The translations under genes and the position numbers were made by a program. Of a stretch of DNA of 64,000 nt, positions 1 to 64,000 are shown piece by piece. The notes below the pieces were generated by a model that saw only the letters and a program-made list of their open reading frames with translations, searched no databases and was not told where the DNA came from. How positions within the stretch are numbered: position 1 is the first letter of the stretch; each line of letters begins with the position of its first letter. The stretch spans positions 1-64,000 of the forward strand of contig JAFUHM010000082.1 of NCBI GenBank assembly GCA_017468865.1, read 5' to 3'. The stretch comes from Oscillospiraceae bacterium. GTDB taxonomy: Bacteria > Bacillota > Clostridia > Oscillospirales > Ruminococcaceae.

Positions 1-225
1 CAAATACAAGGTATAATAGAGGTATTTGCTCCTGAACCAACAAAAACAAAAATAGTAGAAATACCAACAGCTGCATCCTTTACAAGCTTTGTTATGGACA
101 TTGACAACGCAAGAGAGGATCTGGGGTATGAACCCGAATTTACTTACATTAAATATCTCGAGGATTACAAGAAGGAACAAGAACTGAAACGGTTCGATGC
201 TATCTTTGCAAATAGAACAAATTGA
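1..225 (+). CDS. C-terminal end of a probable NAD-dependent sugar epimerase/dehydratase (partial)
   Basis: An open frame enters from the left edge and stops with TGA at 223-225, leaving 74 residues. The segment with VMDIDNAREDLGYEPEF followed by a YIKYLEDYKKE tail resembles the C-terminal end of extended SDR sugar-nucleotide epimerases, in which a conserved 'A..dLGy.P' stretch precedes the last helix. The catalytic and NAD-binding parts lie outside the window, so substrate and exact family are unknown. Codon use (ATA, AAA, GAA, CAA) is clearly more AT-rich than in every following gene, which suggests an acquired or surface-polysaccharide locus to the left. A 12-bp-stem terminator follows at 260-287. 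Confidence 0.55.
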   Translation, partial: QIQGIIEVFAPEPTKTKIVEIPTAASFTSFVMDIDNAREDLGYEPEFTYIKYLEDYKKEQELKRFDAIFANRTN

Positions 226-259
226 CGAATGAAATACCATAACCCTCCCCTCTCACCAC

Positions 260-287
260 ATTATCCCGACCTTGCGGTCGGGATAAT
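260..287. terminator. Bidirectional hairpin terminator between epimerase gene and folE
   Basis: A perfect 12-bp inverted repeat (ATTATCCCGACC, loop TTGC, GGTCGGGATAAT) lies between two convergent genes. It is followed on the plus side by the T-rich TCATTTCATC. The right arm ends one base before the folE stop codon. It probably serves both transcripts; the U-tract is weak. Confidence 0.7.
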
Positions 288-851
288 TCATTTCATCATA
301 TCCATCAGTCGTGCCGTCATGGCGGGGTCGTCCCTGAAACGCCCCCGCAGGGTCATGGTGCGGGTGAGTGCGGGCTTTTTTATCCCTCTTGCGCTCATGC
401 AGGAGTGGCGGCTCTCGATAAGCACCGCAACATCGCCGCTGCCCGAAGCAAGTTCGATGACCTCCGCTAAGTCTGCGCCTATCCGTTCCTGAAGCTGCAG
501 CCGCCTGCATACCATATCCGCACAGCGTGCGATCTTTGACAGCCCCAGCACACGCCCCTTGGGAAGATATGCGACCGATATCTTCATATCGTACATCAGC
601 GCCATATGGTGCTCGCAGTAGGAAAAGCACTCGATATCCTTGACGAGAACGATGTCGTCCGCCGAAGGCGAGTCGAAGGATTTGGAGAACATCTCTGCGA
701 TCTGGGCATTGGTGTACCGGGTACCCGCAAATATCTCCTCACACATCCTTGCGACCCTTTCGGGGGTCTCCTTCAGTCCTTCTCTGTCGGGATCGTCCCC
801 GATGGCACGGATCAGTCCCCTGATATGTTCTTCAATGGCATTCTTGTCCAT
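288..851 (-). CDS. folE: GTP cyclohydrolase I
   Basis: The 187-residue product has the usual length for FolE, which converts GTP to 7,8-dihydroneopterin triphosphate. Family signatures are visible: the zinc-ligand segment [10 protein letters not shown], the [13 protein letters not shown] motif, and a second Cys in [10 protein letters not shown]. The ATG is preceded by AGGAGCAATC. It is the last gene of a minus-strand run after queD and queE, 12 bp below queE. That context points to 7-deazaguanine (preQ0/queuosine) synthesis rather than, or as well as, folate. queC and queF are not in the window. Confidence 0.95.
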
Positions 852-863
852 GATTGCTCCTAT

Positions 864-1523
864 CTATACTCCCCGCCTGTTGGGGTCCCAGACTATCTTG
901 TGTATCTGCATCTGCAAACGCACGCCGTTGAGCCTGTTCCCCACGATAAAGTCCGCTATCTCGGACGGGGACAGCTTTCCCCATACAGGGGATATGTGTA
1001 CATGACATTTCTCCGTCAGATGATATTCCCGTATCACTTCCAGTGTGCGGTCAAGATCCTCTCTTGACCCTGCCACGAACTTAACGGTGTCCTCAGGCTC
1101 GAGCACCGTGAAGTTTTTTATCACCATGCGGCTCTCCATGCCCGACGAAGGCAGCTTGTAGTCCACCGTCACCACCGCCGACGGCGACACACGGCATACC
1201 GAGATGTCCACCGCACCCGATGTCTCTATCTCCAGCCTCACGGGAAGTCCCGACAATTGCGCCAGAAGGATGTCTATCCCCTCAGCCGCCAGGGGCTCGC
1301 CCCCCGTCAGGGTCACATTGGTGATGCCCGTCTCCATGATGTATGCGCAGATATCCTCTGCCGTCATGAGTTCGCAGGGGGAATCGTAGGAAAGGGCGTA
1401 TCCCGTGTCACAGTAGCTGCACCGCAGGGGACAGCCTGCCAGCCTGATGAAGACCGCAGGCTCTCCCGCACGTTCGCCCTCACCGTTTATGCTCACAAAT
1501 TTCTCAACAACGTGATAAAGCAT
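864..1523 (-). CDS. queE: 7-carboxy-7-deazaguanine synthase, radical SAM
   Basis: QueE makes 7-carboxy-7-deazaguanine from 6-carboxytetrahydropterin. The 219-residue product starts MLYHVVEKFVSINGEGERAG and carries the radical-SAM cluster motif CPLRCSYC (CX3CX2C), followed by the TGGEP glycine-rich SAM motif. The open frame runs much further upstream, but those residues have no family character and overlap queD. The ATG at 1523 has GGTGA just before it and gives the normal length. Another ATG at 1538 would add five residues and overlap queD by 11 bp. It sits between queD and folE. Confidence 0.93.
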   Translation of the reverse strand: MLYHVVEKFVSINGEGERAGEPAVFIRLAGCPLRCSYCDTGYALSYDSPCELMTAEDICAYIMETGITNVTLTGGEPLAAEGIDILLAQLSGLPVRLEIETSGAVDISVCRVSPSAVVTVDYKLPSSGMESRMVIKNFTVLEPEDTVKFVAGSREDLDRTLEVIREYHLTEKCHVHISPVWGKLSPSEIADFIVGNRLNGVRLQMQIHKIVWDPNRRGV

Positions 1524-1527
1524 CTGT

Positions 1528-1956
1528 TCACCGCACATATTCTGCCGCATTTCCGGGGGTCTCCCAGACCGTGACACTGTACACCTCATATCCGTGGGAG
1601 CGTCCGCAGTCCGCCATACGCCCGCATATGTACTTTGCCAGGTTTTCTGCCGTAGGACGAAACGGTACGGGGTACAGGGAAAATCCCTCATCGTAAAGGG
1701 CGGCAAGGGTGGTGTCCTTCAGCGTGCCCTCCTCATAGATGAAGGTGTGATCGAGACTGTCCGCTATCTCACGCAGGTCACGCTTGATGTCGCCGAAGTC
1801 GGCGACCATGCCCCGATGCTGTTCATCCGCACACAGATCTCCCGTTATCTTGGCCTGCACACGCCACCTGTGACCGTGCAGGTTTGAGCATTTTCCCTTG
1901 TATCCGCTCAGGAAATGAGCGGAGTCAAATTCGGACTCAGCCGTGATGTAGTACAT
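1528..1956 (-). CDS. queD: 6-carboxytetrahydropterin synthase
   Basis: The 142-residue QueD/PTPS-family enzyme uses dihydroneopterin triphosphate (the FolE product) to form 6-carboxytetrahydropterin. The zinc-ligand and catalytic segments are visible: FDSAHFLSGYKGKCSNLHGH contains the His ligands and the catalytic Cys. A GGGGGAAAT sequence precedes the ATG. The gene begins 11 bp after the stop of the upstream GGDEF/EAL gene, so the four genes to folE look like one transcript. Confidence 0.93.
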   Translation of the reverse strand: MYYITAESEFDSAHFLSGYKGKCSNLHGHRWRVQAKITGDLCADEQHRGMVADFGDIKRDLREIADSLDHTFIYEEGTLKDTTLAALYDEGFSLYPVPFRPTAENLAKYICGRMADCGRSHGYEVYSVTVWETPGNAAEYVR

Positions 1957-1967
1957 ATTTCCCCCGA

Positions 1968-4364
1968 TCAGGATCTTCTCATCTTCTTCTCCTCGGCCAG
2001 CTTTTCCGAGCTCTCTATAAGGCTCTGTTCGTTGGGCTTGTGGAGTTCATCGTATTCTATCACGAATTCCAGCGCATCGCTCTCACGCAGGGGCTTTGAC
2101 ATAAGAAATCCCTGGATGTAGTCGCACTTGAATCCCGACAGTATCTTATACTGGTCTATGCTCTCAACGCCTTCTACCACCGTCTTTATGCCCAGTTCCC
2201 TGACCATGCCGATGATAGAGGATGCTATCTGGTAATCCTTCTGCTTGGAGCTTATCTCATCCACAAAGGACTTGTCCACTTTAAGTGTCTTTATGGGCAT
2301 ATCCTTGAGGTACTGGAATGAAGAATAGCCCGTGCCGAAGTCATCCAGGGCGATGGCAACGCCCATGTCCGCCACCTGCTGCAGCTTCTTTCCGTTGTCA
2401 TCATCGAGCATATCCACGAAGGAAGTCTCGGTGATCTCTATCTGGAGATTTGCGGGATTGATGTCGAATATGCTGATGGTGCGCATCACCTTGGATATGA
2501 AGTCAGCACGCTTGAGCTGGATGGGTGAAACGTTTATGGACATGATGATGTCCTTGTTGTATTCGTTCATGCGGCGCAGAGCCTTGCAGCCGCTCTCCAT
2601 GATCCAGGTGCCGATCTTCTCCATCACGCCTGTTTCCTCCGCTACGTCCACGAAGCTGGAGGGAGGCACATAGCCGAGTTCGGGGTTTTCCCAGCGGATA
2701 AGGGCTTCAAAGCCGTGGAGCATACCGTTCTCAACAGATACGATAGGCTGGAATACAAGATAGAATTCGTGATTTTCCACCGCCGTGGTGAGTTTCTGTG
2801 CGATGGTGGAGCGCCCGAGCACCTTTTCGTGGAGAGTGGTCTTGAAGTATTCCGTATGACCCTTTCCTCTCTCCTTTGCCCTCTGCATCGCAATGTCCGC
2901 ATCACGCAGGAGCATATCGAGATTTCTGTCATCATCGGGATATATGGATATGCCCACGGAGAACTGCGCATACAGCTTTGTTCCCAGAAGTTCGATGGGC
3001 TCTATGAACTGCTTGCGGATGTTGAGTATCAGCTCCGCTATCATAATGGCGTAGTCGTCGCCCTCAAGCTCCGTCACCACCACGAACTCATCTCCCGAGA
3101 AGCGGAACACCTTGGGTATTATCTCATGCACACGCTGACCGAACTCATGCAGGAAAGCGTCGCCCTGCTTGTGTCCGAGAGTCTCCGTCACCCATTTGAA
3201 GTTGTCGATGTCCAGAAAGAGAAGTGCGAAGCGGTCACGGTTGTCGCTCCTTACCGCCGCCAGATCCTGGATGTATTCATACATCTTGTATCTGTTGTAA
3301 AGTCCCGTGGTAGTATCAAGGTTCACATAGTCCTCGATGACCGCATTCTTGTCCTGGAGCGTCTGCGCCAGTTCGTCCACCGACCGTGCGATGATGCCTA
3401 TCTCATTCTCTGAGGTGGAGTTGATGCGGAAGTTATAGTTGCCCTGTGAGATCTGCTCTATGGATGCGGAGATCTCGGGGATGTCCTTTGCCTCATGCCT
3501 AATGGAGTTGAGGGTAGCTATTATCTCGAGTGCGAAGAGACAGGCAAGGATGATTATCTGCTGTGAGTACAGTCTGGAGAAGTCGCCCATTGCCACCTTG
3601 CCGTCAAAGATGACTGCGATCACCCAGCCGTTTGACAGCTTCTGATCGTAGAAGAAGTTCTCCGTATTCCCCGATTTGAACCTGAGTATCTTCGCCGATT
3701 CCGTCTGACCTATCTCCGCAAGGGTGATGTCCGCATCGCTCATGAGCGCATCCGCACCGGCAGGGGAGTATACCACCTGTCCCTTGTCGTCATAGATAAC
3801 GGAATATGCACCTTCGTTTGACAGGGTGCCGGAAATGTTCTCGCCCAGGGCGGGGATGTTTATCTTCAGGTAGATAGCGCCGCTGTTATCCCCCCGCATA
3901 TAACGGGATGACATAATGAGCCCCATGCCGTCGGTGTAGGTCAGGGAGTTGGAGGCATTCTCCATCTTTATGCCGAGAAGGGCGGAGGGATCGGCTTCGC
4001 CGTTCATGTCAAAGCAGCGCCCCTGGGAAGAGAAGCACCACACATTGTCTATCATGTCCGAGCTGTTGGCAAGTCTGCGGATCTCCGTCACGATCTCCTC
4101 ATCTGTCCCATTGCCGTCAAAGAAGTTGATAGCCCCCTGTGTCTGTGCAAAGTATGCCATCGACACGGACATCTGCTCGGTGAATATGTCAAAGGAACGG
4201 CATGAAGTGTATGCGGCATTGGTCATCATGTTGCGCACGCTTCTGTCGGTGTTTGACTTTGTTATGAAGTAGGTCATCGCTATGAACAGTATCACAATGA
4301 GTACGTTGAACATACATATCAGCGTGACAAGGCTGTTTATAAAGCTTTTTTTAGAAAAATGCAT
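1968..4364 (-). CDS. Membrane GGDEF/EAL cyclic-di-GMP signalling protein
   Basis: The 798-residue product has an N-terminal membrane segment (about residues 10-35), an extracytoplasmic sensor region of about 220 residues, a second membrane segment and a short HAMP-like linker. A diguanylate cyclase domain follows (about 345-505) and then an EAL phosphodiesterase domain (about 520-770). The signature is RFSGDEF (SGDEF instead of GGDEF), which may or may not be active. The EAL side looks intact: EALIRW, NVSP, EITE, DDFGTG, KVDKSF, EGVE and QGF. Net c-di-GMP hydrolysis is therefore the better guess. It heads an operon with queD, queE and folE, preceded by GGGAGCC and the promoter at 4414-4442. 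Confidence 0.92.
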   Translation of the reverse strand: MHFSKKSFINSLVTLICMFNVLIVILFIAMTYFITKSNTDRSVRNMMTNAAYTSCRSFDIFTEQMSVSMAYFAQTQGAINFFDGNGTDEEIVTEIRRLANSSDMIDNVWCFSSQGRCFDMNGEADPSALLGIKMENASNSLTYTDGMGLIMSSRYMRGDNSGAIYLKINIPALGENISGTLSNEGAYSVIYDDKGQVVYSPAGADALMSDADITLAEIGQTESAKILRFKSGNTENFFYDQKLSNGWVIAVIFDGKVAMGDFSRLYSQQIIILACLFALEIIATLNSIRHEAKDIPEISASIEQISQGNYNFRINSTSENEIGIIARSVDELAQTLQDKNAVIEDYVNLDTTTGLYNRYKMYEYIQDLAAVRSDNRDRFALLFLDIDNFKWVTETLGHKQGDAFLHEFGQRVHEIIPKVFRFSGDEFVVVTELEGDDYAIMIAELILNIRKQFIEPIELLGTKLYAQFSVGISIYPDDDRNLDMLLRDADIAMQRAKERGKGHTEYFKTTLHEKVLGRSTIAQKLTTAVENHEFYLVFQPIVSVENGMLHGFEALIRWENPELGYVPPSSFVDVAEETGVMEKIGTWIMESGCKALRRMNEYNKDIIMSINVSPIQLKRADFISKVMRTISIFDINPANLQIEITETSFVDMLDDDNGKKLQQVADMGVAIALDDFGTGYSSFQYLKDMPIKTLKVDKSFVDEISSKQKDYQIASSIIGMVRELGIKTVVEGVESIDQYKILSGFKCDYIQGFLMSKPLRESDALEFVIEYDELHKPNEQSLIESSEKLAEEKKMRRS

Positions 4365-4413
4365 ACCGGCTCCCGTAAATATAGAAATAGAGTGTAATTA
4401 TGCATACATATAT

Positions 4414-4442
4414 ATTATAACACATTTCCCTGCACTTTTCAA
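4414..4442 (-). promoter_or_regulatory. SigA-type promoter of the GGDEF/EAL-que operon
   Basis: On the minus strand, TTGAAA (4442-4437), a 17-bp spacer and TATAAT (4419-4414) preceded by TGT form a good extended -10 promoter. The start codon lies about 50 bp downstream. Confidence 0.75.
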
Positions 4443-4556
4443 TATCAAATTTAACAAACATCATAAAAATAGATATGATTTTTTCACGTTATTATGACAG
4501 CGCCCCCTTTCTAATCTGTTTTTAATCTGACATGGATGTTTTTAATCTTAATCACC

Positions 4557-4585
4557 TTGACAAGGGGCGGCAGGTGTGGTATAAT
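4557..4585 (+). promoter_or_regulatory. Consensus SigA promoter with extended -10
   Basis: TTGACA (4557-4562), exactly 17 bp, then TGG-TATAAT (4580-4585). Both hexamers match consensus perfectly, so strong constitutive transcription of the 4639 gene is expected. Confidence 0.88.
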
Positions 4586-4638
4586 GTACACATCAACTCA
4601 GATCGACAGTGATCCTTTTTAAGGAAGGGGAAATCCAT

Positions 4639-5544
4639 ATGAACAAGAAATTGACTGCTATCACCATGTCCGCTGTTATCGCTCTTTCCGGGCTGACTTC
4701 CTTCGGCGCGGCTGTATCTGCCGATGAGCCCCTGAACGTGTCTGTTTCGGCATCCAAGCTCACAGGCTGGCAGACCGTGGACGGCGGCAAGTACTACTAC
4801 GGCAAGGACGGCAAGCCTCTCACAGGCTGGAAGAAGATAGGCGGCGACACCTACTACTTCAACTCTGCCAAGAACGGCAAGGCTGTTACGGGCTTTGTCA
4901 CCATTTCGGGCAGCACCTACTACTTCGGACAGGACGGCGTTATGCGCACGGGCTGGGTGAAGCTGTCGGGCGACACCTACTACTTCGGCAATGACGGTGT
5001 TATGCGCACAGGCACACGCACCATCTCAGGCAAGACCTATACTTTCGGCAAGGACGGCAAGCTTTCGACCTCCGCTTCCAAGACCAAGACCGCTGCCAAG
5101 TCGTCTTCCAAGAAGTCCGTTTCATGGGGCGAGTCTTCCGCCAGCGTAGAGAAGAAGCTCGCAGGTCTTGATTACTTCTCCCTGGGGCCCATGATAATGG
5201 TATTCAACAGTGATGCCACCGACCCCAACGCAAAGCTCGACTGCACATTCTATCTCTTCGATGATGCCGAGAAGCTCCAGATGTACGGCACCATGAAGGA
5301 GGGCGTATCCTCCAAGAGAAATTCTCTCGAGAAGTCGGGATACAAGCTCGTAGTCAAGGAGAACTATGAGGGCAACATGGTGTACCTCTACACAAAGGGC
5401 AGCGTAGCCGTAGTCGTTTCCGACTATGTTTCCGAGGGCGTGAAGTACGGCATGACCATGTACCTTTCCCCCGAGATCACCAAGGAGATGACTTCGGGCA
5501 ACACCGATACTCTTGAATCCATATTCGATGACATCGGAATGTGA
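4639..5544 (+). CDS. Secreted protein with choline-binding-type cell-wall repeats
   Basis: The start is set by AAGGAAGGGG before the ATG at 4639; an in-frame ATG at 4609 lacks such a site. The 301-residue product has a signal peptide (MNKKLTAITMSAVIALSG, ending near ADE). It then has about five tandem repeats of the type TGWxxxxGxxYYFGxDGxxxTG (about residues 40-150), characteristic of CW_binding/choline-binding repeats. A Ser/Lys-rich linker and an unrecognised C-terminal domain of about 130 residues follow. Such repeats normally hold proteins on wall polymers. The catalytic or other role of the C-terminal domain is unknown. It is monocistronic, between a strong promoter and a terminator. 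Confidence 0.85.
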   Translation: MNKKLTAITMSAVIALSGLTSFGAAVSADEPLNVSVSASKLTGWQTVDGGKYYYGKDGKPLTGWKKIGGDTYYFNSAKNGKAVTGFVTISGSTYYFGQDGVMRTGWVKLSGDTYYFGNDGVMRTGTRTISGKTYTFGKDGKLSTSASKTKTAAKSSSKKSVSWGESSASVEKKLAGLDYFSLGPMIMVFNSDATDPNAKLDCTFYLFDDAEKLQMYGTMKEGVSSKRNSLEKSGYKLVVKENYEGNMVYLYTKGSVAVVVSDYVSEGVKYGMTMYLSPEITKEMTSGNTDTLESIFDDIGM

Positions 5545-5576
5545 TCCGACAGGGATCGCTTTTCTGCGGTATCATT

Positions 5577-5601
5577 GCGGCGAGTGTGAAGCGCTCGCCG
5601 C
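5577..5601 (+). terminator. Rho-independent terminator
   Basis: GCGGCGAG and CTCGCCGC form an 8-10 bp GC-rich stem followed by TTTCT, 32 bp after the stop of the wall-repeat protein gene. Confidence 0.75.
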
Positions 5602-5688
5602 TTTCTCCGTTTCCGTGAGGTCAGGCGCCGCTTTTTTGTGCATTTCTACAAAGTTGACGCGGCATTAATATTTTGTGTACAAAAACTA

Positions 5689-5717
5689 TTGCAATCTGTG
5701 TGAAAAAATGCTATATT
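5689..5717 (+). promoter_or_regulatory. Probable promoter of the pilin gene
   Basis: TTGCAA (5689-5694), 17 bp, TGC-TATATT (5712-5717). It lies 52 bp upstream of the pilin ATG in an AT-rich stretch. The hexamers are imperfect, so alternatives nearby are possible. Confidence 0.5.
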
Positions 5718-5769
5718 TATACTATATACTTTTCTGGACAATTTCGCTGTTCATATAAAGGAGGCACTA

Positions 5770-7068
5770 ATGAGAAGGACAAGGATAATACCGGCGGTCA
5801 TGGCGGCTTTCCTGATGGCGGTCATGCTCCCCGTCAGGGTGCTTGCAGTGGTTCAGACCAACTACACCCCCTACACAGGGCAGGCCGCAGATACGGTCAG
5901 CTTCAAGAAATATCTCGTAATGGACAAGGATGCCACAGTACCTAAGGTGACCTTTAAGTTTGAAGTCATCGCAGGCCCCGAAACACCTTACAACATTACA
6001 TCCACCCCCAAGAAGATGCAGATAAGGAAGAACACGAGCACCACGCTCCCCACAGTCACCGATGCTGTCTTTGTTCCGGGGCTCACCACATATGACACCG
6101 TTCAGAACGGCGACGTATCAGTCAGCCTCGGCACAGATGAGAAATACGCAAAGTCGCAGGAAGATGTGGTGTTCAGTGTCAAGGACGTCACCTTCAACGA
6201 ACCCGGCATATACAGGTACACCGTCAGGGAGAAGGCAGTCGGTGCCGCTGTAAAGGGCGTCACCATCTCCGACAAGCTCCTCTACATCGACGTGTATATC
6301 ACAGACGACGGCAGCGGCAATCTCAGGCTTGCCCAGACATCGGAGATAACGAGCGACACCCAAAAGCCCTTTATCATCTCCTCCGCACCCAATAACGACA
6401 CCGCAGGCTATGACGTGACGCCAAATGCCGACAGCGGCTCTGAAGCCTACTCTACCGAAGCCAAGGCGGACGGCCTTGTGAACAAGTACACCAGCTTCGA
6501 TCTGTACTTTGCAAAGCAGGTCACAGGCAATCAGGGTTCCCGTGACAAGTACTTCATGTTCGACGTCACCGTAAACAACCTGACCGATGGCTATGTGGTA
6601 AATGCCGATCTCACAAATGCGGTAGCATCACCCACTCAGACGCCGGCTACTTCCTACAAAACGATGACCAATCCCACATCCATCACAGCGAATTCGAGCG
6701 GCACGGCATCAGGCAGCTTCTATCTTCAGGACGGGCAGTATATCAGGCTCAAGGGACTTCCCGAGGGGGCGACCTACACCGTCACCGAGCATCCCGAGGA
6801 CTACACTTCTCTTGCAGCCGATGATTCCTCCCTTGCAGCCTCACCTATCAAGACCATCACGGTAAATGAGGAAGAAAAGAAATTTGTCGATCCCACGGCG
6901 AACAACACAGACACAGGCATCACCGGCGACGTATTCACAGGCTACAGGAACACCAAGAACGGCACCGTTCCCACGGGCATCGTGCTTGCCTACACACCCG
7001 TAGTCATCATCGGCGTACTTGCCCTTGCAGGCATCATATTCCTCGCATACAAGCGCAAGTCCGAATAG
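5770..7068 (+). CDS. Spy0128/FctA-like pilin, isopeptide-domain surface protein
   Basis: The 432-residue product has a signal peptide (residues 1-27) and two Spy0128-type pilin domains. These are recognisable from an early Lys segment (VSFKKYLVMDK), the YFAKQVTG start of the second domain, and E-box-like segments RYTVREK and TYTVTEHPEDY, which stabilise intramolecular Lys-Asn bonds in this family. The C-terminus has VPTGI, a variant sorting signal like that of FctA pilins, followed by a membrane helix and the basic tail KRKSE. AAAGGAGGCACTA precedes the ATG. No sortase or second pilin gene occurs in the window, so the anchoring enzyme must be elsewhere. It is apparently monocistronic. Confidence 0.85.
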   Translation: MRRTRIIPAVMAAFLMAVMLPVRVLAVVQTNYTPYTGQAADTVSFKKYLVMDKDATVPKVTFKFEVIAGPETPYNITSTPKKMQIRKNTSTTLPTVTDAVFVPGLTTYDTVQNGDVSVSLGTDEKYAKSQEDVVFSVKDVTFNEPGIYRYTVREKAVGAAVKGVTISDKLLYIDVYITDDGSGNLRLAQTSEITSDTQKPFIISSAPNNDTAGYDVTPNADSGSEAYSTEAKADGLVNKYTSFDLYFAKQVTGNQGSRDKYFMFDVTVNNLTDGYVVNADLTNAVASPTQTPATSYKTMTNPTSITANSSGTASGSFYLQDGQYIRLKGLPEGATYTVTEHPEDYTSLAADDSSLAASPIKTITVNEEEKKFVDPTANNTDTGITGDVFTGYRNTKNGTVPTGIVLAYTPVVIIGVLALAGIIFLAYKRKSE

Positions 7069-7073
7069 GCAGG

Positions 7074-7136
7074 GCAGGCTGAGCCTGCACCCATTTCGTA
7101 TATTTATTCTGCCGAGCCTTTTCCGACAGGCTCGGC
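7074..7136. repeat. Hairpin repeat cluster A, shortened copy just after the pilin gene
   Basis: GCAGGC-TGA-GCCTGC (7074-7088) is followed by CACCCATTTCGTATAT and then the hairpin GCCGAGCC...GGCTCGGC (7111-7136). These are the two ends of the dispersed 65-bp repeat, joined through a shorter middle. It starts five bases after the pilin stop and may double as its terminator. Confidence 0.7.
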
Positions 7137-7196
7137 AGATTTTATCGGCGAACTCGTCCCGGGTCGTACCCGGCGGGCGGTGCCCACACCCATTTC

Positions 7197-7263
7197 GGCA
7201 GGCTGAGCCTGCAGCCAATTCGTTCATCCGTTTGTATCGGGCATATGCAAAACGGCTCGGCAG
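7197..7263 (-). repeat. Dispersed 65-bp hairpin repeat, inverted copy
   Basis: Read on the minus strand this matches the full unit: CTGCCGAGCC, a middle with CATATGCCCGAT and AACGAATTGG, then GCAGGCTCAGCCTGC. It is inverted relative to the copy at 7301-7365. The 7069-7394 interval holds no convincing gene. Short open frames here only translate the repeat. Confidence 0.75.
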
Positions 7264-7300
7264 ACAGGATGACCCCAAACCCGATTCGTATATTTATTCT

Positions 7301-7365
7301 GCCGAGCCTTGTTGTATATGTCCGATGCAGACTAATCAACGAAATGGGTGCAGGCACCGCCTGCC
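7301..7365 (+). repeat. Dispersed 65-bp hairpin repeat, full copy
   Basis: The unit reads GCCGAGCC, then TATATGTCCGATG, ACTAATCAACGAAATGGGTG, and a terminal hairpin CAGGC-ACC-GCCTG. Near-identical units lie at 41689-41752, 41996-42059 and 42061-42125. No transposase or target-site duplication was recognised. Confidence 0.8.
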
Positions 7366-7394
7366 AAAATTCGCAGGGAATTCTTACATAGCTA

Positions 7395-7423
7395 TTGATT
7401 TTTTCTGCGATTTATGGTATACT
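7395..7423 (+). promoter_or_regulatory. Promoter of the trmB-phoH-ybeY operon
   Basis: TTGATT (7395-7400), 17 bp, TGG-TATACT (7418-7423), an extended -10 promoter 72 bp upstream of the GTG start at 7495. Between them GGGCACTTTCCTGCCCG (7450-7466) could form a small leader hairpin. Confidence 0.78.
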
Positions 7424-7494
7424 AATAAAGTATCTATCTAAGACCAAACGGGCACTTTCCTGCCCGTCATCAGAACTAAGGCGGTGCATACTGC

Positions 7495-8061
7495 GTGAAC
7501 AAAACAAGTTATAAGGTTGCCCTGGGCGGCGTAGTATCGTCACTATGTCTTGCACTCATGTTCCTTACGGGAGTGTTCCCCCTGCTCAACTTCGCCATCC
7601 CCATCTATGCAGGTGCGATGATGATAATAGTCGCACATGAGGTGAGTGCGGCATGGGCGATGGCGGCATACTGTGCGGTGAGCATCCTTTCCCTTTTCCT
7701 CACCCCCGATAAGGAAGCATCCACGCTGTTTATCATGTTCTTCGGATATTATCCCATACTCCTTCCCTTCTTCAGGAAGATACGTCCCCGGTTCATAGTG
7801 CCGGTGCTGAAGTTTGCCATGTTCAATGTCTGTATGTTCGTATGGTACAAGATGATAACGTTCGTGCTGGGCATCTACGACTTTTTCGGCAACTTCGCCT
7901 TCCTCGGCAAGTACATGACCATAGGTGTTCTGGTGTTCGTGAACATGATCTTCCTCCTGTATGACTACACCATCGAGTCCATAGAGGAGATGTATGTGGA
8001 GTGGTTCCGTCCCACCTATTTCGGCAAGAAGCCGAAGAAGCTGACGGAAGAGAAGAAATAG
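7495..8061 (+). CDS. Small multi-spanning membrane protein of unknown function
   Basis: The 188-residue product starts at GTG, preceded by AAGGCGGTG. It has about five hydrophobic segments and a charged C-terminus (FGKKPKKLTEEKK). The start KVALGGVVSSLCLALMFLTG, with small residues in the first helix, is reminiscent of ECF-transporter S-component-like membrane proteins of Firmicutes. No substrate-specific motif was recognised and no ECF ATPase or T-component gene is nearby. It is the first gene of the operon, 27 bp before trmB. Function unassigned. Confidence 0.75.
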   Translation: MNKTSYKVALGGVVSSLCLALMFLTGVFPLLNFAIPIYAGAMMIIVAHEVSAAWAMAAYCAVSILSLFLTPDKEASTLFIMFFGYYPILLPFFRKIRPRFIVPVLKFAMFNVCMFVWYKMITFVLGIYDFFGNFAFLGKYMTIGVLVFVNMIFLLYDYTIESIEEMYVEWFRPTYFGKKPKKLTEEKK

Positions 8062-8088
8062 ACCCGCATAAAGGAGCAGACAAAACAA

Positions 8089-8748
8089 ATGCGTATAAGA
8101 AGAAAGAAATGGGCACGCCCCGAGCTGGAAGTGTGTCCCTATTATTATGAAGACCCCGAGCTCAAAGGCAAATGGGAGACGGTGTTCCCCGTGAAGAGGA
8201 CGACCTATCTTGAAGTGGGCTGCGGAAAGGGGATATTCGCCGCAAAGCACGCTGTCATGTACCCCGACGTGAATATCATCGCCGCCGACATCAAGGCGGA
8301 TATGCTGGGCGTGGCACGCCGCACCGTGGAGAAGGAATTTGAGGCGGCAGGCCGTGAACATGACAACATCGTCCTCACCCGCATGAACGTGTCGCACATA
8401 TCCGAGCACTTCGATATCTCCGACAACATAGAGCGCATCTATATCAATTTCTGCAACCCGTGGAACAGGGGCAAGCACAACAAGCGCCGCCTCACCCATC
8501 CCCGCCAGCTTGAGCAGTACAAGCAGATCCTCAGGCCCGGCGGAGAGATACGCTTCAAGACCGACGACGACATATTATTCGAGGACTCCCTCGAATACTT
8601 CGCCGAAACGGGATTCAGGACCCTTTATCTCACAAGGGATCTCCATGCGGAGAACTTCCCCGACAACATCATGACCGAACACGAGAAGATGTTCTCCGAT
8701 GAGGGGATAAAGATCAAATATATCGCAGTATCTCAGGAGATGAAATGA
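8089..8748 (+). CDS. trmB: tRNA (guanine-46-N7)-methyltransferase
   Basis: The 219-residue protein methylates G46 of tRNA using SAM. The SAM motif YLEVGCGKGIF, the downstream INFCNPWNRGKHNKRRL segment (the family's fPDPWpK-h-KRRl motif, here FCNPWNRGKHNKRR) and the late FKTDDDILFEDS segment identify TrmB. Its TGA overlaps the next ATG (ATGA at 8745-8748), implying translational coupling with the DD-carboxypeptidase gene. Confidence 0.93.
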   Translation: MRIRRKKWARPELEVCPYYYEDPELKGKWETVFPVKRTTYLEVGCGKGIFAAKHAVMYPDVNIIAADIKADMLGVARRTVEKEFEAAGREHDNIVLTRMNVSHISEHFDISDNIERIYINFCNPWNRGKHNKRRLTHPRQLEQYKQILRPGGEIRFKTDDDILFEDSLEYFAETGFRTLYLTRDLHAENFPDNIMTEHEKMFSDEGIKIKYIAVSQEMK

Positions 8749-10115
8749 TGTACAAAAGAATAACGGCGCTGTTCACCGTGCTGCTGATGATGATCCTCAT
8801 ATGCGATGTGCCTGTCCGTGCAGTCACATTCTCACCGGATTTCACCATCACCAGCGAAGCCGCAGTCATGATGGATCTTGACCGCAACACGGTCGTTTAC
8901 GCCAAGAATGCCGACAAGAAGATGTACCCTGCATCCCTCACCAAGATAGTCACCGCCATGGTAGTCCTCGACAATGTTGACGACATCGAGAACACCAGGT
9001 TTGAAGCGCCTCTTTCCGTGTTCGATGAACTCTACGGCATGGGTGCATCCACCGTCGGACTTATGAAGGATGAGATAACCACCGTCAAGGATCTTCTCTA
9101 TTCCCTCATGCTCAAATCTGCCTGCGAATCTGCGGGCATCCTCGCCTATAACGTAGGTCAGCACAGCACGGCGAACTTCGTCGAGATGATGAATGAAAAG
9201 GCAAAGGCCATCGGCTGCACGGGCACCCACTTTGTCAATCCTCACGGCCTTTATGACAAGGATCAGTTCACCAACGCCAACGACATGGCACGCATCGTCC
9301 GCTATGCCGTGGATAACTACCCCCTCCTTGTGGAGATCGCCTGCACCGTTGACTATGAGATGCAGCCCACCAATATGCACAGCGAGGGATGGGCGCATAT
9401 CTACCACACCAATGCCATGATAAATCCCGAGTCCTTCGAGTATTACCCCTATGTTAAGGGCTTCAAGACAGGTACTACTGATGAGTCGGGCAGATGCCTT
9501 GCCACCCTCGGCTCCAAGGACGGCTGCAATTATCTCCTTGTCACCCTCGGCTCTCCCCTGAAGAATGAGGACGGCGAGACTGTCTACAACCACTATGAAG
9601 ACCACCGTATGCTCTATGACTGGGCATTCGATCACCTTGAATACAAGCAGATAATCCCCGCAGATAAGGAAGTCAAGGAGCTTCAGGTGAATTTCGGCGA
9701 GTCCAGCGACTTCGTCCGCCTTGTCACCGCCTCCGATTACAGCACCGTATGGCTCGACACCATCGACGACAGCAAGCTCAGCGATGTCATCACCGTAGAT
9801 GAGAGCCTTCTCAATGAGGACGGCACCATCGACGCCCCCGTGGAGCAGGGGACGGTGCTCGGCACCTATGCTGTCACCTTCCACGATGAGGAAGTCGGCC
9901 GTGTGGATCTTGTGGCACAGACCGATGTCACCCTTTCCGTTGCCAAGTACAACATGGACAAGGCAAAGCACTTCGTCACATCAGGCTGGTTCCTTGCCGC
10001 CGCAGGCATCGCAGTGGTGCTTATCTTCCTCTACATCATCCTTGTGGCATCCTCCAACAGGAAAAAGAAGAAAAAGCGCCGCAGAAAGAAAGTCAAAGCA
10101 GGCAGGAATTTCTGA
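8745..10115 (+). CDS. D-alanyl-D-alanine carboxypeptidase (S11, DacF-like), membrane-anchored
   Basis: The 456-residue product has a signal peptide and an S11 penicillin-binding domain: S64-LTK67 for the SxxK motif and K241-TG for the third. The second motif, normally SxN, reads S125-A-C127, an Asn-to-Cys change. A C-terminal membrane helix (about residues 415-440) and a strongly basic tail (KKKKKRRRKK) replace the usual amphipathic anchor. The enzyme would trim D-Ala from peptidoglycan stem pentapeptides outside the membrane. The start overlaps the trmB stop; a second ATG follows immediately. Confidence 0.9.
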   Translation: MMYKRITALFTVLLMMILICDVPVRAVTFSPDFTITSEAAVMMDLDRNTVVYAKNADKKMYPASLTKIVTAMVVLDNVDDIENTRFEAPLSVFDELYGMGASTVGLMKDEITTVKDLLYSLMLKSACESAGILAYNVGQHSTANFVEMMNEKAKAIGCTGTHFVNPHGLYDKDQFTNANDMARIVRYAVDNYPLLVEIACTVDYEMQPTNMHSEGWAHIYHTNAMINPESFEYYPYVKGFKTGTTDESGRCLATLGSKDGCNYLLVTLGSPLKNEDGETVYNHYEDHRMLYDWAFDHLEYKQIIPADKEVKELQVNFGESSDFVRLVTASDYSTVWLDTIDDSKLSDVITVDESLLNEDGTIDAPVEQGTVLGTYAVTFHDEEVGRVDLVAQTDVTLSVAKYNMDKAKHFVTSGWFLAAAGIAVVLIFLYIILVASSNRKKKKKRRRKKVKAGRNF

Positions 10116-10131
10116 CCCCTGAAAGGATAGT

Positions 10132-10869
10132 ATGAAACGTATCGCCTTTCTTGACCTTGCCCGTGGCATTGCGATGATATATGTCATCCTCTACCACATA
10201 ATGTTCGACATCAGATACATATTCGAGCTTCCCGTGCCGGAGCTTCTCCGTCCCGGGAACGCCGTATTCGAGGCGGCGCACGTCATCTTCCTGTGGGTGC
10301 TGTTCTCCGTGTCGGGGATATGCCTGACCCTCTCCCGTGACCCGGTGAGAAGAGGAGCGGTGCTCTATCTTGCAGGCTTCGGCATCACCCTTGTGACCGA
10401 GCTGTTCATGCCCTCCGAGCTTATCGTCTTCGGAGTCCTGAGCTGTTTCGGAGCGTGCATGGTGATAATGGGGCTGTGCCGCAGAGCGATAGCCAAGCTC
10501 CCTCTGTGGACTGCGGCGGTGACATTTCTTCTCTGGTTCATCCTGCGGCACTTTCCGCAGTACATCGACCTCGTTTTCACACGCATACAGCCGGAGCTCA
10601 GCGGATACGGATACCTCTATCCCATCGGCATCATCCCCGAGGGATTTCGCAGTGCAGATTTCTTCCCTGTCATACCCTATATATTCATGTTCCTGACAGG
10701 CTGTATCCTCTCTCCCCTTGTCACGGGGAAGAAGCTGCCCGCCCTGTTCTATTACACCACCAACAAGGTGACTGCCCCCATAGAGTTTATCGGGCGGCAT
10801 TCCCTTATCATCTACCTTGCACATCAGCCCTTGATATTCGGAGCGCTGATGCTCATTCTGAAAGGATAA
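10132..10869 (+). CDS. HGSNAT-like (DUF1624) membrane acyltransferase
   Basis: The 245-residue polytopic protein begins RIAFLDLARGIAMIYVILYHIMFD, with the early Asp, Arg-Gly and His pattern of the heparan-alpha-glucosaminide N-acetyltransferase catalytic domain family. It ends with GRHSLIIYLAHQPLI, the conserved closing helix of these and related acyltransferases. About seven to eight membrane helices are visible. Bacterial members probably acylate a sugar of the envelope; the acceptor is unknown. GAAAGGATAGT precedes the ATG. Confidence 0.82.
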   Translation: MKRIAFLDLARGIAMIYVILYHIMFDIRYIFELPVPELLRPGNAVFEAAHVIFLWVLFSVSGICLTLSRDPVRRGAVLYLAGFGITLVTELFMPSELIVFGVLSCFGACMVIMGLCRRAIAKLPLWTAAVTFLLWFILRHFPQYIDLVFTRIQPELSGYGYLYPIGIIPEGFRSADFFPVIPYIFMFLTGCILSPLVTGKKLPALFYYTTNKVTAPIEFIGRHSLIIYLAHQPLIFGALMLILKG

Positions 10870-10870
10870 C

Positions 10871-11722
10871 ATGAAGCTCAAAGTATCCGGATACACCGAT
10901 GCGGATAAGAAAAGAATGTATATATTTTTCGGACTCATCTGTCTGGCATTCGGGATATTCTTCGTCCTAAGCGCCATCAGCTTCCCTCTTGTCACCGTGA
11001 ATTATACGGTGACTACCGAAAAGACTGACAAGCCCTTCCGTGTGGTGCAGATATCAGACCTGCACGACTGCTATTACGGCAAGGACATGAAGGAACTCAC
11101 GGATGCCATCGACAAGGCTCATCCGGACCTCATCGTCCTCACAGGCGACATCTATGATGACAAGCTCCCCAACAACAACACATCCGCACTCATGGAGTAC
11201 ATAGGAAAGCGCTATACCTGCATCTATGTCGCAGGCAACCACGAATTCTACGATGTGGAGCGGTGGCGCAAGAACAAGCCCATCGCCGAGTCCTACAACA
11301 TCATCGTTGCTGAGGGGGAGAACTTCACCTTCGGCGACATCACCGTATGCGCCGCAGCAAAGCGGCTCGAGGGCATTGATGACTGGGAGGAGGCTGTAAA
11401 GCGGTGTGCGGAGAGTGCCGACAAGAACAGCTTCGTTCTGCTCCTGTCCCATTATCCCCATATGATAGACTTTTACCGCTCCTTTGACACCTTTGACCTG
11501 ATATTATCAGGCCATGCCCACGGAGGACAGTGGCGGCTCCCCTGGTCACAGAACGGGCTCTACGCCCCCGATCAGGGCTTTTTCCCGAAGCTGTCGGGCG
11601 GCAGGTTTGACTATGAGGACACCACCCTGATAGTCAGCAGGGGGCTTTCCCGCACCAAGTCAAAGGTGCCCCGCATATTCAACAATCCCGAGCTGGTGGT
11701 CATAGACATCCTGCCCGCATAA
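10871..11722 (+). CDS. Membrane-anchored calcineurin-like phosphoesterase (YkuE-type)
   Basis: The 283-residue protein has one N-terminal membrane helix (about residues 15-40) and then all metal-binding motifs of the family: QISDLHD, LTGDIYDD, AGNHEFY, SHYPH and SGHAHGGQWRLP. The GHAHGGQ-rich ending is typical of the YkuE/LpxH-like outward-facing group. The substrate, a lipid or wall phosphoester, cannot be named. The ATG lies one base after the preceding stop. Confidence 0.87.
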   Translation: MKLKVSGYTDADKKRMYIFFGLICLAFGIFFVLSAISFPLVTVNYTVTTEKTDKPFRVVQISDLHDCYYGKDMKELTDAIDKAHPDLIVLTGDIYDDKLPNNNTSALMEYIGKRYTCIYVAGNHEFYDVERWRKNKPIAESYNIIVAEGENFTFGDITVCAAAKRLEGIDDWEEAVKRCAESADKNSFVLLLSHYPHMIDFYRSFDTFDLILSGHAHGGQWRLPWSQNGLYAPDQGFFPKLSGGRFDYEDTTLIVSRGLSRTKSKVPRIFNNPELVVIDILPA

Positions 11723-11744
11723 GACAATATATTCGGAGTAATTC

Positions 11745-12698
11745 ATGGAACAGATAATTGAGATCACATCACCCGACATAGCAGCCGCAGTGTTGGGTCA
11801 TCTTGACGCCAACGTCAACCGCATACAAAGGCAGTACGATGTCACCCTGCTCTCACGGGGGAGCGACATCCGCATAAGCGGCGAGGAAGAGAACGTAAAG
11901 CGTGCGGCACGGTGCGTTGACACCCTCTGCGCTATGGCGGAGCGCAATGAGGAGATAACCGCAGGCTCACTTGACTACATCTTCTCCATGGTGGAGGAGG
12001 ATCACCTTGACGAGGTGCTCAAGCTCACCGAAGGCGGAATATGCGTCACCATGTCGGGCAAGGTGGTCAAGGCAAAGACCATAGGTCAGAAGAAGTATGT
12101 CGATCTCATCCGTGACAACACCATTGTCATGGGAGTAGGCCCCGCAGGTACGGGCAAGACCTACCTTGCGGTGGCAATGGCAGTCAAGGCATTCAAGAAC
12201 CATGAGGTCAACCGCATCATACTCACACGTCCCGCAGTAGAGGCAGGGGAAAAGCTGGGCTTTCTTCCGGGCGACCTGCAAAACAAGGTCGATCCCTATC
12301 TCCGTCCCCTCTACGATGCCCTTTTCGACATGATGGGGGCTGAGAACTTCAACAAGCACATGGAGAAAGGCACCATCGAGGTCGCCCCCCTTGCATATAT
12401 GAGAGGACGCACCCTTGACGATGCGTTCATCATCCTTGACGAAGCGCAGAACACCACACGGGAGCAGTTCAAGATGTTCCTCACCCGTCTGGGCTTCAAC
12501 AGCAGGATGGTCATCACAGGCGACATCACCCAGATAGACCTTCCCGACAGGGGCAAGAGCGGTCTGGTGGACGCCATGAAGATACTCCACGGAATAGAGG
12601 GCATAGCCATAAACAGGTTCTCCGACCGTGACGTTGTGCGTCACAAACTGGTGCGTGACATAATCAAGGCATATGACAAGGCGGCACAGAACAGATGA
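11745..12698 (+). CDS. phoH: PhoH family ATPase
   Basis: The 317-residue PhoH-like protein has an N-terminal KH-like segment (to about residue 100), then the Walker A VGPAGTGKTYLA, the TRPAVEAGEKLGFLPGD motif and the Walker B region FIILDEAQNTT. Such proteins are NTPases linked to RNA metabolism. The phoH-ybeY order is widespread in Firmicutes and supports the call. GGAGTAATTC precedes the ATG. Confidence 0.94.
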   Translation: MEQIIEITSPDIAAAVLGHLDANVNRIQRQYDVTLLSRGSDIRISGEEENVKRAARCVDTLCAMAERNEEITAGSLDYIFSMVEEDHLDEVLKLTEGGICVTMSGKVVKAKTIGQKKYVDLIRDNTIVMGVGPAGTGKTYLAVAMAVKAFKNHEVNRIILTRPAVEAGEKLGFLPGDLQNKVDPYLRPLYDALFDMMGAENFNKHMEKGTIEVAPLAYMRGRTLDDAFIILDEAQNTTREQFKMFLTRLGFNSRMVITGDITQIDLPDRGKSGLVDAMKILHGIEGIAINRFSDRDVVRHKLVRDIIKAYDKAAQNR

Positions 12699-12753
12699 CG
12701 ATCCGTGAGAGGAGCCGACACGGCTTCTCAGGCTTTTTTACAGGAGGTATCCC

Positions 12754-13488
12754 ATGCACAAGGTAAGAGTTCATATCACAAACAAGCAGAAGAAGAGCAT
12801 CACTCCCGACATCAGGGATATCGTGCGCTCCTGTGCGGCACAGGTGCTTGCAGACGAAAAGTTCCACGACGATGCGGAGGTCAATGTCACATTCGTCTCC
12901 GATGAGGAGATACGCACCCTCAACCGTTCCTTCCGTGATATCGACCGTCCCACGGATGTGCTCAGCTTCCCTCTCGGAGAAGGGGGCTCCTACGATCACG
13001 ACCCTGCCCACGGACTGGCGCAGCTGGGCGATGTGGTCATCTCCTTTGACACAGCCGTGCGTCAGGCGAATGAATATGGCCACAGCATAGACCGTGAGGT
13101 GGCGTTCCTTACGGTACACAGTATGCTCCATCTGCTGGGCTACGACCACATGAACAAGGTGGATGAGCGCATCATGCACGCCAAGGAGGAGAAGGCACTC
13201 AACACTCTGGGCATATATCGGGGGATATCCCCCGTATGGGCGGTCGAAGACCTGTTTGAAAGGCTCTCCCTCCGTGACAAGACCATCGACCTTGCCAAGA
13301 AAAGGGGCGTAGGCAAAGAGGATGACACCTACCGCATCACCCGCATCGCCTGTGAGATCTCCGAGACATCCAAGCCCGGCGAGTGGTATTCATGCGAATG
13401 TATCATACTCAGGGGTGGCAGCATCATAGGCGGCTATGAGGTCCGCTTTGACACCAACGGCGACATGATCGACGACGACGTTATCTGA
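12754..13488 (+). CDS. ybeY: Endoribonuclease YbeY with C-terminal extension
   Basis: Residues 1-154 are a normal YbeY, the single-strand endoribonuclease for 16S rRNA maturation: the RPTDVLSFP motif and the zinc-binding H122-x3-H126-x5-H132 in HSMLHLLGYDH. The protein continues to 244 residues instead of about 155. The extension (155-244) contains ITRIACEISETSKPGEWYS and IIGGYEVRFDTNGDMI, with no cysteine pair or helix-turn-helix seen and no family recognised. The frame is uninterrupted, so it is a genuine fusion or added domain. ACAGGAGGTATCCC precedes the ATG. It is the last gene of the operon. Confidence 0.9.
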   Translation: MHKVRVHITNKQKKSITPDIRDIVRSCAAQVLADEKFHDDAEVNVTFVSDEEIRTLNRSFRDIDRPTDVLSFPLGEGGSYDHDPAHGLAQLGDVVISFDTAVRQANEYGHSIDREVAFLTVHSMLHLLGYDHMNKVDERIMHAKEEKALNTLGIYRGISPVWAVEDLFERLSLRDKTIDLAKKRGVGKEDDTYRITRIACEISETSKPGEWYSCECIILRGGSIIGGYEVRFDTNGDMIDDDVI

Positions 13489-13514
13489 GGCAGAGAGTAC
13501 ACATATTAAGTATA

Positions 13515-13556
13515 CATTATCGTGTAACTTTTGTCAATAGAAGTATCACGATAATG
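13515..13556. promoter_or_regulatory. Inverted repeat upstream of the GH13 gene (operator candidate)
   Basis: CATTATCGTG (13515-13524) and CACGATAATG (13547-13556) are perfect 10-bp inverted arms separated by 22 bp, 53 bp before the GH13 start. A TTGTCA hexamer lies between them, but no well-spaced -10 was identified. Centre-to-centre distance of the arms is 32 bp, about three helical turns. Confidence 0.5.
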
Positions 13557-13608
13557 TTACGCTTAACCGTAAATTTTTTTGAACAGGCTTCACAAAGGAG
13601 GAAGAGAA

Positions 13609-15351
13609 ATGAACTCACCCGAATGGATAAAGAGATCGGCAGTCTATCACATATATCCCCTGGGATTTTGCGGATGCGAGCGCACCCGTGCCGAATTTGA
13701 CGGCTCAAAGCAGCCTCACCGCATACGCAAGGTGCTCGACTGGATAAGCCACCTTAAAGCTATGCACCTTTCGGCAGTCTACTTCGGCCCCGTCTTCGAG
13801 TCCACCGCACACGGATATGACACCGCCGACTACACGAAGATAGATGCACGTCTGGGCACCAACGATGACTTCACCGACGTATGCAGGGCACTCCACGACA
13901 ACGGCATACGCATCGTGCTTGACGGCGTTTTCAATCATGTGGGCAGAGACCACTTCGCCTTCCTCGATGTCAGACAGAACCGTGAAAGGTCACGCTACTG
14001 CGGATGGTTCTGCAACCTCAACTTCGGCGGCAATAGTCCCTACAATGACGGCTTCTGGTATGAGGGCTGGAACAACTGCTACGACCTTGTCAAGCTCAAC
14101 CTGCGCAATCCCGAAGTGGTGGACTATCTCCTTTCCGCCGTCAGGATGTGGATCGACACCTGGGATATCGACGGCATCCGCTTCGATGCGGCAGACTGCC
14201 TTGACAACGACTTCATAAAGCGCATCCACAACTTCACACGCTCCATAAAGCCCGATTTCTGGCTCATGGGCGAGATAATCCACGGCGACTACCGCCGCTG
14301 GGCAAATCCCGATATGTTCGACTGCGTGACCAATTACCAGTGCTACAAGGGCATCTGGTCATCCCACAACGACCGCAACTACTTCGAGATAGCCCACTCC
14401 ATCGAATATCAGATGGGGCAGTACGGCGACATCTATATGTACAACTTCCTTGACAACCACGATGTGGAGCGCCTTGCCACCCACCTTACCGACTACGACC
14501 GCATCTACTGCTGCTACACCATGCTCTATACCATGTACGGAGTCCCCTCCGTCTACTACGGCAGCGAGTACGGCATCAGGGGCGCCAAGGGAAGGGGCGC
14601 AGATGCGGATCTTGCCATCCGACCCTGCATCGAGCTTGACGACATCCCGGGCAGGGATGACAGGCTCTATGAGCATATCTGCACTCTGGGCGCAATACGC
14701 TCTGCGATCCCTGCCCTGCAAAGCGGCTCCTATTCCAAGATGGAGCTGAAAAACCAGACCTTCCTCTACAAGCGTGAACTTGACGGTGATGAGGTGTACA
14801 TCGCACTCAACATCTCCGACGGCGACTACACATTTAACTTCCCCTGCAAGTACGCAAAGCTTGCCGACAGGCTCACAGGCAGGGTATTCACCTGTGACGG
14901 CGGCAGAGCGAGCGTCACCGTGGGTAAGGATCACTCCATGATACTTGTGGACGCATCCATGCGCACCGCAGAGGAGCAGACATCCGAACCGACCGTGACC
15001 GCATCCGAACCTCCCGCAGAAAGCATTCCCGCAAGTGAGCCCGCTTCCCCGAAGCCCGCTCCTGAGGCTGATGTGCCCAAGGCTCCCGACAAGCCCGGGA
15101 AGCGCCGCTCCTACGGCATCCCCGACGGGAAGCAGCTTGTCATCGGCGGACGCTACCGCCATTTCAAGGGGGGCGAATATGTGGTGACAGGCACCGCCTC
15201 CGACCACGAGACCCTTGAGCCCATGTGCATCTATCTTCAGATAACCGACAAGCCCCGTGCATGGGTGCGACCCATAAGCGAGTTCCTCGACGACATCGAC
15301 GACAACGGCAACCGCAGGGCACGCTTTGAGTTCATAGAGAGAGCATATTGA
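13609..15351 (+). CDS. GH13 alpha-amylase-family enzyme fused to DUF1653
   Basis: The start at 13609 is fixed by AAAGGAGGAAGAGAA; an earlier in-frame ATG at 13579 lacks a site. The 580-residue protein has no signal peptide, so it is cytoplasmic. The GH13 signatures are complete: DGVFNHVG, GIRFDAAD (nucleophile Asp near 192), GEIIHGDYR (acid/base Glu near 221) and LDNHDVER (Asp near 284). It resembles neopullulanase/maltodextrin glucosidases. A Pro/Glu-rich linker (about 455-500) leads to a DUF1653 domain (about 510-575: GGRYRHFKGGEY and AWVRPISEF). The role of that domain is unknown. It probably degrades imported maltodextrins or glycogen. Confidence 0.9.
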   Translation: MNSPEWIKRSAVYHIYPLGFCGCERTRAEFDGSKQPHRIRKVLDWISHLKAMHLSAVYFGPVFESTAHGYDTADYTKIDARLGTNDDFTDVCRALHDNGIRIVLDGVFNHVGRDHFAFLDVRQNRERSRYCGWFCNLNFGGNSPYNDGFWYEGWNNCYDLVKLNLRNPEVVDYLLSAVRMWIDTWDIDGIRFDAADCLDNDFIKRIHNFTRSIKPDFWLMGEIIHGDYRRWANPDMFDCVTNYQCYKGIWSSHNDRNYFEIAHSIEYQMGQYGDIYMYNFLDNHDVERLATHLTDYDRIYCCYTMLYTMYGVPSVYYGSEYGIRGAKGRGADADLAIRPCIELDDIPGRDDRLYEHICTLGAIRSAIPALQSGSYSKMELKNQTFLYKRELDGDEVYIALNISDGDYTFNFPCKYAKLADRLTGRVFTCDGGRASVTVGKDHSMILVDASMRTAEEQTSEPTVTASEPPAESIPASEPASPKPAPEADVPKAPDKPGKRRSYGIPDGKQLVIGGRYRHFKGGEYVVTGTASDHETLEPMCIYLQITDKPRAWVRPISEFLDDIDDNGNRRARFEFIERAY

Positions 15352-15355
15352 CAAG

Positions 15356-15381
15356 AAGGCACCGTCCTATGGCGGTGCCTT
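15356..15381 (+). terminator. Rho-independent terminator after the GH13 gene
   Basis: AAGGCACCG and CGGTGCCTT pair over an 8-base loop, ending in TTTACTGG, immediately after the GH13 stop. Confidence 0.8.
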
Positions 15382-15454
15382 TACTGGTGATATTGTCCAA
15401 ATCCTGCATCATATCTTTAGCAAGTTGCACGGACATGGAATTTGGTCATATCTA

Positions 15455-15483
15455 TTGCAATTTCGGATACAATATGGTATGAT
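15455..15483 (+). promoter_or_regulatory. Promoter of the secreted GH5 gene
   Basis: TTGCAA (15455-15460), 17 bp, TGG-TATGAT (15478-15483), with the start codon 69 bp downstream. Confidence 0.75.
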
Positions 15484-15551
15484 ATATAAAAAATGCGATG
15501 CTGTTTTTCTGTCGTCAGACAGGGAACAGCGACCGCAGGAAGGTGAAAAGA

Positions 15552-17225
15552 ATGAAAAAAGTCAGAAGAGTGCTGTGCCTGTTTACCGCACTGCTGCTGC
15601 TCATCTCCCTCACAGTCACGGGAGCAGCCGTATCAGCGGCAGACATGAGCGTCGCATTCAGGCAGAAGGTCATCACAGTGCCCGCAGGATCGGCTGTCAC
15701 CCTCAAGCCCGTATTAAACGGCGTGAAGTCCTCCGACCTTGCGTGGAAGAGTTCCGACAAGAACGTTGCCTCCGTTAAGGACGGCAAGGTGACTGCAGGG
15801 AAGAACGGCACCGCAGTTATCACCGCCTCCGCAGGGAAGGCATCCGCATCCGTCACCATCAAGGTGGGCAAGCGTGTTTCCTCCGTTACCGCCGCAAAGC
15901 AGACGGTCACGCTCAAAGTAGGGGACACATACTCCGTCAAAGCCACCGTTTCTCCCTCTGATGCGGCATACAAGGGGCTGAGCTACAAGGTGTCCGACAA
16001 GTCCGTTCTCTCCGTGAAGGGCAGCACCATCACCGCAAAGAAGGCAGGTTCAGCCACCGTTACAGTTACCGCAGCCGACGGCTCCGCAAAGAAGGCGACC
16101 GTCAAGGTGACAGTCACCGGGAAGGCAGACAAGTCCGCCGCTGCCAAGACTGCCGCTCCCAAGTCCGCCCCCAAGGGGAAGGCATCCGCAAACTTCAACA
16201 CCGACCTTACAGCTTTTGATATGTGTGATAACATCAAGGTAGGATTTAACTTCGGCAACGCCCTTGACGCAACAGGCGGCAGCGGCCTTTCATCTGAGAC
16301 ATCATGGGGCAACCCCAAGATCACCAAGAAGATGATGGACGATGTCAAGGCAGCAGGCTTCAATGCCGTGCGCATACCCACTTCATGGGGGAAGCACTGC
16401 GACACCGAGGGCAATATAGACAAGGAATGGCTCGACCGTGTACAGGAAGTCGTTGACTACGCATATGACGACGGCCTCTACATCATCCTCAACAGCCATC
16501 ACGACAACAAGTACTACAACATCGACAAGATGACCGCCGATCCTAAGGTAAAGGAACACAACCTCAAGATGATGAGCAACCTCTGGACACAGGTGGCGAA
16601 CCGTTTCAAGAGCTACGGCGACAAGCTCCTCTTTGAGACACTCAACGAACCCCGCACCGAAGGCAGTGCGAATGAGTGGAACGGCGGCACATCGGCTGAG
16701 CGTGAGACTCTCTCCGACCTCAATGACGCCATCGTAAAGGCAGTCCGTGCAACAGGCGGCAACAATGCGTACCGCTTTATCCTCGTGCCCGCATACGGCG
16801 CTACCTCCTCCACCCACATCCTCCGTCAGACCAGGTTCCCCGATGACGACCGTGTCATCATATCCGTTCACGCATACTCACCCTACAACTTCGCTCTCAA
16901 CGGCAGCGGCCCTGCCTCCTTCACCGACAGCGACAAGGCGGAGCTTGAAAGGTTCTTCTCCGACCTCAACAGCATCTTCATCTCCAAGGGAAGGGCAGTC
17001 ATCATCGGCGAAACAGGCGCCACCTACAAGAAGAACAATGACGACCGCATAGCATGGGCTAAGGTGTTCTTCGGCGGCGCAAGGAAGTACGGCATCCCCT
17101 GCTTCCTCTGGGACAACAATGCAGGACTGAAGAGCGGTGCGGAATGTTTCGGCTACTACAACCGCTCAAGCGGCAAATGGATGCACCCTGAAGTGACCGA
17201 CGCGATAATAGAAGCGGCTCAATGA
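15552..17225 (+). CDS. Secreted Big_2-GH5 endoglucanase (probable GH5_4-like)
   Basis: The ATG at 15552 follows AGGAAGGTGAAAAGA and opens a signal peptide (to about residue 32). Two Big_2 Ig-like domains follow (about 35-115 and 118-195; repeated VTxxxxxxATVTVTA patterns), then a Ala/Lys/Pro linker and a GH5 domain (about 215-555). Catalytic segments are LNEPR (acid/base Glu near 364) and IIGETG (nucleophile Glu near 485); GFNFGNALDA, RIPTSW and NSHHD are also typical. The subfamily suggests beta-glucan or xyloglucan hydrolysis. No dockerin or sorting signal is present, so the protein is released or held by its Ig domains. It has its own promoter and terminator. Confidence 0.92.
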   Translation: MKKVRRVLCLFTALLLLISLTVTGAAVSAADMSVAFRQKVITVPAGSAVTLKPVLNGVKSSDLAWKSSDKNVASVKDGKVTAGKNGTAVITASAGKASASVTIKVGKRVSSVTAAKQTVTLKVGDTYSVKATVSPSDAAYKGLSYKVSDKSVLSVKGSTITAKKAGSATVTVTAADGSAKKATVKVTVTGKADKSAAAKTAAPKSAPKGKASANFNTDLTAFDMCDNIKVGFNFGNALDATGGSGLSSETSWGNPKITKKMMDDVKAAGFNAVRIPTSWGKHCDTEGNIDKEWLDRVQEVVDYAYDDGLYIILNSHHDNKYYNIDKMTADPKVKEHNLKMMSNLWTQVANRFKSYGDKLLFETLNEPRTEGSANEWNGGTSAERETLSDLNDAIVKAVRATGGNNAYRFILVPAYGATSSTHILRQTRFPDDDRVIISVHAYSPYNFALNGSGPASFTDSDKAELERFFSDLNSIFISKGRAVIIGETGATYKKNNDDRIAWAKVFFGGARKYGIPCFLWDNNAGLKSGAECFGYYNRSSGKWMHPEVTDAIIEAAQ

Positions 17226-17246
17226 TACGACCCCGCTTTGATATGG

Positions 17247-17278
17247 AAGGCAGGACGATGACAACACCGTTCTGCCTT
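17247..17278 (+). terminator. Rho-independent terminator after the GH5 gene
   Basis: AAGGCAGGACG and CGTTCTGCCTT pair (11 bp with one G-T) and are followed by TCTGTATT. Confidence 0.72.
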
Positions 17279-17294
17279 TCTGTATTCGGTCGTC

Positions 17295-17370
17295 GGAAAA
17301 ATGTGATGATTTTCCCGAAATTTCTCGGAAAAATGTGAAATTTTAGCTTGATTTCCCTGGAAAAATGTGA
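17295..17370 (+). repeat. Three direct repeats with exact 32-bp period upstream of the two-component genes
   Basis: GGAAAAATGTGA occurs at 17295-17306, 17327-17338 and 17359-17370. Starts are exactly 32 bp apart, so all lie on the same helix face. The intervening bases are not conserved. The array lies 131 bp upstream of the -35 of the response-regulator promoter. It is one of only three recognisable items in the 348-base gap 17226-17573, along with the terminator and the degenerate hairpin repeat. Confidence 0.7.
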
Positions 17371-17373
17371 TGA

Positions 17374-17437
17374 AGCAGGCAGTGATCGGATCCGATCCGT
17401 TCATACATTTATACCGGGCATACCTGTTTTTGATCAG
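17374..17437 (-). repeat. Degenerate copy of the dispersed hairpin repeat
   Basis: The stretch CCGTTCATACATTTATACCG followed by GGCATACCTGTTTTTGATC aligns with the inverted copy at 7197-7263 (CGTTCATCCGTTTGTATCGG then GCATATGCAAAACGGCTC). The terminal hairpin is decayed: GCAGGC is present on one side only. Confidence 0.5.
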
Positions 17438-17500
17438 GAAGCAGGAAATGTTCGGGCGGGAGCTATATGCAATAGTCATATGATTTTGATATCATATCCA

Positions 17501-17529
17501 TTGCATTTTCATTTGCGGTGTGCTATAAT
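17501..17529 (+). promoter_or_regulatory. Promoter of the two-component system
   Basis: TTGCAT (17501-17506), 17 bp, TGC-TATAAT (17524-17529), 45 bp upstream of the response-regulator ATG. Confidence 0.8.
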
Positions 17530-17573
17530 AGATACAGCACAGGTTCAACTGTTTCTGACGAAAAGGAGGCAAT

Positions 17574-18257
17574 ATGCCCAAGAAAATACTTATAGTGGAC
17601 GATGAGAAGAATATACGCAGCGTCATAGCCGAGTATGCGAAGTTTGAGGGATACGAGACCGCAGAGGCGGAGGACGGTATGCAGGCCGTGGATATGTGCC
17701 GCACCAATGATTTCGACCTGATAATCATGGATATCATGATGCCCCGTCTTGACGGCTATTCCGCAGTAAGAGAGATAAACAAGATAAAGAAGATACCCGT
17801 CATCATGCTCTCCGCAAGGGGTGAGGAATATGACAAGCTCTTCGGCTTTGAGCTGGGGGTGGACGACTATGTGACCAAGCCCTTCTCTCCGAAGGAACTG
17901 CTTGCCCGCATGAGAGCCGTCATCAAGCGCACCAGTGCGGAGGAGACGGCAGAGCAGCACGAAGTCCTCACCTTTGAGGGGCTTGAGATAGACATGATAG
18001 GCAGAGAAGTCCGTGTGGACGGTCAGACCGCACAGCTCACACCCAAGGAGTACGATCTGCTCTTCTACATGGTGCGAAACAAGGGCATCGCCCTTTCCCG
18101 TGAGAAGCTCCTCGAAGAAGTATGGGGCTATGATTTCTACGGGGACGACCGCACCGTTGACACACACATCAAGATGCTGCGCAATTCCATCGGTGAATAC
18201 CGCAAGTTCATCGTCACGCTGAGAGGAATGGGTTACAAGTTCGATGCAGGAAGATAG
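17574..18257 (+). CDS. OmpR/PhoB-family response regulator
   Basis: The 227-residue product has a receiver domain (1-120) with acidic pair DD at 9-10, phosphoacceptor D53 in DLIIMDIMMP, and VTKPFSP. It also has a winged-helix DNA-binding domain (about 130-225; LTPKEYDLLFYMV, DRTVDTHIKMLR, RGMGYKF). It overlaps the downstream kinase gene by 14 bp and is its cognate partner. AAAGGAGGCAAT precedes the ATG. Target genes are unknown; the 32-bp-spaced repeats upstream of its own promoter are a possible autoregulatory site. Confidence 0.94.
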   Translation: MPKKILIVDDEKNIRSVIAEYAKFEGYETAEAEDGMQAVDMCRTNDFDLIIMDIMMPRLDGYSAVREINKIKKIPVIMLSARGEEYDKLFGFELGVDDYVTKPFSPKELLARMRAVIKRTSAEETAEQHEVLTFEGLEIDMIGREVRVDGQTAQLTPKEYDLLFYMVRNKGIALSREKLLEEVWGYDFYGDDRTVDTHIKMLRNSIGEYRKFIVTLRGMGYKFDAGR

Positions 18258-19665
18258 ACCCCGCAAGGGACTGCGCTACGCCGTACACAGCGTCCGGTTC
18301 ACGGTATGGATATACTTTGCCATATTCATCATCGCCATTCTGGTGCTCATGTGGATCACCTTCATCATGACCCTTGAGACCAACTACAAGAACCGCCGCC
18401 GTGCCGACATCAATACCGCAGCCGCATATATAACCGAGCATATCGAGAGCGGCAGCCTTACCAGCCGCAAGCTGTACGACCTTGCTTACAGCTATGATAT
18501 GTGTATCGTCATACAGGATAAGTTCGGCATCACTCTCTATTCCTATGATGTTTCCCCCGGCAGGTGTCTTATCCACGGTTCGGCGGAGTCAGAGCTGTCG
18601 GAGTACCGCAGGAAGGCAGAGGAGAAAGGCTCCTTCTACACCCAGATACGGAGCCTTGACACAGGCACGGAGAATATGCTCTATGTCAGCACTCTGGGAG
18701 CCGAGGAGACCCTGGGCTACCTGATGATAAACACATCCACCGAGCCTATCCAGTCCACCGTCAACGTCATCAGGGCGCAGATGATACAGATAAGCCTTGC
18801 CATGCTGATACTGGGATTCGGCATATCCATATTCCTGTCAAGGCTCATCTCCACCCCCATCACACGGATAACCCGTTCGGCGGAGAAGCTCGGACAGGGC
18901 GATCACAACGTCCAGTTCAACGGCAAAGGCTACAACGAGACCGAACAGCTTGCCCGCACCCTGAACTTCGCCTCGGAGGAGATAACCAAGGTGGATACCA
19001 TGCGCCGTGACCTCATGGCGAATATATCCCACGATCTGCGGACGCCCCTGACTATGGTGAAGGCATATGCGGAGATGATACGGGATCTGTCGGGTGACGA
19101 CCCTGTGAAGCGTGATGAGCATCTGGGCATCATCATCGAGGAAAGCGACCGTCTGGCGGCACTGGTCAACGACATCCTCGACCTGACCAAGCTGGAGAAC
19201 GGCGGTTCGGAGCTCGATCTTCAGGAGTTTGACTTAGGCTCCCGCATCAGCTCCATCATGACACGCTATACCATACTGTCCGAGCGTGACGGTTACAGCT
19301 TCTATGTATCCGTGCCCGACGGCATCACCGTAAAAGCCGACCCCATCAAGTTCGATCAGGTGATATACAATCTTGTCAACAATGCTGTCAACTATTCGGG
19401 CGACGGCAAGGAGATCTATGTCACGGCAGTCCGGATGGAGAACGGGACGGAGATCTCCGTCACCGACACGGGCGAGGGCATATCAAAGGAACTTCTCCCC
19501 CTCATCTTCGACCGCTACTACCGTGCGGAGAAGTCAAAGCGTGAAGTCATAGGCACGGGACTGGGACTTTCCATAGTCAAGCAGATACTCATCATGCACG
19601 GCTTTGAATTCGGTGTCCGCTCGGAGGAGGGCGTAGGCAGCACATTCTGGTTCAGGACAAAATGA
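18244..19665 (+). CDS. Sensor histidine kinase
   Basis: The 473-residue kinase has a first membrane helix (about 20-43), an extracytoplasmic sensor region (about 44-175) with no recognised family, a second helix (about 178-200) and a HAMP domain. HisKA follows (NISHDLRTPLTMV, phospho-His near 262), then HATPase_c: NNAVNY (N box), DTGEGIS (G1), FDRYYRAEKS (F box) and GTGLGLSI (G2). It is co-transcribed with the response regulator at 17574. The signal sensed is unknown. Confidence 0.93.
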   Translation: MQEDRPRKGLRYAVHSVRFTVWIYFAIFIIAILVLMWITFIMTLETNYKNRRRADINTAAAYITEHIESGSLTSRKLYDLAYSYDMCIVIQDKFGITLYSYDVSPGRCLIHGSAESELSEYRRKAEEKGSFYTQIRSLDTGTENMLYVSTLGAEETLGYLMINTSTEPIQSTVNVIRAQMIQISLAMLILGFGISIFLSRLISTPITRITRSAEKLGQGDHNVQFNGKGYNETEQLARTLNFASEEITKVDTMRRDLMANISHDLRTPLTMVKAYAEMIRDLSGDDPVKRDEHLGIIIEESDRLAALVNDILDLTKLENGGSELDLQEFDLGSRISSIMTRYTILSERDGYSFYVSVPDGITVKADPIKFDQVIYNLVNNAVNYSGDGKEIYVTAVRMENGTEISVTDTGEGISKELLPLIFDRYYRAEKSKREVIGTGLGLSIVKQILIMHGFEFGVRSEEGVGSTFWFRTK

Positions 19666-19674
19666 ACATACGAT

Positions 19675-19701
19675 AAGCCCCATCGAACAGCGATGGGGCT
19701 T
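19675..19701. terminator. Bidirectional terminator between convergent genes
   Basis: AAGCCCCATCG and CGATGGGGCTT form an 11-bp perfect stem with a 5-base loop. The site lies between the kinase stop and the stop of the minus-strand LRR gene. Confidence 0.85.
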
Positions 19702-19716
19702 GATCTTTACTTTGGA

Positions 19717-21597
19717 TCAGGTAGTATAGAGAACTACGTCAGAATCCACGAGACCGCTTCTTACAGCGATAGCTCTTATCTCCTTGCCGCTTCCCACGGA
19801 AACTACGCAGTCGTTGGACCACTTGTTGTCCGTGCCAAGGGCGATCTTTCCGTTTACCACACGCAGCTTGTTGTCGATGCCGTGCTTTATCACGGGAGTC
19901 GTGCCGTCGGTGGTGTAGATGATGAAGGAGTCCTTGTCGGTGCAGAATATCCTGTACTTGTCGGTGCCGCTCTTTACCACTCTCGGTGTCACTATCTTGA
20001 TGTTGTTGAAGCCGTACTTGGATACGCCGTCGCTCCATGCACCGTTCTTGTAGGAACGGCAGTAGAGGGCATACTTGCCGGGGTCATCGATGTATACGGT
20101 GGTGCCGGGCTTGACGTGCTTGCTCTTGAGGGTGGTCGCAGATGTGCCTATCTCATAGTAGATCTCCACGCTGGGATCGGGGCAGTTGAATGTTACGAGT
20201 CTGCCGCCGAATACATGAGTAGCGGAGTATACGGGCTTAGCCACATAGGGCTTGTCTATGATTATTCTGGTAACAGGTCCCCATGCTCCGTCATCATATG
20301 CACGCAGATATACAGAACCGTAGTAGTAGCCGAAGTCAACGGTGCCGCCGTTTGCTACGCTCGGGTCATCCGTGGTAAGGGTGGAGCGGTTCTCAAGGGT
20401 GTAGTAGATGCGTACATCGGGATGATCCGAAGTGAGGACAGCCGATGTGCCCGTATCGGTCTTGGTCAGATCATAGTCAACTGTGGCATCGGTGCGGGCA
20501 GCCATTCCCAGAGGGCAGGTGATGTCGTAGCAGTAGCCGCTCCTGTTGAGGGGATAGTAGTACTTCTCATTTGTGGGAAGATCTCCTACTCCGGTATAAT
20601 CCGAGGCGAGAGTGCCGTTGGGGATGTGGATGTGGGTCAGGGGATCACCGTAGAACGCACGGTCTCCGATGTCGGTCACGCCCGAGGAAATGTCGAGGTA
20701 CTTCAGACGAGAGCAGTCAGCGAAGGCTTCCTTGTCTATCTTTGAGATATTTGCGGGGACGGTAAGAGCCTCAACTGCGGAGCAGTGAGCAAATACGCCC
20801 TCGGGAAGCACGCTTATGCCGCCGGGTATGTTTATCTGTGTGAGGGAGGAGCATCCGTCGAATGCGTGTACGCCTATGGTCTGCACGGTGTCGGGGATGT
20901 TTGCGTAGGTCATTGCGGAGCAGTCATAGAAGGCATATGCGCCGATGGTGGTAGTTCCCTCGGGGATGTCTATGCCCGTAAGACCGGAGCAGTTGTAGAA
21001 TGCACGCTCATCAACGGTGAGCAGGTTCTTGGGAAGTGTGACGCTGACAAGAGACGAATCGTTCTCAAAGGCAGACTTTCCTATCCTTGTGACAGCATCG
21101 GGTATCTGTGCGTTGACAAGACCTGCGCAGTTCTCGAATGCGAAGTCATCAATGACGGTCACGCTGTCGGGGAGGTCTATGTCCTCGAGCTTGCGGCAGT
21201 TGTTGAATGCGTACTTGCCGATGGTGCGCACCGTGTCGGGAAGTGATACATCTGTGATGGATGTGCAGTCAGCAAAGGCATAGTCGCCCACGGAGGTCAC
21301 GCCGTTGACATACACGACCTTTATCATATCACGGTATTTGTAGAAGGGGGAGGTGTGGAGAGCATAGTCTTCCATCTTGCCCGAGCCGGCGATGACCAGG
21401 TCGCCGTTGGTGTAGAGCTTCCATGTGGCGGAAGTGCCGCAGGTACCCTCATCCAGCTTTACCAAAGCGTTGAATACAGCCTCATCGGTGGAAAGCACCT
21501 CAGTCTGTGTCTCCTGTCCCTCTGCTCTGACTCCTGCGGCAGCGCTCATGCACACGCAGACAGCTGCAGCCAGGGCAGCCAGTTTCTTTTTGTTCAT
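19717..21597 (-). CDS. Secreted BspA-type leucine-rich-repeat protein
   Basis: The 626-residue product has a signal peptide (to about residue 26) and an N-terminal lead-in. About ten LRR_5 repeats follow (about 100-330; pattern I.vs.P.tVt.IG.yAF.nCs.L). The C-terminal half has the same FGGRxVTF and YIIYTTDGTxP modules as the two neighbouring surface proteins, the latter resembling chitobiase C-terminal (CHB_HEX_C_1-like) folds. There is no sorting motif or membrane anchor. A role in adhesion or substrate binding is likely but not shown. AAAGGATGGTTCG precedes the ATG, and a separate promoter lies at 21634-21662. Confidence 0.88.
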   Translation of the reverse strand: MNKKKLAALAAAVCVCMSAAAGVRAEGQETQTEVLSTDEAVFNALVKLDEGTCGTSATWKLYTNGDLVIAGSGKMEDYALHTSPFYKYRDMIKVVYVNGVTSVGDYAFADCTSITDVSLPDTVRTIGKYAFNNCRKLEDIDLPDSVTVIDDFAFENCAGLVNAQIPDAVTRIGKSAFENDSSLVSVTLPKNLLTVDERAFYNCSGLTGIDIPEGTTTIGAYAFYDCSAMTYANIPDTVQTIGVHAFDGCSSLTQINIPGGISVLPEGVFAHCSAVEALTVPANISKIDKEAFADCSRLKYLDISSGVTDIGDRAFYGDPLTHIHIPNGTLASDYTGVGDLPTNEKYYYPLNRSGYCYDITCPLGMAARTDATVDYDLTKTDTGTSAVLTSDHPDVRIYYTLENRSTLTTDDPSVANGGTVDFGYYYGSVYLRAYDDGAWGPVTRIIIDKPYVAKPVYSATHVFGGRLVTFNCPDPSVEIYYEIGTSATTLKSKHVKPGTTVYIDDPGKYALYCRSYKNGAWSDGVSKYGFNNIKIVTPRVVKSGTDKYRIFCTDKDSFIIYTTDGTTPVIKHGIDNKLRVVNGKIALGTDNKWSNDCVVSVGSGKEIRAIAVRSGLVDSDVVLYTT

Positions 21598-21633
21598 CGA
21601 ACCATCCTTTCATGAATTGAATTATAAAAATAC

Positions 21634-21662
21634 ATTATAAGCTTGTTTGATACCGCTGACAG
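21634..21662 (-). promoter_or_regulatory. Probable promoter of the LRR gene
   Basis: On the minus strand CTGTCA (21662-21657), 17 bp, TATAAT (21639-21634); a second TATAAT lies 15 bp further down. No TGn. It would let the LRR gene be transcribed apart from the operon above. Confidence 0.6.
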
Positions 21663-21669
21663 CATCGCA

Positions 21670-24300
21670 TTATGAGCCTGTCAGCCGTATGCGGAGTTCT
21701 TCACTGTCCGCAAAGCCGCTCCTTACACCTACCGCCCGTATCTTCATGCCCACGCTTCCGGGGATCATTGCCTTTCCCTTTACCCTTGTGCCGTTGGTCA
21801 TCGAGGGAGCGGTTTCATCGGTGGTGTATATGATGTAGCTTTCGGGAGTGGAGGAACCTATGACAAGGTATGTTCCCTCCTGTGAGACGGTGGGCTTGTT
21901 TACCGTGGGTATCTTGAGTATCAGCCGTGACACCGCCGACCATCTGCCCTTGTAATATGCCTTGGCATATACGGTGCAGTAGTCGTTGAACCTGACTGTT
22001 CCGCCTGCCTTCACGCTGCTGCATGACAGGCCTATGTCTGATGAGGAAGTCGAATAGTATATATCCGCATCGGAGTAATAGTTTTTGAATGTGACATCCC
22101 TGCCGCCGAAGGCATTTGTCACGCTGAAGGACGGCGGATAGAACAGGGTGTCAAATCTCATCTGTGTGCAGTCGCTGTTGGTAAAGCAGCTCCGCACCGC
22201 TATCGCACGCAGTATGGTGACTTCCGTCACATCCACGGATACCTTGCGGCTCGACCATATGCCGTTTGTCAGCGAAGGCTCCGTCCCGTCCGTGGTATAG
22301 ATGATGAAGCAGTCGGGAGTCGTGGTGGTGATGGTGCATATATTGCGGTTTTGGCTGATGACGGGGGTATTTACCTTCGGTATCTTCAGTATCAGTCTGC
22401 ACGGAACGCCCCAGATGCCGTCGATATATGTGCGTGCGTAGACCGTGCCGTAGTAGTCCTCAAACAGCACCGTATCGCCTGCCCTTACATGGGGGTCGTT
22501 TTCGGTGAGGGTGGAGGTGTTGGCTTGTGTATAGTAGATGAGCGCATCCTTGTGATCGGAGGAGAAAGTCACGTTCCTGCCGCCGAACACACCCTTGACC
22601 GTGAAGGACACGGCAGTATGCGCAAGGGTGATCTTGTTGTACTCACAGTTCGGATCGTCACAGCCGCCGAACCGGTCGAGCACATGGAATATATTTTCAT
22701 TCGCAGGCAGTCCGTACTTCCCTGCAAAGGCGGAGACTTCCGCACCGCTGTAAAGGTGGATATGGCTTATCACCGCATCCTGAAAGGCCGTATCGGAAAG
22801 CACTGCGCTCTCGGGTATGTATAATGTGGAAACGGATGTGCCTGCAAAGGCATTCTCTCCCACCGTGCAGCCCTCGGGGATGTCAAAGTATAAGAGGGAG
22901 AGGGAGCAGAATGCGTTATTTCCTATGCGGCTGCACTGCCCGTTAAAGACTATCTCCTTTATCTCATCGGCAGATCCCGTCCAGGGTGCCTCATCAAAGT
23001 CATACATCGCACCTGTGCCCGTCAGGGTGAGAGTCCCCTCGGAATATGACCATTCCATGTCATCGCCGCAGGAGCCGCTGCTTTCCGCAGGTCCATCGGG
23101 GGGATCGTCGGGGTCAGTCGGTCCAACGGGAGGATCATCACCCGGATCGCCGCCTGTGCCGCCGGGGGCTTCGCCGTAGTCATAGCTACATTCGGGAAGT
23201 GTCACCCCCGAGTACAGTACAAAGTCCTCATTCACGGTGTGCATACCGTTGCCGTCAAGTTCCTCAAATGAGGCGGTGGAGCGGTTGAGCCAATCGGGGT
23301 CGGTGCCTGTGGTGTCATACCATGTGGCATCGTATTCGTACCACACGCCGTCAAGTTTTATGCGGTTCCATGCGTGGGCTGTCGCCGCACTCCTGTGTGA
23401 AGTCACGAGAATGCTGTCCAGTCCCAACTTGCGGCAGAAGTAGTTCACCGTCATCGCATAGCCTGTGCAGACCGACTGCCCGTATATCATAGGGGTAAGT
23501 ATGGACTGATAGGTAAGAGGATTTCCGCTCTTATCGACTATGCCATCGTCCGACATCGCCCTGTAATCTACGTTCTCGGCGATGACCTTTGCGATGTTGA
23601 GTTCCTTTTCGGCGGCGGTGGTGCCTGCATCTATCTGTGCGAGCCATTCCTCTGCGACTGCATCTATCCTGTCCCTGAGGTCGTGCCTGTCGTCAGGGTC
23701 TCTGCAAGGGGTATTAGACATCAGCCCTATCTGCGATGGGTTGCTGCCGTTGGAATATCCCACCTGTGATGCCAGGTAGAAATATTCGGGGTTTGAGTAG
23801 AAAAATGCCCAGTAAGTCTGCAGAAGCTCATCAGACGTCATGGCGGCATCCACGGAGACTATGTTGAAAAATCCCTGACTTGTCACCGAACTCGTGTTAT
23901 CCGACATATACTGTGCGCAGGCATCCCCCAGGGCATCATACATCGTCTTCTGATCGTCCGACAGAAAATCATAGTAGAAGCCGTGGACGGAGTTTGATGA
24001 GCTCATGAATAAGGCTGTCTGCGTATCAAGGGGGCCCTCGCCCGCATCCTCGTTCGCCAGTGCGATGGCACGCTCAAGGATCTCAAATTCCTCGGGCGTA
24101 AGCTCTGTGCCATGGCAGCCGTCAGCCGATCCGCTTACCTTTTCACTGATGATCCTTGTCTGCTCGAGTATCTCTTCATCGCTCATATCCTCTGCCTGAG
24201 ATACGGGCGCCTGCTCCGTGACATCGGCGGATACCGATGTCACGAGGGAGGACATCAGAAGGGCTGCTGTTAATACAGATAATATCTTTCTCCGAGGCAT
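21670..24300 (-). CDS. Secreted transglutaminase-like / LRR / CHB_HEX-like repeat protein
   Basis: The 876-residue product has a signal peptide (to about 27) and a helical N-terminal domain shared with its upstream paralogue (ending near HGFYYDFLSDDQK). A transglutaminase-like domain (about 170-370) carries Cys in SVCTGYA, His in AHAWNRI and Asp in YEYDATWYD. After a Gly/Pro/Asp linker comes a short LRR region (about 420-540), then two A-B module pairs to the end (A: FGGRxVTF...LILKIP; B: VNTPxI...IIYTTDGTEPS...AVRSxFTNS). AAGGAGGTTTGT lies before the ATG, 10 bp after the stop of the upstream gene. It could be a cross-linking or proteolytic surface enzyme; the substrate is unknown. Confidence 0.88.
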   Translation of the reverse strand: MPRRKILSVLTAALLMSSLVTSVSADVTEQAPVSQAEDMSDEEILEQTRIISEKVSGSADGCHGTELTPEEFEILERAIALANEDAGEGPLDTQTALFMSSSNSVHGFYYDFLSDDQKTMYDALGDACAQYMSDNTSSVTSQGFFNIVSVDAAMTSDELLQTYWAFFYSNPEYFYLASQVGYSNGSNPSQIGLMSNTPCRDPDDRHDLRDRIDAVAEEWLAQIDAGTTAAEKELNIAKVIAENVDYRAMSDDGIVDKSGNPLTYQSILTPMIYGQSVCTGYAMTVNYFCRKLGLDSILVTSHRSAATAHAWNRIKLDGVWYEYDATWYDTTGTDPDWLNRSTASFEELDGNGMHTVNEDFVLYSGVTLPECSYDYGEAPGGTGGDPGDDPPVGPTDPDDPPDGPAESSGSCGDDMEWSYSEGTLTLTGTGAMYDFDEAPWTGSADEIKEIVFNGQCSRIGNNAFCSLSLLYFDIPEGCTVGENAFAGTSVSTLYIPESAVLSDTAFQDAVISHIHLYSGAEVSAFAGKYGLPANENIFHVLDRFGGCDDPNCEYNKITLAHTAVSFTVKGVFGGRNVTFSSDHKDALIYYTQANTSTLTENDPHVRAGDTVLFEDYYGTVYARTYIDGIWGVPCRLILKIPKVNTPVISQNRNICTITTTTPDCFIIYTTDGTEPSLTNGIWSSRKVSVDVTEVTILRAIAVRSCFTNSDCTQMRFDTLFYPPSFSVTNAFGGRDVTFKNYYSDADIYYSTSSSDIGLSCSSVKAGGTVRFNDYCTVYAKAYYKGRWSAVSRLILKIPTVNKPTVSQEGTYLVIGSSTPESYIIYTTDETAPSMTNGTRVKGKAMIPGSVGMKIRAVGVRSGFADSEELRIRLTGS

Positions 24301-24310
24301 ACAAACCTCC

Positions 24311-27007
24311 TTATCTTGTACCGAAGCTTATCTCCTCACTGTTGGTAAAGGCACTTCTTACAGCTATCACACGGAAGATCATGCCCGATCTGCCGGGGAC
24401 TGCAAGAGGAGCTTTTCCTCTCGTACCGTTGGTTATCACACCGTTTTCAACGGTGGGAGCAGTTCCGTCAAGCGTGTATACGATGTAGCTGTCGGGGGTT
24501 GCGGTGGTAAGGATGATATATCCGTTTGATATGGATGCTGTGGGCTTTGCGACCACAGGGATCTTGAGGATCAGCTTCGATACGTTTGACCACTGTCCGT
24601 TGAGGTATGCCTTTGCATACAGTGTGCCGTAGAAGTCTTCAAAGAGTATCGTCTCGCCTGCCTTCACATGGGCATCGGTGAGCTTGATGTTTGAAGTTGT
24701 GGTGGAATAGTAGATATCGGCTGTGCCGTAGTTGCAGTTGAATGTCACGTTCCTTCCGCCGAATACGCCCTTTACGGCGAACTTGGGTGCTTCAAGGTTC
24801 GTGCTGAACACCTTTTCGGCTATCTCACTGTTGGTAAAGCAGGAGCGTATCGCCCTTGCACGGAGCACGGGGACGCCCGTGATGTCTACCTCTGCCTTGT
24901 TGTATACCCTCGTGCCGTGATCGGGAGTGGGTTCTGTGCCGTCTGTGGTGTACACGATGTAGCACAGGGGAGTAGTCGTGGTTATCTCGGCAGTATTGCC
25001 GGTGATGTTGATGGTGGGTGTGTTTATGTTGGGGATCTTGAGTATCAGGCGGCAGGGAGTGCCCCATATGCCCTTGTAGTATGTGCGTGCGTAGATCGTG
25101 CCGTAGAAATCCTCAAAGAGCACCGTCTCCCCTGCCTTGACATGAGCATTGGAAGTGGTGAGCGCCGAAGTGCCTGCGGCATAGTAGATCTCTGCCCCAT
25201 TTACTGCGGAATTGAAGGTCACGTTCCTTCCGCCGAACACGCCCTGAACCGCAAAGGATACAGTCGCCTTCTTCAGTGCAGCCGCACTGTGAGGGCAGCT
25301 CACGTCATCGCACAGACCGTCGGCAGAGAGAACATGGAAGTATCCCGTGTAGGAGGGAAGCCCGTATCTGCCCGCATAGCTGTAAATATTCGATCCGTAG
25401 GGAAGGTGTATATGGGTCAGAGGGCATCCGTAGAATGCGTTCGTGCCGAGCACAGCCCCCGCAGGGATGTCAAGGCTCGTGAGCTTCGTGTTCGCAAAGG
25501 CATAATTGGCTATGTAGCTCACATCAGGGAGTGTCACAGACGTGACGGCGCATCCGCTGAACGAATTGCTGCCTATGCCCGTTAGTCCGTCGGGGAGCAC
25601 AATGGAGGTGATCTGTGAGGCATATGAGCTCCAGGGAGCAGTCTCATAGTCATACATATCCCCTGTGCCTGTGATGGTGAGGGTGCCGTCAGCAAATTCC
25701 CACCGCAGGTCATCGCCGCATTTGCCGCTGGTAGATACGGCTCCGTCGTCGCCCGGCTTGTAGTCATCGGGGCAGTCGGGGAGGGTGATGCCCATGTACA
25801 TATTATTCTGTGCGGCAGTCTCCACCACATGGTTGTTGTACTGGTCTATGGCAAGCATGGATGCGGTGGAGCGGTTGACAAAGCTGCTGTCAAATCCCAT
25901 AGTGTCGAACCATGTGGGATCTGTCTCGAACCACTTGTCGCCGAACCTTACCCTGTTCCATGCGTGGTCGGCAGAGGTGACGATTATCGTCTCTATGCCC
26001 ACCTTGCTGCACAGGTATGAGAATGTCAGTGCATATCCCGTGCAGACGGAGCGTCCGAAGTACATGGGTGCAAGTATGGACTGATAAGACTCATAGTTCG
26101 TGTCGTAGGTGGTCTTCTGAGCGATGAGCTCGATTATCTTGTATGCCTTCTCCACAGGTGAGGAGCACTTGTTCACTTCCGTGAGCCATGTCGATGTAAG
26201 GGAGTCTATGCTGTTCTTTAAAGACTGTCTGTCGGATGCCTTGCGGCAGTTGTCGTAGGATGCCAGATAGAGCCTGAGACTTCCCGAATTGGTATTCATC
26301 GCCCACACGGGCTTGAGGAAGAAATACCGGGGATTGGAGTGGAAGAACAGCTGGAATACCTGTGATACATCCACCTGATTTGTCTTGTTCAGGTCGATGG
26401 CGACAGATGCGAACCAGCCGCTGCTTTCCGTGGTATCCGTGCCGCTGTTGAGATATGTCTCACAGACATCGCCCAGTGTGTCATACAGTGCCTGCTTGTC
26501 TGCGGAGAGCTGATCGTAGTAAAAGCCGTGTTCGCAGTTGGATGCGCTCAGGTATACGGCGGACTCCACATCAAGGCCGTCCGTCTCTGCCTGTCCCGTG
26601 ACATATCCGATGGCACGGTCAAGTATCTGCGCTTCCTCGTCGGTGATCTCCGCACCGTATGTGCCTACCCCGTCAAAGTCGAGCTTTCGGCTTATCTCGG
26701 CGGTCTTGGCGATGATATCATCGATGCTTTCCGTATCCCCGACAGCTTCCTGTGTGACTTCCGCCTCGACAGGTGTGCTTTCCTCGGTGACTTCGGCAGG
26801 TGCGTTTTCTTCGGAAGTTTCCGCAGGGACGCTTTCTTCGGTCACTTCGACAGGTGCGCTTTCTTCGGAGGCTTCGGAAACTGCGCTCTCCGCCACGGGA
26901 ACGGCAGCCTGCGCAGCGATGCTTTCCGTATCGGCGAATACCGATGAAGCGGCAGTCTTCATCATTGCAAGTGCAAGGACGAATGAAAGGGTCTTCTTTA
27001 CGTTCAT
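24311..27007 (-). CDS. Secreted transglutaminase-like / LRR / CHB_HEX-like repeat protein, paralogue
   Basis: The ATG at 27007 follows GAGGGAGAGTG, 4 bp after the stop of the pyruvyltransferase gene; the longer frame upstream lies inside that gene. The 898-residue product has a signal peptide and a repetitive acidic segment of four 9-residue EESxPxExx units. It continues with the same N-terminal, transglutaminase-like (SVCTGYA, DHAWNRV, ETDPTWFDT), LRR and double A-B module layout as its neighbour. The tight spacing ties it to the glycan genes. Secretion is by Sec; no sorting signal was seen. Confidence 0.88.
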   Translation of the reverse strand: MNVKKTLSFVLALAMMKTAASSVFADTESIAAQAAVPVAESAVSEASEESAPVEVTEESVPAETSEENAPAEVTEESTPVEAEVTQEAVGDTESIDDIIAKTAEISRKLDFDGVGTYGAEITDEEAQILDRAIGYVTGQAETDGLDVESAVYLSASNCEHGFYYDQLSADKQALYDTLGDVCETYLNSGTDTTESSGWFASVAIDLNKTNQVDVSQVFQLFFHSNPRYFFLKPVWAMNTNSGSLRLYLASYDNCRKASDRQSLKNSIDSLTSTWLTEVNKCSSPVEKAYKIIELIAQKTTYDTNYESYQSILAPMYFGRSVCTGYALTFSYLCSKVGIETIIVTSADHAWNRVRFGDKWFETDPTWFDTMGFDSSFVNRSTASMLAIDQYNNHVVETAAQNNMYMGITLPDCPDDYKPGDDGAVSTSGKCGDDLRWEFADGTLTITGTGDMYDYETAPWSSYASQITSIVLPDGLTGIGSNSFSGCAVTSVTLPDVSYIANYAFANTKLTSLDIPAGAVLGTNAFYGCPLTHIHLPYGSNIYSYAGRYGLPSYTGYFHVLSADGLCDDVSCPHSAAALKKATVSFAVQGVFGGRNVTFNSAVNGAEIYYAAGTSALTTSNAHVKAGETVLFEDFYGTIYARTYYKGIWGTPCRLILKIPNINTPTINITGNTAEITTTTPLCYIVYTTDGTEPTPDHGTRVYNKAEVDITGVPVLRARAIRSCFTNSEIAEKVFSTNLEAPKFAVKGVFGGRNVTFNCNYGTADIYYSTTTSNIKLTDAHVKAGETILFEDFYGTLYAKAYLNGQWSNVSKLILKIPVVAKPTASISNGYIILTTATPDSYIVYTLDGTAPTVENGVITNGTRGKAPLAVPGRSGMIFRVIAVRSAFTNSEEISFGTR
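26766..26873 (-). repeat. Four 27-bp tandem repeats inside the transglutaminase-like gene
   Basis: Units start at 26766, 26793, 26820 and 26847 and encode four 9-residue blocks of type EESxPxExx just after the signal peptide. The period keeps the frame, so copy number could vary without loss of the protein. Confidence 0.8.
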
Positions 27008-27011
27008 GTTA

Positions 27012-28217
27012 TCACTCTCCCTCAAGTCTGAACTTATGAGAAATACCGTTTTCTTCAAGGTATCTTACATACTCTTCCGTCAGTTTCTTTGAGTTTTTCG
27101 CAAAGCTGCTGTAATCGCAGAATTCCAGCAGGTCTTCCGCATATTTGTATTTTGCGGCTTTGGATATGGGGATGTGGGGCAGATGCAGAGTCTGCACCAG
27201 CTCCGATGTGCGGCTGTCATGGGTCAGCCAGAGGGCGGGGATGCCGCTCCTGAATGCCGCCATGTTCCCGTGGAAGCGTGACCCGTAGGCAAATGTAAAG
27301 CCGCTCTCCCTCAGATATCTGTTCCACTTGTCCATGTCAAAGAAGATGTGTCCGTGTTTTGAGACATACTTGTTGTACTGCTCCACGCTTGCCTTGCAGC
27401 CCGGGAATGCGGTATCCACGGGAGTAAGGTCGGGTATCTCCGTCGCCATCTGCATTATCATCTCCGAACGGCTCCTCATGCCCATTTCAAGGAGCCTGCT
27501 CTCATGCTCCGACCTTCCCGTGACCGAGATCAGGGTCTTCTGTGCGGAGGGCGCAGGCAGGGGAGCAAAGCTCCCGTCAAGGGTCCTGTATGCCGTGGGG
27601 CAGCCTATTATGCGGTAGTTGTGTATCCCCATTATCTCCAGACATTCAGCGGTGAACTCGCCCCTGACTCCAAGGGAGACCGCACGCTGGGCAGCTCTGC
27701 GGAAGAAGGTGATCTTGTTCTCTCCCAGGGCTTCCACCAGCTTCTTCGGAGTGTCGTATTCGGATGAGGACTGCGCCCCAAGCCCCGCCATGGTGATATT
27801 GCACTTCGTATGCTCATACAGTGACTTCATGGCATCTATCATGCTGTCCGAACCGGGGTTGAGGAAGTTCGATGCGGGGATGACCGCCACAGCACCGCCG
27901 TACACCTCATATCCGTGGAGCTTGCGCCCGTTGAACCAGATGACATCCTTGATGTCCACCTGTTCCTTTACGGCGCTCACAAACAGCATATTGCCCGTAT
28001 TTGCCCCTGCCGCACGGAGTTTGTCCCCTATGGGTGACTCATCATCCTTCAGTGAGATGATAGGGTCGATGACCACGGTATTGCCCGCAGGCTTTATGAA
28101 ATCATGCCTTTCGGCGATCTTTGCCTCGGTGACCGCCTGTGAGCCGTTGAACGTCCATGCGGGCTCAGGGGCAGGGGAGGCTTTTCTGAGCCTCGGGAGA
28201 AATCTCTTTATATTCAT
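27012..28217 (-). CDS. Polysaccharide pyruvyl transferase family protein
   Basis: The 401-residue protein resembles the C-terminal third of the preceding giant protein almost throughout. Shared landmarks are DTPKKLVxAL, LGxRGEFTAECLxIMGIHNY, RIIGCPTAY, YGSRFHGNM and LWxTHDSRTxELV. The GSRFHGNMAAFRSGIPALW ending is typical of PF04230 pyruvyltransferases, which transfer pyruvate ketals from PEP to glycans. The ATG overlaps the previous stop (ATGA) behind GAGGG, so the two are translationally coupled. Pyruvylation is inferred from family; the acceptor sugar is unknown. Confidence 0.83.
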   Translation of the reverse strand: MNIKRFLPRLRKASPAPEPAWTFNGSQAVTEAKIAERHDFIKPAGNTVVIDPIISLKDDESPIGDKLRAAGANTGNMLFVSAVKEQVDIKDVIWFNGRKLHGYEVYGGAVAVIPASNFLNPGSDSMIDAMKSLYEHTKCNITMAGLGAQSSSEYDTPKKLVEALGENKITFFRRAAQRAVSLGVRGEFTAECLEIMGIHNYRIIGCPTAYRTLDGSFAPLPAPSAQKTLISVTGRSEHESRLLEMGMRSRSEMIMQMATEIPDLTPVDTAFPGCKASVEQYNKYVSKHGHIFFDMDKWNRYLRESGFTFAYGSRFHGNMAAFRSGIPALWLTHDSRTSELVQTLHLPHIPISKAAKYKYAEDLLEFCDYSSFAKNSKKLTEEYVRYLEENGISHKFRLEGE

Positions 28218-31200
28218 ATATCCCTCACAGTAAGTCCGTTCTCTTCCAGATAGGATCTGTATTCGGAGCAGAGCTTCGGGTATGCCTTGTAGAAATCGGA
28301 GTAATCGCAGTATTCGAGCATTTCTTCCGCATTTGTCATGCTGCGGAATTTCTCAAAGGTGATGTGGGGCAGATGCAGTGTGTCCACAAGTTCTCTCGTG
28401 CGGCTGTCGTGGGTTATCCACAGAGCAGGTATGCCGCACAGCATAGCGGACATATTCCCGTGGAAGCGGCTGCCGTAGGAGAAGGTGAATTTGCCCTCAT
28501 TCATGAACCTGTTCCAGTCATCCATGTTGAAGAATATATGGCCGTGAGCCTTGACGAACTCGATGTACTCATCCTTCGTCATGCCAAGATCGGGAAGTCC
28601 CCTGACAAATGTTTCATCAGACGGGACAACGCCTTCGAGTATCTCGGGCATTTCCGTAGGCATCTGCATCAGCAGCTCCGAGCCGTTGTCACGTCCGAAG
28701 CGGACGAGGGCGCTCTCCATGGGGGTTTTGCCCGTCACGGTGAATACGGTGCGGTCAGCCTTCGGAGCGGGAAGCTCCCTGTATTTTCCGTCCATGTACT
28801 TGTAAGCCGTGGGACAGCCTATTATGCGGTAGTTGTGTATGCCCATGATGTCAAGGCATTCCGCCGTGAATTCGCCTCTGATGCCCAGAGAAACGCATCT
28901 GTCCCCCGCCATGCGGAAGAAGTTCTTCTTGCTTTCGGAAAGGGCTGCCACCAGCTTCTTCGGGGTATCGTTCGGCGGATAAGCCTGGGCTCCGAGTCCC
29001 GACATGGTGATGCAGCAGTCCGTGCCCTCATATATGGGACGGATAGCATCGATCACTCTGTCGGAGCCTGCGATGATGAGGTTTGTCGCAGGTATGACAG
29101 CGGAGACAGTGCCCTTTTCACGGCCTTTGAGGATATTGCTGTTGAACCAGACAGCATCGGTGAAGTCAAGCTGATCCCTTGTGGCTTTGACAAACAGCAT
29201 ATTGCCCGAGTTGCCGCCCGAATAGATCATCTTCTGCTGAGAGTCCGCATCGGGATGCTCATAAAGCCCCATGATAGGGTCTATCAGTATCGTGTCGCCG
29301 CCGGGAAGGAGCTTCTCACGCTGACGGGCGGCGAGCCTGTCGGCGGTCTTTCTGTCATGCACGAACCGCATTGCCCCGTCCACGCTGTAAAGCTTCTCAA
29401 AGTCCTCATCCGAGCCGCTGACGTGCTGATGGTAGAAGCGGCGGATCTTGGCGTTGTTGCGCTCTATGACACTGCGTTCGGTGTGGTAGAGATTGCGTAT
29501 GATGGAGGCTATCTTTGCGTGCTCGGTATAGTAGGTGTCGTTTGTGTAGGTCTTTGCCGAGGAATTGTTTGAATGGAAGCGGAAGTAGCTGGTGGTGTCC
29601 GCAGTATAAGCCACCTTGCCGCCCTTTATCACATTGAGGTAGAATTCCCAGTCGCCGCAGATCTTCATCCTATACCAGTCCTCATCCTCAAATACGGGGA
29701 GAGAGACATCCCTGCGGAAGACAGCACCCGATGCGTTGGGTATGGTGTTTATGATGCCCAGAGCGGAAGCGACTTCGTCCTCAGCGTCATTGACATAGCT
29801 GTGATGCCACTTGTCATCGCTGACAGCGCTCATGTATGCGTCAAATCCCTCTTCATTGCGGCGGCCGTTCTCGTCCACAAAGCAGTAGCGGCAGTAGCTG
29901 AGCTTGACGTCCCTGTCCTCAAAAGCAGGCAGGACGCACTCCAGGAAGTCACGTTCGCAGAAGTCGTCGCTCTCTGCTATCCAGCACAGATCGCCCTTAG
30001 CGCTCTGTATGCCCTTCGCCCACTGACGGAACACGCCGCCGGAATTTTTCTCATTGAAGAGGATGCGTGCCTTGTCGGGATACTTTTCGGCATAGGAAGT
30101 CAGCAGCTCACGGCTGTTGTCCGAGGAGCAGTCGTCCATAAGGAGGACATCTATATTCGGGTAGGTCTGACCGAAGATGCAGTCAAGCCTTTCTTTGAGA
30201 AATCTTTCGTGGTTGTAGTTGGGGACGATGACCGTCACCAGAGGGTCTGTCCCGTTCTCACCCTTCACCAGCATATCCAGGCGGCATTCTTCACTTCGGA
30301 TGATATCCGGTATCAGAGGAGCGCCTGTCTTGGCGAAGCAGTCAGCATAAATGGACAGATATTCTCTTGTCACGCTGTCTATCTCGTATACACGGGACTT
30401 CTTTTCGGCGGTGCGCACCGCCTTGTCATATGCCTTTTTATCCGTCACAAGGCGGACGAGCCTTGCGGTCAGATCGTCGTCATCCACGGTGAAGTCCTCC
30501 ATGGGGGACACATCGCCTGCCGGTTCACCCTCAAAGGTGAGCATATCACGCACATCGCCGATGTCCGTGGCAAGGCAGGGCTTTGAGCACATCATCGCCT
30601 CTATAAGGCACAGGGGCGCAGATTCGCTCACATAGTAGGAGGGGAGCGTCACCAGATCGGATGCCACCATATAGTCGCAGGGGTTCTCACGGAAGCCTAA
30701 GAAGTGTATGTGGTCATTTGACAGTGTCTGACTGTATTCATCGTAGACTTCGCCGTCTCCGATGAGCAGCAGATGGATATCCCTGCCCGTTATCTCACGG
30801 GCTCTCTCCACGGCATTGACCGCATTGAGCCAGCCCTTTTCCTTCTTGGCACGGCTGACGATGCACACGGTAAAGCTGTCCTTGCCTATGCCGAATGAGG
30901 ACAGATCGACAGGGGAAGTCTTCGGCCGCTCCATGCCGTTGGGCACCTTGCGGAAGGTCTTCTCGTCATAAACATTGTAGTCGGTGAAGGGGACAAGGTT
31001 CTTGTCCGCCACATATGTCCAGCGGTCGGTATTGCTCATGAGAGGGGAGTTTACCAGCAGATAATGCAGTAACGGTTCAGGCAGGTTCTCATACATACCG
31101 TGGGATGTAGCCACGTTGAGGACTTTCTGCCTGAGCACGGGATAGAGATCAAGTGCCTCTGCCGCCCTCTGCTGTGATGCCTGATGATGGGAGTGATACA

Positions 31201-33112
31201 CCTGTACGCCGAGACTTGCCATATACATGGCGGTGTTTGCCTTGTCCGATGCGTAGACCACGGGTATCTCGGGCAGGAGCATTGCACGGACCTTCTCATC
31301 ACGCTCGGACTTCTGAAGGATATGCACCGTCACATTATGTCCCATTCGGTAAAGGGAGTTTGCCAGTCTGATGGGCATTATCTCGCCGCCGCCGAAGGTG
31401 AAGGCATATATGCCTATCATGATATCCATGCCGTCCCCGATGATGTCGGATGTTTTGAAACTGCGGGCGAATTCGGCGTAGCCTGTCTTTGCGGCAGCCG
31501 CATCACGGAAGATGCGGTATGCCGCCCCCGTCTTGTCCGTGTCATTGAAGAAGCCGTGGAAGAGTATCTTCCCGAGCCGCTTGAAGTATTCGGTATCGTC
31601 GGAGAATTTCTGTTCTGATGCGCCATCGGCATACGCCCCTACGATGCCGCCTCTGATGCAGGAGAGCGTGAGCAGGGTAAGATCCTGCCCGTCTGTTATC
31701 TCGGGAAACTGCTCAAAGAGGGCGAACTTGGCTGGGTTGCGCAGCACGATGTCGGAAAGGCCGTAGTATCTGCCTCTGACAAGGCCGTCTGTAAATCTTG
31801 CGTCCTTGTAGGAGAGCAGAGCGGTGTTCTCGGTGCCGTTTACAAGGCTCTCATCACGCACGGCGGCATATATGCATTCGGTCTTCAGGAGCGGCAGTAT
31901 GTCTTCGGGGAAGTCTGCCGTGCCGTCACAGATGAAAATGAAGTCGCCCGTCGCCTTTGCTATGGCGGCCTTGATGCCCTCATCAGCGGGGATGATCTCA
32001 TCCGCCTTTCCCTTGTATACCGCACCGTTCACGGTGATGACGGATACCGTGGCGGTCTTCCCCTCGATGGTGTTGAGAGTCAGTGTCCGCTTGAAAGGCA
32101 CCTTGAACAGGGAAGTGTCCGCACAGACACGGTGCTCTGCCTTCCCGTACTTTACATAGTGGGCAAAGGGTACGAGATAGGGGTCGGACATAAGGTCGGG
32201 ATTGTGGTTGATATAGAAGGATGTGGAGAAATCGGGGGAAGGATCCCTGTCCTCATACATCCCCTCGCTGATATAGTGAAGTGCGGCGGTAGTCATGAGC
32301 CTGCCTGCCGTCTGTATTATCTTGTTGTCCGAAAGGCGCATCTTCCAGCCGACGGTGGAGGATATCTTCTTGTACACGTCGGGATTCTGGTCGAGATACC
32401 AGCCCCCGTCAAACATACCGCTGCGCAGTATGTCCGCAAGATCCTTCATCTCATGAGCCTTCACCGCAGGGCCTGTCTGCATCCTGCGCATAGTCACCCA
32501 TTCGGAATACAGGTCGCTCTCCCTTCCGCCGGGCAGCTTGGACGGCCGCCTTTCAGCCCGTCCCGCAATGATGTAGTGATACAGGGGATTGAGATGGGCA
32601 GAGCGTATGTCCTCGTTGCTTTCGAGGTAGTAGGAATTGTCAAAGTAGGGCGAGGGGTCCTTGTCCTCGTATGCGCCGTTGGCGGCATAGTAGGAGAGCA
32701 GGGAGCACTTCGGGAGCTTGTCGAACTGGGCTGCGTAGTACTTCTCGTCGAACAGGCCGCTGTTTTGGATGGTCTTCATTATCTTGTGAAGATCATCCTT
32801 CTTCGGACGCTTTCTCATGCGTGGCCTGGGGAGACGTCCCTCTGCCTTGCCGTGGCAGATATAGTGATAAAGGGGATTGACCCCCGCCTTCCTGACATCG
32901 GCGTATTTCTTCAGATAATATGACTGGTCAAACTTGGGGGACGGGTCCCTGTCCTCCTCGAGTGCGTGGAGCAGATAGTATTCGATCAGATCCCCTTCGG
33001 GCACCTTGTCGAACTGACGGGCATAGTATTCCCTGTCAAACAATCCGCTCCTGTCTATCTTATAGACTTCTATCTGCAGCTTGATATTCCTCATTGCAAC
33101 CCCCGTGATCAT
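28214..33112 (-). CDS. Giant multidomain glycosyltransferase with C-terminal pyruvyltransferase domain
   Basis: The 1632-residue cytoplasmic protein has several regions. Residues 20-335 hold three long repeats with DPSPxFDxSYYLxxNxD...NPLYHYIxxGxAExR. Residues 345-550 contain a degenerate GT2-like segment (GDFIFICDGTADFPEDIL). Residues 557-860 form a GT4-like domain (GGGEIMPIRLANSLYRMGH, SRAKKEKGW, ESAPLCLIEAMMCSKPCLA). Residues 955-1190 form a GT2 domain (VTVIVPNYNHERFL, MDDCSSDNS, IAESDDF). Residues 1267-1632 form a pyruvyltransferase-like domain. The ATG overlaps the ABC ATPase stop (ATGA); an alternative ATG at 33094 has GGGGG before it. The context indicates synthesis of a glycan exported by the adjacent ABC transporter. 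A fusion of this size is unusual. Confidence 0.88.
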   Translation of the reverse strand: MITGVAMRNIKLQIEVYKIDRSGLFDREYYARQFDKVPEGDLIEYYLLHALEEDRDPSPKFDQSYYLKKYADVRKAGVNPLYHYICHGKAEGRLPRPRMRKRPKKDDLHKIMKTIQNSGLFDEKYYAAQFDKLPKCSLLSYYAANGAYEDKDPSPYFDNSYYLESNEDIRSAHLNPLYHYIIAGRAERRPSKLPGGRESDLYSEWVTMRRMQTGPAVKAHEMKDLADILRSGMFDGGWYLDQNPDVYKKISSTVGWKMRLSDNKIIQTAGRLMTTAALHYISEGMYEDRDPSPDFSTSFYINHNPDLMSDPYLVPFAHYVKYGKAEHRVCADTSLFKVPFKRTLTLNTIEGKTATVSVITVNGAVYKGKADEIIPADEGIKAAIAKATGDFIFICDGTADFPEDILPLLKTECIYAAVRDESLVNGTENTALLSYKDARFTDGLVRGRYYGLSDIVLRNPAKFALFEQFPEITDGQDLTLLTLSCIRGGIVGAYADGASEQKFSDDTEYFKRLGKILFHGFFNDTDKTGAAYRIFRDAAAAKTGYAEFARSFKTSDIIGDGMDIMIGIYAFTFGGGEIMPIRLANSLYRMGHNVTVHILQKSERDEKVRAMLLPEIPVVYASDKANTAMYMASLGVQVYHSHHQASQQRAAEALDLYPVLRQKVLNVATSHGMYENLPEPLLHYLLVNSPLMSNTDRWTYVADKNLVPFTDYNVYDEKTFRKVPNGMERPKTSPVDLSSFGIGKDSFTVCIVSRAKKEKGWLNAVNAVERAREITGRDIHLLLIGDGEVYDEYSQTLSNDHIHFLGFRENPCDYMVASDLVTLPSYYVSESAPLCLIEAMMCSKPCLATDIGDVRDMLTFEGEPAGDVSPMEDFTVDDDDLTARLVRLVTDKKAYDKAVRTAEKKSRVYEIDSVTREYLSIYADCFAKTGAPLIPDIIRSEECRLDMLVKGENGTDPLVTVIVPNYNHERFLKERLDCIFGQTYPNIDVLLMDDCSSDNSRELLTSYAEKYPDKARILFNEKNSGGVFRQWAKGIQSAKGDLCWIAESDDFCERDFLECVLPAFEDRDVKLSYCRYCFVDENGRRNEEGFDAYMSAVSDDKWHHSYVNDAEDEVASALGIINTIPNASGAVFRRDVSLPVFEDEDWYRMKICGDWEFYLNVIKGGKVAYTADTTSYFRFHSNNSSAKTYTNDTYYTEHAKIASIIRNLYHTERSVIERNNAKIRRFYHQHVSGSDEDFEKLYSVDGAMRFVHDRKTADRLAARQREKLLPGGDTILIDPIMGLYEHPDADSQQKMIYSGGNSGNMLFVKATRDQLDFTDAVWFNSNILKGREKGTVSAVIPATNLIIAGSDRVIDAIRPIYEGTDCCITMSGLGAQAYPPNDTPKKLVAALSESKKNFFRMAGDRCVSLGIRGEFTAECLDIMGIHNYRIIGCPTAYKYMDGKYRELPAPKADRTVFTVTGKTPMESALVRFGRDNGSELLMQMPTEMPEILEGVVPSDETFVRGLPDLGMTKDEYIEFVKAHGHIFFNMDDWNRFMNEGKFTFSYGSRFHGNMSAMLCGIPALWITHDSRTRELVDTLHLPHITFEKFRSMTNAEEMLEYCDYSDFYKAYPKLCSEYRSYLEENGLTVRDI

Positions 33113-33843
33113 TTCTTCTTCCGCACGTCATCGTTGTATATCTTCAGTCCCTCTTCCACATCGCCGTCAAAGGCGACCTTGCTGTCCTTGATGTATATGA
33201 CACGGTCGCAGAACTGTCGGATAAGGGCATCGGAATGCGATGAGAAAAGCACCGTCTTCCCCGCATTGAAAAGCTCGGTCGTCTTTGCCTTCGATTTCTC
33301 CTGGAAATTCTTGTCCCCCACGGCAAAGACTTCATCTATGATGAGTATGTCGGGATCTGTGAATACCGCCAGTGCAAAGCCCAGACGTGCGGACATACCC
33401 GATGAGTACATCCTCAGAGGCAGATCGATATATTCTCCGATGTCCACAAATTCGATTATGTCATCGATGACCGAGTCTATCTCCTTTTCCGACCTGCCCG
33501 TGAGCATCCCCTTGTAGTAGAGGTTCTTCCTTCCCGTGAAGTCGGGATTGAAGCCTGCGGAAAGGTTGATGAAGGAGCCGACTTTGCCGTGAACTTCCAC
33601 CGATCCCCATGTAGGGAAGGTGATGCCTGCGATGAGCTTCATCAGGGTGGATTTGCCTGCGCCGTTCTTCCCGATGAGTCCCACTCTTTCGCCCTTCTTT
33701 ATCTCCAGGCTGATGTGGTCAAGGGCTGTCTTCTCAGCCTTGCATCCCTTCTTGGTGAAGAGCCACGGGAGTATGTGATAATCCTTGTTGAAAAGGTAGA
33801 ATGTCTTGGTAAGCTCTTTTATGGTAATTGCGTTCTCACTCAT
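33109..33843 (-). CDS. ABC-2 glycan exporter, ATP-binding subunit (Wzt/TagH type)
   Basis: The 244-residue ATPase has Walker A GKNGAGKST, the family's FINLSAGFNPDFTGRKN segment typical of O-antigen/teichoic-acid exporters, signature YSSGMSARL and Walker B ILIIDEVFAVGD. It ends without the C-terminal glycan-recognition domain of long Wzt proteins, so chain-end recognition is not by this subunit. It pairs with the permease seven bp upstream and is translationally coupled to the giant glycosyltransferase. Confidence 0.93.
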   Translation of the reverse strand: MSENAITIKELTKTFYLFNKDYHILPWLFTKKGCKAEKTALDHISLEIKKGERVGLIGKNGAGKSTLMKLIAGITFPTWGSVEVHGKVGSFINLSAGFNPDFTGRKNLYYKGMLTGRSEKEIDSVIDDIIEFVDIGEYIDLPLRMYSSGMSARLGFALAVFTDPDILIIDEVFAVGDKNFQEKSKAKTTELFNAGKTVLFSSHSDALIRQFCDRVIYIKDSKVAFDGDVEEGLKIYNDDVRKKK

Positions 33844-33850
33844 AATTGCC

Positions 33851-34654
33851 TCAGATCACATCGGAATAGTATCTTCTCAGCTTGTACTGTACAAAGCTGC
33901 CCATTGAGAACAGGAGTACCGTGCATATCCAGAAATATGCGGTATATTTCGCCGTGGGCAGGACACCTGTCACAAATGCGCTCCTGAAGCCGTTGAATAT
34001 ATATACCATGGGATTTATCTTGACTATGGTCATTATGGCAGGGTATTTCTCTATATGCTTGTATCCCCATACGATGGGCATAGTGTACAGCATAACACGG
34101 ACAAACATCAGATAGAACTGATGAAGGTCGGTGGATACCGCAATAAACGCCGATACGAACAGGGTCAGCGAATACATGAGCAGAAGCAGGCACAGCATGA
34201 AGTAGATAAACAGCAGGGGATGGAAGCTCCCTATGTAGCCGTAGTAGATGCACACCGCAAAGATGAACAGGAAGGTGGGGAGCCTTTTGAGGAATATGGC
34301 TGTCACCTCCACCGAGGGAAGTATGGTTATGGGGAATTTCAGGCTCTGGATTATCGGTTTGTTGTTGCGGATTGCTGCCGCTCCCTGGTTGAGCACCTCA
34401 CTTATGAAGAACCAGGGGATGAGTCCGCTCATCAGGTATACCACGCTGTTGATGCCGTCTATCTGACCTGTGCCCGACATGAGTATCCTGAATGCGCAGA
34501 ATACGAAGAAGTATAAAAAATCATGCAGATACACCCAGAAAACGCCGAGCGATGTCCTGAGTGTCTGTTTGGACATATTGACAACTGCCATTTTGAGCAG
34601 CAGCTTGCGGTTGCTGATATGTTCATTTATGACATACCGTATTGCTTCAAACAT
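33851..34654 (-). CDS. ABC-2 glycan exporter, permease subunit (Wzm/TagG type)
   Basis: The ATG at 34654 follows AAAGGAGATATC; the open frame extends further but into the promoter. The 267-residue protein has an amphipathic N-terminus with LGVFWVYLHDFLYFFVF, six hydrophobic segments, and the ABC-2 features SLKFPITILPSVEV and the late IVKINPMVYIFNGFR. With the ATPase it would move an undecaprenyl-linked polysaccharide or wall polymer across the membrane. It is the first gene of the minus-strand glycan operon. Confidence 0.92.
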   Translation of the reverse strand: MFEAIRYVINEHISNRKLLLKMAVVNMSKQTLRTSLGVFWVYLHDFLYFFVFCAFRILMSGTGQIDGINSVVYLMSGLIPWFFISEVLNQGAAAIRNNKPIIQSLKFPITILPSVEVTAIFLKRLPTFLFIFAVCIYYGYIGSFHPLLFIYFMLCLLLLMYSLTLFVSAFIAVSTDLHQFYLMFVRVMLYTMPIVWGYKHIEKYPAIMTIVKINPMVYIFNGFRSAFVTGVLPTAKYTAYFWICTVLLFSMGSFVQYKLRRYYSDVI

Positions 34655-34727
34655 GATATCTCCTTTGTGTTTCATCCTGTTCATCCGTGTCCGGCAGGGA
34701 TATCCCCTGACGGACATCTCTGCCTTG

Positions 34728-34756
34728 ATTATACCATAATCATAGGTGTTTGTCAA
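34728..34756 (-). promoter_or_regulatory. Consensus promoter of the glycan operon
   Basis: Minus strand TTGACA (34756-34751), 17 bp, TGG-TATAAT (34733-34728), a perfect consensus promoter 74 bp above the permease ATG. Confidence 0.88.
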
Positions 34757-34759
34757 GGT

Positions 34760-34859
34760 CAACATTGACAGGAAGGGGGCGGCGGGAGCTGTACTGCGGA
34801 CGGACAGGGGGCGCCGTTCAAATTATTTCTTGTTTCTAAGCAAAGTGTTGTCAATGTTG
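34760..34859. promoter_or_regulatory. Distant 11-bp inverted repeat between divergent promoters
   Basis: CAACATTGACA (34760-34770) and TGTCAATGTTG (34849-34859) are perfect reverse complements, 78 bp apart. One lies just upstream of the glycan-operon -35 and the other about 48 bp upstream of the -35 of the divergent gene. They could be paired operator sites or chance. Confidence 0.5.
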
Positions 34860-34906
34860 CACAAAATATGAATAAATATTTTTACATAAAATAATTTCCA
34901 TAAGTT

Positions 34907-34935
34907 TTGACAAAATTGGAAAAATATGGTATAAT
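34907..34935 (+). promoter_or_regulatory. Consensus promoter of the PH-like/SHOCT gene
   Basis: TTGACA (34907-34912), 17 bp, TGG-TATAAT (34930-34935). The expected transcript start near 34942 makes the ATG at 34948 almost leaderless and favours the ATG at 34984. Confidence 0.88.
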
Positions 34936-34983
34936 CAAAGTAGAATAATGTCTATTGTCAGCTACGACAGATCGGAGCGAATT

Positions 34984-36351
34984 ATGGCAGCTAATACTCA
35001 GAGTTTTACCAGTGTATACCAGGAAAAGAAAATTGCGGGATATGAGGGCTGGTTCAAGGAGTCATCCTTTTCCAAGCCTGTAAACGTGTATCTCACCATC
35101 ACCGTGGCTCATATTTTCGGTGAAGCATATATCATGGAGCAGGAGGGCACTCAGGAGAATGATCCTATCTATCAGCGGTTCATTTGCCCCCTTGAGGAGA
35201 TAACCAAGGTATATGTGAATGACGGCGTAAAGTCCACACCCCTTTTCATACAGTGCGATACCGACGTCAAGGGCATAGTTCACCGCAAGCGCATAATCAT
35301 TCCCTGCCTTGAACATCCCCAGGACATCGTCAATGAGATAGAGAAGGTGCGTGCGGCTCATACTGCCAAGATAGAGCAGGCACTCGAGGCGGAGCGCAAG
35401 CGCAAGACCGCAGCAGCAGTCGCCAATGCCGAGAAGAAAAAGGCTCAGAAGTCGGCTCCTGCTGAAAAGGCAGCCGAAAAGCCCGTCGAGGCTCCCGAAG
35501 TGAAGGAAGAGATCACCGCCGCACAGGTCAGCGCACCCAAGGCGGAAGAGCCTTCTGTCATCCCCTCACTGCCCAAGCTCGATCCCGTGATCGAGGCGGC
35601 TGTACAGGCAAGGATGAGCGGCGACGCAGCTGAGCCTGTCAAGGACATCCGCACGGTGCTCGACGAGGATCTTGAAAAGGATCTCAAGGCGCTTGAAAAG
35701 ATCTCCGCAGGCATACCCGACGGCAAGAGCGATGACATAGAGGAGATCAGGGCTTCAAAGAAGAAGCCGCCCAAGGTAAAGCCTGCCGAGGCGGATGATG
35801 TGCCCGAGATAGAGCAGACCGAGAAGCGTCCCAAGCTGCGCAAGGCAAAGAGCGACATCCCCGATGAGGTGGAGGAACTCACCCATGAGGAGATGATGAT
35901 AGCTTCACAGTCGATAAACGACATCCCTGCGCCTGCCGAAGTGATAAACGAGGTCGAGGAGATCTCAGGCGATGCGGACGCACTTCCCGAACTGGCACAG
36001 CGTCCCGATGAACTGGCGGAGATAGAGCTTCCCGAGACCACCGAGGAGATATCCCCTGCCTATGAACAGCCCGTAAGCTACGATATCCCCGATATAAGCG
36101 AGCCTGTATTCACGGTACCCGAACCCGCACCCGTACAGCCCGAGCCCGAAGAGACCGCCGCTGAGCCTGCCGCAGTGGAGACTGCTCCCGAGCCTGCACC
36201 GGTGAGAAAGAGCGTGACGCCTGCGGTACACACAGGAGGGCTTGCCTCCTTCGAGGAAGCTGTGGTGGCACTCAACGAGCGCCGCATGAAGGGCGAGATC
36301 ACGGAGGAAGAGTACGCAGCGCAGCGCAGACAGCTCGTTGCGGGACTGTAA
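34984..36351 (+). CDS. PH-like / acidic linker / SHOCT protein of unknown function
   Basis: The 455-residue product begins at the ATG preceded by GGAG, six bases upstream. Residues 1-125 look like a bacterial PH-type beta domain followed by a helix (PLEEITKVYV, HRKRIIIPCLEHPQDIV). Residues 125-410 are Ala/Glu/Pro/Lys-rich and probably disordered. The last 35 residues (SFEEAVVALNERRMKGEITE) match a SHOCT motif, often found at the ends of membrane-associated or oligomerising proteins. There is no signal peptide. It is divergent from the glycan operon. Function unknown. Confidence 0.8.
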   Translation: MAANTQSFTSVYQEKKIAGYEGWFKESSFSKPVNVYLTITVAHIFGEAYIMEQEGTQENDPIYQRFICPLEEITKVYVNDGVKSTPLFIQCDTDVKGIVHRKRIIIPCLEHPQDIVNEIEKVRAAHTAKIEQALEAERKRKTAAAVANAEKKKAQKSAPAEKAAEKPVEAPEVKEEITAAQVSAPKAEEPSVIPSLPKLDPVIEAAVQARMSGDAAEPVKDIRTVLDEDLEKDLKALEKISAGIPDGKSDDIEEIRASKKKPPKVKPAEADDVPEIEQTEKRPKLRKAKSDIPDEVEELTHEEMMIASQSINDIPAPAEVINEVEEISGDADALPELAQRPDELAEIELPETTEEISPAYEQPVSYDIPDISEPVFTVPEPAPVQPEPEETAAEPAAVETAPEPAPVRKSVTPAVHTGGLASFEEAVVALNERRMKGEITEEEYAAQRRQLVAGL

Positions 36352-36370
36352 ACGTTAACATGACAAAGAA

Positions 36371-36397
36371 GATGCCCCGGACAGGATCCGGGGCATC
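36371..36397. terminator. Bidirectional terminator
   Basis: GATGCCCCGGA and TCCGGGGCATC form an 11-bp perfect stem with a 5-base loop followed by CTTTGT, between two convergent genes. Confidence 0.85.
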
Positions 36398-36414
36398 CTT
36401 TGTATCATGGGTCA

Positions 36415-36825
36415 TCAGCTGTTGTCCGCATTGTATCTGCGGTATGCTTCCTCCGAGAAGAAGTCGTCGAGCTCGCTCAGGGATATGATGTAGTCGTCGC
36501 CGTTCTTGATGTACTCATCTATCCTGCCGTCCTCCACGGCTGCCTTTATCTGCTGTGAGGTCATGCACAGATAATCAGCCGCCTCTGCGGAATTGACATA
36601 TTTCTTCTCGGCGGGCTGACTTACGGTCAGGGCGGAGGGAGAGGTGTAGGAGGATGAGAACTCCTGCTTCTCCACTGCGGCAGTCAGCTTCTTTACCGAA
36701 CCGCTGACGGATGCTCCCGCTATTATGGTGCAGATACCCAGTACCAGTGACGATATCACCATGGCGGCGCCCGTGCCTATCCCTCTGACGGGGTTCCTGC
36801 GGCTCTGCGGACGTTCGTTATTCAT
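36415..36825 (-). CDS. Membrane-anchored helix-turn-helix (HTH_17/excisionase-like) protein
   Basis: The 136-residue product has a short basic N-terminus (SRRNPVRG), one membrane helix (about residues 18-41), a Ser/Thr-rich linker and a C-terminal MerR/excisionase-like fold (about 74-130). In the fold, KYVNSAEAADYLCMTSQQIKA is the helix-turn-helix and IDEYIKNGDDYIISLSELDDF the wing. By the positive-inside rule the basic N-terminus would be cytoplasmic and the HTH-like domain extracytoplasmic, so it may not bind DNA at all. GGGGAGG precedes the ATG. It has its own promoter. Confidence 0.78.
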   Translation of the reverse strand: MNNERPQSRRNPVRGIGTGAAMVISSLVLGICTIIAGASVSGSVKKLTAAVEKQEFSSSYTSPSALTVSQPAEKKYVNSAEAADYLCMTSQQIKAAVEDGRIDEYIKNGDDYIISLSELDDFFSEEAYRRYNADNS

Positions 36826-36841
36826 AGAAAGACCTCCCCGG

Positions 36842-36857
36842 ATGAGATATATCTCAT
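36842..36857. promoter_or_regulatory. 16-bp perfect palindrome in the leader of the HTH gene
   Basis: ATGAGATATATCTCAT lies between the -10 (36874-36879) and the ribosome binding site, a position suited to an operator or an mRNA hairpin. Confidence 0.55.
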
Positions 36858-36873
36858 ATAATATTCTGCTTAA

Positions 36874-36902
36874 ATTATACTATACTGTTACAGAAATGTC
36901 AA
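36874..36902 (-). promoter_or_regulatory. Consensus promoter of the membrane HTH gene
   Basis: Minus strand TTGACA (36902-36897), 17 bp, TATAAT (36879-36874). No TGn extension. Confidence 0.85.
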
Positions 36903-36913
36903 TAGAAATCAAT

Positions 36914-36943
36914 AAAAAGGCAGAGGAGATAGTTTCCTCTGCC
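36914..36943 (-). terminator. Terminator of ahcY
   Basis: Minus strand GGCAGAGGA, 7-base loop, TCCTCTGCC, then TTTTTATT, eight bases below the ahcY stop. It ends just upstream of the next promoter. Confidence 0.85.
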
Positions 36944-36951
36944 CTCTGATA

Positions 36952-38202
36952 TCACAGACCCTTGTTGAGGTATGCCTCCTGTTCGGGTGTGAGAGTGTCG
37001 ATGGAACAGCCCCATGCGGCGAGCTTTCTGCGTGCGATCTCCAGATCCACTTCACGGGGGACGTCGATTATCATGGAAGACTGCTCCCTGTGTGATGCAA
37101 GATATGCCGCACTCATTGCCTGCACCGCAAAGGACATATCCATGATTTCGGCGGGATGTCCGTCGCCTGCGGCAAGGTTCACGAGCCTGCCCTCTGCGAT
37201 GATGAATATGTTCCTGCCGTCCGCAAGCTCATATCCCATGATGTTGTTCCGAGCCTCATAGGAGCGCACGGCGTTCTCTCTCAGCCATGCCACGTCCACT
37301 TCGCAGTCGAAATGTCCTGCGTTGCAGCAGATAGCGCCGTCGTGCATATTCACGAAGGCGTCCTTGGTGATGACACCGTCACAGCCTGTCACCGTGATGA
37401 ACATATCACCGTACTTTGCGGCCTCGTTCATGGGCATCACGTCGAAGCCGTCCATTACGGCTTCCATTGCCTTGATGGGATCGACTTCCGTCACGATGAC
37501 CTCTGCGCCGAGCCCCTTGGCACGCATGGCAACGCCCTTGCCGCACCATCCGTATCCTGCCACGACTACCTTCTTGCCTGCCACGATAAGGTTTGTGGTG
37601 CGGTTGATGCCGTCCCATACGGACTGACCCGTGCCGTAGCGGTTGTCGAACAGATGCTTGCAGTCAGCATTGTTCACCAGCACCATGGGGAATTTCAGCT
37701 CTCCTGCCCTGTCCATTGCACGAAGCCTGATGATGCCCGTGGTAGTCTCCTCACAGCCGCCTATCACGCCGCTGATAAGGTCACGGTATTCCGTGTGCAT
37801 CAGATGCACAAGGTCGCCGCCGTCATCTATGATGATGTTCGGCCCCACGGCCACCACCGCAGAGATGTGGCGGTGATATTCCTCCTCGGTGGCACCGTGC
37901 CAGGCAAAGACTTCCATTGCGTTATCGCCCGTGCCGTGGGCAAGGGCAGCCGCTACGTCATCCTGGGTGGAAAGGGGATTTGACCCCGTGACGAACATCT
38001 GTGCGCCGCCTGCCTGCATCACTCTGCAAAGATATGCGGTCTTTGCCTCAAGATGCACCGACAGTGCCACTTTGAGCCCTGCAAAGGGCTTAGTCTCGGA
38101 AAACTCCCGTTCGATGGACCTGAGCAGCGGCATATTGCGCTTTACCCATTCTATCTTTCGTTCTCCGCTCTCATACAGATCTATATTGCGTATCTCAGAC
38201 AT
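36952..38202 (-). CDS. ahcY: Adenosylhomocysteinase
   Basis: The 416-residue enzyme hydrolyses S-adenosylhomocysteine to adenosine and homocysteine with bound NAD. The Rossmann motif VAGYGWCGKGVAMRAKGLGA, the EVDPIKAMEAVMDGF segment and an intact substrate-domain NADCKHLFDNRYGTGQS identify it. Length matches the shorter bacterial class. GGAGGTATACT precedes the ATG. It is monocistronic, with a consensus promoter and no SAH riboswitch in the 40-base leader. It recycles SAH from the SAM enzymes of the region (TrmB, TrmK, QueE and others). Confidence 0.95.
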   Translation of the reverse strand: MSEIRNIDLYESGERKIEWVKRNMPLLRSIEREFSETKPFAGLKVALSVHLEAKTAYLCRVMQAGGAQMFVTGSNPLSTQDDVAAALAHGTGDNAMEVFAWHGATEEEYHRHISAVVAVGPNIIIDDGGDLVHLMHTEYRDLISGVIGGCEETTTGIIRLRAMDRAGELKFPMVLVNNADCKHLFDNRYGTGQSVWDGINRTTNLIVAGKKVVVAGYGWCGKGVAMRAKGLGAEVIVTEVDPIKAMEAVMDGFDVMPMNEAAKYGDMFITVTGCDGVITKDAFVNMHDGAICCNAGHFDCEVDVAWLRENAVRSYEARNNIMGYELADGRNIFIIAEGRLVNLAAGDGHPAEIMDMSFAVQAMSAAYLASHREQSSMIIDVPREVDLEIARRKLAAWGCSIDTLTPEQEAYLNKGL

Positions 38203-38241
38203 AGTATACCTCCGTAGTTATCGGGACGATGCCCTCTCTTG

Positions 38242-38270
38242 ATTATATCACGGCGCTCAGATCCTGTCAA
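38242..38270 (-). promoter_or_regulatory. Consensus promoter of ahcY
   Basis: Minus strand TTGACA (38270-38265), 17 bp, TGA-TATAAT (38247-38242). Upstream at 38289-38313 a 9-bp inverted repeat (TTTCCTATG/CATAGGAAA) lacks a U-tract and is at best a weak terminator of the genes above. Confidence 0.85.
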
Positions 38271-38330
38271 GGGGGGAAGCCCTGCGTTTTTCCTATGGCT
38301 GACGCATAGGAAATGTCTATAACGGGGCTG

Positions 38331-39101
38331 TCATATCTCGTAGGCGGCAGGGTCGGTGGACTCCTTTGAGGCATATACCTCTATGCCGCAGGGGGAGAGG
38401 ATATCCCTCATGAGCTCGATGAATATTATCTCCGTGTGGTAGTGGCCGCAGTCAAAGATGGGAAATCCCATGTTCAGCGCATCAATGAAGCTGTCATGCT
38501 TGAAGTCCCCCGATATGAGGGCATCCGCACGCTGCGCCGCCATGCTTATAAAGCTGCCGCCCGATCCCGAGGATATGGCTGCCCGACGGACAAGCCTGCC
38601 GCTGTCGGTGTATCGCAGGGAAGTACATCCGAGCGCTGCCTTGCATCGGGCGGCAATGTCCTTCGGGTAAAGAGGGACTGCAAGGTCGTAGATCTTTCCG
38701 ATGCACCGCCCCTCGCCCATGTCCTCGAGCGGTTCGCCCCCCGTAAGTCCGAGAGGTGCGGAGAGCTTGTCGAAAAGCCCCTTGTTCATGCCCTTTGGTG
38801 CCATGTCGAAGGGGGTGTGGGTGCATATGGCGGATATGCCGTATCTGAGCAGCAGTCCCACGGGGGATGAGGAATATACGCTCTTCAGCGGATGGAATAT
38901 TACGGGGTGATGGCTTATGATGAGGGGTATCCCCAGTCTGTGCGCCTCCTCTATGACAGGCACGGTGATGTCAAGGGCAAGGAGCACCTTCCCTGTCTCC
39001 TGCATTGGGTCTCCCGCAAGGATGCCGCAGTTGTCCCAGCTTTCCGCAGATGAGAAGGGAACATCCCTGTCGATGATGTCGTAGATCTCCTGAACTTTCA
39101 T
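38331..39101 (-). CDS. Nif3-like dinuclear metal-centre protein
   Basis: The 256-residue product fits the short, insert-free Nif3/YbgI family. It starts VQEIYDIIDRDVPFSSAESWDNCG, has metal-binding ISHHPVIFHP and THTPFDMAPKGMN, and ends with DCGHYHTE. Members form hexameric rings with two metals; the biochemical role is unsettled (the label 'GTP cyclohydrolase 1 type 2' is nominal). It follows trmK by 16 bp, an association common in Firmicutes. Confidence 0.9.
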   Translation of the reverse strand: MKVQEIYDIIDRDVPFSSAESWDNCGILAGDPMQETGKVLLALDITVPVIEEAHRLGIPLIISHHPVIFHPLKSVYSSSPVGLLLRYGISAICTHTPFDMAPKGMNKGLFDKLSAPLGLTGGEPLEDMGEGRCIGKIYDLAVPLYPKDIAARCKAALGCTSLRYTDSGRLVRRAAISSGSGGSFISMAAQRADALISGDFKHDSFIDALNMGFPIFDCGHYHTEIIFIELMRDILSPCGIEVYASKESTDPAAYEI

Positions 39102-39117
39102 ATTTACCTCCGACCGG

Positions 39118-39780
39118 TCACGGGATGATGTCCGTGCCGCCTATGTCCCTTATTATGCGGCGGAGCCTTTCGGCTTCATGGGGGCGTGAGTCCGCCATGC
39201 CGCAGGCGGCGGCAGTCATGCGCTGTATCAGATCGAGGATGTACTGCCTGTCCGTCTCCCTTTCGGGATCGAGCCTGCCGATGTATTCGTCCCTCTCATC
39301 AAAGGAAGTCTCGCCTGTGTAATGCCACCGCATGACGGAGTAGATATGCCCCTTTGATATGACGGCTCTCTCCTCATCAAGGGAATAGCCGTGGGAGAGA
39401 AGCTCATGCCGCAGGATATGCGGCCGTGACATGGGCTGCGTGATGATGGATATGCCTTTGGTGCGCTCATCCTCAAGGATGATGCGTGCGATAAGTTCGC
39501 CGCCCATGCCCGCACAGATGATGTCCGTCACATCATCAAGGGGGATGCGTGCCAGCCCGTCGGAGAGGATGAAGGTCATCCTGTCGGCGGTGCCTTCCGC
39601 CTGTGCGGTGCGCCTTGCGGCATCAAGGGGGGCAGAGTTTATGTCGGCGGCTATGGCATGGCGGCACCTGCCGCTCCTTATGAGGAAGGAGGGGAGATAG
39701 CCGTGGTCTGTGCCTATATCTGCCGCAAAGCCGCCTGTGACCATATCGGCACAGACGGCAAGTCTTTTGTCTATACTCAT
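39118..39780 (-). CDS. trmK: tRNA (adenine-22-N1)-methyltransferase
   Basis: The 220-residue SAM enzyme modifies A22 of bacterial tRNAs, a Gram-positive-type function. The signature FAADIGTDHGYLP, the AADINSAPLDAAR segment and DIICAGMGGELIARI match TrmK, and QPMSRPHILRHELLSHGY is also characteristic. It overlaps the DUF1858 gene above by 4 bp (ATGA) and precedes the Nif3-like gene, its usual neighbour. Confidence 0.92.
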   Translation of the reverse strand: MSIDKRLAVCADMVTGGFAADIGTDHGYLPSFLIRSGRCRHAIAADINSAPLDAARRTAQAEGTADRMTFILSDGLARIPLDDVTDIICAGMGGELIARIILEDERTKGISIITQPMSRPHILRHELLSHGYSLDEERAVISKGHIYSVMRWHYTGETSFDERDEYIGRLDPERETDRQYILDLIQRMTAAACGMADSRPHEAERLRRIIRDIGGTDIIP

Positions 39781-40013
39781 GTGGCGGGTGCTTCGGGTGC
39801 AGCTTCGGGAGCTTCCTTGAGCCTGAAATAGTTGTTGAGCGCCTCTACCAGCTCATCGGGCTCTATCCCGTGTACCATGCACGCTTCCTCGACTGTCTCC
39901 CCCATGGATGCAAAGCAGCCTATGCAGTGCATACCGATGTCAAGGAAGAAGGGGGCAACGTCCATGTCCTCCATAAGAATGTCGTTTATGATGGTGTCCT
40001 TTGTTACTACCAT
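39777..40013 (-). CDS. DUF1858 redox-disulfide domain protein
   Basis: The 78-residue protein has DTIINDILMEDMDVAPFFLDIGMHCIGC, with the two cysteines (CxxC) in the place expected for the hybrid-cluster-protein-associated DUF1858 family. A short Ala/Pro/Glu tail follows. The role is unknown; a disulfide or metal site is inferred. AAAGGAGAATAATC precedes the ATG, and the gene lies 21 bp after trkA. Confidence 0.85.
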   Translation of the reverse strand: MVVTKDTIINDILMEDMDVAPFFLDIGMHCIGCFASMGETVEEACMVHGIEPDELVEALNNYFRLKEAPEAAPEAPAT

Positions 40014-40034
40014 GATTATTCTCCTTTCAATAGG

Positions 40035-41402
40035 TCATCCGAGTATATCTTCTATATCGGAGATCCTTTTCATCTTGGTGACTATGACCACGCTGTCGCC
40101 GACCTTGAGCATATCGGGGCCTCTGGGGATTATCACCTTGCGGCCTCTGAGGACTGCGGCGATAAGCGTCTCGGGGCGCATTTTCAGCTCCTGTATGGGG
40201 CGGTCGGTGAGCCTTGATTCCTGCGTGATCTCGAACTCGGCTGCCTCCACCTGATCTCTGCTTATGCTGTACAGGGTCTTCATGCTGCTGCCCATAGCGG
40301 ACTTCATGGCACGCACATACCTGACGATGACATCTGCGGTTATGTTCTTCGGGTAGATGATGGTGTCAAGGTCGAGCTTCTTTACGATGTCGTCGAAGTC
40401 AAAGCGGTTTATCTTGGCTATGGTCTTTACCTTGCCCTGGGATGCGGCAAAGAGGGAGAGGAGGATGTTCTCCTCGTCCATGTTGGTAAGTGCCACAAAG
40501 CCGTCCTTTTCACCCACATGATACTGCATCAGCAGATCCTTTGAGGTGGCGTCCGCATTTACCACGGTGATGTCGGGCTCTATGGTGCAAAGCTCCTCCG
40601 AGCGGCGCTTGTCCTTCTCGATGAGTGTGACGTTCACGCCGTCACGGACAAGTTCCCTGCACAGATATCTGCCTATGCTGCCGCCTCCTGCAACGATCAC
40701 GTCCTTGGCTGAACCTGTGCGGTAGTTTATCTTCCTGAAGAAGGCATGGGCATTCTGGGTGGAGGCGATGATGCCCAGCACGTCGCCGCTCTGTATCTCG
40801 AAGTTACCGTTGGGGATGAGCGCCTGTGTCACGCCGTTCACAGTGCGCTCCACAAGGCAGATGAGGACGTCGCATCTGAGCTTTGTGACCACTTCCATTA
40901 CCTTGGTGTTCTCAAGGATGCTGTTCTCGGGGAGCTTGAACTTGAGCAGCTCCACACGGCCGTCCGCAAAGGAGTCTATCTTCATTGCGGAAGGAAAGCG
41001 GAGTATGCGTGCTATCTCACGGGCTGCGGTGTATTCGGGATTGATTATCATTTCCAGGTCAAGTCCCTCTTTAAGGAAGGATGTCTCTGCGCTGTATTCG
41101 GGATCCCTTACTCTGGCAATCGCCCTGCATCCGCTCTTCTGTGCGATGATGCAGCAAAGGATATTGAGTTCGTCCGAGCCTGTGACCGCTATGAAGAGGT
41201 CGGCGTCCTTTATGTTCGCCTCGACCTGCACGGAATGTACGGCACCGTTGCCCACGAATCCCATGATATGATCTTCGTTGTTGGATATGTCCTCGATCTT
41301 TTTGGCATCAAGGTCAATGGCATAGATGTCATTGCCGTCCTGTGCGAGCTGATGTGCAAGTGTCTCTCCGACCTTGCCCAGTCCCACTATCACAATATTC
41401 AT
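40035..41402 (-). CDS. trkA: Trk potassium-uptake regulatory protein, NAD-binding
   Basis: The 455-residue cytoplasmic protein is a double RCK protein. The first RCK_N begins MNIVIVGLGKVGETLAHQLA and the second VIVAGGGSIGRYLCREL, each followed by an RCK_C region. It gates TrkH-type K+ channels in response to NADH/NAD or nucleotides. No trkH lies next to it, which is unusual. It is the first gene of an operon with DUF1858, trmK and the Nif3-like gene. GGAGGAAATAA precedes the ATG. Confidence 0.93.
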   Translation of the reverse strand: MNIVIVGLGKVGETLAHQLAQDGNDIYAIDLDAKKIEDISNNEDHIMGFVGNGAVHSVQVEANIKDADLFIAVTGSDELNILCCIIAQKSGCRAIARVRDPEYSAETSFLKEGLDLEMIINPEYTAAREIARILRFPSAMKIDSFADGRVELLKFKLPENSILENTKVMEVVTKLRCDVLICLVERTVNGVTQALIPNGNFEIQSGDVLGIIASTQNAHAFFRKINYRTGSAKDVIVAGGGSIGRYLCRELVRDGVNVTLIEKDKRRSEELCTIEPDITVVNADATSKDLLMQYHVGEKDGFVALTNMDEENILLSLFAASQGKVKTIAKINRFDFDDIVKKLDLDTIIYPKNITADVIVRYVRAMKSAMGSSMKTLYSISRDQVEAAEFEITQESRLTDRPIQELKMRPETLIAAVLRGRKVIIPRGPDMLKVGDSVVIVTKMKRISDIEDILG

Positions 41403-41483
41403 TTATTTCCTCCGTCACGGACTGCGGCATGACCGCCGCCGAATTTAAATAGAGTGAAGCTTTTTCATTACCCCTGTCAGGAT

Positions 41484-41512
41484 ATTATACCACATTACTC
41501 CAAAAAATGCAA
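41484..41512 (-). promoter_or_regulatory. Promoter of the trkA operon
   Basis: Minus strand TTGCAT (41512-41507), 17 bp, TGG-TATAAT (41489-41484), 82 bp above the trkA ATG. No c-di-AMP riboswitch was recognised in the leader. Confidence 0.82.
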
Positions 41513-41534
41513 TAGTTATGGAAAAATTCCGCTC

Positions 41535-41660
41535 CGGGCAGGCTGAGCCTGCCCGGGTACGACCCGGGGCGAATTCGTTGATAAGATCTGCCGTGCCTTT
41601 TATGACAGGCTCGGCAGGATAAAAATGAGGATTGGGTGCAGGCACCGCCTGCCGGGTACG
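41535..41660. repeat. Hairpin repeat cluster B, divergent copies
   Basis: Palindrome CCGGGCAGGCTGAGCCTGC (from 41535) and CCTGCCGGGTACGACC elements flank GGCTCGGCAG and GGGTGCAGGCACCGCCTGCC (41635-41655). These are pieces of the same dispersed repeat with altered middles. They form the first part of the 1055-base gene-free stretch 41403-42457. Confidence 0.65.
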
Positions 41661-41688
41661 ACCTGGAGAGGAAACGTTGATAGAATAT

Positions 41689-41752
41689 GCCGAGCCTTGT
41701 TGTATATGTCCGATGAAAATAAATCAACGAATGGGGTGTGGGCACCGCCCAC
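41689..41752 (+). repeat. Dispersed hairpin repeat, full copy
   Basis: GCCGAGCCTTGTTGTATATG at the start is identical to the copy at 7301-7365. It then has GTCCGATGAAAATAAATCAACG and the closing hairpin GTGGGC-ACC-GCCCAC, in which two base pairs are changed together in both arms. Confidence 0.8.
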
Positions 41753-41814
41753 TTTGTTCTTGATTTGTAAAAAAGGAACGGTTTGTGTTCTTGCTTCCAT
41801 GGGAGCAAAGGGAC

Positions 41815-41881
41815 AACCAAAAGGGAAGGGGGAAAAATAAAATCCGACAAAAAATCGGGCTTTCCCCCTTCCCTTATGGTT
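41815..41881. other. Long nested inverted repeat in the trkA-sigma gap
   Basis: AAGGGAAGGGGGAAA (41821-41835) and TTTCCCCCTTCCCTT (41861-41875) pair perfectly over 15 bp. One mismatch then leads to AACCA/TGGTT. The loop holds a second hairpin, CCGA/TCGG. It lies downstream of no gene, so it is not an obvious terminator. Confidence 0.65.
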
Positions 41882-41995
41882 TTCCCTCTGCACTCTCTTT
41901 CCTTTACCCATCTCCCTTCCCGATTTTTTCTCTTAATGATTATCTTTTTGACGCATTATAAAGAACCTTTTCTTTGTTGGTTATTATTTCAATTG

Positions 41996-42059
41996 GTCGA
42001 GCCATATCAAGACTGCCCGATGCAAACTAATCAACGAATTGGGTGCAGGCTCAGCCTGC
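41996..42059 (+). repeat. Dispersed hairpin repeat, full copy
   Basis: GTCGAGCC, CCCGATGCAAACTAATCAAC, GAATTGGGTG and the closing hairpin GCAGGC-TCA-GCCTGC. It is directly followed by another unit. Confidence 0.8.
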
Positions 42060-42060
42060 T

Positions 42061-42125
42061 GGTCGAGCCATATTGCATATGTCTGATGAAAACTAATCAA
42101 CGAAACGGGTGTGGGCACTGCCCAC
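42061..42125 (+). repeat. Dispersed hairpin repeat, full copy in tandem with the previous one
   Basis: GGTCGAGCC, CATATGTCTGATGAAAACTA, ATCAACGAAACGGGTG and hairpin GTGGGC-ACT-GCCCAC. Between 42125 and the promoter at 42162 lies a small GGCTGTCGGCACCGCCGACC hairpin. Confidence 0.8.
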
Positions 42126-42161
42126 GGCTGTCGGCACCGCCGACCGATTTTCTGTCGCTTA

Positions 42162-42190
42162 TTGACTTTTTCGGAAAAATATAGTAGAAT
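42162..42190 (+). promoter_or_regulatory. Promoter upstream of the sigma-factor gene
   Basis: TTGACT (42162-42167), 17 bp, TAGAAT (42185-42190). It would give a leader of about 260 bases. Confidence 0.6.
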
Positions 42191-42457
42191 AGAGTGTGGG
42201 CGCATACGAAACGGTGAGAGGCGGGAGACGCCGCCGTGGGATATGTGCATTTCATCGGGCGGAGTATCCGATGAGTAAAATGATACAAGTTACGCGCATG
42301 ATTTTTGTGCAGATATACAAATTTTTTTTCAATGCAACAAAACGGGTCAAAAATGTCACTATATATACAGAGACCGGAAGTGCCAGGTGATGACCCGCGG
42401 ATATCAGAGAAAGACGATATCCTGCCTGCTGCAGGGCTAGCGAGGTGATCTGCTGTT
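42191..42457 (+). other. Long untranslated leader of the sigma-factor gene
   Basis: No convincing gene lies here. Visible elements are a GGCG/CGCC hairpin near 42222-42237 and a possible ECF-type autoregulatory promoter with TGCAAC at 42333-42338 and GTC at 42355-42357. A GGATATC/GATATCC hairpin (42399-42422) and CCTGC/GCAGG lie just before the ribosome binding site. No known riboswitch was recognised. Confidence 0.4.
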
Positions 42458-42979
42458 ATGAGCTTGGAACCTGCCGTGCTGGTGCAGAAAGCACAGAACG
42501 GCGACACACAAGCCTTTGCCGAACTTTATTCCCTTGTTTATAAGGATCTTTACCGCACCGCTCTTCTGAGTCTGGGTCACGAGGCTGATGCATCGGACGT
42601 GGTCAGCGACACTGTCCTTGATGCTTACAAGACGATAAGGAAGCTGAGAGACCCGTCATCCTTCAGGTCATGGATGATGACCATCCTTACTGTGAAGATA
42701 AAGAACAAGCAGAAGGAATATATGGACGCCCGCTCGAATGAGGAAGATATAGACGATCTCAGAGAGAAGCAGCCGGATACAAAGAAAGATCATTTCGGCA
42801 GCGTGGAGCTTACAGAAGCGATGGCAAAGCTTTCCGAGGAGGAAAGGACGGTAATGACCCTGAACATAGTTTCGGGTTATACCAGCGAAGAGATCGAGAA
42901 CATCACGGGTATTGCTGCAAATACCGTGCGTTCAAAGATCAAGAGAGCAAAGGAAAAACTCAAGAAATATTTGGAATGA
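42458..42979 (+). CDS. ECF-type RNA polymerase sigma factor
   Basis: The 173-residue product has sigma region 2 (about 10-75: DTQAFAELYSLVYKDLYRTA, DASDVVSDTVLDAYK, SFRSWMMTI). It also has sigma region 4 (about 118-170: LSEEERTVMTLNIVSGYTSE, then NTVRSKIKRAKEKLKKYL). AGGTGATC lies before the ATG. The gene directly downstream encodes a membrane protein with an extracellular domain that fits an anti-sigma factor, so this is probably an envelope-stress or surface-sensing pair. Target promoters are unknown. Confidence 0.92.
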   Translation: MSLEPAVLVQKAQNGDTQAFAELYSLVYKDLYRTALLSLGHEADASDVVSDTVLDAYKTIRKLRDPSSFRSWMMTILTVKIKNKQKEYMDARSNEEDIDDLREKQPDTKKDHFGSVELTEAMAKLSEEERTVMTLNIVSGYTSEEIENITGIAANTVRSKIKRAKEKLKKYLE

Positions 42980-43011
42980 TCCCGTAAAATCATATGAAAG
43001 GAGGTCTGAAG

Positions 43012-44871
43012 ATGAGCTTTGATGATATGCTTCGGTGTGCGGCCGATGAGATAGAGATACCTGACAGCCTTTCCCCGGACAGCATCGAGAAGATGCTCCG
43101 TGCGGCAGATATACAGCAGCTTTCCGCAGAGGACGTGCCTGAGCTCACCGTATCAGACAGCCTTTCCAAGCCCAAGATCACCATGATCTCCGCACGCACC
43201 GTATTCGTGCGTACTGCGGCTGCGGCTGCGGCGATAGTTGCCCTTGCGGGCGGCATGGCTGCACTCAACTCCAACAATGCACAGATAGACACCGTTCAGT
43301 CACGCAAGGACTATCATGCGGTGCAGGTGCAGTCCTACGGCGAACTGTACGACATTTACACGGGGCTGTACGAAAATACTCCTGCTCAGACCGTGCAGGG
43401 ATTTGATCCCGCTCACGGCGACGGCGTGGAGATACTTACAGATGATGTCCCCGCAGAGACGACTTCCGCTCCGGTGACGGCGGCAGAGCCTGTGGTAACG
43501 GCTCCCGTTCAGACAGAGAAGACGGAGACGGCTCCTGTTACGGTGAAGTCCGACTTCTCCGATGCGGATATCGTAAAGAGCGCAGGGGACAGGCTCTACT
43601 ACCTGTGCGGAAGCACCGTATATGAAGTAGACAAGACCAACATGGAATATGTGTCGGAGGTCGCAAGCGAATGTGATCCCACACAGATGTATATCACCGA
43701 CAGCACCCTTATACTCCTGGGCGGAGAAGGCGGCACTTCTGCGGAGATATACGACATAGCAGAGGGCTCTCCCGTACTGCTGCACAGTCTGCATTTAGAC
43801 GGCAGACTCATAGCGGCAAGGACTCAGGGGGACGGCCTGCTGATAGTGACGGATCTGTCCGACACGACACCCGGTGTGTCTGCGGATATCGCAAGCTTCG
43901 TGCCCGGCTATACCCTTGACGGGGACAAGACCTATATCGAGGCATCCGATGTATTCGTACCGCAGGCGGCAAGCACGGCAGGATACACCATCGCCACCGT
44001 TTTCGGCAGGGATGGGGTGGACTCCAAGGCGGTGCTCGGCTCCTCACCGGATATTTACCTTTCCGAGAATACCCTGTATGTTACGGGTTCCGCTTATGAG
44101 GATGACAAGGATGTCACATACCTTACTTCCTTTGACCTGAGAGGCGGTCTTGCGTATAAGGCTACTGCCAGACTTGACGGCAGGCTCATACAAGGCTCGC
44201 TTGCAGAGAGCGGCGGATACTTCCGCCTGGCGGCTCTGACGGGCGACGGCGCCGTGACTTACACGAATATATACACGCTCACGAATGCACTGACCGTAGC
44301 AAGGACGGCTGACAGGCTGTTCATAAACCGTGACGATGTGACGGTGAGCTATGATGAGGGCTGTGCGGTGCTGACGGCTGACGGCGAGACAGAGAGGATC
44401 GACCTTGACAGGGAAGATGAACCTGAGATCGCTGCCCTCCCCGATACAGTGACCCTTTACGGAAATATTTCCGTGGGGCTTTCCCGCACGGATGACGGCC
44501 TTATCCTCAGCGCATACGAAGACGGTATGCTGTGTGCTACATATGTGGTGAGCCCCGGTTACAGCGTGACCGATGCGGTAAGCGACAAGAACGCAGTCCT
44601 GGTGGATGCCTCCCGTTCGATAGTGGGATTTCCCGCAGATACGGATATGCATCACTACTATCTCTTCCGCTACACGGAGAACGGCTTTGAGAATATCTTC
44701 ACCGCCGACTCTGAGGACAACGCATTTGAGCGTGCGGTCAGAGATGAGAACAGGCTCATGATAATAGGCAAGTCCGAGATACTGACACTTGACCTTGACA
44801 CGATGCAGCTCATATCCAATATCCCCCTTGGTGCTGAAGACGGGGAGATATCAATAGATAATATCGAGTAA
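43012..44871 (+). CDS. Probable anti-sigma factor with extracellular beta-propeller domain
   Basis: The ATG at 43012 has AAAGGAGGTCTGAAG before it; the ATG at 42994 has no site. The 619-residue protein has a cytoplasmic N-terminus of about 65 residues, one membrane helix (about 67-85) and a Thr/Pro/Val-rich stalk. A long C-terminal domain (about 180-619) opens with FSDADIVKSAGDRLYYLCGS and has repeated blade-like strands. The ADIVKSxGDxxY motif resembles the secreted beta-propeller family PF09826 of Clostridia. The position right after the sigma gene supports an anti-sigma or sensor role. No zinc-binding HxxxCxxC motif was seen. Confidence 0.8.
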   Translation: MSFDDMLRCAADEIEIPDSLSPDSIEKMLRAADIQQLSAEDVPELTVSDSLSKPKITMISARTVFVRTAAAAAAIVALAGGMAALNSNNAQIDTVQSRKDYHAVQVQSYGELYDIYTGLYENTPAQTVQGFDPAHGDGVEILTDDVPAETTSAPVTAAEPVVTAPVQTEKTETAPVTVKSDFSDADIVKSAGDRLYYLCGSTVYEVDKTNMEYVSEVASECDPTQMYITDSTLILLGGEGGTSAEIYDIAEGSPVLLHSLHLDGRLIAARTQGDGLLIVTDLSDTTPGVSADIASFVPGYTLDGDKTYIEASDVFVPQAASTAGYTIATVFGRDGVDSKAVLGSSPDIYLSENTLYVTGSAYEDDKDVTYLTSFDLRGGLAYKATARLDGRLIQGSLAESGGYFRLAALTGDGAVTYTNIYTLTNALTVARTADRLFINRDDVTVSYDEGCAVLTADGETERIDLDREDEPEIAALPDTVTLYGNISVGLSRTDDGLILSAYEDGMLCATYVVSPGYSVTDAVSDKNAVLVDASRSIVGFPADTDMHHYYLFRYTENGFENIFTADSEDNAFERAVRDENRLMIIGKSEILTLDLDTMQLISNIPLGAEDGEISIDNIE

Positions 44872-44900
44872 CCAATTCATACTTTTCCTCATACAATAGG

Positions 44901-44920
44901 CCGGCAGATCCCTCTGCCGG
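44901..44920 (+). terminator. Rho-independent terminator of the sigma/anti-sigma operon
   Basis: CCGGCAGA, loop TCCC, TCTGCCGG, then TTTATTTATTATT. Confidence 0.85.
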
Positions 44921-45056
44921 TTTATTTATTATTCGGGCAAGGCAGATAAAAAATTTTTTTTTGATATCTTTGGCCTTTTTTTCTGCACCTTCGGTTAAAT
45001 GTACAAAGGGTAAGAAAACCCGAAAATAACGAGCCAAAGCTCAGGAGGAAATAATT

Positions 45057-45521
45057 ATGTTTAAGAAGTCTGCTAAGATAATGTCCGCTGTCGCTGCTGT
45101 AGTAATATCTGCCGGCATCCTTACGGTTCCCGCAGGTGCAGTATACAATCCCCCCGTAACGATAACACCCGTAACAAACAACTATTATCAGAACGTCCGT
45201 TTCTATATACCTACATTCGTAAACGGCTATGTACTCACAGGTTCATCCCAGGTGAATGCAAGGATCGCTCAGGCCAACTACTCATACGGCAATCAGACGT
45301 TGGTAGTACGCAAGGCAGTCGGCGGCACGGGCATATCCGTAAACTACCCCGGCACATTCCGTACAGTAGTCAGCGGAAGACCCGTTGTCTACAAGGGCAC
45401 ACGCCAGGGCTACTACGCTGCAACATGGTCAAACGGCCAGTACAATTATGTGGTAAAGAGCAGCCATCCCCTCAACATGGCTCAGATGAACACGATAGTT
45501 GCAGCACTTATCAACGCTTGA
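45057..45521 (+). CDS. Small secreted protein with DUF4367-like C-terminus
   Basis: The 154-residue product has a signal peptide (to about residue 29). A Tyr/Asn/Val-rich region follows, then a C-terminal part (TGISVNYPGTFRTVVSG, YYAATWSNGQYNYVVKSSHP, LNMAQMNTIVAALI). This resembles the ending of DUF4367 domains, which are often found with sigma/anti-sigma pairs. AGGAGGAAATAATT precedes the ATG. It lies after the terminator of the sigma operon; no SigA promoter was identified, so control by the neighbouring sigma factor is possible. Confidence 0.78.
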   Translation: MFKKSAKIMSAVAAVVISAGILTVPAGAVYNPPVTITPVTNNYYQNVRFYIPTFVNGYVLTGSSQVNARIAQANYSYGNQTLVVRKAVGGTGISVNYPGTFRTVVSGRPVVYKGTRQGYYAATWSNGQYNYVVKSSHPLNMAQMNTIVAALINA

Positions 45522-45562
45522 CCCCCTTTCCCATAAGTCCCGGTCGGGACACCCCCCTTTCC

Positions 45563-45608
45563 CAAACAGAACAGCCGTCATGCAGGAGCGTGACGGCTGT
45601 TCTGTTTG
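45563..45608. terminator. Strong bidirectional terminator
   Basis: An 18-bp perfect stem, CAAACAGAACAGCCGTCA and its complement, encloses a 10-base loop between convergent genes. Confidence 0.9.
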
Positions 45609-45647
45609 TAAAAAGGGCGGACGGTGATGCCGTCCGCCCCAAGGGTG

Positions 45648-47099
45648 TCAGTCGTAGATGTAGAACATGAGGAGGTCGCTCTCCCTGGGCTCTGCCCATT
45701 CACCGTTTATCATGGGAACGATCAGATAGCCGTAGGGGACATCGTGCTCAAGGTTGTGTATCTGAACGGAATGTTCGGTAGTCTCTATGAGCAGACGGAG
45801 ATCGTCTTTCTCAAAGTCATATGCGAAGAGGGCATATTTTTCAGCCTTATTGATGCTGCCCCAGCTTATGGTGACGGCATCCTCAGCAGACTGCCATACA
45901 ACGGGCTGACCCTGCGCTTCCATGTATTTGAGTGCGGAGTGCTCGAGTGCTTCGGACTGTGCCACCTGTGAAGAGGATGTAGCGGAGGATGAGGAGCCGC
46001 CGTCATTTGAGGGGCCTCTTGAAGAAGATGCGACAGGTGCGGATGCTTCCTTTTCGGTCGGTGCCGCAGGCTCTTCGGCGGGCGTCTCGGGCTCATCAGC
46101 GGGTGTGGGTGATACTGAAGAAGATTCATCTTCCGAGGGGGGAGTGCCTTCCGATGGCTCGTCATCCACTACGGGGAGGAGCTTGCCTTCGGTGGAGGTG
46201 TCTTCGCCGTCGCCTGTTTCGGGATCATCGTTCTCTGACTCCGAGGGAGTTTCGTTCTCCACCTTGGTGACGGTCACATTTTCGAGTATGCAGCCGTTAT
46301 ATGCTCCGATGCTTGCATAGGATACGGCTGCGGGGTCGGTCACGAGGGCACCGCTGAGGAATTCCTCGATGGTAAACACCATAGTGACGTGTTCCCCTGC
46401 GGCATTGGTGAAGTTTACGGACTTCCAGCCGTCCTGGGATGCGCCGAAGCCTATGTTCTGCCAGCCGTTGTGATCGTCGGTGTAGGTGACGGAAACGGTG
46501 CTCTTCGGGTAATTGAATATATCGTTATCGGGGAATACCCAGACATAGCCGTATTCATTCCTGGAGATGCCGGGGCCCAGTTCGGGCTCAGTCTCAGTTT
46601 CGGTCGGGGCGGGTGACTGTGTAAGGGAGTTGCCCTGTGCATCCAGCACGTCAAAGCCGGTAATGGTGATGTCGCCCCACCATACCTGGAGCACGGCATG
46701 AAGATATGAGTCCGAGGCGGAGCAGATAGGAGCATCGGAGAGGTAGGTCACCGAAGTGTCGGTGCCTGTGATGGTCTTGCCCGAACCGCTGTTGCCCCAT
46801 TCCATGGAATTCCATGAATTGGTATTGTTCTGGGTGATAAAGCCGCCGCCGTACCCTTGAGAGGGATCGTTGACGGTATAAAAGAATGTGATGCCGTAAA
46901 CGTCCTGAATGGTATAGCTCGTCTGTGACAGATATTCACCGATCTTGGCTTCATAGCCGCCGAGGGCAGTGCTGCTTGCAATGTATGAGCTGTCGCTTAT
47001 CACTGCGAAGACAGGATCTGCATAACGGAAACCCATTGCGGAAAAAGCCAGCAGAGCGGCTGCTGTGCCTGCGAGTATCCTCTTTGATGTCCTTTTCAT
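45648..47099 (-). CDS. Secreted modular protein, possible carbohydrate-binding domains plus FN3-like end
   Basis: The 483-residue product has a signal peptide (to about 32). Two beta-rich regions follow (about 40-160 with YGITFFYTVNDPSQGYGGGF and LQVWWGDITITGFDVLD, and about 180-285 with SQDGWKSVNF). Aromatic-rich strands of this sort are seen in Ruminococcus carbohydrate-binding or X-type domains, but no family could be fixed. A long acidic Ser/Pro/Glu linker (about 290-395) leads to a C-terminal fibronectin-III-like domain (about 400-483; AVTISWGSINKAEKYALFAYD). There is no catalytic motif or anchor. It is monocistronic. Confidence 0.72.
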   Translation of the reverse strand: MKRTSKRILAGTAAALLAFSAMGFRYADPVFAVISDSSYIASSTALGGYEAKIGEYLSQTSYTIQDVYGITFFYTVNDPSQGYGGGFITQNNTNSWNSMEWGNSGSGKTITGTDTSVTYLSDAPICSASDSYLHAVLQVWWGDITITGFDVLDAQGNSLTQSPAPTETETEPELGPGISRNEYGYVWVFPDNDIFNYPKSTVSVTYTDDHNGWQNIGFGASQDGWKSVNFTNAAGEHVTMVFTIEEFLSGALVTDPAAVSYASIGAYNGCILENVTVTKVENETPSESENDDPETGDGEDTSTEGKLLPVVDDEPSEGTPPSEDESSSVSPTPADEPETPAEEPAAPTEKEASAPVASSSRGPSNDGGSSSSATSSSQVAQSEALEHSALKYMEAQGQPVVWQSAEDAVTISWGSINKAEKYALFAYDFEKDDLRLLIETTEHSVQIHNLEHDVPYGYLIVPMINGEWAEPRESDLLMFYIYD

Positions 47100-47168
47100 A
47101 TTACTCCTCCGTCCTGACGGGGTGCGGTCATGTGACGCAGCCCGAAACCTGCATAAACTCTTGAGATT

Positions 47169-47197
47169 ATTTTAGCATATTGATGAAAATATTGCAA
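47169..47197 (-). promoter_or_regulatory. Promoter of the secreted modular protein gene
   Basis: Minus strand TTGCAA (47197-47192), 17 bp, TGC-TAAAAT (47174-47169), with GGAGGAGTAAT before the ATG at 47099. Confidence 0.78.
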
Positions 47198-47229
47198 GAG
47201 AAACATTCAACTTTGGAGGAATAGACAAA

Positions 47230-47249
47230 GACTGTCCTCCCGGACAGTC
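47230..47249 (-). terminator. Terminator at the end of the his operon
   Basis: Minus strand GACTGTCC, loop GGGA, GGACAGTC, then TTTGTC. It lies 12 bp below the stop of the last gene. Confidence 0.82.
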
Positions 47250-47261
47250 AATTTGACCAAA

Positions 47262-47699
47262 TCATATCAGCCGTGAGGCTATTATTATGCCTGCTGCGAT
47301 GACTATGACGGATATGGCAAAGCCGACCTTGCAGGTGAGCTCCGCATTCATGTCGTAGACCATGCCCTTTTTCGTGAGGAGTATGTGTACATCCTGATCC
47401 TCACGGTAGAGCTTGTCACGGAATGCGAACTCGCAGGGGAAGACATTTTCATATTCGGTGTCATCCGATGTGTAGAATGCCACGTCGTAACGCCCCCACT
47501 TGTTCTTGCCGAAGCGTGAGAACCTGGCGGTGATGCGGCGTGCGCCGATGAGCTTGATGCGGAAGACTATGAAAAACAGTATGGTGACAAGTGCCACCAG
47601 CGCCACTATCCCCAGTATTATGCCGAGGATGATGTGAATGTCCACACCAAGTATCCACATTATCAGAAAGATTATGAGCAGTGACAGAATGTATTGCAT
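47262..47699 (-). CDS. Small membrane protein at the end of the his operon
   Basis: The ATG at 47699 follows GGGAGGAGTGTGCT; the longer frame upstream overlaps hisH. The 145-residue protein has two adjacent N-terminal hydrophobic stretches (about residues 3-20 and 23-48) and a soluble beta-rich segment (residues 50-120; WGRYDVAFYTSDDTEYENVF). A final membrane helix (about 122-142) closes it. The middle resembles small NfeD/DUF3592-like membrane domains only loosely. There is no link to histidine synthesis other than position, 23 bp after hisH. Confidence 0.72.
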   Translation of the reverse strand: MQYILSLLIIFLIMWILGVDIHIILGIILGIVALVALVTILFFIVFRIKLIGARRITARFSRFGKNKWGRYDVAFYTSDDTEYENVFPCEFAFRDKLYREDQDVHILLTKKGMVYDMNAELTCKVGFAISVIVIAAGIIIASRLI

Positions 47700-47722
47700 A
47701 GCACACTCCTCCCGAAGACAGG

Positions 47723-48325
47723 TCAAAGGGCGGCGAAATTTCGCAGGATGGCAAGACCCGCTTCTCCGCTCTTCTCGGGGTGGAACTGCGCACCGTACAC
47801 ATTGCCCCGTGATACCAGTGCGGTCACTCTTGTGCCGTAGTCGGTGTAGGCGGCAACGTCCTCATCCGCACAGTGGGCGCAATAGGAGTGGACGAAGTAC
47901 ACATAGGGCTCGTCAAGGCCGTGGAGAAGGGGACATTCCTTGTTCTTCTCGAGCCTGTTCCATCCCATATGGGGGATATCCAGTCCCTCGGGCTGCATAA
48001 GGGTGACATCGCCCTCGATAAGCCCCAGACCGTCCCTTTCCTCAAATTCGTATCCCTTTGTGAAGATGAGCTGCATACCCAGGCATATGCCGAGGAAGGG
48101 CTTTATCTGCGCCTGTGCCCTGATGGTGTCCACAAGGCCGGAGGCGGTCAGCTTATCCATTGCCGCAGGGAATGCACCCACTCCGGGGAGGATGATGCGG
48201 TCGGCGTTCTCTATCTCTGTCCTGTCCGAGGTGAGGACAGTATTTATGCCGAGGGCATCGCAGGCGTTCTTCACGGAGAAGATATTGCCCGCACCGTAAT
48301 CAATTATCGCTGTCATCGTCTTCAT
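47723..48325 (-). CDS. hisH: Imidazole glycerol phosphate synthase, glutaminase subunit
   Basis: The 200-residue class-I amidotransferase has the catalytic Cys in PFLGICLGMQLIF, and the His and Glu in GAQFHPEKSGEAGL. It supplies ammonia to HisF. The start at 48325 (MKTMTAIIDYGAGN) has GAGGAAAA upstream; the in-frame ATG at 48355 is inside the upstream gene, and 48316 is another possibility. It overlaps the upstream unknown gene by 26 bp. HisF, HisA and HisI are not in the window. Confidence 0.93.
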   Translation of the reverse strand: MKTMTAIIDYGAGNIFSVKNACDALGINTVLTSDRTEIENADRIILPGVGAFPAAMDKLTASGLVDTIRAQAQIKPFLGICLGMQLIFTKGYEFEERDGLGLIEGDVTLMQPEGLDIPHMGWNRLEKNKECPLLHGLDEPYVYFVHSYCAHCADEDVAAYTDYGTRVTALVSRGNVYGAQFHPEKSGEAGLAILRNFAAL

Positions 48326-48794
48326 TATCGTTTTCCTCGTCTTTATCGCCTTCATCGGTGAAGATGAAGTCCGTTATCTCATCCCACGCATCCAGGTCGG
48401 GAAGCTCCCTTTTGATGAACCTGTCGTAGAGTGCGATGGTATCCGCAAGTTCGGGCAGGAACAGCACGAACTGCCGCATGGTGCCGTTGTCAAGGTCATA
48501 GTGGACTTCTGTCTGATAGCAGTCATCTTCCCGAACGGACTGCACATAGGTGATCTTTCCCTTCACACCGTCAAGCTCGGTCCCGATGGGTTCTTCATAC
48601 TCCATGATAAGGCTGTCGGTGTAGGAAACACGCATCTGTGTCAGGCAGGCAAAGATGCCGTTGATGAATGACTTATTTTCATCTGTGCTGATATTTACCA
48701 GATTGAGCCATCCCTCATGGGGTTCGGGCAGGTCGTATTTGTGCCGGTTCGCAAAGTATCTGTCAAAGCACTTTGCCTGAAAACTGTCCTTCAT
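48300..48794 (-). CDS. Unknown acidic protein inside the his operon
   Basis: The ATG at 48794 follows AAAGGAGAGTCAC; the longer frame upstream overlaps hisB. The 164-residue product begins MKDSFQAKCFDRYFANRHKY. It has a mixed alpha/beta middle (MRVSYTDSLIMEYEEPIGTE, VHYDLDNGTMRQFVLFLPEL) and ends in an Asp/Glu-rich tail (DEENDNEDDDSDN). No family was recognised. The position between hisB and hisH, with overlap, implies co-expression with histidine genes. Confidence 0.78.
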   Translation of the reverse strand: MKDSFQAKCFDRYFANRHKYDLPEPHEGWLNLVNISTDENKSFINGIFACLTQMRVSYTDSLIMEYEEPIGTELDGVKGKITYVQSVREDDCYQTEVHYDLDNGTMRQFVLFLPELADTIALYDRFIKRELPDLDAWDEITDFIFTDEGDKDEENDNEDDDSDN

Positions 48795-48831
48795 GTGACT
48801 CTCCTTTTTGCTGAGAACGGGAAGCGGTCTG

Positions 48832-49410
48832 TCACAGTACGCCCTTTGTGGAGAGCACGGTGTCGCCATCGATCTTCACGGCTTCCTTCAGTGCGTGTGC
48901 CAGCGCCTTGTAGAGGGCTTCTATCTTATGGTGGTCGTTTGCCCCGTAAAGACAGCGCAGGTGCAGGGTGATGCCTGCATTAAAGGCGAATGCACGCATG
49001 AACTCCTCGGTAAGGAAGTTGTCATACTGACCTGTTGACTGATTAGCATAGGTGCAGTCGTAGACAAGATAGGGACGGTTGGATATGTCAAGGGAACAGA
49101 AGCCCAGAGCCTCATCCATGGGGATGTAGAAGGAACCGTAGCGGCGGATGCCCTTCATGTCCCCGACTGCCGCCCTGAAAGCCTGACCCAGTGCGATGCC
49201 CGTGTCTTCCACGCTGTGATGGCCGTCCACATAGAGATCGCCGTCGCATTTTACGTCCATGTCAAATCCTGCATGGACGCACAGCGCAGTCAGCATATGG
49301 TCGAAAAATCCTATGCCTGTGTCGATATTGTATTTGCCGCTCCCGTCAAGGTCAAGGCGGATATGTATCTTTGTTTCCTTTGTGGCACGGTCTATGACTG
49401 CTGTACGCAT
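48832..49410 (-). CDS. hisB: Imidazoleglycerol-phosphate dehydratase
   Basis: The 192-residue monofunctional HisB carries the paired metal-binding motifs FFDHMLTALCVHAGF and DGHHSVEDTGIALG, and later NDHHKIEALYKALAHAL. It forms imidazole-acetol phosphate. AAGGAGATAAT precedes the ATG, 9 bp after hisC. Confidence 0.96.
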   Translation of the reverse strand: MRTAVIDRATKETKIHIRLDLDGSGKYNIDTGIGFFDHMLTALCVHAGFDMDVKCDGDLYVDGHHSVEDTGIALGQAFRAAVGDMKGIRRYGSFYIPMDEALGFCSLDISNRPYLVYDCTYANQSTGQYDNFLTEEFMRAFAFNAGITLHLRCLYGANDHHKIEALYKALAHALKEAVKIDGDTVLSTKGVL

Positions 49411-49419
49411 ATTATCTCC

Positions 49420-50472
49420 TTATATGATGGAAAGAACTTCTTCAAGTGCCCTGAGAAACTCGTCTGTTTCCTCGGGTGTGCCTGCGGTGATGCGCAGATA
49501 TACTCCGAGCTGACGGACGGATATATCATGGGCTGTCAGCCCCTTTGCGATCTCTGCCGCCTTCTGGGTGCGAATGTAGACGAAGTTGGTCACGCTGTCA
49601 TACACACGTTCTATGGTGAAGTACCTGTCGGAAAGGTCGAGTATCCCCTGCCGCAGTACGTTGCGTGACTCCGTGATCCTGGCGGTACATTCGTCTATCA
49701 GATCCTTGCGGCGCATGATCGCACAGGCTGCTGCACAGGTAAGGGTGCTGATATTGTAGGGGGATTTTACCGCCCTGAGATGATCGGTGATATCCCTGCA
49801 GGCAAAGGCAAATCCCAGACGGAGCCCTGCCATTCCCATATTCTTTGAGGCGGTCTTGAGCACGATAAGGTTGTCAAGCTGCTCCACCTGATCTATGACG
49901 GACTGATCCCAGAAATCCATGTATGCCTCATCTATCACGCAAAGGCAGGACACGTTCTTTACGAGCCTGACCACGTCCTGACGGCGCACGCCCAGTGATG
50001 TGGGATTGCAGGGGTTGGAGAAGATGACCGCCTTTACGGGATTGGCGGAACAGTATTCGATGACCTTGGATATGTTTATCTTCAGATCGTCCTCTTTGGG
50101 GAGAGTCTGCACCTTCAGCTCGTTGAGAAAGCCGTAGAATGCGTACATGGAGAAGTCGGGAGACACGGTGAGCACCATATCCCCCTTTGCAAGGAACGTC
50201 CCCAGGATGACCGAGATAAGTTCATCGCTGCCGTTGCCTGCGGTGATGAGGTCGGGGGATATGTCAAAATACTCCGCCGCCGCATTTATCAGCTTATTGT
50301 ACTGAGGGTCGGGGTAGCGGTTTGCGGATGCGTCTGCGACAGCACGCATGACGTCCTCGCCGCACAGCTCAATCATGTCGTAGGGAGACTCATTGGAGTC
50401 AAGACGGATACGGCAGGTGCTGTCGGGGGGGATATACAGATCCAGTGAACGGATCTTCTTCGTAAGTTCCAT
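49420..50472 (-). CDS. hisC: Histidinol-phosphate aminotransferase
   Basis: The 350-residue fold-type I PLP enzyme has RLDSNESPYD at the N-terminus and GNGSDELISV. The PLP-lysine segment is VLKTASKNMGMAGLRLGFA, with Lys in TASKNMG, and the C-terminal VRQLGVYLRIT carries the conserved Arg. The start shares one base with the hisD stop (TAATG). Confidence 0.93.
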   Translation of the reverse strand: MELTKKIRSLDLYIPPDSTCRIRLDSNESPYDMIELCGEDVMRAVADASANRYPDPQYNKLINAAAEYFDISPDLITAGNGSDELISVILGTFLAKGDMVLTVSPDFSMYAFYGFLNELKVQTLPKEDDLKINISKVIEYCSANPVKAVIFSNPCNPTSLGVRRQDVVRLVKNVSCLCVIDEAYMDFWDQSVIDQVEQLDNLIVLKTASKNMGMAGLRLGFAFACRDITDHLRAVKSPYNISTLTCAAACAIMRRKDLIDECTARITESRNVLRQGILDLSDRYFTIERVYDSVTNFVYIRTQKAAEIAKGLTAHDISVRQLGVYLRITAGTPEETDEFLRALEEVLSII

Positions 50473-51776
50473 TATTCGTCCTCTTCAAAGCGGATGGATA
50501 TTGCGTTTGCGTGAGCTGTGAGCCCTTCTCTGCGTGCCAGGGTGACTATATCATCCTTTGCCTCACGCAGAGCCGCTTCGGTGTAGTAGATAAACTGGGA
50601 TCTCTTGGTGAAGGATGCGACGGAGAGAGGGGAGAAGAAACGTGCTGTGCCGCTTGTGGGGAGGACGTGATTGGGGCCTGCATAGTAGTCGCCCAGAGGT
50701 TCGGATGACCACTTTCCGAGGAATACCGAGCCTGCATTGTCGATGAGGCCGATGTATTTAAGGGGATCTTCCACCGCAAGTTCGAGGTGCTCGGGAGCAA
50801 GGGAGTTGGCAAGGTCTATTGCCTGTATAAGATCCTGTGCCACGATCGCAGCACCGAAGGAGTCGATGGAGGCACGGATTATGTCACGGCGCTCAAGGCT
50901 CTGCATCTGCCGCTCTATCTCTGCGGCGGTGTCCTTTGCCACGTCCTCGGACGTGGTGATGAGTATCGCACTTGCCATCCTGTCATGCTCAGCCTGTGAC
51001 ATGAGGTCAGCCGCAAGGAGCTTCGGCTCTGCCTTGTCATCGGCTACCACGAGTATCTCGGAGGGGCCTGCCACCATGTCGATGTCCACCGTGCCGTAGA
51101 GCAGCTTCTTGGCGGTGGCAACGAAGATATTGCCGGGGCCTACTATCTTGTCCACCTTGGGGATGGTCTGTGTGCCGCACGCCATGGCAGCTATCGCCTG
51201 TGCGCCTCCCACGAGGAACACCCTGTCCACACCTGCTGCCGCAGCCGCACAGAGTATCTCCTTGTTGGGCTGGCCGTCCTTGCCGGGAGGTGTGAGCATG
51301 ATAAGCTCACGCACCCCTGCTATCTTGGCAGGTACCGCATTCATGAGGACGGTGGAGAAGAGGGGAGCCGTGCCGCCGGGGACATACAGACCCACCCTGT
51401 CAAGACCTCTCACACGCTGACCGAGTATACATCCGTCGGAGCGTGTGTCTATGAATGACTGCTCCTTCTGACGGTTGTGGAAGTCGGATATGTTCTCCAT
51501 GGCGTTGAGCATTGCGGTGATGAATTCGGGGGAAGTCTCGCTCATCTCGGTCATCGCATCGTTTATCACGTCGCGGGGGACTTCGTGGAAGGCGGGGAGC
51601 TTCCCGTCAAATTTCAGGGTGTAGTCATTGACTGCCTCATCGCCCCGAGCCTTTACGTCGTCTATTATATCCGAAACGATGGCGGAGATCTTCTTGTCGG
51701 TGTCTCCGTTTCGCTTCTCTACTTCCTTGAGAAATTCGTATTCAGCGGTGCCGTCCGCCTTTATAATGCGTATCAT
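50472..51776 (-). CDS. hisD: Histidinol dehydrogenase
   Basis: The 434-residue enzyme oxidises histidinol to histidine with NAD and zinc. Visible signatures are RVRGLDRVGLYVPGGTAPL, GGAQAIAAMACGT, DMVAGPSEILVVAD, LMSQAEHDRMASA and PLGDYYAGPNHVLPTSGTAR. The ATG at 51776 is preceded by AGAGGACC; the longer frame upstream has no family character. Confidence 0.96.
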   Translation of the reverse strand: MIRIIKADGTAEYEFLKEVEKRNGDTDKKISAIVSDIIDDVKARGDEAVNDYTLKFDGKLPAFHEVPRDVINDAMTEMSETSPEFITAMLNAMENISDFHNRQKEQSFIDTRSDGCILGQRVRGLDRVGLYVPGGTAPLFSTVLMNAVPAKIAGVRELIMLTPPGKDGQPNKEILCAAAAAGVDRVFLVGGAQAIAAMACGTQTIPKVDKIVGPGNIFVATAKKLLYGTVDIDMVAGPSEILVVADDKAEPKLLAADLMSQAEHDRMASAILITTSEDVAKDTAAEIERQMQSLERRDIIRASIDSFGAAIVAQDLIQAIDLANSLAPEHLELAVEDPLKYIGLIDNAGSVFLGKWSSEPLGDYYAGPNHVLPTSGTARFFSPLSVASFTKRSQFIYYTEAALREAKDDIVTLARREGLTAHANAISIRFEEDE

Positions 51777-51833
51777 TGGTTGGTCCTCTTTTCTGACGGG
51801 GCAAAACACAGCGGCAGAAAGCCGTCTGCTCTG

Positions 51834-52460
51834 TTACTGCCCGATGTTTTTCTCTATCTCGGAGATAAGTGACTCTATCTCGTCCTGTCTGAGCTTCATG
51901 CTCACCATGTTGGCGATGAGCCTTGCGGAGATGGGGCAGATATACTCAAACACTTCCAGTCCGTTCTCCTTCAGTGTGGTGCCTGTTTCCACTATATCAA
52001 CTATGGCGTGGGAAAGACCCAGCAGCGGGGCGAGTTCCACGCTTCCCTCGATCTTGACTATATCCACGTCCATATTCTTCTTCTCGAAGAAATTCCGTGC
52101 CACATTGGGGTACTTGGTGGCGATGGTGCGCACATGGGTGCCGTCGTAGAACCTGTCGCCCTTTTTGCCTGCAAGGGCGAACCTGCATCTGCCGAAGCCC
52201 AGATCCACCAGCTCAAAGAACTTGCCGTTCATCTCGATTATGGTGTCCTTGCCCACAACGCCGAGGTCGCACACGCCGTTCTCCACATAGGTGATGACGT
52301 CCGCAGCCTTTGCCAGCACTACCTCGATATTGTCGCCCACGGGAAGGATGAGCCTGCGTCCCTTGTCGTGGACGGCTGAGCAGTCGTAGCCCATTTTCTC
52401 CAGCAGGCCTACGGTGTCCTTTTCAAGCCTGCCCTTTGTAAGTGCTATGCGCAGCTTCAT
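51834..52460 (-). CDS. hisG: ATP phosphoribosyltransferase, short form
   Basis: The 208-residue catalytic subunit performs the first step of histidine synthesis. It has MKLRIALTKGRLEKDTVGLL and the PRPP-binding segment AIVDIVETGTTLKENGLEV. It lacks the C-terminal regulatory domain of long HisG, so it depends on HisZ, encoded directly upstream with a 4-bp overlap. Confidence 0.96.
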   Translation of the reverse strand: MKLRIALTKGRLEKDTVGLLEKMGYDCSAVHDKGRRLILPVGDNIEVVLAKAADVITYVENGVCDLGVVGKDTIIEMNGKFFELVDLGFGRCRFALAGKKGDRFYDGTHVRTIATKYPNVARNFFEKKNMDVDIVKIEGSVELAPLLGLSHAIVDIVETGTTLKENGLEVFEYICPISARLIANMVSMKLRQDEIESLISEIEKNIGQ

Positions 52461-53638
52461 GATGACACCTCCTCGGTGGAATTCTCACCCACGGTGATTA
52501 TCTTGGGTATGTGCTTTTCCTTAGCGTAGGCAATGGTGTCGCCGATGCTGTCGAATACGGAGTATTCCGCACGCAGTCCCTGCTCCGCAAGTTCCCTTGC
52601 GTACTCTATCGCCTTTATCTCGCATCCGTCCTCGCCGTAGACGATGACATCGCTGACGGGTGCGGGCTTGTCTTCCATCACCCGTGCAAGGGCATCTATA
52701 TTCACCGCAAAGCCCGTAGCAGGCGCATCAAAATCAAACTCACCCAGAAGGCCGTCGTATCTGCCGCCCGAGAGCACCGCATCTCCGCTGCCCTCCACAT
52801 AGCCCTTGACGACGATGCCCGTGTAGTAGTTCATATGGTTTACAAGACCCAGATCCACTGTGACTGCGGGGGAAAGTGACTTCACCTTGGTGAAGATGCT
52901 CTCCAGTTCGTGCAGAGCCTCTACCGCATCGGGTATGCCGTGGGAAAGCTCATATGCCTTCTCAAACACACGCTCGCCGCCGAAAAGTCTCGGGAGCTGG
53001 CGCAGAGCCCTGACCGCAGGGGTGTTCTCATACTCATCGAGAAGGTCGCCCAGTGCGGGGAAGTTCTTGTATTCGATAAGGGAACGTATCTGCTCGGATG
53101 TGTCCTCATCACAGCCCGCCGCTGACAGCAGAGCCTTGAAAAAGCCTATATGTCCCAGTTCCAGCCTGTACCCCGTATTCACGGCGGACAGAGCATCCAC
53201 CGCATTTGCCAGCATCTCCAGATCCGCTCTCTCGGAGGATGAGCCTATGAGCTCTATCCCCGTCTGACGTATCTCGTCACGCCTGCCCCTCATCCCGGGA
53301 CGGCTGCGGTATACGGTCTGACTGTAACAGAGCCTGAGAGGGAGCACCTCTCCTCTGAGCCTTGCGGCGGTCATCCTTGCGATAGGCAGGGTGGAATCGG
53401 GGCGCACCACCATGAGGCGTCCCTTGCTGTCTACCAGCTTGTACATGGTCTCCTGCGGGAAATAACGTGACTTCAGGGCGAAGACATCATAGAATTCAAG
53501 CCCGGGGGTGATGACCTGGGAATATCCCTTTGAGCGGAATATCTCCGTAAGCCTGCCTTCGACTGCCTTTACGGCGGCACTTTCCCCGAAAAGCAGATCC
53601 CGTGTGCCTTCGGGAGTGATAAGATCGTTCTTTTTCAT
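52457..53638 (-). CDS. hisZ: ATP phosphoribosyltransferase regulatory subunit
   Basis: The 393-residue HisRS-like protein starts ITPEGTRDLLFGESAAVKAV and carries class II synthetase motifs without a C-terminal anticodon-binding domain of synthetase type (YRSRPGMRGRRDEIRQTGIE; GGRYDGLLGEFDFDAPATGF). It forms a hetero-octamer with short HisG. AAAGGAAAG precedes the ATG. It is the first gene of the his operon, whose promoter carries an array of 8-bp repeats. Confidence 0.93.
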   Translation of the reverse strand: MKKNDLITPEGTRDLLFGESAAVKAVEGRLTEIFRSKGYSQVITPGLEFYDVFALKSRYFPQETMYKLVDSKGRLMVVRPDSTLPIARMTAARLRGEVLPLRLCYSQTVYRSRPGMRGRRDEIRQTGIELIGSSSERADLEMLANAVDALSAVNTGYRLELGHIGFFKALLSAAGCDEDTSEQIRSLIEYKNFPALGDLLDEYENTPAVRALRQLPRLFGGERVFEKAYELSHGIPDAVEALHELESIFTKVKSLSPAVTVDLGLVNHMNYYTGIVVKGYVEGSGDAVLSGGRYDGLLGEFDFDAPATGFAVNIDALARVMEDKPAPVSDVIVYGEDGCEIKAIEYARELAEQGLRAEYSVFDSIGDTIAYAKEKHIPKIITVGENSTEEVSS

Positions 53639-53670
53639 TGCAACTTTCCTTTTGATTTATTACATTAAAG

Positions 53671-53710
53671 TGATACTATGATACCGTGATATTATGATAA
53701 TATGATACCA
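53671..53710 (-). promoter_or_regulatory. Five in-register 8-bp repeats at the his promoter (operator candidate)
   Basis: Written on the plus strand, TGATA-nn-(A/G) octamers start at 53671, 53679, 53687, 53695 and 53703 without gaps. On the transcribed minus strand they run from the -10 into the leader, covering the expected start site. The exact 8-bp phasing is the kind of spacing at which TrpR-family repressors bind in tandem. Confidence 0.72.
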
Positions 53711-53730
53711 TAGCATCACATAAAAGTCAA
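53702..53730 (-). promoter_or_regulatory. Promoter of the his operon
   Basis: Minus strand TTGACT (53730-53725), 17 bp, TGG-TATCAT (53707-53702). The -10 lies within the last octamer of the array. No T-box leader was seen in the 55 or so bases before hisZ. Confidence 0.72.
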
Positions 53731-53772
53731 TACCGCCCGGGCATTTTCTAATATCATGCCACATATGCACAG

Positions 53773-53792
53773 ACAAATCACGCCTGATTTGT
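53773..53792 (-). terminator. Weak hairpin after the redox gene cluster
   Basis: ACAAATCA and TGATTTGT pair over a 4-base loop, 18 bp below the stop at 53811. The sequence after it (CTGTGC) is not a U-tract, so termination may be incomplete. Confidence 0.4.
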
Positions 53793-53810
53793 GACAAATG
53801 ACAAGTGAAG

Positions 53811-54566
53811 TTACAGCAGGCTCCCGTATCTCTTCGGTATGTCGTCCGCATCCTCACGGCGGACGCTCAGGAGAAGGCCGTTCTCGTCCTTCACCGTCAC
53901 ATATTCGCTGTAAAATGAGGATCTGTCCCCTGCAATGGCGTAGTTGCATACATCGCCCACGCCGCAGGTGGATGTGCGTACAAGTCCTGCGTGTATCTTC
54001 TGGAGCCCCATATGATCGCAGTTGCACATATAGGGGAGATAGGCAAGGAAGCCGTGCTTCCTTGCGAAGTCCGCAATGGGACACCGCAGGAAGGAATATC
54101 TTACGATGCCTCTGCCTGCATCATAGGTACATTCGGTAGGCTCGAACCATTCGCTGTTCTGTTCAAACTGCTTCCGCTTGCTTGCCACGGACAGCTTGAA
54201 TATCCCTGCAATAAGGAGGTTATGCTGCACCCTGTTGGCATTTACCGCCTTGCCAATGGTGTCAAAGGATGCCATGAAGGAGCTGTATACTTCCTGCTGT
54301 ATGACCTCACGGGGCGGCAGATCTTCCGTCGTGTCGAAGTAGGCGAAGAACAGCACCGCATCGTAGAACTGCCCTGAGTGGGGTATCTGCCCGAAGGGCG
54401 GGGCATCCCGAAGCAGCTCGCAGAATCTTTTCTGCACCCTGTTCCAGAGAGCGCCCACCTGAGCCTTCGGAGCGTAGTGCATGAGCATACGTCTCACCGC
54501 ACGGCGGGCAGGATCCGAATATATACGATGTTTTTCCCTGTCGATGGGGAGGCTTTTCTCATTCAT
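53811..54566 (-). CDS. L-2-amino-thiazoline-4-carboxylate hydrolase-like protein
   Basis: The 251-residue protein has, in its last 110 residues, RYSFLRCPIADFARKHGF, then MCNCDHMGLQK and TSTCGVGDVCNYAI. This Cys-rich pattern is characteristic of the ATC hydrolase family (PF14196). Named members open a thiazoline ring in L-cysteine formation. Most Firmicutes relatives are uncharacterised, so the specific reaction is not assured. It overlaps the upstream SDR gene by 8 bp and ends the redox cluster. Confidence 0.78.
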   Translation of the reverse strand: MNEKSLPIDREKHRIYSDPARRAVRRMLMHYAPKAQVGALWNRVQKRFCELLRDAPPFGQIPHSGQFYDAVLFFAYFDTTEDLPPREVIQQEVYSSFMASFDTIGKAVNANRVQHNLLIAGIFKLSVASKRKQFEQNSEWFEPTECTYDAGRGIVRYSFLRCPIADFARKHGFLAYLPYMCNCDHMGLQKIHAGLVRTSTCGVGDVCNYAIAGDRSSFYSEYVTVKDENGLLLSVRREDADDIPKRYGSLL

Positions 54567-55431
54567 CCGTGTCCTCCGGTCTGAAGTAGTCCTTTATGTA
54601 TTCGGCGAAGGAACTGTCTCCGACTATGTCCTTTCCTGTCAGGTCGTGGGAAAGCGTCCACTGTGAGAACAGGATTATATCATGCTTTCCCGCCTTCTTT
54701 ATGGCGGGAGCGTTGGCAAGGATGCCAAACAGCCATTTCGGGCTGTCCTTGATGACGGTGGGCTTTCCTGCCGCATCAAAGCACATCTTCGCCATTTCCT
54801 CGTAGGTGTATGTCTCCTTGCCGCCCACTTCATACACCGCATTGGTGTCGCACATATGATCCACGATGAAACGGGCGAAGTCGGGACAGTGTACCACATT
54901 CGCCTTCACGTCATGGTATCCTTTCAGGAGACGCATCTCGCCCTTGTCGATGTAGGGCTTGAATACCTTGGCGATGTCGTAGAAATATCCCGTGGGACGG
55001 TAGATGACGTAGTCCATGTCTCCCTCCATGAGCTTGTCTTCCACGAGCCGCTTGGCATTGAGCATGGGTATCTTCTCAGCGCCTGCATCACGGCAGGCTA
55101 TGACGGAGATGTAGTTGAACTTCTTCACCCCTGCCGCCTTTGCCGCATAGTAGAGGTGCATATTCCCTCTGAAATCAATGTCGTAATTATTCAGGGAAGT
55201 GGATGCGCCGGTGAGCCCCATAGTGGTGATGACCACGTCCGCCCCCTTACAGAGCCCCTTCATGGTGGCTCTGTCTGTGGCATCTATGCGGCGGAAGGTG
55301 TATTTCCCCTCCAGACCGTTGTCTTTGGCCTCTGCAATGTCTGCGGCGATGACCTCATGACCCTTTTCTGTCAGCACCTTTAGTATCTCAAAACCAAGAT
55401 GTCCGAATGCTCCTGCAAGAACGACTTTCAT
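54559..55431 (-). CDS. NAD(P)-binding atypical SDR (NmrA-like)
   Basis: The 290-residue protein has an N-terminal Rossmann motif VVLAGAFGHLGFEILKVL (GxxGxxG), a DATDRATMKGLCKGADVVI segment and YRPTGYFYDI. This resembles NmrA-like or atypical short-chain dehydrogenases, some of which act as redox sensors or epimerases. The YxxxK active pair of classical SDRs was not recognised. CGGAGGTGCGCT precedes the ATG. It lies 12 bp after the EFR1 gene. Confidence 0.82.
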   Translation of the reverse strand: MKVVLAGAFGHLGFEILKVLTEKGHEVIAADIAEAKDNGLEGKYTFRRIDATDRATMKGLCKGADVVITTMGLTGASTSLNNYDIDFRGNMHLYYAAKAAGVKKFNYISVIACRDAGAEKIPMLNAKRLVEDKLMEGDMDYVIYRPTGYFYDIAKVFKPYIDKGEMRLLKGYHDVKANVVHCPDFARFIVDHMCDTNAVYEVGGKETYTYEEMAKMCFDAAGKPTVIKDSPKWLFGILANAPAIKKAGKHDIILFSQWTLSHDLTGKDIVGDSSFAEYIKDYFRPEDTDE

Positions 55432-55443
55432 AGCGCACCTCCG

Positions 55444-56217
55444 TTATATGTACTTCCTGACGTACTTGTTGATATTGTATTTTTCCTTGACCTGTGTGAT
55501 CGTGCCGTATTCTATCGCCTCATTCGGGCAGTTGCAGATGCAGCCCATGCAGTGGGTGCAGGGCTTGTCCCATACGGGTCTGCCGTCTTTGATGGATATG
55601 TTGTTGAGGGGACAGACTCTCGCACACTTGCCGCAGCCTGTGCAGGCATCGGTGGTATAGAAATCCTTGACGGGATATTTGTGCTTTGTCCACCATGCGG
55701 AGCAGACGGGGATGAGGGTCTTCTCGATGAGGGTGATGTGCCTGCCTCTGAGACGGCCGCCGCTTCGTATGATGTCCGCTGTCATCACTGCCTCATGCAG
55801 GCAGTTTCTGATCCTGTTCTTTATCTCGGGCTTATCAAGGTCGGCATAGTGGTCGTTGACCACATAGTTGTTGGGCATCTTCAGATCCTTGAACCCCATG
55901 AAGTTCATGCCCTTTTTGTCAAAGATGCTCTTTGCGTGGCTGCCTGATGCGCCCGAATATCCGCCGCCGCTGGTGAAGACAAAGTATACGTCCCTATTCC
56001 CTTCAAACTCCTGCTTTCTCAGATAGTCCATGAAGAAAATGGGAAGATCCACCACATAGACGGGACAGACGATGACAAAGGGCTTATCGGAGCGGATGGG
56101 GGAATAGTCGCCCGAGCGGATGCGTCTGAGAAGGTTTTCCGCCTTGTCATCGGTCTTCTGTGCGATGATATTTGCGATGAACTTTGAGTTGCCTGTTGCC
56201 GAAAAATACAATACCAT
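55444..56217 (-). CDS. EFR1-type flavodoxin-ferredoxin protein
   Basis: The ATG at 56217 follows GAGGTGAGAGTT; the longer frame upstream lacks homology. The 257-residue protein joins a flavodoxin-like domain (VLYFSATGNSKFIANIIAQK; FTSGGGYSG) to a C-terminal 2[4Fe-4S] ferredoxin domain (CTGCGKCARVCP and CTHCMGCICNCP). It is a cytoplasmic electron carrier; partners may be the neighbouring oxidoreductase-like genes. Confidence 0.9.
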   Translation of the reverse strand: MVLYFSATGNSKFIANIIAQKTDDKAENLLRRIRSGDYSPIRSDKPFVIVCPVYVVDLPIFFMDYLRKQEFEGNRDVYFVFTSGGGYSGASGSHAKSIFDKKGMNFMGFKDLKMPNNYVVNDHYADLDKPEIKNRIRNCLHEAVMTADIIRSGGRLRGRHITLIEKTLIPVCSAWWTKHKYPVKDFYTTDACTGCGKCARVCPLNNISIKDGRPVWDKPCTHCMGCICNCPNEAIEYGTITQVKEKYNINKYVRKYI

Positions 56218-56246
56218 AACTCTCACCTCATTGAGTCTGACTATAT

Positions 56247-56274
56247 CTGCGAACAACGAACTGCGAACAACGAA
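56247..56274 (+). repeat. Exact 14-bp tandem duplication
   Basis: CTGCGAACAACGAA occurs twice in direct tandem in the 64-base gap between two redox-cluster genes. It looks like a recent slippage product. Confidence 0.8.
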
Positions 56275-56281
56275 AGAACTG

Positions 56282-56956
56282 CTACTTTGCCCTCATGGGC
56301 ATAACGCACCTGTTGAAAAATCTTTTTGCACCGTCTCTGCCGAATACAAGACGGAGCACGGGAAGTGACGGATTGCCTTCTTCCGTCATGCGGCTGCGGA
56401 AGGCGCACAGCCCTTTCAGATTTCGCCTGTCCTTTCCTGCCGAAAGAGCTTCATCCCTGTAAGCCCTTACGCTGTCGGTGATGATGCCCGATATGTCCTC
56501 TCCCTCGGGGACAGCCTTGATAAGTGAATATTCTGCCCTTTCCCCCACATACCAGGCAGGACGCTCATCATACGGGGGGATGTCCCTGTACTTGTCGTAT
56601 ACCTCACTCAGCAGGGGATGGGGTTTCTTTGATACGGTGCAGTCGTAGTATTCCGTGAATACCGTCTGCTTCCCTTTGCTAAGGACGATGTCGATGAGGA
56701 AGAATGGGACATCGCCGCCCTCATAGGGAGTGAAGGCGCAGGTGAGCATCTCCATGCCGAAGGGGGTCTGCGTGTGCATGGTCATCATGTTCCCGAAGCC
56801 GTAGACACACGATCTGCGCACCCGAAAGTCCATCAGGGCAGGGAAGGAGGGGAAGGAGAAGCGGTCGTACCGCCTGCTGTGAAGGTCGGTGTATTCCCTG
56901 CCGAACAGAAATTCCGTGCGCACCGTCATTTCAAGGGAGCCGAGGTCATTTCTCAT
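56282..56956 (-). CDS. Unknown protein in the redox cluster
   Basis: GGAGG at 7 bases upstream favours the ATG at 56956; ATG 56962 is too close to that site. The 224-residue cytoplasmic product overlaps the PNPOx-like gene. It has an aromatic-rich middle (MMTMHTQTPFGMEMLTCAF, TEYYDCTVSKKPHPLLSEVY) and a C-terminal segment with RNLKGLCAF, VLRLVFGRDGAKRFFNRCV. No family was recognised. Its setting between a flavin-type oxidase-like protein and EFR1 suggests a ferredoxin-dependent reaction, but that is only context. Confidence 0.75.
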   Translation of the reverse strand: MRNDLGSLEMTVRTEFLFGREYTDLHSRRYDRFSFPSFPALMDFRVRRSCVYGFGNMMTMHTQTPFGMEMLTCAFTPYEGGDVPFFLIDIVLSKGKQTVFTEYYDCTVSKKPHPLLSEVYDKYRDIPPYDERPAWYVGERAEYSLIKAVPEGEDISGIITDSVRAYRDEALSAGKDRRNLKGLCAFRSRMTEEGNPSLPVLRLVFGRDGAKRFFNRCVMPMRAK

Positions 56957-57470
56957 CCTCATCCCTCCTCCAGACCTGTCTGCTGTCAAGCCCCTTCTCC
57001 TTGAAAGATGAGTCAAGGAGTATAATCTCACAGGGTACGACTTTCAGCAGATACATGGGATACTTCAGCTTTTTGAGCCCATTCACGGGTATCCTGCGGA
57101 TCTCTGCGATATGCTCATACTCGGCGCAAAACGGCTCGACAAACTCCGCCGTGCCCATTACCTGTACGCTGTGCAGCTTACCGAAGGTGCCGCCGCCCTC
57201 AAATACGGATATGCTGACATTCTGGTTCTTTTCCAGATTGGAGAATTTCTCTCCGCCCTCCGTGAAGATGTAGAACGCACCGCCGTCAAAGCTGTAATCG
57301 ACGGGAGTACACCTCACGTCACTGCCGTGTCCCGTGGCAAGAGCGCAGGTCTTGTTCCTGCCCAGAAAGTCCGTTGCTGCCGCATACACATCGGCTCTGT
57401 CTGCCTTCTTTGCAGACTTGTCCTTTTCCTTCCAGTATCCCGCCGCACGGGAATATTCCTCATGATCCAT
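56946..57470 (-). CDS. Pyridoxamine 5'-phosphate oxidase-family (FMN) protein
   Basis: AGGAGGGAGCGCTT fixes the ATG at 57470 over the longer upstream frame. The 174-residue protein has the split-barrel pattern of small PNPOx-like proteins: FLGRNKTCALATGHGSDVRCTPVDYSF, FYIFTEGGEKFSNLEKNQNVSISVF and VQVMGTAEFVE. FMN or F420-type cofactor binding is inferred from the fold. It is the first gene of the redox group, 40 bp after the GH5 lipoprotein gene. Confidence 0.85.
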   Translation of the reverse strand: MDHEEYSRAAGYWKEKDKSAKKADRADVYAAATDFLGRNKTCALATGHGSDVRCTPVDYSFDGGAFYIFTEGGEKFSNLEKNQNVSISVFEGGGTFGKLHSVQVMGTAEFVEPFCAEYEHIAEIRRIPVNGLKKLKYPMYLLKVVPCEIILLDSSFKEKGLDSRQVWRRDEDEK

Positions 57471-57510
57471 AAGCGCTCCCTCCTGTAAAACCGAATATCT
57501 TTGCACGATG

Positions 57511-58644
57511 TCAGGGGAATATCTTGTCTCCTGCGGTGTCACGCATATTGTTGACCGCCTCTTCAAGCTCCTCTATGCTGCCGCAGTTGTCCACTCCGTT
57601 GGATGTCCACGCCATTACGCCGTTCCAGCCGTTGGTGTAGGCGTTTGCATAGTCATCCTTTATGTCACGTCCGCTTTCGCTGACCACCGCACATTCGCCG
57701 ATGACGACGGGTTTGGTGCCGTCGAGTCCGAAATCGGTGGGGGTAGTCTCAAAGGGATACCCCATCCATGAATTCTGCCAGAAGTAGTAGTGAGGGGTAT
57801 AGACATCAAGGTATGCCTTTTCTCCCGCAAGGCTCTTGAAAAATTCATCGGAGAAGTAGTTGCCGTCGTATTTATCGGAATTGTACTTGACCATGCCCAG
57901 ACCCACTGTCACCAGTTCATCGGAGTTCTCATGGATGGCAGCCGCTTCCGAGGCGAAGAATTTGCACAGATCCTCCCAGTCGAGCTTGCCGCATTCCGCA
58001 TTCTCATGTATCCAGTCGGGCTCGTTGCACAGGTCGATGCAGAACAGATAAGGGTCGCCGCCGTAGCGCTGCACGAAGGGAACGACGTAGGAGTCGATGT
58101 AGGTCTTGGTCGCCTCTTCCGACTGCACCATCTTCCTCCACTGTGCCGCACCGCTGTTGCCGTCCTTGAAGTGGTCGAAGGACATCAGGGTGGGCATAAG
58201 GTATATCTCATGCCTGCCTGCTATCTCGAACAGCTTGTCAAGGTCTGTCCAGTGCTTTTCGTTCACGCTCGTCACATTGCCGTCGGCATCGAGCTTGACG
58301 ATGTTCATGCCGTTGCAGTTGACCCACACACGGGAGGCGTTGACGCCCTCTTCATGCAGACGGGCAAAGTGCTCGTCCCAGAACTGCTCATTGAAGGAGC
58401 CGCCGAAGTCGTTCCACTTGTCCCAGGGCGTATTCACGCCGTTTATCCACAGTTCCCTGCCGTCCACCGTGAGCTTGGTGCCGTCCACACGCACCACGTT
58501 CTTGTCATAGTCGGGGGCAGCTGATGAGGCGGCAGTCTCGGAGACTGCGGGAGCCTCTGTCCCCGCATCCGGCTCGGCAGGCGTCTTTGCGCTGCATGAT
58601 GCCAGCAGCAGTGCGGCTAAGATCAGATATGTATGTCTTTTCAT
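57511..58644 (-). CDS. GH5-type glycoside hydrolase lipoprotein (mannanase-like)
   Basis: The 377-residue product has a lipoprotein signal with lipobox LLASC (lipid-modified Cys near 17), a Thr/Ala/Glu-rich tether and a (beta/alpha)8 domain. Catalytic segments are CIDLCNEPDW (acid/base Glu) and VVIGECAVV (nucleophile Glu); also NGVNTPWDKWNDFGG and TPHYYFWQNSW. This resembles beta-mannanase-like GH5 subfamilies. It would act at the outer face of the membrane. AGGAGTAACAT precedes the ATG, 3 bp after the phosphodiesterase stop. Confidence 0.87.
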   Translation of the reverse strand: MKRHTYLILAALLLASCSAKTPAEPDAGTEAPAVSETAASSAAPDYDKNVVRVDGTKLTVDGRELWINGVNTPWDKWNDFGGSFNEQFWDEHFARLHEEGVNASRVWVNCNGMNIVKLDADGNVTSVNEKHWTDLDKLFEIAGRHEIYLMPTLMSFDHFKDGNSGAAQWRKMVQSEEATKTYIDSYVVPFVQRYGGDPYLFCIDLCNEPDWIHENAECGKLDWEDLCKFFASEAAAIHENSDELVTVGLGMVKYNSDKYDGNYFSDEFFKSLAGEKAYLDVYTPHYYFWQNSWMGYPFETTPTDFGLDGTKPVVIGECAVVSESGRDIKDDYANAYTNGWNGVMAWTSNGVDNCGSIEELEEAVNNMRDTAGDKIFP

Positions 58645-58647
58645 ATG

Positions 58648-59223
58648 TTACTCCTGACGGGATGCTCCGCTGTGATCCCGGTCTGTCACTATACCGCAGA
58701 TGCGGCGGCCTTCAAGGTCATATACCTCAAATACTCTGTCCTTGTAGATGACGTAGGTAGGGGGATTTCCTCCCTTTGGCAGGGAGACTGAGCCTGTATT
58801 GATGTAGAAGATGCCGTTCTTTCGCTCGGCTCTGTACAGGTGGGTGTGGCCGCTTATCACCACGTCTCCCGCATTTATGCCGGGCATGGACTCAATGTCA
58901 TAGAGGTGTCCGTGGGTGCAGAAGATCATGCGGGAGTCTGTCCACATGGTCATGTAATCCGCCATAACGGGGAAGTCGAGCACCATCTGATCCACTTCTG
59001 CGTCGCAGTTGCCCCTCACGCAGAGAAGGTGCTGCTTTGCGGCGTTGAGCATGGCGATAACGGCCTTAGGGTCGTACCGTTCGGGCAGATCGTTCCTCGG
59101 TCCGTGATACAGCAGATCTCCCAGCAGTATGAGCTTGTCGGGCTTCTCTGCCTCAAATCGGGAAAGCATGGCTTCGCAGCCTGCGGCGCTCCCGTGTATG
59201 TCCGATGCAAACATCAGTTTCAT
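58648..59223 (-). CDS. YfcE/MJ0936-type metallophosphodiesterase
   Basis: The ATG at 59223 is preceded by GGAGAGGATATACAT. The 191-residue cytoplasmic protein has the dimetal motifs KLMFASDIHGS, LLGDLLYHGPRN, VRGNCDAEVD, CTHGHLY and SGHTHLY. The order and length match the YfcE family of phosphodiesterases. The physiological substrate is unknown. It lies between ddl and the GH5 lipoprotein gene. Confidence 0.9.
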   Translation of the reverse strand: MKLMFASDIHGSAAGCEAMLSRFEAEKPDKLILLGDLLYHGPRNDLPERYDPKAVIAMLNAAKQHLLCVRGNCDAEVDQMVLDFPVMADYMTMWTDSRMIFCTHGHLYDIESMPGINAGDVVISGHTHLYRAERKNGIFYINTGSVSLPKGGNPPTYVIYKDRVFEVYDLEGRRICGIVTDRDHSGASRQE

Positions 59224-59257
59224 ATGTATATCCTCTCCGGTAAACGGCAGAGCCGTT

Positions 59258-60325
59258 CTATTTGGGTGTCCTCTCAAATGCGAGGGTTATGAGCTTGTCA
59301 AGGAGCTCGGAGTAGGGTATGCCGAAATTGTCCATGAGCATGGGATACATGGAAATGTTGGTGAAGCCGGGCATGGTGTTTATCTCGTTGAGGATGACCT
59401 CCCCCTTGTCGGAGAGGAAGAAGTCCACACGGGAAAGTCCGAAGCAGCCTATCGCCCTGAAGGCAAGTATCGCCGTCTCCCGTATCTTCGAGGATACTTC
59501 GGGAGGAATGTCTGCGGGGATCTTCAGTGAGGTGGCTCCCAGCACATACTTGGCATCGTAGTCGTAGAAATCGTTGCAGGAGATGATCTCTCCCGGCTCG
59601 GAGGCAAAGGGCTTGGCACCGCCGAGAACAGCCACCTCCAGCTCACGTCCCTTTATACATTCCTCCACGATGACCTTGCGGTCGTGGGTAAAGGCGAGCT
59701 TGATGGCATTTTTCAGCTCCTCGGTGTTGTTTGCCTTGTTGACACCCACGGATGAGCCCGATGAACAGGGCTTGACGAATATGGGATATCCCAGATCCTT
59801 CTCGGCAAGCTCGCAGAACTCGTCGAGGTGGTCGAGCTCGGATGCACGGATGGCATGGGACTTTGCCATGCGGATGCCGTGGTATTCGAGTACCTTATGA
59901 GTGAAGTTCTTGTCCATGCAGGCAGCGGAGGCAAAGCAGCCGCAGCCGACATATGGGATCCCCGCCATATCGAGAAGTCCCTGTATGGTGCCGTCCTCGC
60001 CGTATTTGCCGTGGAGCACGGGGAAGACCACATCCACCTTGATGATGTTTATCTCGTCGCCGTTCACGGTAGCGATGCCCCTGTAAAGGGGGTCGGGCAG
60101 TATAGCCGCAGGCACGTTGTCGGTGTTTGTCTCCCATTCGCCCGACTGTATGCCGTCAACGTCACCGGGGTAGAAGTACCATCTGCCCTTCTTGGTGATG
60201 CCTATTGGTATCACCTCATACTTTGTCCTGTCTATGTTGCGTATCACGTTGGATGCGGAGATAAGGGAGATATCGTGTTCGTTGGATCTGCCTCCGAATA
60301 TCACCGCTACTTTGGTCTTTGCCAT
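59258..60325 (-). CDS. ddl: D-alanine--D-alanine ligase
   Basis: The 355-residue ATP-grasp enzyme has GGRSNEHDISLISA, HGKYGEDGTIQGLLDMAGIP, the ATP-lid region KPCSSGSSVGVNK and FYDYDAKYVLG. The Tyr in the YDYDAKY segment fits a D-Ala-D-Ala rather than D-Ala-D-lactate ligase. RVDFFLSDKGEVILNEINTMPGF carries the metal ligands. The ATG at 60325 has AAGGTGA before it; an in-frame GTG at 60334 is less likely. It supplies the dipeptide for peptidoglycan, the substrate end trimmed by the DD-carboxypeptidase at 8745. Confidence 0.95.
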   Translation of the reverse strand: MAKTKVAVIFGGRSNEHDISLISASNVIRNIDRTKYEVIPIGITKKGRWYFYPGDVDGIQSGEWETNTDNVPAAILPDPLYRGIATVNGDEINIIKVDVVFPVLHGKYGEDGTIQGLLDMAGIPYVGCGCFASAACMDKNFTHKVLEYHGIRMAKSHAIRASELDHLDEFCELAEKDLGYPIFVKPCSSGSSVGVNKANNTEELKNAIKLAFTHDRKVIVEECIKGRELEVAVLGGAKPFASEPGEIISCNDFYDYDAKYVLGATSLKIPADIPPEVSSKIRETAILAFRAIGCFGLSRVDFFLSDKGEVILNEINTMPGFTNISMYPMLMDNFGIPYSELLDKLITLAFERTPK

Positions 60326-60330
60326 ATCAT

Positions 60331-61197
60331 TCACCTTGCCAGTCTGCGAAGTTCGGCAGACGTAAATTCATATTTATTTGAACAGAAGTGACAGCACACC
60401 TCTGTTACATCCTTTTCCGATGCCATGTTTTCCAGTTCCTCACGGCCGAGGGAGATCAGGGCACGCTCCACCCTCTCACGGGAGCAGTCGCATTTGTAGA
60501 AGCTCTCCAGATCGTCCATCACGTCGGGGGAAAGCCCCTCAAGCACAGCCTTGGCTATCTTCTCAGCGTCGTATCCGGTGGTGAGCATCGTAGTCACCGA
60601 GGGAAGAGAGTTTATATTCTTCTCTATGGTGTCGATAACGCTGTCATCGGCAAAGGGGAGAAGCTGTATCAGGTAGCCGCCTGCCGCCTTCACCGTCAGG
60701 TCGGGGTTTACCAGCACTCCCACGCCGCATACGGTGGGTATCTGTTCGGACAGGGCGAAGTACTGCGCCGCCTCGTCGCCTATCTCACCGCTGACGATGG
60801 GTATCTGTCCCGAATAAGGCTCCTTGAGCCCCAGATCCTTGATGACGGAGAATGTGCCGTCAGTGCCTACCGCACCGCCTACGTCGAGCTTACCCTTGGC
60901 ATTGAGGGGTATCTCCACCACGGGATTTTCCACATATGCCTTGACATTGCCCACATAGTCCGCAACGGCAATGAGCGTACCTGCGGGGCCGCCGCCGTTT
61001 ATGCGCAGGGTGACGCTGTCTTCCTTGTCCTTGAGGCCTATGCCCATGAGTGATGCGGCTATGGCGAGCCTGCCTGCCGCCGCCGTTGTGACGGCTGAGG
61101 TCTTGTGTATCCTTTCTATTTCGCTCACCATGTCAAGGGCATCGCAGGCAGTAGCCACAACGCTCCCGTCATGTGAGATGGTGCGAACTATTCTCAT
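60331..61197 (-). CDS. hslO: Redox-regulated chaperone Hsp33
   Basis: The 288-residue protein has the Hsp33 N-terminal fold (INGGGPAGTLIAVADYVGNVKAYVENP, split here by its known glycine-rich motif) and the C-terminal zinc switch CDC...CHFC. Oxidation releases zinc and activates holdase function. The ATG at 61197 is chosen; GGAG lies 13 bases upstream, rather far, and a TTG at 61209 is an alternative. Its stop overlaps the region just before ddl. Confidence 0.94.
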   Translation of the reverse strand: MRIVRTISHDGSVVATACDALDMVSEIERIHKTSAVTTAAAGRLAIAASLMGIGLKDKEDSVTLRINGGGPAGTLIAVADYVGNVKAYVENPVVEIPLNAKGKLDVGGAVGTDGTFSVIKDLGLKEPYSGQIPIVSGEIGDEAAQYFALSEQIPTVCGVGVLVNPDLTVKAAGGYLIQLLPFADDSVIDTIEKNINSLPSVTTMLTTGYDAEKIAKAVLEGLSPDVMDDLESFYKCDCSRERVERALISLGREELENMASEKDVTEVCCHFCSNKYEFTSAELRRLAR

Positions 61198-61267
61198 ATC
61201 AAATATCAAACTCCATTAATGGTGCAGCCTGTAAGCTGCACGGCTTTCTCTGCATCTTCACGAAGCG

Positions 61268-62026
61268 TCATTCATCTGCGGCATAGCGGCAGATGCGGAC
61301 TGTCCGCTCGGTGGTGTCTGTCACGCCGCTGTCTGTGTAGCCGTCATATTCGCCCAGTATCTCAAATCCCGAGCGGATAAGTATGTCATCGACTGCCTGC
61401 GGATCGAAGGCGGTCTCGCTCAGCTCATCCACGAAGCGGTCGTAGCTTTCCCCGTTGTATTCAAAGAGGTCAAGGAGCATATCTATGCGGCAGTTCTCGT
61501 CCGCCTCGCTGTTCTGCCACACGCAGTACACATCATCCGTGTCATAGACGAAGGTCTGTCCAGACAGTACCTCACGGTGCTTATAGGGCGTGTTCATGTC
61601 GAAGATGAACAGAGAGCCTTTGTGACAGTGGCGTGCCACTCCGCCTATGGCATCTTCCGCCGCCGAAAGGTCGGGGAGGTGGCAGAGCCCGTCAAGGGTG
61701 GAGATGAACACGTCCCATGTGCCGCCAAGGTCGAGTGAGGTCATGTCCTGAAGGACGGGCTGGATATGCACCCCTGCGTCCGTCATATGCTCATAGGCGA
61801 CTGAGAGCATCTCCTCCGAGGCATCCACACCCGTCACGTCAAAGCCGTCCTTTGCCAGCCTGACGGAAAGCACCGCCGTGCCGCAGCCTATGTCGCACAG
61901 GGTCACGGGGGATGACATATCCGAGCCGAACCGTTTCACGGCACGGCGGATGAAATGTTCCATTTCGTCCCGCTCCACATCGTCCGTCAGGCTGTCGTAG
62001 AACCGGGCAAATACACCGTAACTCAT
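61268..62026 (-). CDS. Class I SAM-dependent methyltransferase
   Basis: The 252-residue protein starts YGVFARFYDSLTDDV, a start typical of Firmicutes methyltransferases of the YqeM/UbiE-like type. It has motif I VTLCDIGCGTAVLSVRLA, GVDASEEMLSVA and the post-II segment FISTLDGLCHL. The substrate is unknown. The ATG overlaps the yerC stop (ATGA), so the two are coupled. Confidence 0.87.
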   Translation of the reverse strand: MSYGVFARFYDSLTDDVERDEMEHFIRRAVKRFGSDMSSPVTLCDIGCGTAVLSVRLAKDGFDVTGVDASEEMLSVAYEHMTDAGVHIQPVLQDMTSLDLGGTWDVFISTLDGLCHLPDLSAAEDAIGGVARHCHKGSLFIFDMNTPYKHREVLSGQTFVYDTDDVYCVWQNSEADENCRIDMLLDLFEYNGESYDRFVDELSETAFDPQAVDDILIRSGFEILGEYDGYTDSGVTDTTERTVRICRYAADE

Positions 62027-62340
62027 TCGTCCGTGCCGCTCTCCCATTCGAGCTCTTCGAGCCTGTCCATGACTATCTCATATCCCTTGCCGCCGTACTT
62101 GCTGTTGATGGTGCGGTTGACACGGGAAATGGTGGCGGTGCTGGCGCCTGTGACTGCGGCAATATTGCTGTATACCTTCCCTTCACCAAGGAGCTTTGCT
62201 ACCAGAAGACGCTGGGAGATGGACCTGAGCTCAAGGGGAGTACACAGGTCGTTAAAAAACTCCGCACATTCTTCCTTTGTCTCAAGGCAGAGAATGGCCT
62301 GATACAGCAGATCAAGAGAAATATCTGAATTATTGTTCAT
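62023..62340 (-). CDS. yerC: TrpR-like transcriptional regulator, YerC/YecD family
   Basis: The 105-residue protein matches the YerC/YecD family of TrpR-like proteins: LLYQAILCLETKEECAEFFN, the CTPLELRSISQRLLVAKLL segment, and the helix-turn-helix VYSNIAAVTGASTATISRVN. AAAGGAGTGTCCAA precedes the ATG. It leads the minus-strand run containing hslO and ddl. TrpR proteins bind as tandem dimers at short fixed spacing. The octamer array at the his promoter, about 8.6 kb away, is a candidate target. Confidence 0.93.
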   Translation of the reverse strand: MNNNSDISLDLLYQAILCLETKEECAEFFNDLCTPLELRSISQRLLVAKLLGEGKVYSNIAAVTGASTATISRVNRTINSKYGGKGYEIVMDRLEELEWESGTDE

Positions 62341-62375
62341 TTGGACACTCCTTTTGTAAAAGTATCTGTAAATAT

Positions 62376-62404
62376 ATTTTACCACATTAAAATGTAAAAG
62401 TAAA
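62376..62404 (-). promoter_or_regulatory. Promoter of the yerC operon
   Basis: Minus strand TTTACT (62404-62399), 17 bp, TGG-TAAAAT (62381-62376). Several TTTAC/GTAAA motifs lie around it (for example TTTACA and GGTAAA), possibly an autoregulatory site, but without the 8-bp phasing seen at his. Confidence 0.65.
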
Positions 62405-62473
62405 TACCTTTTGCAGATTTTTTTCTCCCGTCCGCTCCTGCCTCTCCTCTGCCGATGGGCAAGGGGAGAGGGA

Positions 62474-62504
62474 CAAAAAGGACGGCTTGCTGCCGTCCTT
62501 TTTG
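62474..62504 (-). terminator. Terminator of the P-type ATPase gene
   Basis: A 13-bp stem, CAAAAAGGACGGC and its complement, has a 5-base loop and a T-run built into the 3' arm. Confidence 0.85.
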
Positions 62505-62557
62505 CATATTTAAGGAAAGGTATATCGGTAAAATGACTTGATATCGTGATGATGCGC

Positions 62558-64000
62558 TCATGCCCTGAGCGCCCTTGCCGCATTGATGACGCACAGTATC
62601 AGTACGCCCACATCGGCAAATATGGCAAGCCACATATTGGCAAAGCCCAGCGCCCCGAGGATAAGGCATAACAGCTTTATCCCTATGGCAAAGACGATGT
62701 TTGCACGGACTATGCCCATACATTTGCGTGAGATGCGCAGCCCTTCGGCTATCTTTGCGGGGTCGTCGTCCATGATGACCACGTCCGCCGCCTCTATCGC
62801 TGCATCGGAGCCGAGCCCGCCCATGGCGATGCCTATGTCCGCACGGGAGAGGACGGGGGCGTCATTGATGCCGTCGCCCGTAAAGATGAGGGTAGTGCCT
62901 TCGGGCTTCTCGGAGAGCAGCTGCTCCACCTTTGCTACCTTGTCCGCAGGGAGAAGGTCGGCGCAGACCATGTCTATCCCAAGCTCATCCCCTACGGCTC
63001 TGCCTGTCTTCTCGTTGTCGCCCGTGAGCATCACCGTCTTTTTCACGCCTGCCGCCTTCAGCTTCCTTATGGCTTCGGCGGAGGTGTCCTTCACGCAGTC
63101 GCTGATGACGATATGCCCTGCATAGGCGCCGTCCACCGCCATATGTACTATGGTGCCCGGGCTGTGACATTCATGATGCTCCACGCCTATCTTCTGCATC
63201 AGCTTCCCGTTGCCTGCGGCAACAGGCACTCCGTCCACCTTTGCGCATATGCCGTGTCCGCCTATCTCCTGTATATCGGTGATGATGCTGCGGTCAACGG
63301 CATTTCCGTAGGCACGCTGTATGCTGCGGCTTATGGGGTGGGAGGAGGGCGACTCCACATAAGCCGCATAGCGGATAAGTGCCTCATTGGGCATTATGCC
63401 GTGGTGTATGTCGGATACGTCGAACACGCCTCTTGTGAGGGTGCCCGTCTTGTCAAAGACCGCCACGGATGCCTTTGACAGGCTCTCCAGGTAATTTGCT
63501 CCCTTGATGAGTATGCCCTTCTTCGATGCTCCGCCGATACCTGCGAAGAATGACAGGGGTATGCTTACCACCAGTGCGCAGGGACAGCTTATGACAAGAA
63601 ATGTGAGGGCTCTGTATACCCATGTATGCCATTCGGGGGAAAGCCCCGTTATCAGCCTGACGACGGGAGGCAGAAGCGCCAGAGCCAGAGCAGAGCCGCA
63701 GACTGCCGGCGTGTAGATGCGGGCAAACCTTGTGATAAACTGCTCAGAGCGTGATTTCTTTGCGCCCGACTCCTCCACCAGCTCGATTATCTTGGCGGCG
63801 GTGGATTCTCCTGCGGGCTTGGTGGTGCGTATGGTGAGCCGCCCGGTCATATTGACCGAGCCTGAGATCACCTCATCCCCGGGGCAGATGTCACGGGGGA
63901 GGCTCTCGCCTGTGAGGGCGGCGGTGTTCACCGTGGAGATGCCGTCTTCCACGATGCCGTCGATGGGTACTTTCTCACCGGGATCGACAACTATGAGGGA
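62558..64000 (-). CDS. Heavy-metal (Zn/Cd/Pb-type) P1B ATPase, N-terminus outside the window
   Basis: The frame is open to the right edge, giving the last 480 residues. P-type motifs are complete: TGES in the actuator domain, the membrane metal site SCPCAL, the phosphorylation motif DKTGTLT, the HP motif (SPSSHPIS), MLTGDN, and GDGINDAPVLS. The CPC with a following Lys-containing last membrane helix pair fits the CadA/ZntA group of Zn2+/Cd2+/Pb2+ exporters. Any N-terminal metal-binding domain is beyond the window. It ends 217 bp above yerC with its own terminator. Confidence 0.92.
   Translation of the reverse strand, partial: SLIVVDPGEKVPIDGIVEDGISTVNTAALTGESLPRDICPGDEVISGSVNMTGRLTIRTTKPAGESTAAKIIELVEESGAKKSRSEQFITRFARIYTPAVCGSALALALLPPVVRLITGLSPEWHTWVYRALTFLVISCPCALVVSIPLSFFAGIGGASKKGILIKGANYLESLSKASVAVFDKTGTLTRGVFDVSDIHHGIMPNEALIRYAAYVESPSSHPISRSIQRAYGNAVDRSIITDIQEIGGHGICAKVDGVPVAAGNGKLMQKIGVEHHECHSPGTIVHMAVDGAYAGHIVISDCVKDTSAEAIRKLKAAGVKKTVMLTGDNEKTGRAVGDELGIDMVCADLLPADKVAKVEQLLSEKPEGTTLIFTGDGINDAPVLSRADIGIAMGGLGSDAAIEAADVVIMDDDPAKIAEGLRISRKCMGIVRANIVFAIGIKLLCLILGALGFANMWLAIFADVGVLILCVINAARALRA

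Follow-up and report, generated by a model that had tools for sequence, protein, structure and literature searches.

The window analyzed here, a stretch of 64,000 nucleotides from one contig of an Oscillospiraceae genome (G000; 2.19 Mb, 97.8% complete), carries a minus-strand operon in which predicted genes for making and exporting a glycan are followed directly by genes for large secreted proteins. This arrangement raises the question of whether one operon encodes both a surface glycan and the proteins displayed on it and, if so, through which part of the proteins they are held. Gene organization, domain families, conservation of likely PEP-binding residues, placement of a C-terminal module, and its phyletic dependence on the glycan genes together give about an even chance that proteins carrying this module dock non-covalently on a pyruvylated glycan made by the operon.

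The operon opens with a perfect sigma-70 promoter at 34756-34728 on the minus strand (TTGACA-17-TATAAT, 12/12, with TG before the -10 element). The genes 3' of it encode a Wzm-type permease, a Wzt-type ATPase, a 1632-residue glycosyltransferase (GT), a pyruvyltransferase, and two transglutaminase-LRR proteins, A and B, with successive junctions of 7 bp, a 4-bp overlap, a second 4-bp overlap, 4 bp, and 10 bp. An earlier note on this DNA had described a single consensus promoter and six genes in this order, with 4-bp overlaps or gaps of 4 to 10 bp; the promoter match, the spacing (-4 to +10 bp), and the order, as seen from the open reading frames and Pfam, all agree with it. The Wzm reading frame opens at 34765, within the promoter, and the likely start is the ATG at 34654, which follows an AAGGAG Shine-Dalgarno sequence; the ATG of protein A lies 4 bp past the stop codon of the preceding gene. 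The six genes are present as described, but the note had overlooked a seventh, at 19717-21597, which encodes another protein with the module and with a signal-peptide-like N terminus. It is separated from the gene for protein B by 72 bp containing a weak hairpin and a promoter-like site (10/12), so it may or may not belong to the operon transcript. There are also two pyruvyltransferase domains, as claimed, but one of them is the C-terminal domain of the 1632-residue enzyme. The features are as follows.

34728..34756, minus strand: sigma-70 promoter, 12/12, TG-extended (from the sequence)
33851..34654, minus strand: Wzm-type ABC permease of 267 aa, counted from the ATG that follows AAGGAG (PF01061; start from the sequence)
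33109..33843, minus strand: Wzt/TagH-type ATPase, short, without a carbohydrate-binding domain (PF00005, NCBIfam)
28214..33112, minus strand: 1632-aa multidomain enzyme with N-terminal Tyr-rich repeats, GT4, GT2, and PS_pyruv_trans (Pfam)
28223..29296, minus strand: fused pyruvyltransferase domain of the 1632-aa enzyme (Pfam)
27012..28217, minus strand: free pyruvyltransferase (PS_pyruv_trans), 54% identity to the fused domain (Pfam, alignment)
24311..27007, minus strand: secreted protein A, with a transglutaminase-like domain, short LRR_5, and two C-terminal modules (Pfam, module profile)
24803..25267, minus strand: C-terminal module A1
24323..24793, minus strand: C-terminal module A2, adjoining the stop codon
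21670..24300, minus strand: secreted protein B, with a transglutaminase-like domain, short LRR_5, and two C-terminal modules (Pfam, module profile)
22150..22617, minus strand: C-terminal module B1
21679..22140, minus strand: C-terminal module B2, adjoining the stop codon
19717..21597, minus strand: seventh gene; its product is a secreted BspA-LRR protein carrying a full and a partial copy of the C-terminal module (Pfam, module profile)
19726..20241, minus strand: C-terminal module of the seventh protein, long subtype
19674..19701 (approximate), minus strand: strong hairpin 3' of the seventh gene, possible terminator

Both flanks of the operon carry features of their own. The promoter stands back to back with a second perfect 12/12 TG-extended sigma-70 promoter (34907-34935, plus strand), which precedes a divergent gene (34948-36351) whose product has a SHOCT-like C terminus. 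At the other end, genes for a response regulator of the OmpR/PhoB type and a kinase resembling WalK/PhoR (17574-19665, plus strand) are convergent with the operon.

The exporter is recognizable by its domains. The permease matches ABC2_membrane (PF01061, 4.7e-8) and the ATPase ABC_tran (PF00005, 6.6e-22), both over the Pfam cut-off, and the top NCBIfam matches for the transporter are the TagH and galactan Wzt models, both under their equivalog cut-offs. A Wzm-type permease adjoining a Wzt/TagH-type ATPase is the arrangement of ABC-transporter-dependent glycan export. The C-terminal carbohydrate-binding domain of Wzt, which is confined to exporters of capped chains, was not found in the 244-aa ATPase, which consists of the ATPase domain alone. 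In the 1632-aa enzyme, Pfam detects GT4 (about 1e-18), GT2 (about 1e-25), and a C-terminal PS_pyruv_trans domain (4e-7), and the Tyr-rich N-terminal repeats have no Pfam match. Neither an initiating transferase nor a wall ligase was located, which counts against docking on a glycan made here.

The two transglutaminase-LRR proteins bear matches to Transglut_core (2.2e-9 and 2.9e-7) and LRR_5 (3.1e-14 and 2.2e-6), as the earlier note had read them, but the LRR part is short, at 62 to 74 residues. Their common C-terminal module, which the note had already distinguished from SLH, defines a family of about 157 residues with a longer subtype of about 173, and Pfam scans uphold that distinction. Its AlphaFold model consists of two consecutive beta-sandwiches with a mean pLDDT of 90. 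The first sandwich resembles Fn3 domains in general. The second half matches CHB_HEX_C_1/Fn3_assoc over the Pfam cut-off, and its best structural match is an accessory domain of an Akkermansia glycosidase (8ayr; Z 11.3 over 71 residues, rmsd 1.6).

G000 contains 13 matches to the module on eight contigs, and in the wider inventory the module is joined to unrelated domains, among them LRR, transglutaminase-like, and GH88 domains. Among the distinct module proteins whose 3' ends are complete, 27 of 33 end within 10 residues past the module, and the other six continue beyond it. No LPXTG motif or C-terminal hydrophobic stretch occurs in the inventoried module proteins, and the three window proteins match no NCBIfam sorting-signal model. 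Neither SLH nor CWB2 turned up when the operon proteins and nine further module proteins were scanned with Pfam, and the scans of A, B, and the seventh protein retrieved no dockerin; one module protein of G520 has an internal dockerin. The C-terminal placement, the varied proteins that carry it, and the lack of an LPXTG motif or hydrophobic end are together what one would expect of a domain for sorting or anchoring. Another protein of G520 (L165 7565-11515) combines the module with both transglutaminase-like and glycoside hydrolase family 88 domains. Where modules stand in tandem in G490 and G520 (L118, L160-L169), first and second modules fall mostly into separate clades, so each of the two positions has kept an identity of its own.

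Both the module and the pyruvyltransferase family were searched across about 700 genomes in three panels: 20 genomes of the genus, 394 of the order, and 295 relatives of a rabbit genome, G151. A single-protein search with the free pyruvyltransferase gave just three loci, so profiles were used instead. Within the genus, which includes an Oscillospiraceae genome from sheep rumen, both were present only in G000 and G015, with one weak module match in G012. Across the order, strong matches of either were restricted to G000. Among the relatives of G151, a strong pyruvyltransferase-GT was found in G150, G151, G480, G490, and G520, and strong modules in G151, G490, and G520. Strong module matches thus number 13 in G000, 23 in G015, 6 in G151, 8 in G490, and 12 in G520, with none in any other searched genome. 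With the profile of module A2, the best E values are 1e-59 or lower in the module genomes searched with it and no better than about 1e-17 in others; the weaker matches elsewhere are mostly partial and internal.

The core (Wzm, Wzt, and the GT with its pyruvyltransferase domain) is therefore found in all five genomes with strong modules, and the module in five of the seven genomes with the core; G150 and G480 have a strong core and no recognizable module. In an RpoB tree, in which an implausibly long branch (G031) was ignored and G015, lacking an RpoB match, was placed by its genus label, the strong-module genomes fall into three separated lineages, each with close relatives that lack both module and core (G000 against G001, G002, and G014; G490 and G520 against G518, G482, and G497; G151 against its near neighbors G475-G478). 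A hypergeometric estimate gives about 1e-11 by genomes and about 1e-5 by lineages. Both figures are rough, since the number of lineages (170) was chosen manually on the basis of how many genera there are, relatedness was crudely handled, and G151 had entered its panel for carrying the core. That the independent lineages number only three counts against docking. In G151, G490, and G520, the module genes lie on contigs other than that of the core, so hitchhiking on a single island does not suffice to explain the pattern. For a domain at the C terminus that is present in many copies, only in company with a glycan cassette and yet unlinked to it, binding to that glycan is the likeliest explanation. 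A third gene that tracks both could also explain the two distributions, and most of the genomes are draft assemblies of uncultured bacteria, so absences weigh less than presences.

G150, G480, G490, and G520 share the order Wzm-Wzt-GT(pyruvyl) in differing surroundings, and the contig of G151 holds the 3' part of the GT only. In G015, pieces of the operon lie on three contigs (Wzm-Wzt-GT; GT-pyruvyltransferase-transglutaminase; a module tail followed by an LRR gene), and this recurrence indicates that the arrangement is not due to chance. Only G000 and G015 have transglutaminase genes beside the core. The one 3' of the pyruvyltransferase in G015 is closer to protein B (53%) than to A (39%), so A could have arisen by later duplication, or G015 could have lost it. 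The neighborhood conservation anticipated in the earlier note therefore holds, also outside the genus, for the core, but not for the exact six-gene order; six-gene synteny is too strict a test, as only the three-gene core travels. The Wzt proteins of G000 (33109-33843) and G150 (L004 5757-6497) are 81% identical, against 66% for RpoB, which suggests horizontal transfer of the core.

Other neighbors of the core differ from genome to genome. In G151 (L005 3602-5913), a LytTR response regulator and a GHKL histidine kinase come after the core GT and may regulate the cassette. In G480 (L159 1420-6332), two very similar BspA-LRR proteins with dockerin-like C termini adjoin the core in convergent orientation. 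A diverged module was sought in the LRR proteins of G150 and G480, and these end in dockerin-like and other C termini, with no module. That like surface proteins seem to carry different attachment modules in different bacteria, with dockerins in Ruminococcus flavefaciens and dockerin-like ends in G480, supports the module as an attachment device, and the presence of the core without it in G150 and G480 implies other uses or a different partner for the glycan.

Whether the glycan would carry pyruvate depends on the two PS_pyruv_trans domains, which are the only matches of a PF04230 search of this genome; both are over the Pfam cut-off, the free protein at 5.6e-10. Mutagenesis of Paenibacillus alvei CsaB placed PEP at R148, H308, and K328, with R306 nearby (PMC10435577). 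Aligned with Escherichia coli WcaK and a diverse set of relatives, the family retains the Arg of LGxRG, the motif GxRFH, and, within DSRTxEL, a basic residue that is Arg here and Lys in WcaK. The conserved Arg, the R-x-H pair, and the basic residue likely correspond to the PEP-binding residues of CsaB, an assignment of columns that is our own reading, as the alignment held WcaK and relatives and not CsaB itself. These domains might instead have an activity other than ketal-pyruvyl transfer, in which case the module may still dock on the glycan, with something other than pyruvate as the epitope. That would fit the PDB search with the pyruvyltransferase profile, which found no relative by sequence, and the AlphaFold model of modest confidence (pLDDT 70), which is GT-B-like and in fold searches resembles GT-B enzymes in general. 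Pvg1p (5ax7) is not among the fold matches listed, an absence to be read with the model's pLDDT of 70 in mind. Since the residues aligned with the PEP contacts of the characterized family are kept throughout (PMC10435577), we regard another activity as unlikely.

Two further explanations concern the link between module and glycan. The operon could make an anionic capsule or wall polymer; the transglutaminase-LRR proteins would be adhesins or peptidases with no relation to it, co-transcribed only in this genus, and the module could be an adhesion or multimerization domain that the same gut bacteria acquired by gene transfer. The cores without a module in G150 and G480, the confinement of transglutaminase neighbors to G000 and G015 with other neighbors elsewhere, and the horizontal movement of the core seen from Wzt (81% against 66% for RpoB, G000 and G150) all speak for this; the core in all five strong-module genomes, with close relatives having neither (roughly 1e-5 by lineages), and the separate contigs of module and core in three genomes speak against it and leave it rather unlikely. 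Covalent glycosylation, in which the exported glycan would be joined to module proteins with the module as acceptor or recognition site, is a serious rival. The co-occurrence fits it equally well, and the core closely resembles the wzm-wzt-wsaE locus for Geobacillus S-layer glycans (PMC2943079). However, no oligosaccharyltransferase is found among the operon or scanned flanking genes, the module is modeled as a well-folded domain, and its invariant columns look structural, so we consider glycosylation quite unlikely.

Non-covalent docking would then proceed as follows. In the cytoplasm, the GT4 and GT2 domains of the core would build up a glycan polymer on a lipid carrier, and the fused and free pyruvyltransferases would decorate or cap it with pyruvate from PEP. 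The ABC transporter would export the anionic glycan, which would end up at the cell surface, and proteins with one or two modules of about 157 aa would leave by the Sec route. The module would hold them non-covalently on the glycan, in the manner of SLH on the CsaB-pyruvylated polymer and CWB2 on PSII. The operon would supply clients of its own, the transglutaminase-LRR and LRR proteins, with others scattered over the genome. We infer glycan synthesis, pyruvylation in vivo, surface location, and docking alike from sequence. The idea of a pyruvylated glycan made together with the proteins it displays, put forward in the earlier note, gains from the export-coupled locus, the retention of likely PEP-binding residues, and a module that follows the core in three lineages, and is weakened by the cores of G150 and G480 that lack the module. 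A broader proposal, to which we give slightly less than even weight, is that the Fn3/CHB_HEX pair is a previously undescribed C-terminal anchor of gut Firmicutes that binds the glycan of a mobile Wzm-Wzt-GT-pyruvyltransferase cassette and, in whole sets of surface proteins, does the job otherwise left to dockerins, SLH domains, or sortase. A literature search for the module or the gene set, with most subscription journals outside its coverage, returned nothing relevant.

Several known systems share parts of this design. Ruminococcus flavefaciens has a head-to-tail operon of transglutaminase-like and LRR proteins with C-terminal dockerins (PMC2930009); secreted genes of the same kinds stand head to tail with a common C-terminal part here as well, but this part is the Fn3/CHB_HEX pair rather than dockerin, and the operon includes glycan genes. 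The PEP-CTERM sorting domain was inferred from its phyletic match to polysaccharide genes (PMC1569441) and likewise is a multi-copy C-terminal domain on varied secreted proteins; in contrast to that PEP-CTERM/EpsH system, the module has no transmembrane tail, and no exosortase-type enzyme was identified. In the slg locus of Geobacillus, wzm, wzt, and the gene for trifunctional WsaE, which has two glycosyltransferase domains and a capping methyltransferase, overlap (PMC2943079). The S-layer glycans made by this set are presumed to be passed on to the S-layer protein. The overlapping Wzm, Wzt, and multidomain glycosyltransferase with its own capping or modifying domain are common to both. Here that domain is a pyruvyl rather than a methyl one, no oligosaccharyltransferase was seen, and the clients are not known to be glycosylated; by analogy, pyruvyl may play the capping role of the WsaE methyltransferase domain.

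The closest precedents for docking are CWB2 and SLH. Clostridioides difficile CWB2 docks on PSII (PMC4973711), with tandem modules and an anionic surface polymer from a dedicated locus, as proposed here; the domain here is unrelated, without a CWB2 match, and the polymer genes are others. SLH domains with a CsaB-pyruvylated secondary cell wall polymer (PMC6030368, PMC10435577) share with the present system a predicted pyruvyltransferase, repeated wall-binding domains at the protein end, and many clients per genome. They differ in that the domain here is an Fn3/CHB_HEX-like sandwich pair and one pyruvyltransferase is fused to a glycan synthase beside an ABC exporter. A domain that tracks one glycan cassette over unlinked loci and separate lineages makes a concrete pair; if the two do bind, they would add a further pairing of folded domain and anionic glycan beside SLH and CWB2, and the module might serve as a display tag in Firmicutes of the rumen and gut.

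Follow-up and report, generated by a model that had tools for sequence, protein, structure and literature searches.

Upstream of the histidine operon in the stretch of DNA analysed here (64,000 nucleotides, referred to as the window), TGATA-type octamers follow one another across the promoter, and the question raised by this locus is whether they form an operator and, if so, for which protein. The original prediction was that YerC, a TrpR-like protein encoded in the same window, represses the his genes by cooperative tandem binding to the repeats. We consider it probable, at roughly 70%, that the array is the operator of this protein, now named HisR, and that HisR dimers occupy it in tandem, one per 8 bp, across the −10 box and the start of transcription.

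An octamer array within the his promoter

The genes 3′ of the array were assigned by profile matches and all lie on the minus strand. The operon begins with hisZ (52457–53638; TIGR00443), followed by hisG (51834–52460; TIGR00070), hisD (50472–51809; TIGR00069), hisC (49420–50472), hisB (48832–49410; NF002111), an ORF of 189 amino acids (48300–48869) and hisH (47723–48355; TIGR01855). Each named profile was matched above its cut-off; the best match for hisC, TIGR01141, scored 271.8 bits, just below the cut-off of 276.55, and the 189-amino-acid ORF gave no NCBIfam match at 1e-10. The order hisZGDCB, which had been predicted, is borne out by these matches. The closest named relatives of HisZ come mostly from MAGs of rumen and gut origin that bear the labels Oscillospiraceae, Ruminococcus or Clostridia. 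An ORF on the minus strand (53811–54566), which lies upstream of the his promoter, matched PF14196, ATC hydrolase.

The TGATA octamers start on the plus strand at 53671, 53679, 53687, 53695 and 53703, a spacing of exactly 8 bp, and are followed by a degenerate sixth unit, TAGCATCA. The pattern of five TGATA-N3 units has a single exact match in the window and none in 100 dinucleotide-preserving shuffles of the window, even with three mismatches allowed; an exact match to the four-unit form is found nowhere else in the 2.19-Mb genome. TRF ranked it first among the period-8 arrays of the window, with a score of 48 (the sole other period-8 row scored 31). Two further tandem repeats of the window, at 26766–26877 (period 27 bp) and 4899–5058 (period 60 bp), have periods that are multiples of three and are possibly repeats within coding sequence.

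The regular octamers were thus correctly predicted, but an extent of five is too short. Read on the minus strand, which is the his-coding strand, seven unbroken octamers run from the −10 box downstream (53709 to 53654), with a TA step exactly every 8 bp, in the order GGTATCAT ATTATCAT AATATCAC GGTATCAT AGTATCAC TTTAATGT AATAAATC; the TA stands at one fixed place in each. With a −35 box TTGACT (53725–53730) and a −10 box TATCAT (53702–53707) placed on this strand, separated by a 17-bp spacer, the array covers the −10 box, which lies within the first octamer, and the inferred start site, as had been proposed.

The last two octamers form a site of the published HisR type, CACTTTAATGTAATAAATCA (53653–53672, minus strand), which the original prediction overlooked. 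It has the TTTA-N6-TAAA form, and 11 of its 14 specified letters agree with the 20-bp palindrome cacTTTAnnnnnnTAAAgtg given as the common Firmicutes HisR site by Ashniev et al. (2022; PMC9413887). That consensus holds two TA steps, at positions 6–7 and 14–15, which are 8 bp apart; the site closes the array on its downstream side with no shift of the 8-bp register, and each extra octamer adds one TA step in the register of the consensus. For TrpR, Ashniev et al. print the consensus TGTAcTnGTnnACnAgTACA, which would accommodate a TA step at both of these places (T6 n7 and n14 A15). Individual dyads within the array are imperfect, with 3 to 5 of 8 pairs.

Since most of the array lies 3′ of the inferred start and inverted symmetry is present, the repeats might act in the leader RNA as an attenuator or T-box. 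However, the array already starts within the −10 box, ahead of the 5′ end of the transcript. An Rfam scan of 53300–54300, with matches considered up to E = 1, gave no T-box or His leader and only sub-threshold unrelated families, and a terminator scan gave no terminator-like site. Control of his through an RNA leader was rejected after these scans, and we regard it as very improbable.

Conservation of register and changes in length

Promoters of hisZ were collected from the family, in which 129 genomes had a HisZ match. Besides the window's own promoter, 80 were taken, mostly by E-value rank, and 16 further congeners brought the sample to 97; HisZ matches at roughly 30% identity (probably HisS) were left out, and three genomes among the 80 (G059, G094 and G196) were chosen for their lack of YerC. 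Removal of L080, L141 and L157 (no tblastn match at the start) and of L027 (too short) left 93 promoters.

A run of at least four TA steps at 8-bp spacing was present in 78 of the 93 promoters, versus 2.0% of dinucleotide shuffles, and in 44 of 51 when one promoter was kept per genus. Runs of this length were found at a lag of 16 in 19/93 promoters; any other lag between 4 and 20 gave 0 to 5/93. The octamer does look like an extended −10 element, and the periodicity could in principle reflect no more than AT-rich DNA and −10-like hexamers. The shuffle frequency and the low counts at lags other than 8 and 16 argue against such an effect of composition and promoter consensus, as does a count of 1/10 among promoters of the wider class that have a sigma70-like match but come from genomes lacking yerC; it is hardly credible as the whole explanation.

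The register could be fixed more closely in the 82 of 94 promoters with a recognisable −35 box, −10 box and terminal half-site (the last TAAA[GAT][TC]). The distance from the −10 box to this half-site was 16, 24, 32, 40 or 48 bp in 72 of the 82 (27, 13, 12, 14 and 6 promoters, respectively), and it was a multiple of 8 in 43/49 when each genus was represented once. In the stretch bounded by the anchors in these 72 promoters, TA occupied 167 of 175 in-register positions. Out of register it was seen at 0 or 1 of 247 positions, the exceptions being offsets 3 (105/247) and 5 (73/247), both part of the octamer consensus, which over 320 octamers reads R N T A N Y R Y. With anchor distances in multiples of 8 bp and TA steps between them, the promoters therefore differ by whole octamers. 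Half-sites are repeated at 8 bp in one register, as in a tandem operator of the TrpR type. In many family promoters the left arm TTTA of the HisR site is missing, and the site consists solely of octamers with TAAA at their end.

Length differences of whole octamers between species are also what replication slippage would leave in a neutral or phase-variable microsatellite. Against this, the units have diverged while their TA steps were kept. In the nearest relative, G201 (HisZ 87% identical), the array is equal in length to that of the window, and the TA columns are identical in 13 of 14 cases versus 31 of 42 for the remaining array columns; the register, moreover, is kept in the 44 of 51 genera noted above. 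TA steps and a register that are kept more often than chance allows, as found here, are the opposite of what a microsatellite predicts, and we consider this origin very unlikely. Absence of the array from relatives, which would have spoken against the original prediction, was not what we found: the array is conserved in the family and, more widely, in some members of the class.

HisR and the distribution of arrays

The product of yerC (62023–62340, minus strand) matched TIGR02531 at 109.5 bits, above the cut-off of 42.2, in keeping with the TrpR-like assignment first made; it resembles the solved structures 3frw, 3g1c and 3kor, and a congener's yerC scored above the PF01371 cut-off. A TrpR-family HTH regulator is therefore present, and YerC is the sole copy found in the genome. 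The proposed role of YerC as a his regulator is supported and is already published: PMC9413887 describes yerC of Bacillus subtilis as encoding HisR, reports HisR in 395 Firmicutes genomes and shows that HisR of Ruminococcus gnavus requires histidine to bind DNA in vitro. The fragment used in that sole in vitro test was 30 bp long with one site, and because it was bound, a single site suffices for binding of HisR.

The promoter of yerC itself has a candidate single HisR site (62378–62394, minus strand; TTTA-N6-TAAA(A/G)TG with one mismatch), which may serve autoregulation. TA-N6-TAAA was found 5′ of yerC in 15/21 genomes; in none of the 21 did the yerC promoter have at least four TA steps, and most have one site each. 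The yerC promoters of three congeners, G208 (L251), G202 (L259) and G210 (L260), carry six TA steps at 8 bp, which lie immediately upstream of their own HisR-type site in another register. A blind search of 20 congener genomes for six TA steps recovered the hisZ promoter in 13 genomes, the yerC promoter in three (G202, G208 and G210) and nine other loci. Counts for the backwards pattern resemble the forward ones; this control is compromised because AT, too, has a fixed place within the octamers.

Elsewhere in the genome, exact matches to the HisR pattern (L004–L006) comprised two in or beside unrelated genes, according to the ORF listing, and one preceding a symporter. This last site (L004/L258; C33:30302–30321, outside the window), CACTTTAATCATTTAAAGCG, is near the full published consensus and lies ∼60 bp upstream of a gene for a PutP-like sodium:solute symporter. 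TTTA-N6-TAAA precedes the orthologous symporter gene at 11 of 18 loci of the genus. The symporter is possibly a histidine transporter under HisR control.

The association between arrays and yerC was assessed in a sample of the class outside the family, comprising 40 promoters from genomes with yerC and 20 from genomes without it, hand-picked from 293 genomes. At least four steps were present in 22/40 promoters with yerC versus 1/20 without (Fisher P = 1.6e-4, uncorrected for phylogeny). Half of the regions without yerC (10/20) had no sigma70-like match; when promoters were limited to those with such a match, the counts were 22/38 and 1/10. An octamer array 5′ of his in yerC-bearing relatives, which had been put forward as a check, is therefore present in just over half of these genomes, the other 18/40 being without four steps. 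The register is looser at class level, the distance from the −10 box to the half-site being a multiple of 8 in only 11/32.

Counting against a link between array and HisR, YerC was not found in G094, G096 and G316 despite their array-like his promoters. It is present in G180 and G181, congeners of G094 and G096, and its absence from the latter two could be a gap in the assembly or a recent loss. The use of genomes without a YerC match as a negative control within the family was dropped: the family genomes G059, G094, G096 and G128, of which G059 and G128 are incomplete assemblies, still carry arrays, and because of this only the class-level contrast was used.

The three array-bearing genomes without detectable YerC (G094, G096 and G316) also favour an alternative arrangement, in which a single HisR dimer occupies the terminal 20-bp site and the upstream octamers serve another DNA-binding protein. 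This arrangement accords with the published model of one 20-bp palindrome and with the binding of the one-site fragment (PMC9413887). It fits less well with octamers that extend the register of the HisR site (the 167 of 175 positions above), with arrays that track yerC across the class, and with the many family sites that have only TAAA-ending octamers and no TTTA arm. We judge it unlikely.

A proposed tandem operator and its relation to known systems

The preferred reading is that HisR dimers fill the array. Each octamer, RNTANYRY, would contribute one TA step as a shared half-site, and a dimer would span two adjacent steps (TA-N6-TA, as in the centre of the published 20-bp palindrome), with neighbouring dimers sharing one. 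If a dimer takes two adjacent steps, the seven octamers at 53654–53709 (minus strand, −10 box included) would provide six overlapping dimer positions, 8 bp apart. Dimers charged with histidine would then sit next to one another across the −10 box and the transcript start and exclude RNA polymerase; with the −10 box forming one of the octamers, operator and promoter would be one. Affinity and steepness would both be set by the number of octamers, which in most relatives is 4 to 8, and the change of array length by whole octamers points to the single octamer as a functional unit. The array, its register and conservation, its length changes and its association with yerC are observed; that dimers fill it from end to end, bind cooperatively, repress the operon and respond to its length is what we infer. 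Against this reading count the array-bearing genomes without a YerC match, the class promoters that lack four steps or the register, the mostly single-site yerC promoters, the binding of HisR to a fragment with one site and the imperfect dyads. More tentatively, with a likelihood somewhat short of even, HisR in Clostridia may be a length-tunable assembly of dimers along 3 to 8 octamers starting at the −10 box, in which the gain or loss of whole octamers lets each species adjust how readily and how steeply histidine represses the operon.

Such an operator would revise the HisR model: the single 20-bp palindrome would give way to an array whose shared half-sites keep register with the −10 box. 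Motif searches built on one palindrome would then mis-score octamer-array promoters, and a single-site model would, if the tandem reading is true, hide a stepwise dial in the operator. The relatives offer a natural series of operators differing in octamer number, in which tandem binding could be tested against metabolic response.

In Escherichia coli, TrpR dimers bound in tandem step by 8 bp, and the operators hold few dimers. The TrpR analogy drawn at the outset is, for this 8-bp step, consistent with the spacing within the printed HisR consensus. The two systems are alike in regulator family, in an operator lying over the promoter and, as predicted here, in tandem dimers (PMC8745587). That paper describes pairs of TrpR dimers binding synthetic operators in tandem, with affinity and cooperativity varying with sequence in a compensating manner. 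HisR differs from TrpR in its corepressor and in base recognition, and the arrays here offer about 2 to 7 positions.

The link between YerC and his is not new, being published as the HisR regulon of Firmicutes (PMC9413887). The regulator and the TrpR-family principle of tandem binding are likewise known, and what appears to be new is the octamer-array architecture of the HisR operator. A search of the open-licence literature by title and the start of the abstract returned no other description of multi-octamer HisR operators, and in PMC9413887, supplements aside, the words 'two sites', 'multiple sites', 'overlapping', 'octa' and 'octamer' do not occur. The his system of the window shares with the regulon described there the regulator family, the target operon, a candidate autoregulatory site and the TTTA-N6-TAAA core; whereas that account gives a 20-bp palindrome, the promoters here carry successive octamers that keep register with the −10 box, in an array that changes in length by whole octamers.
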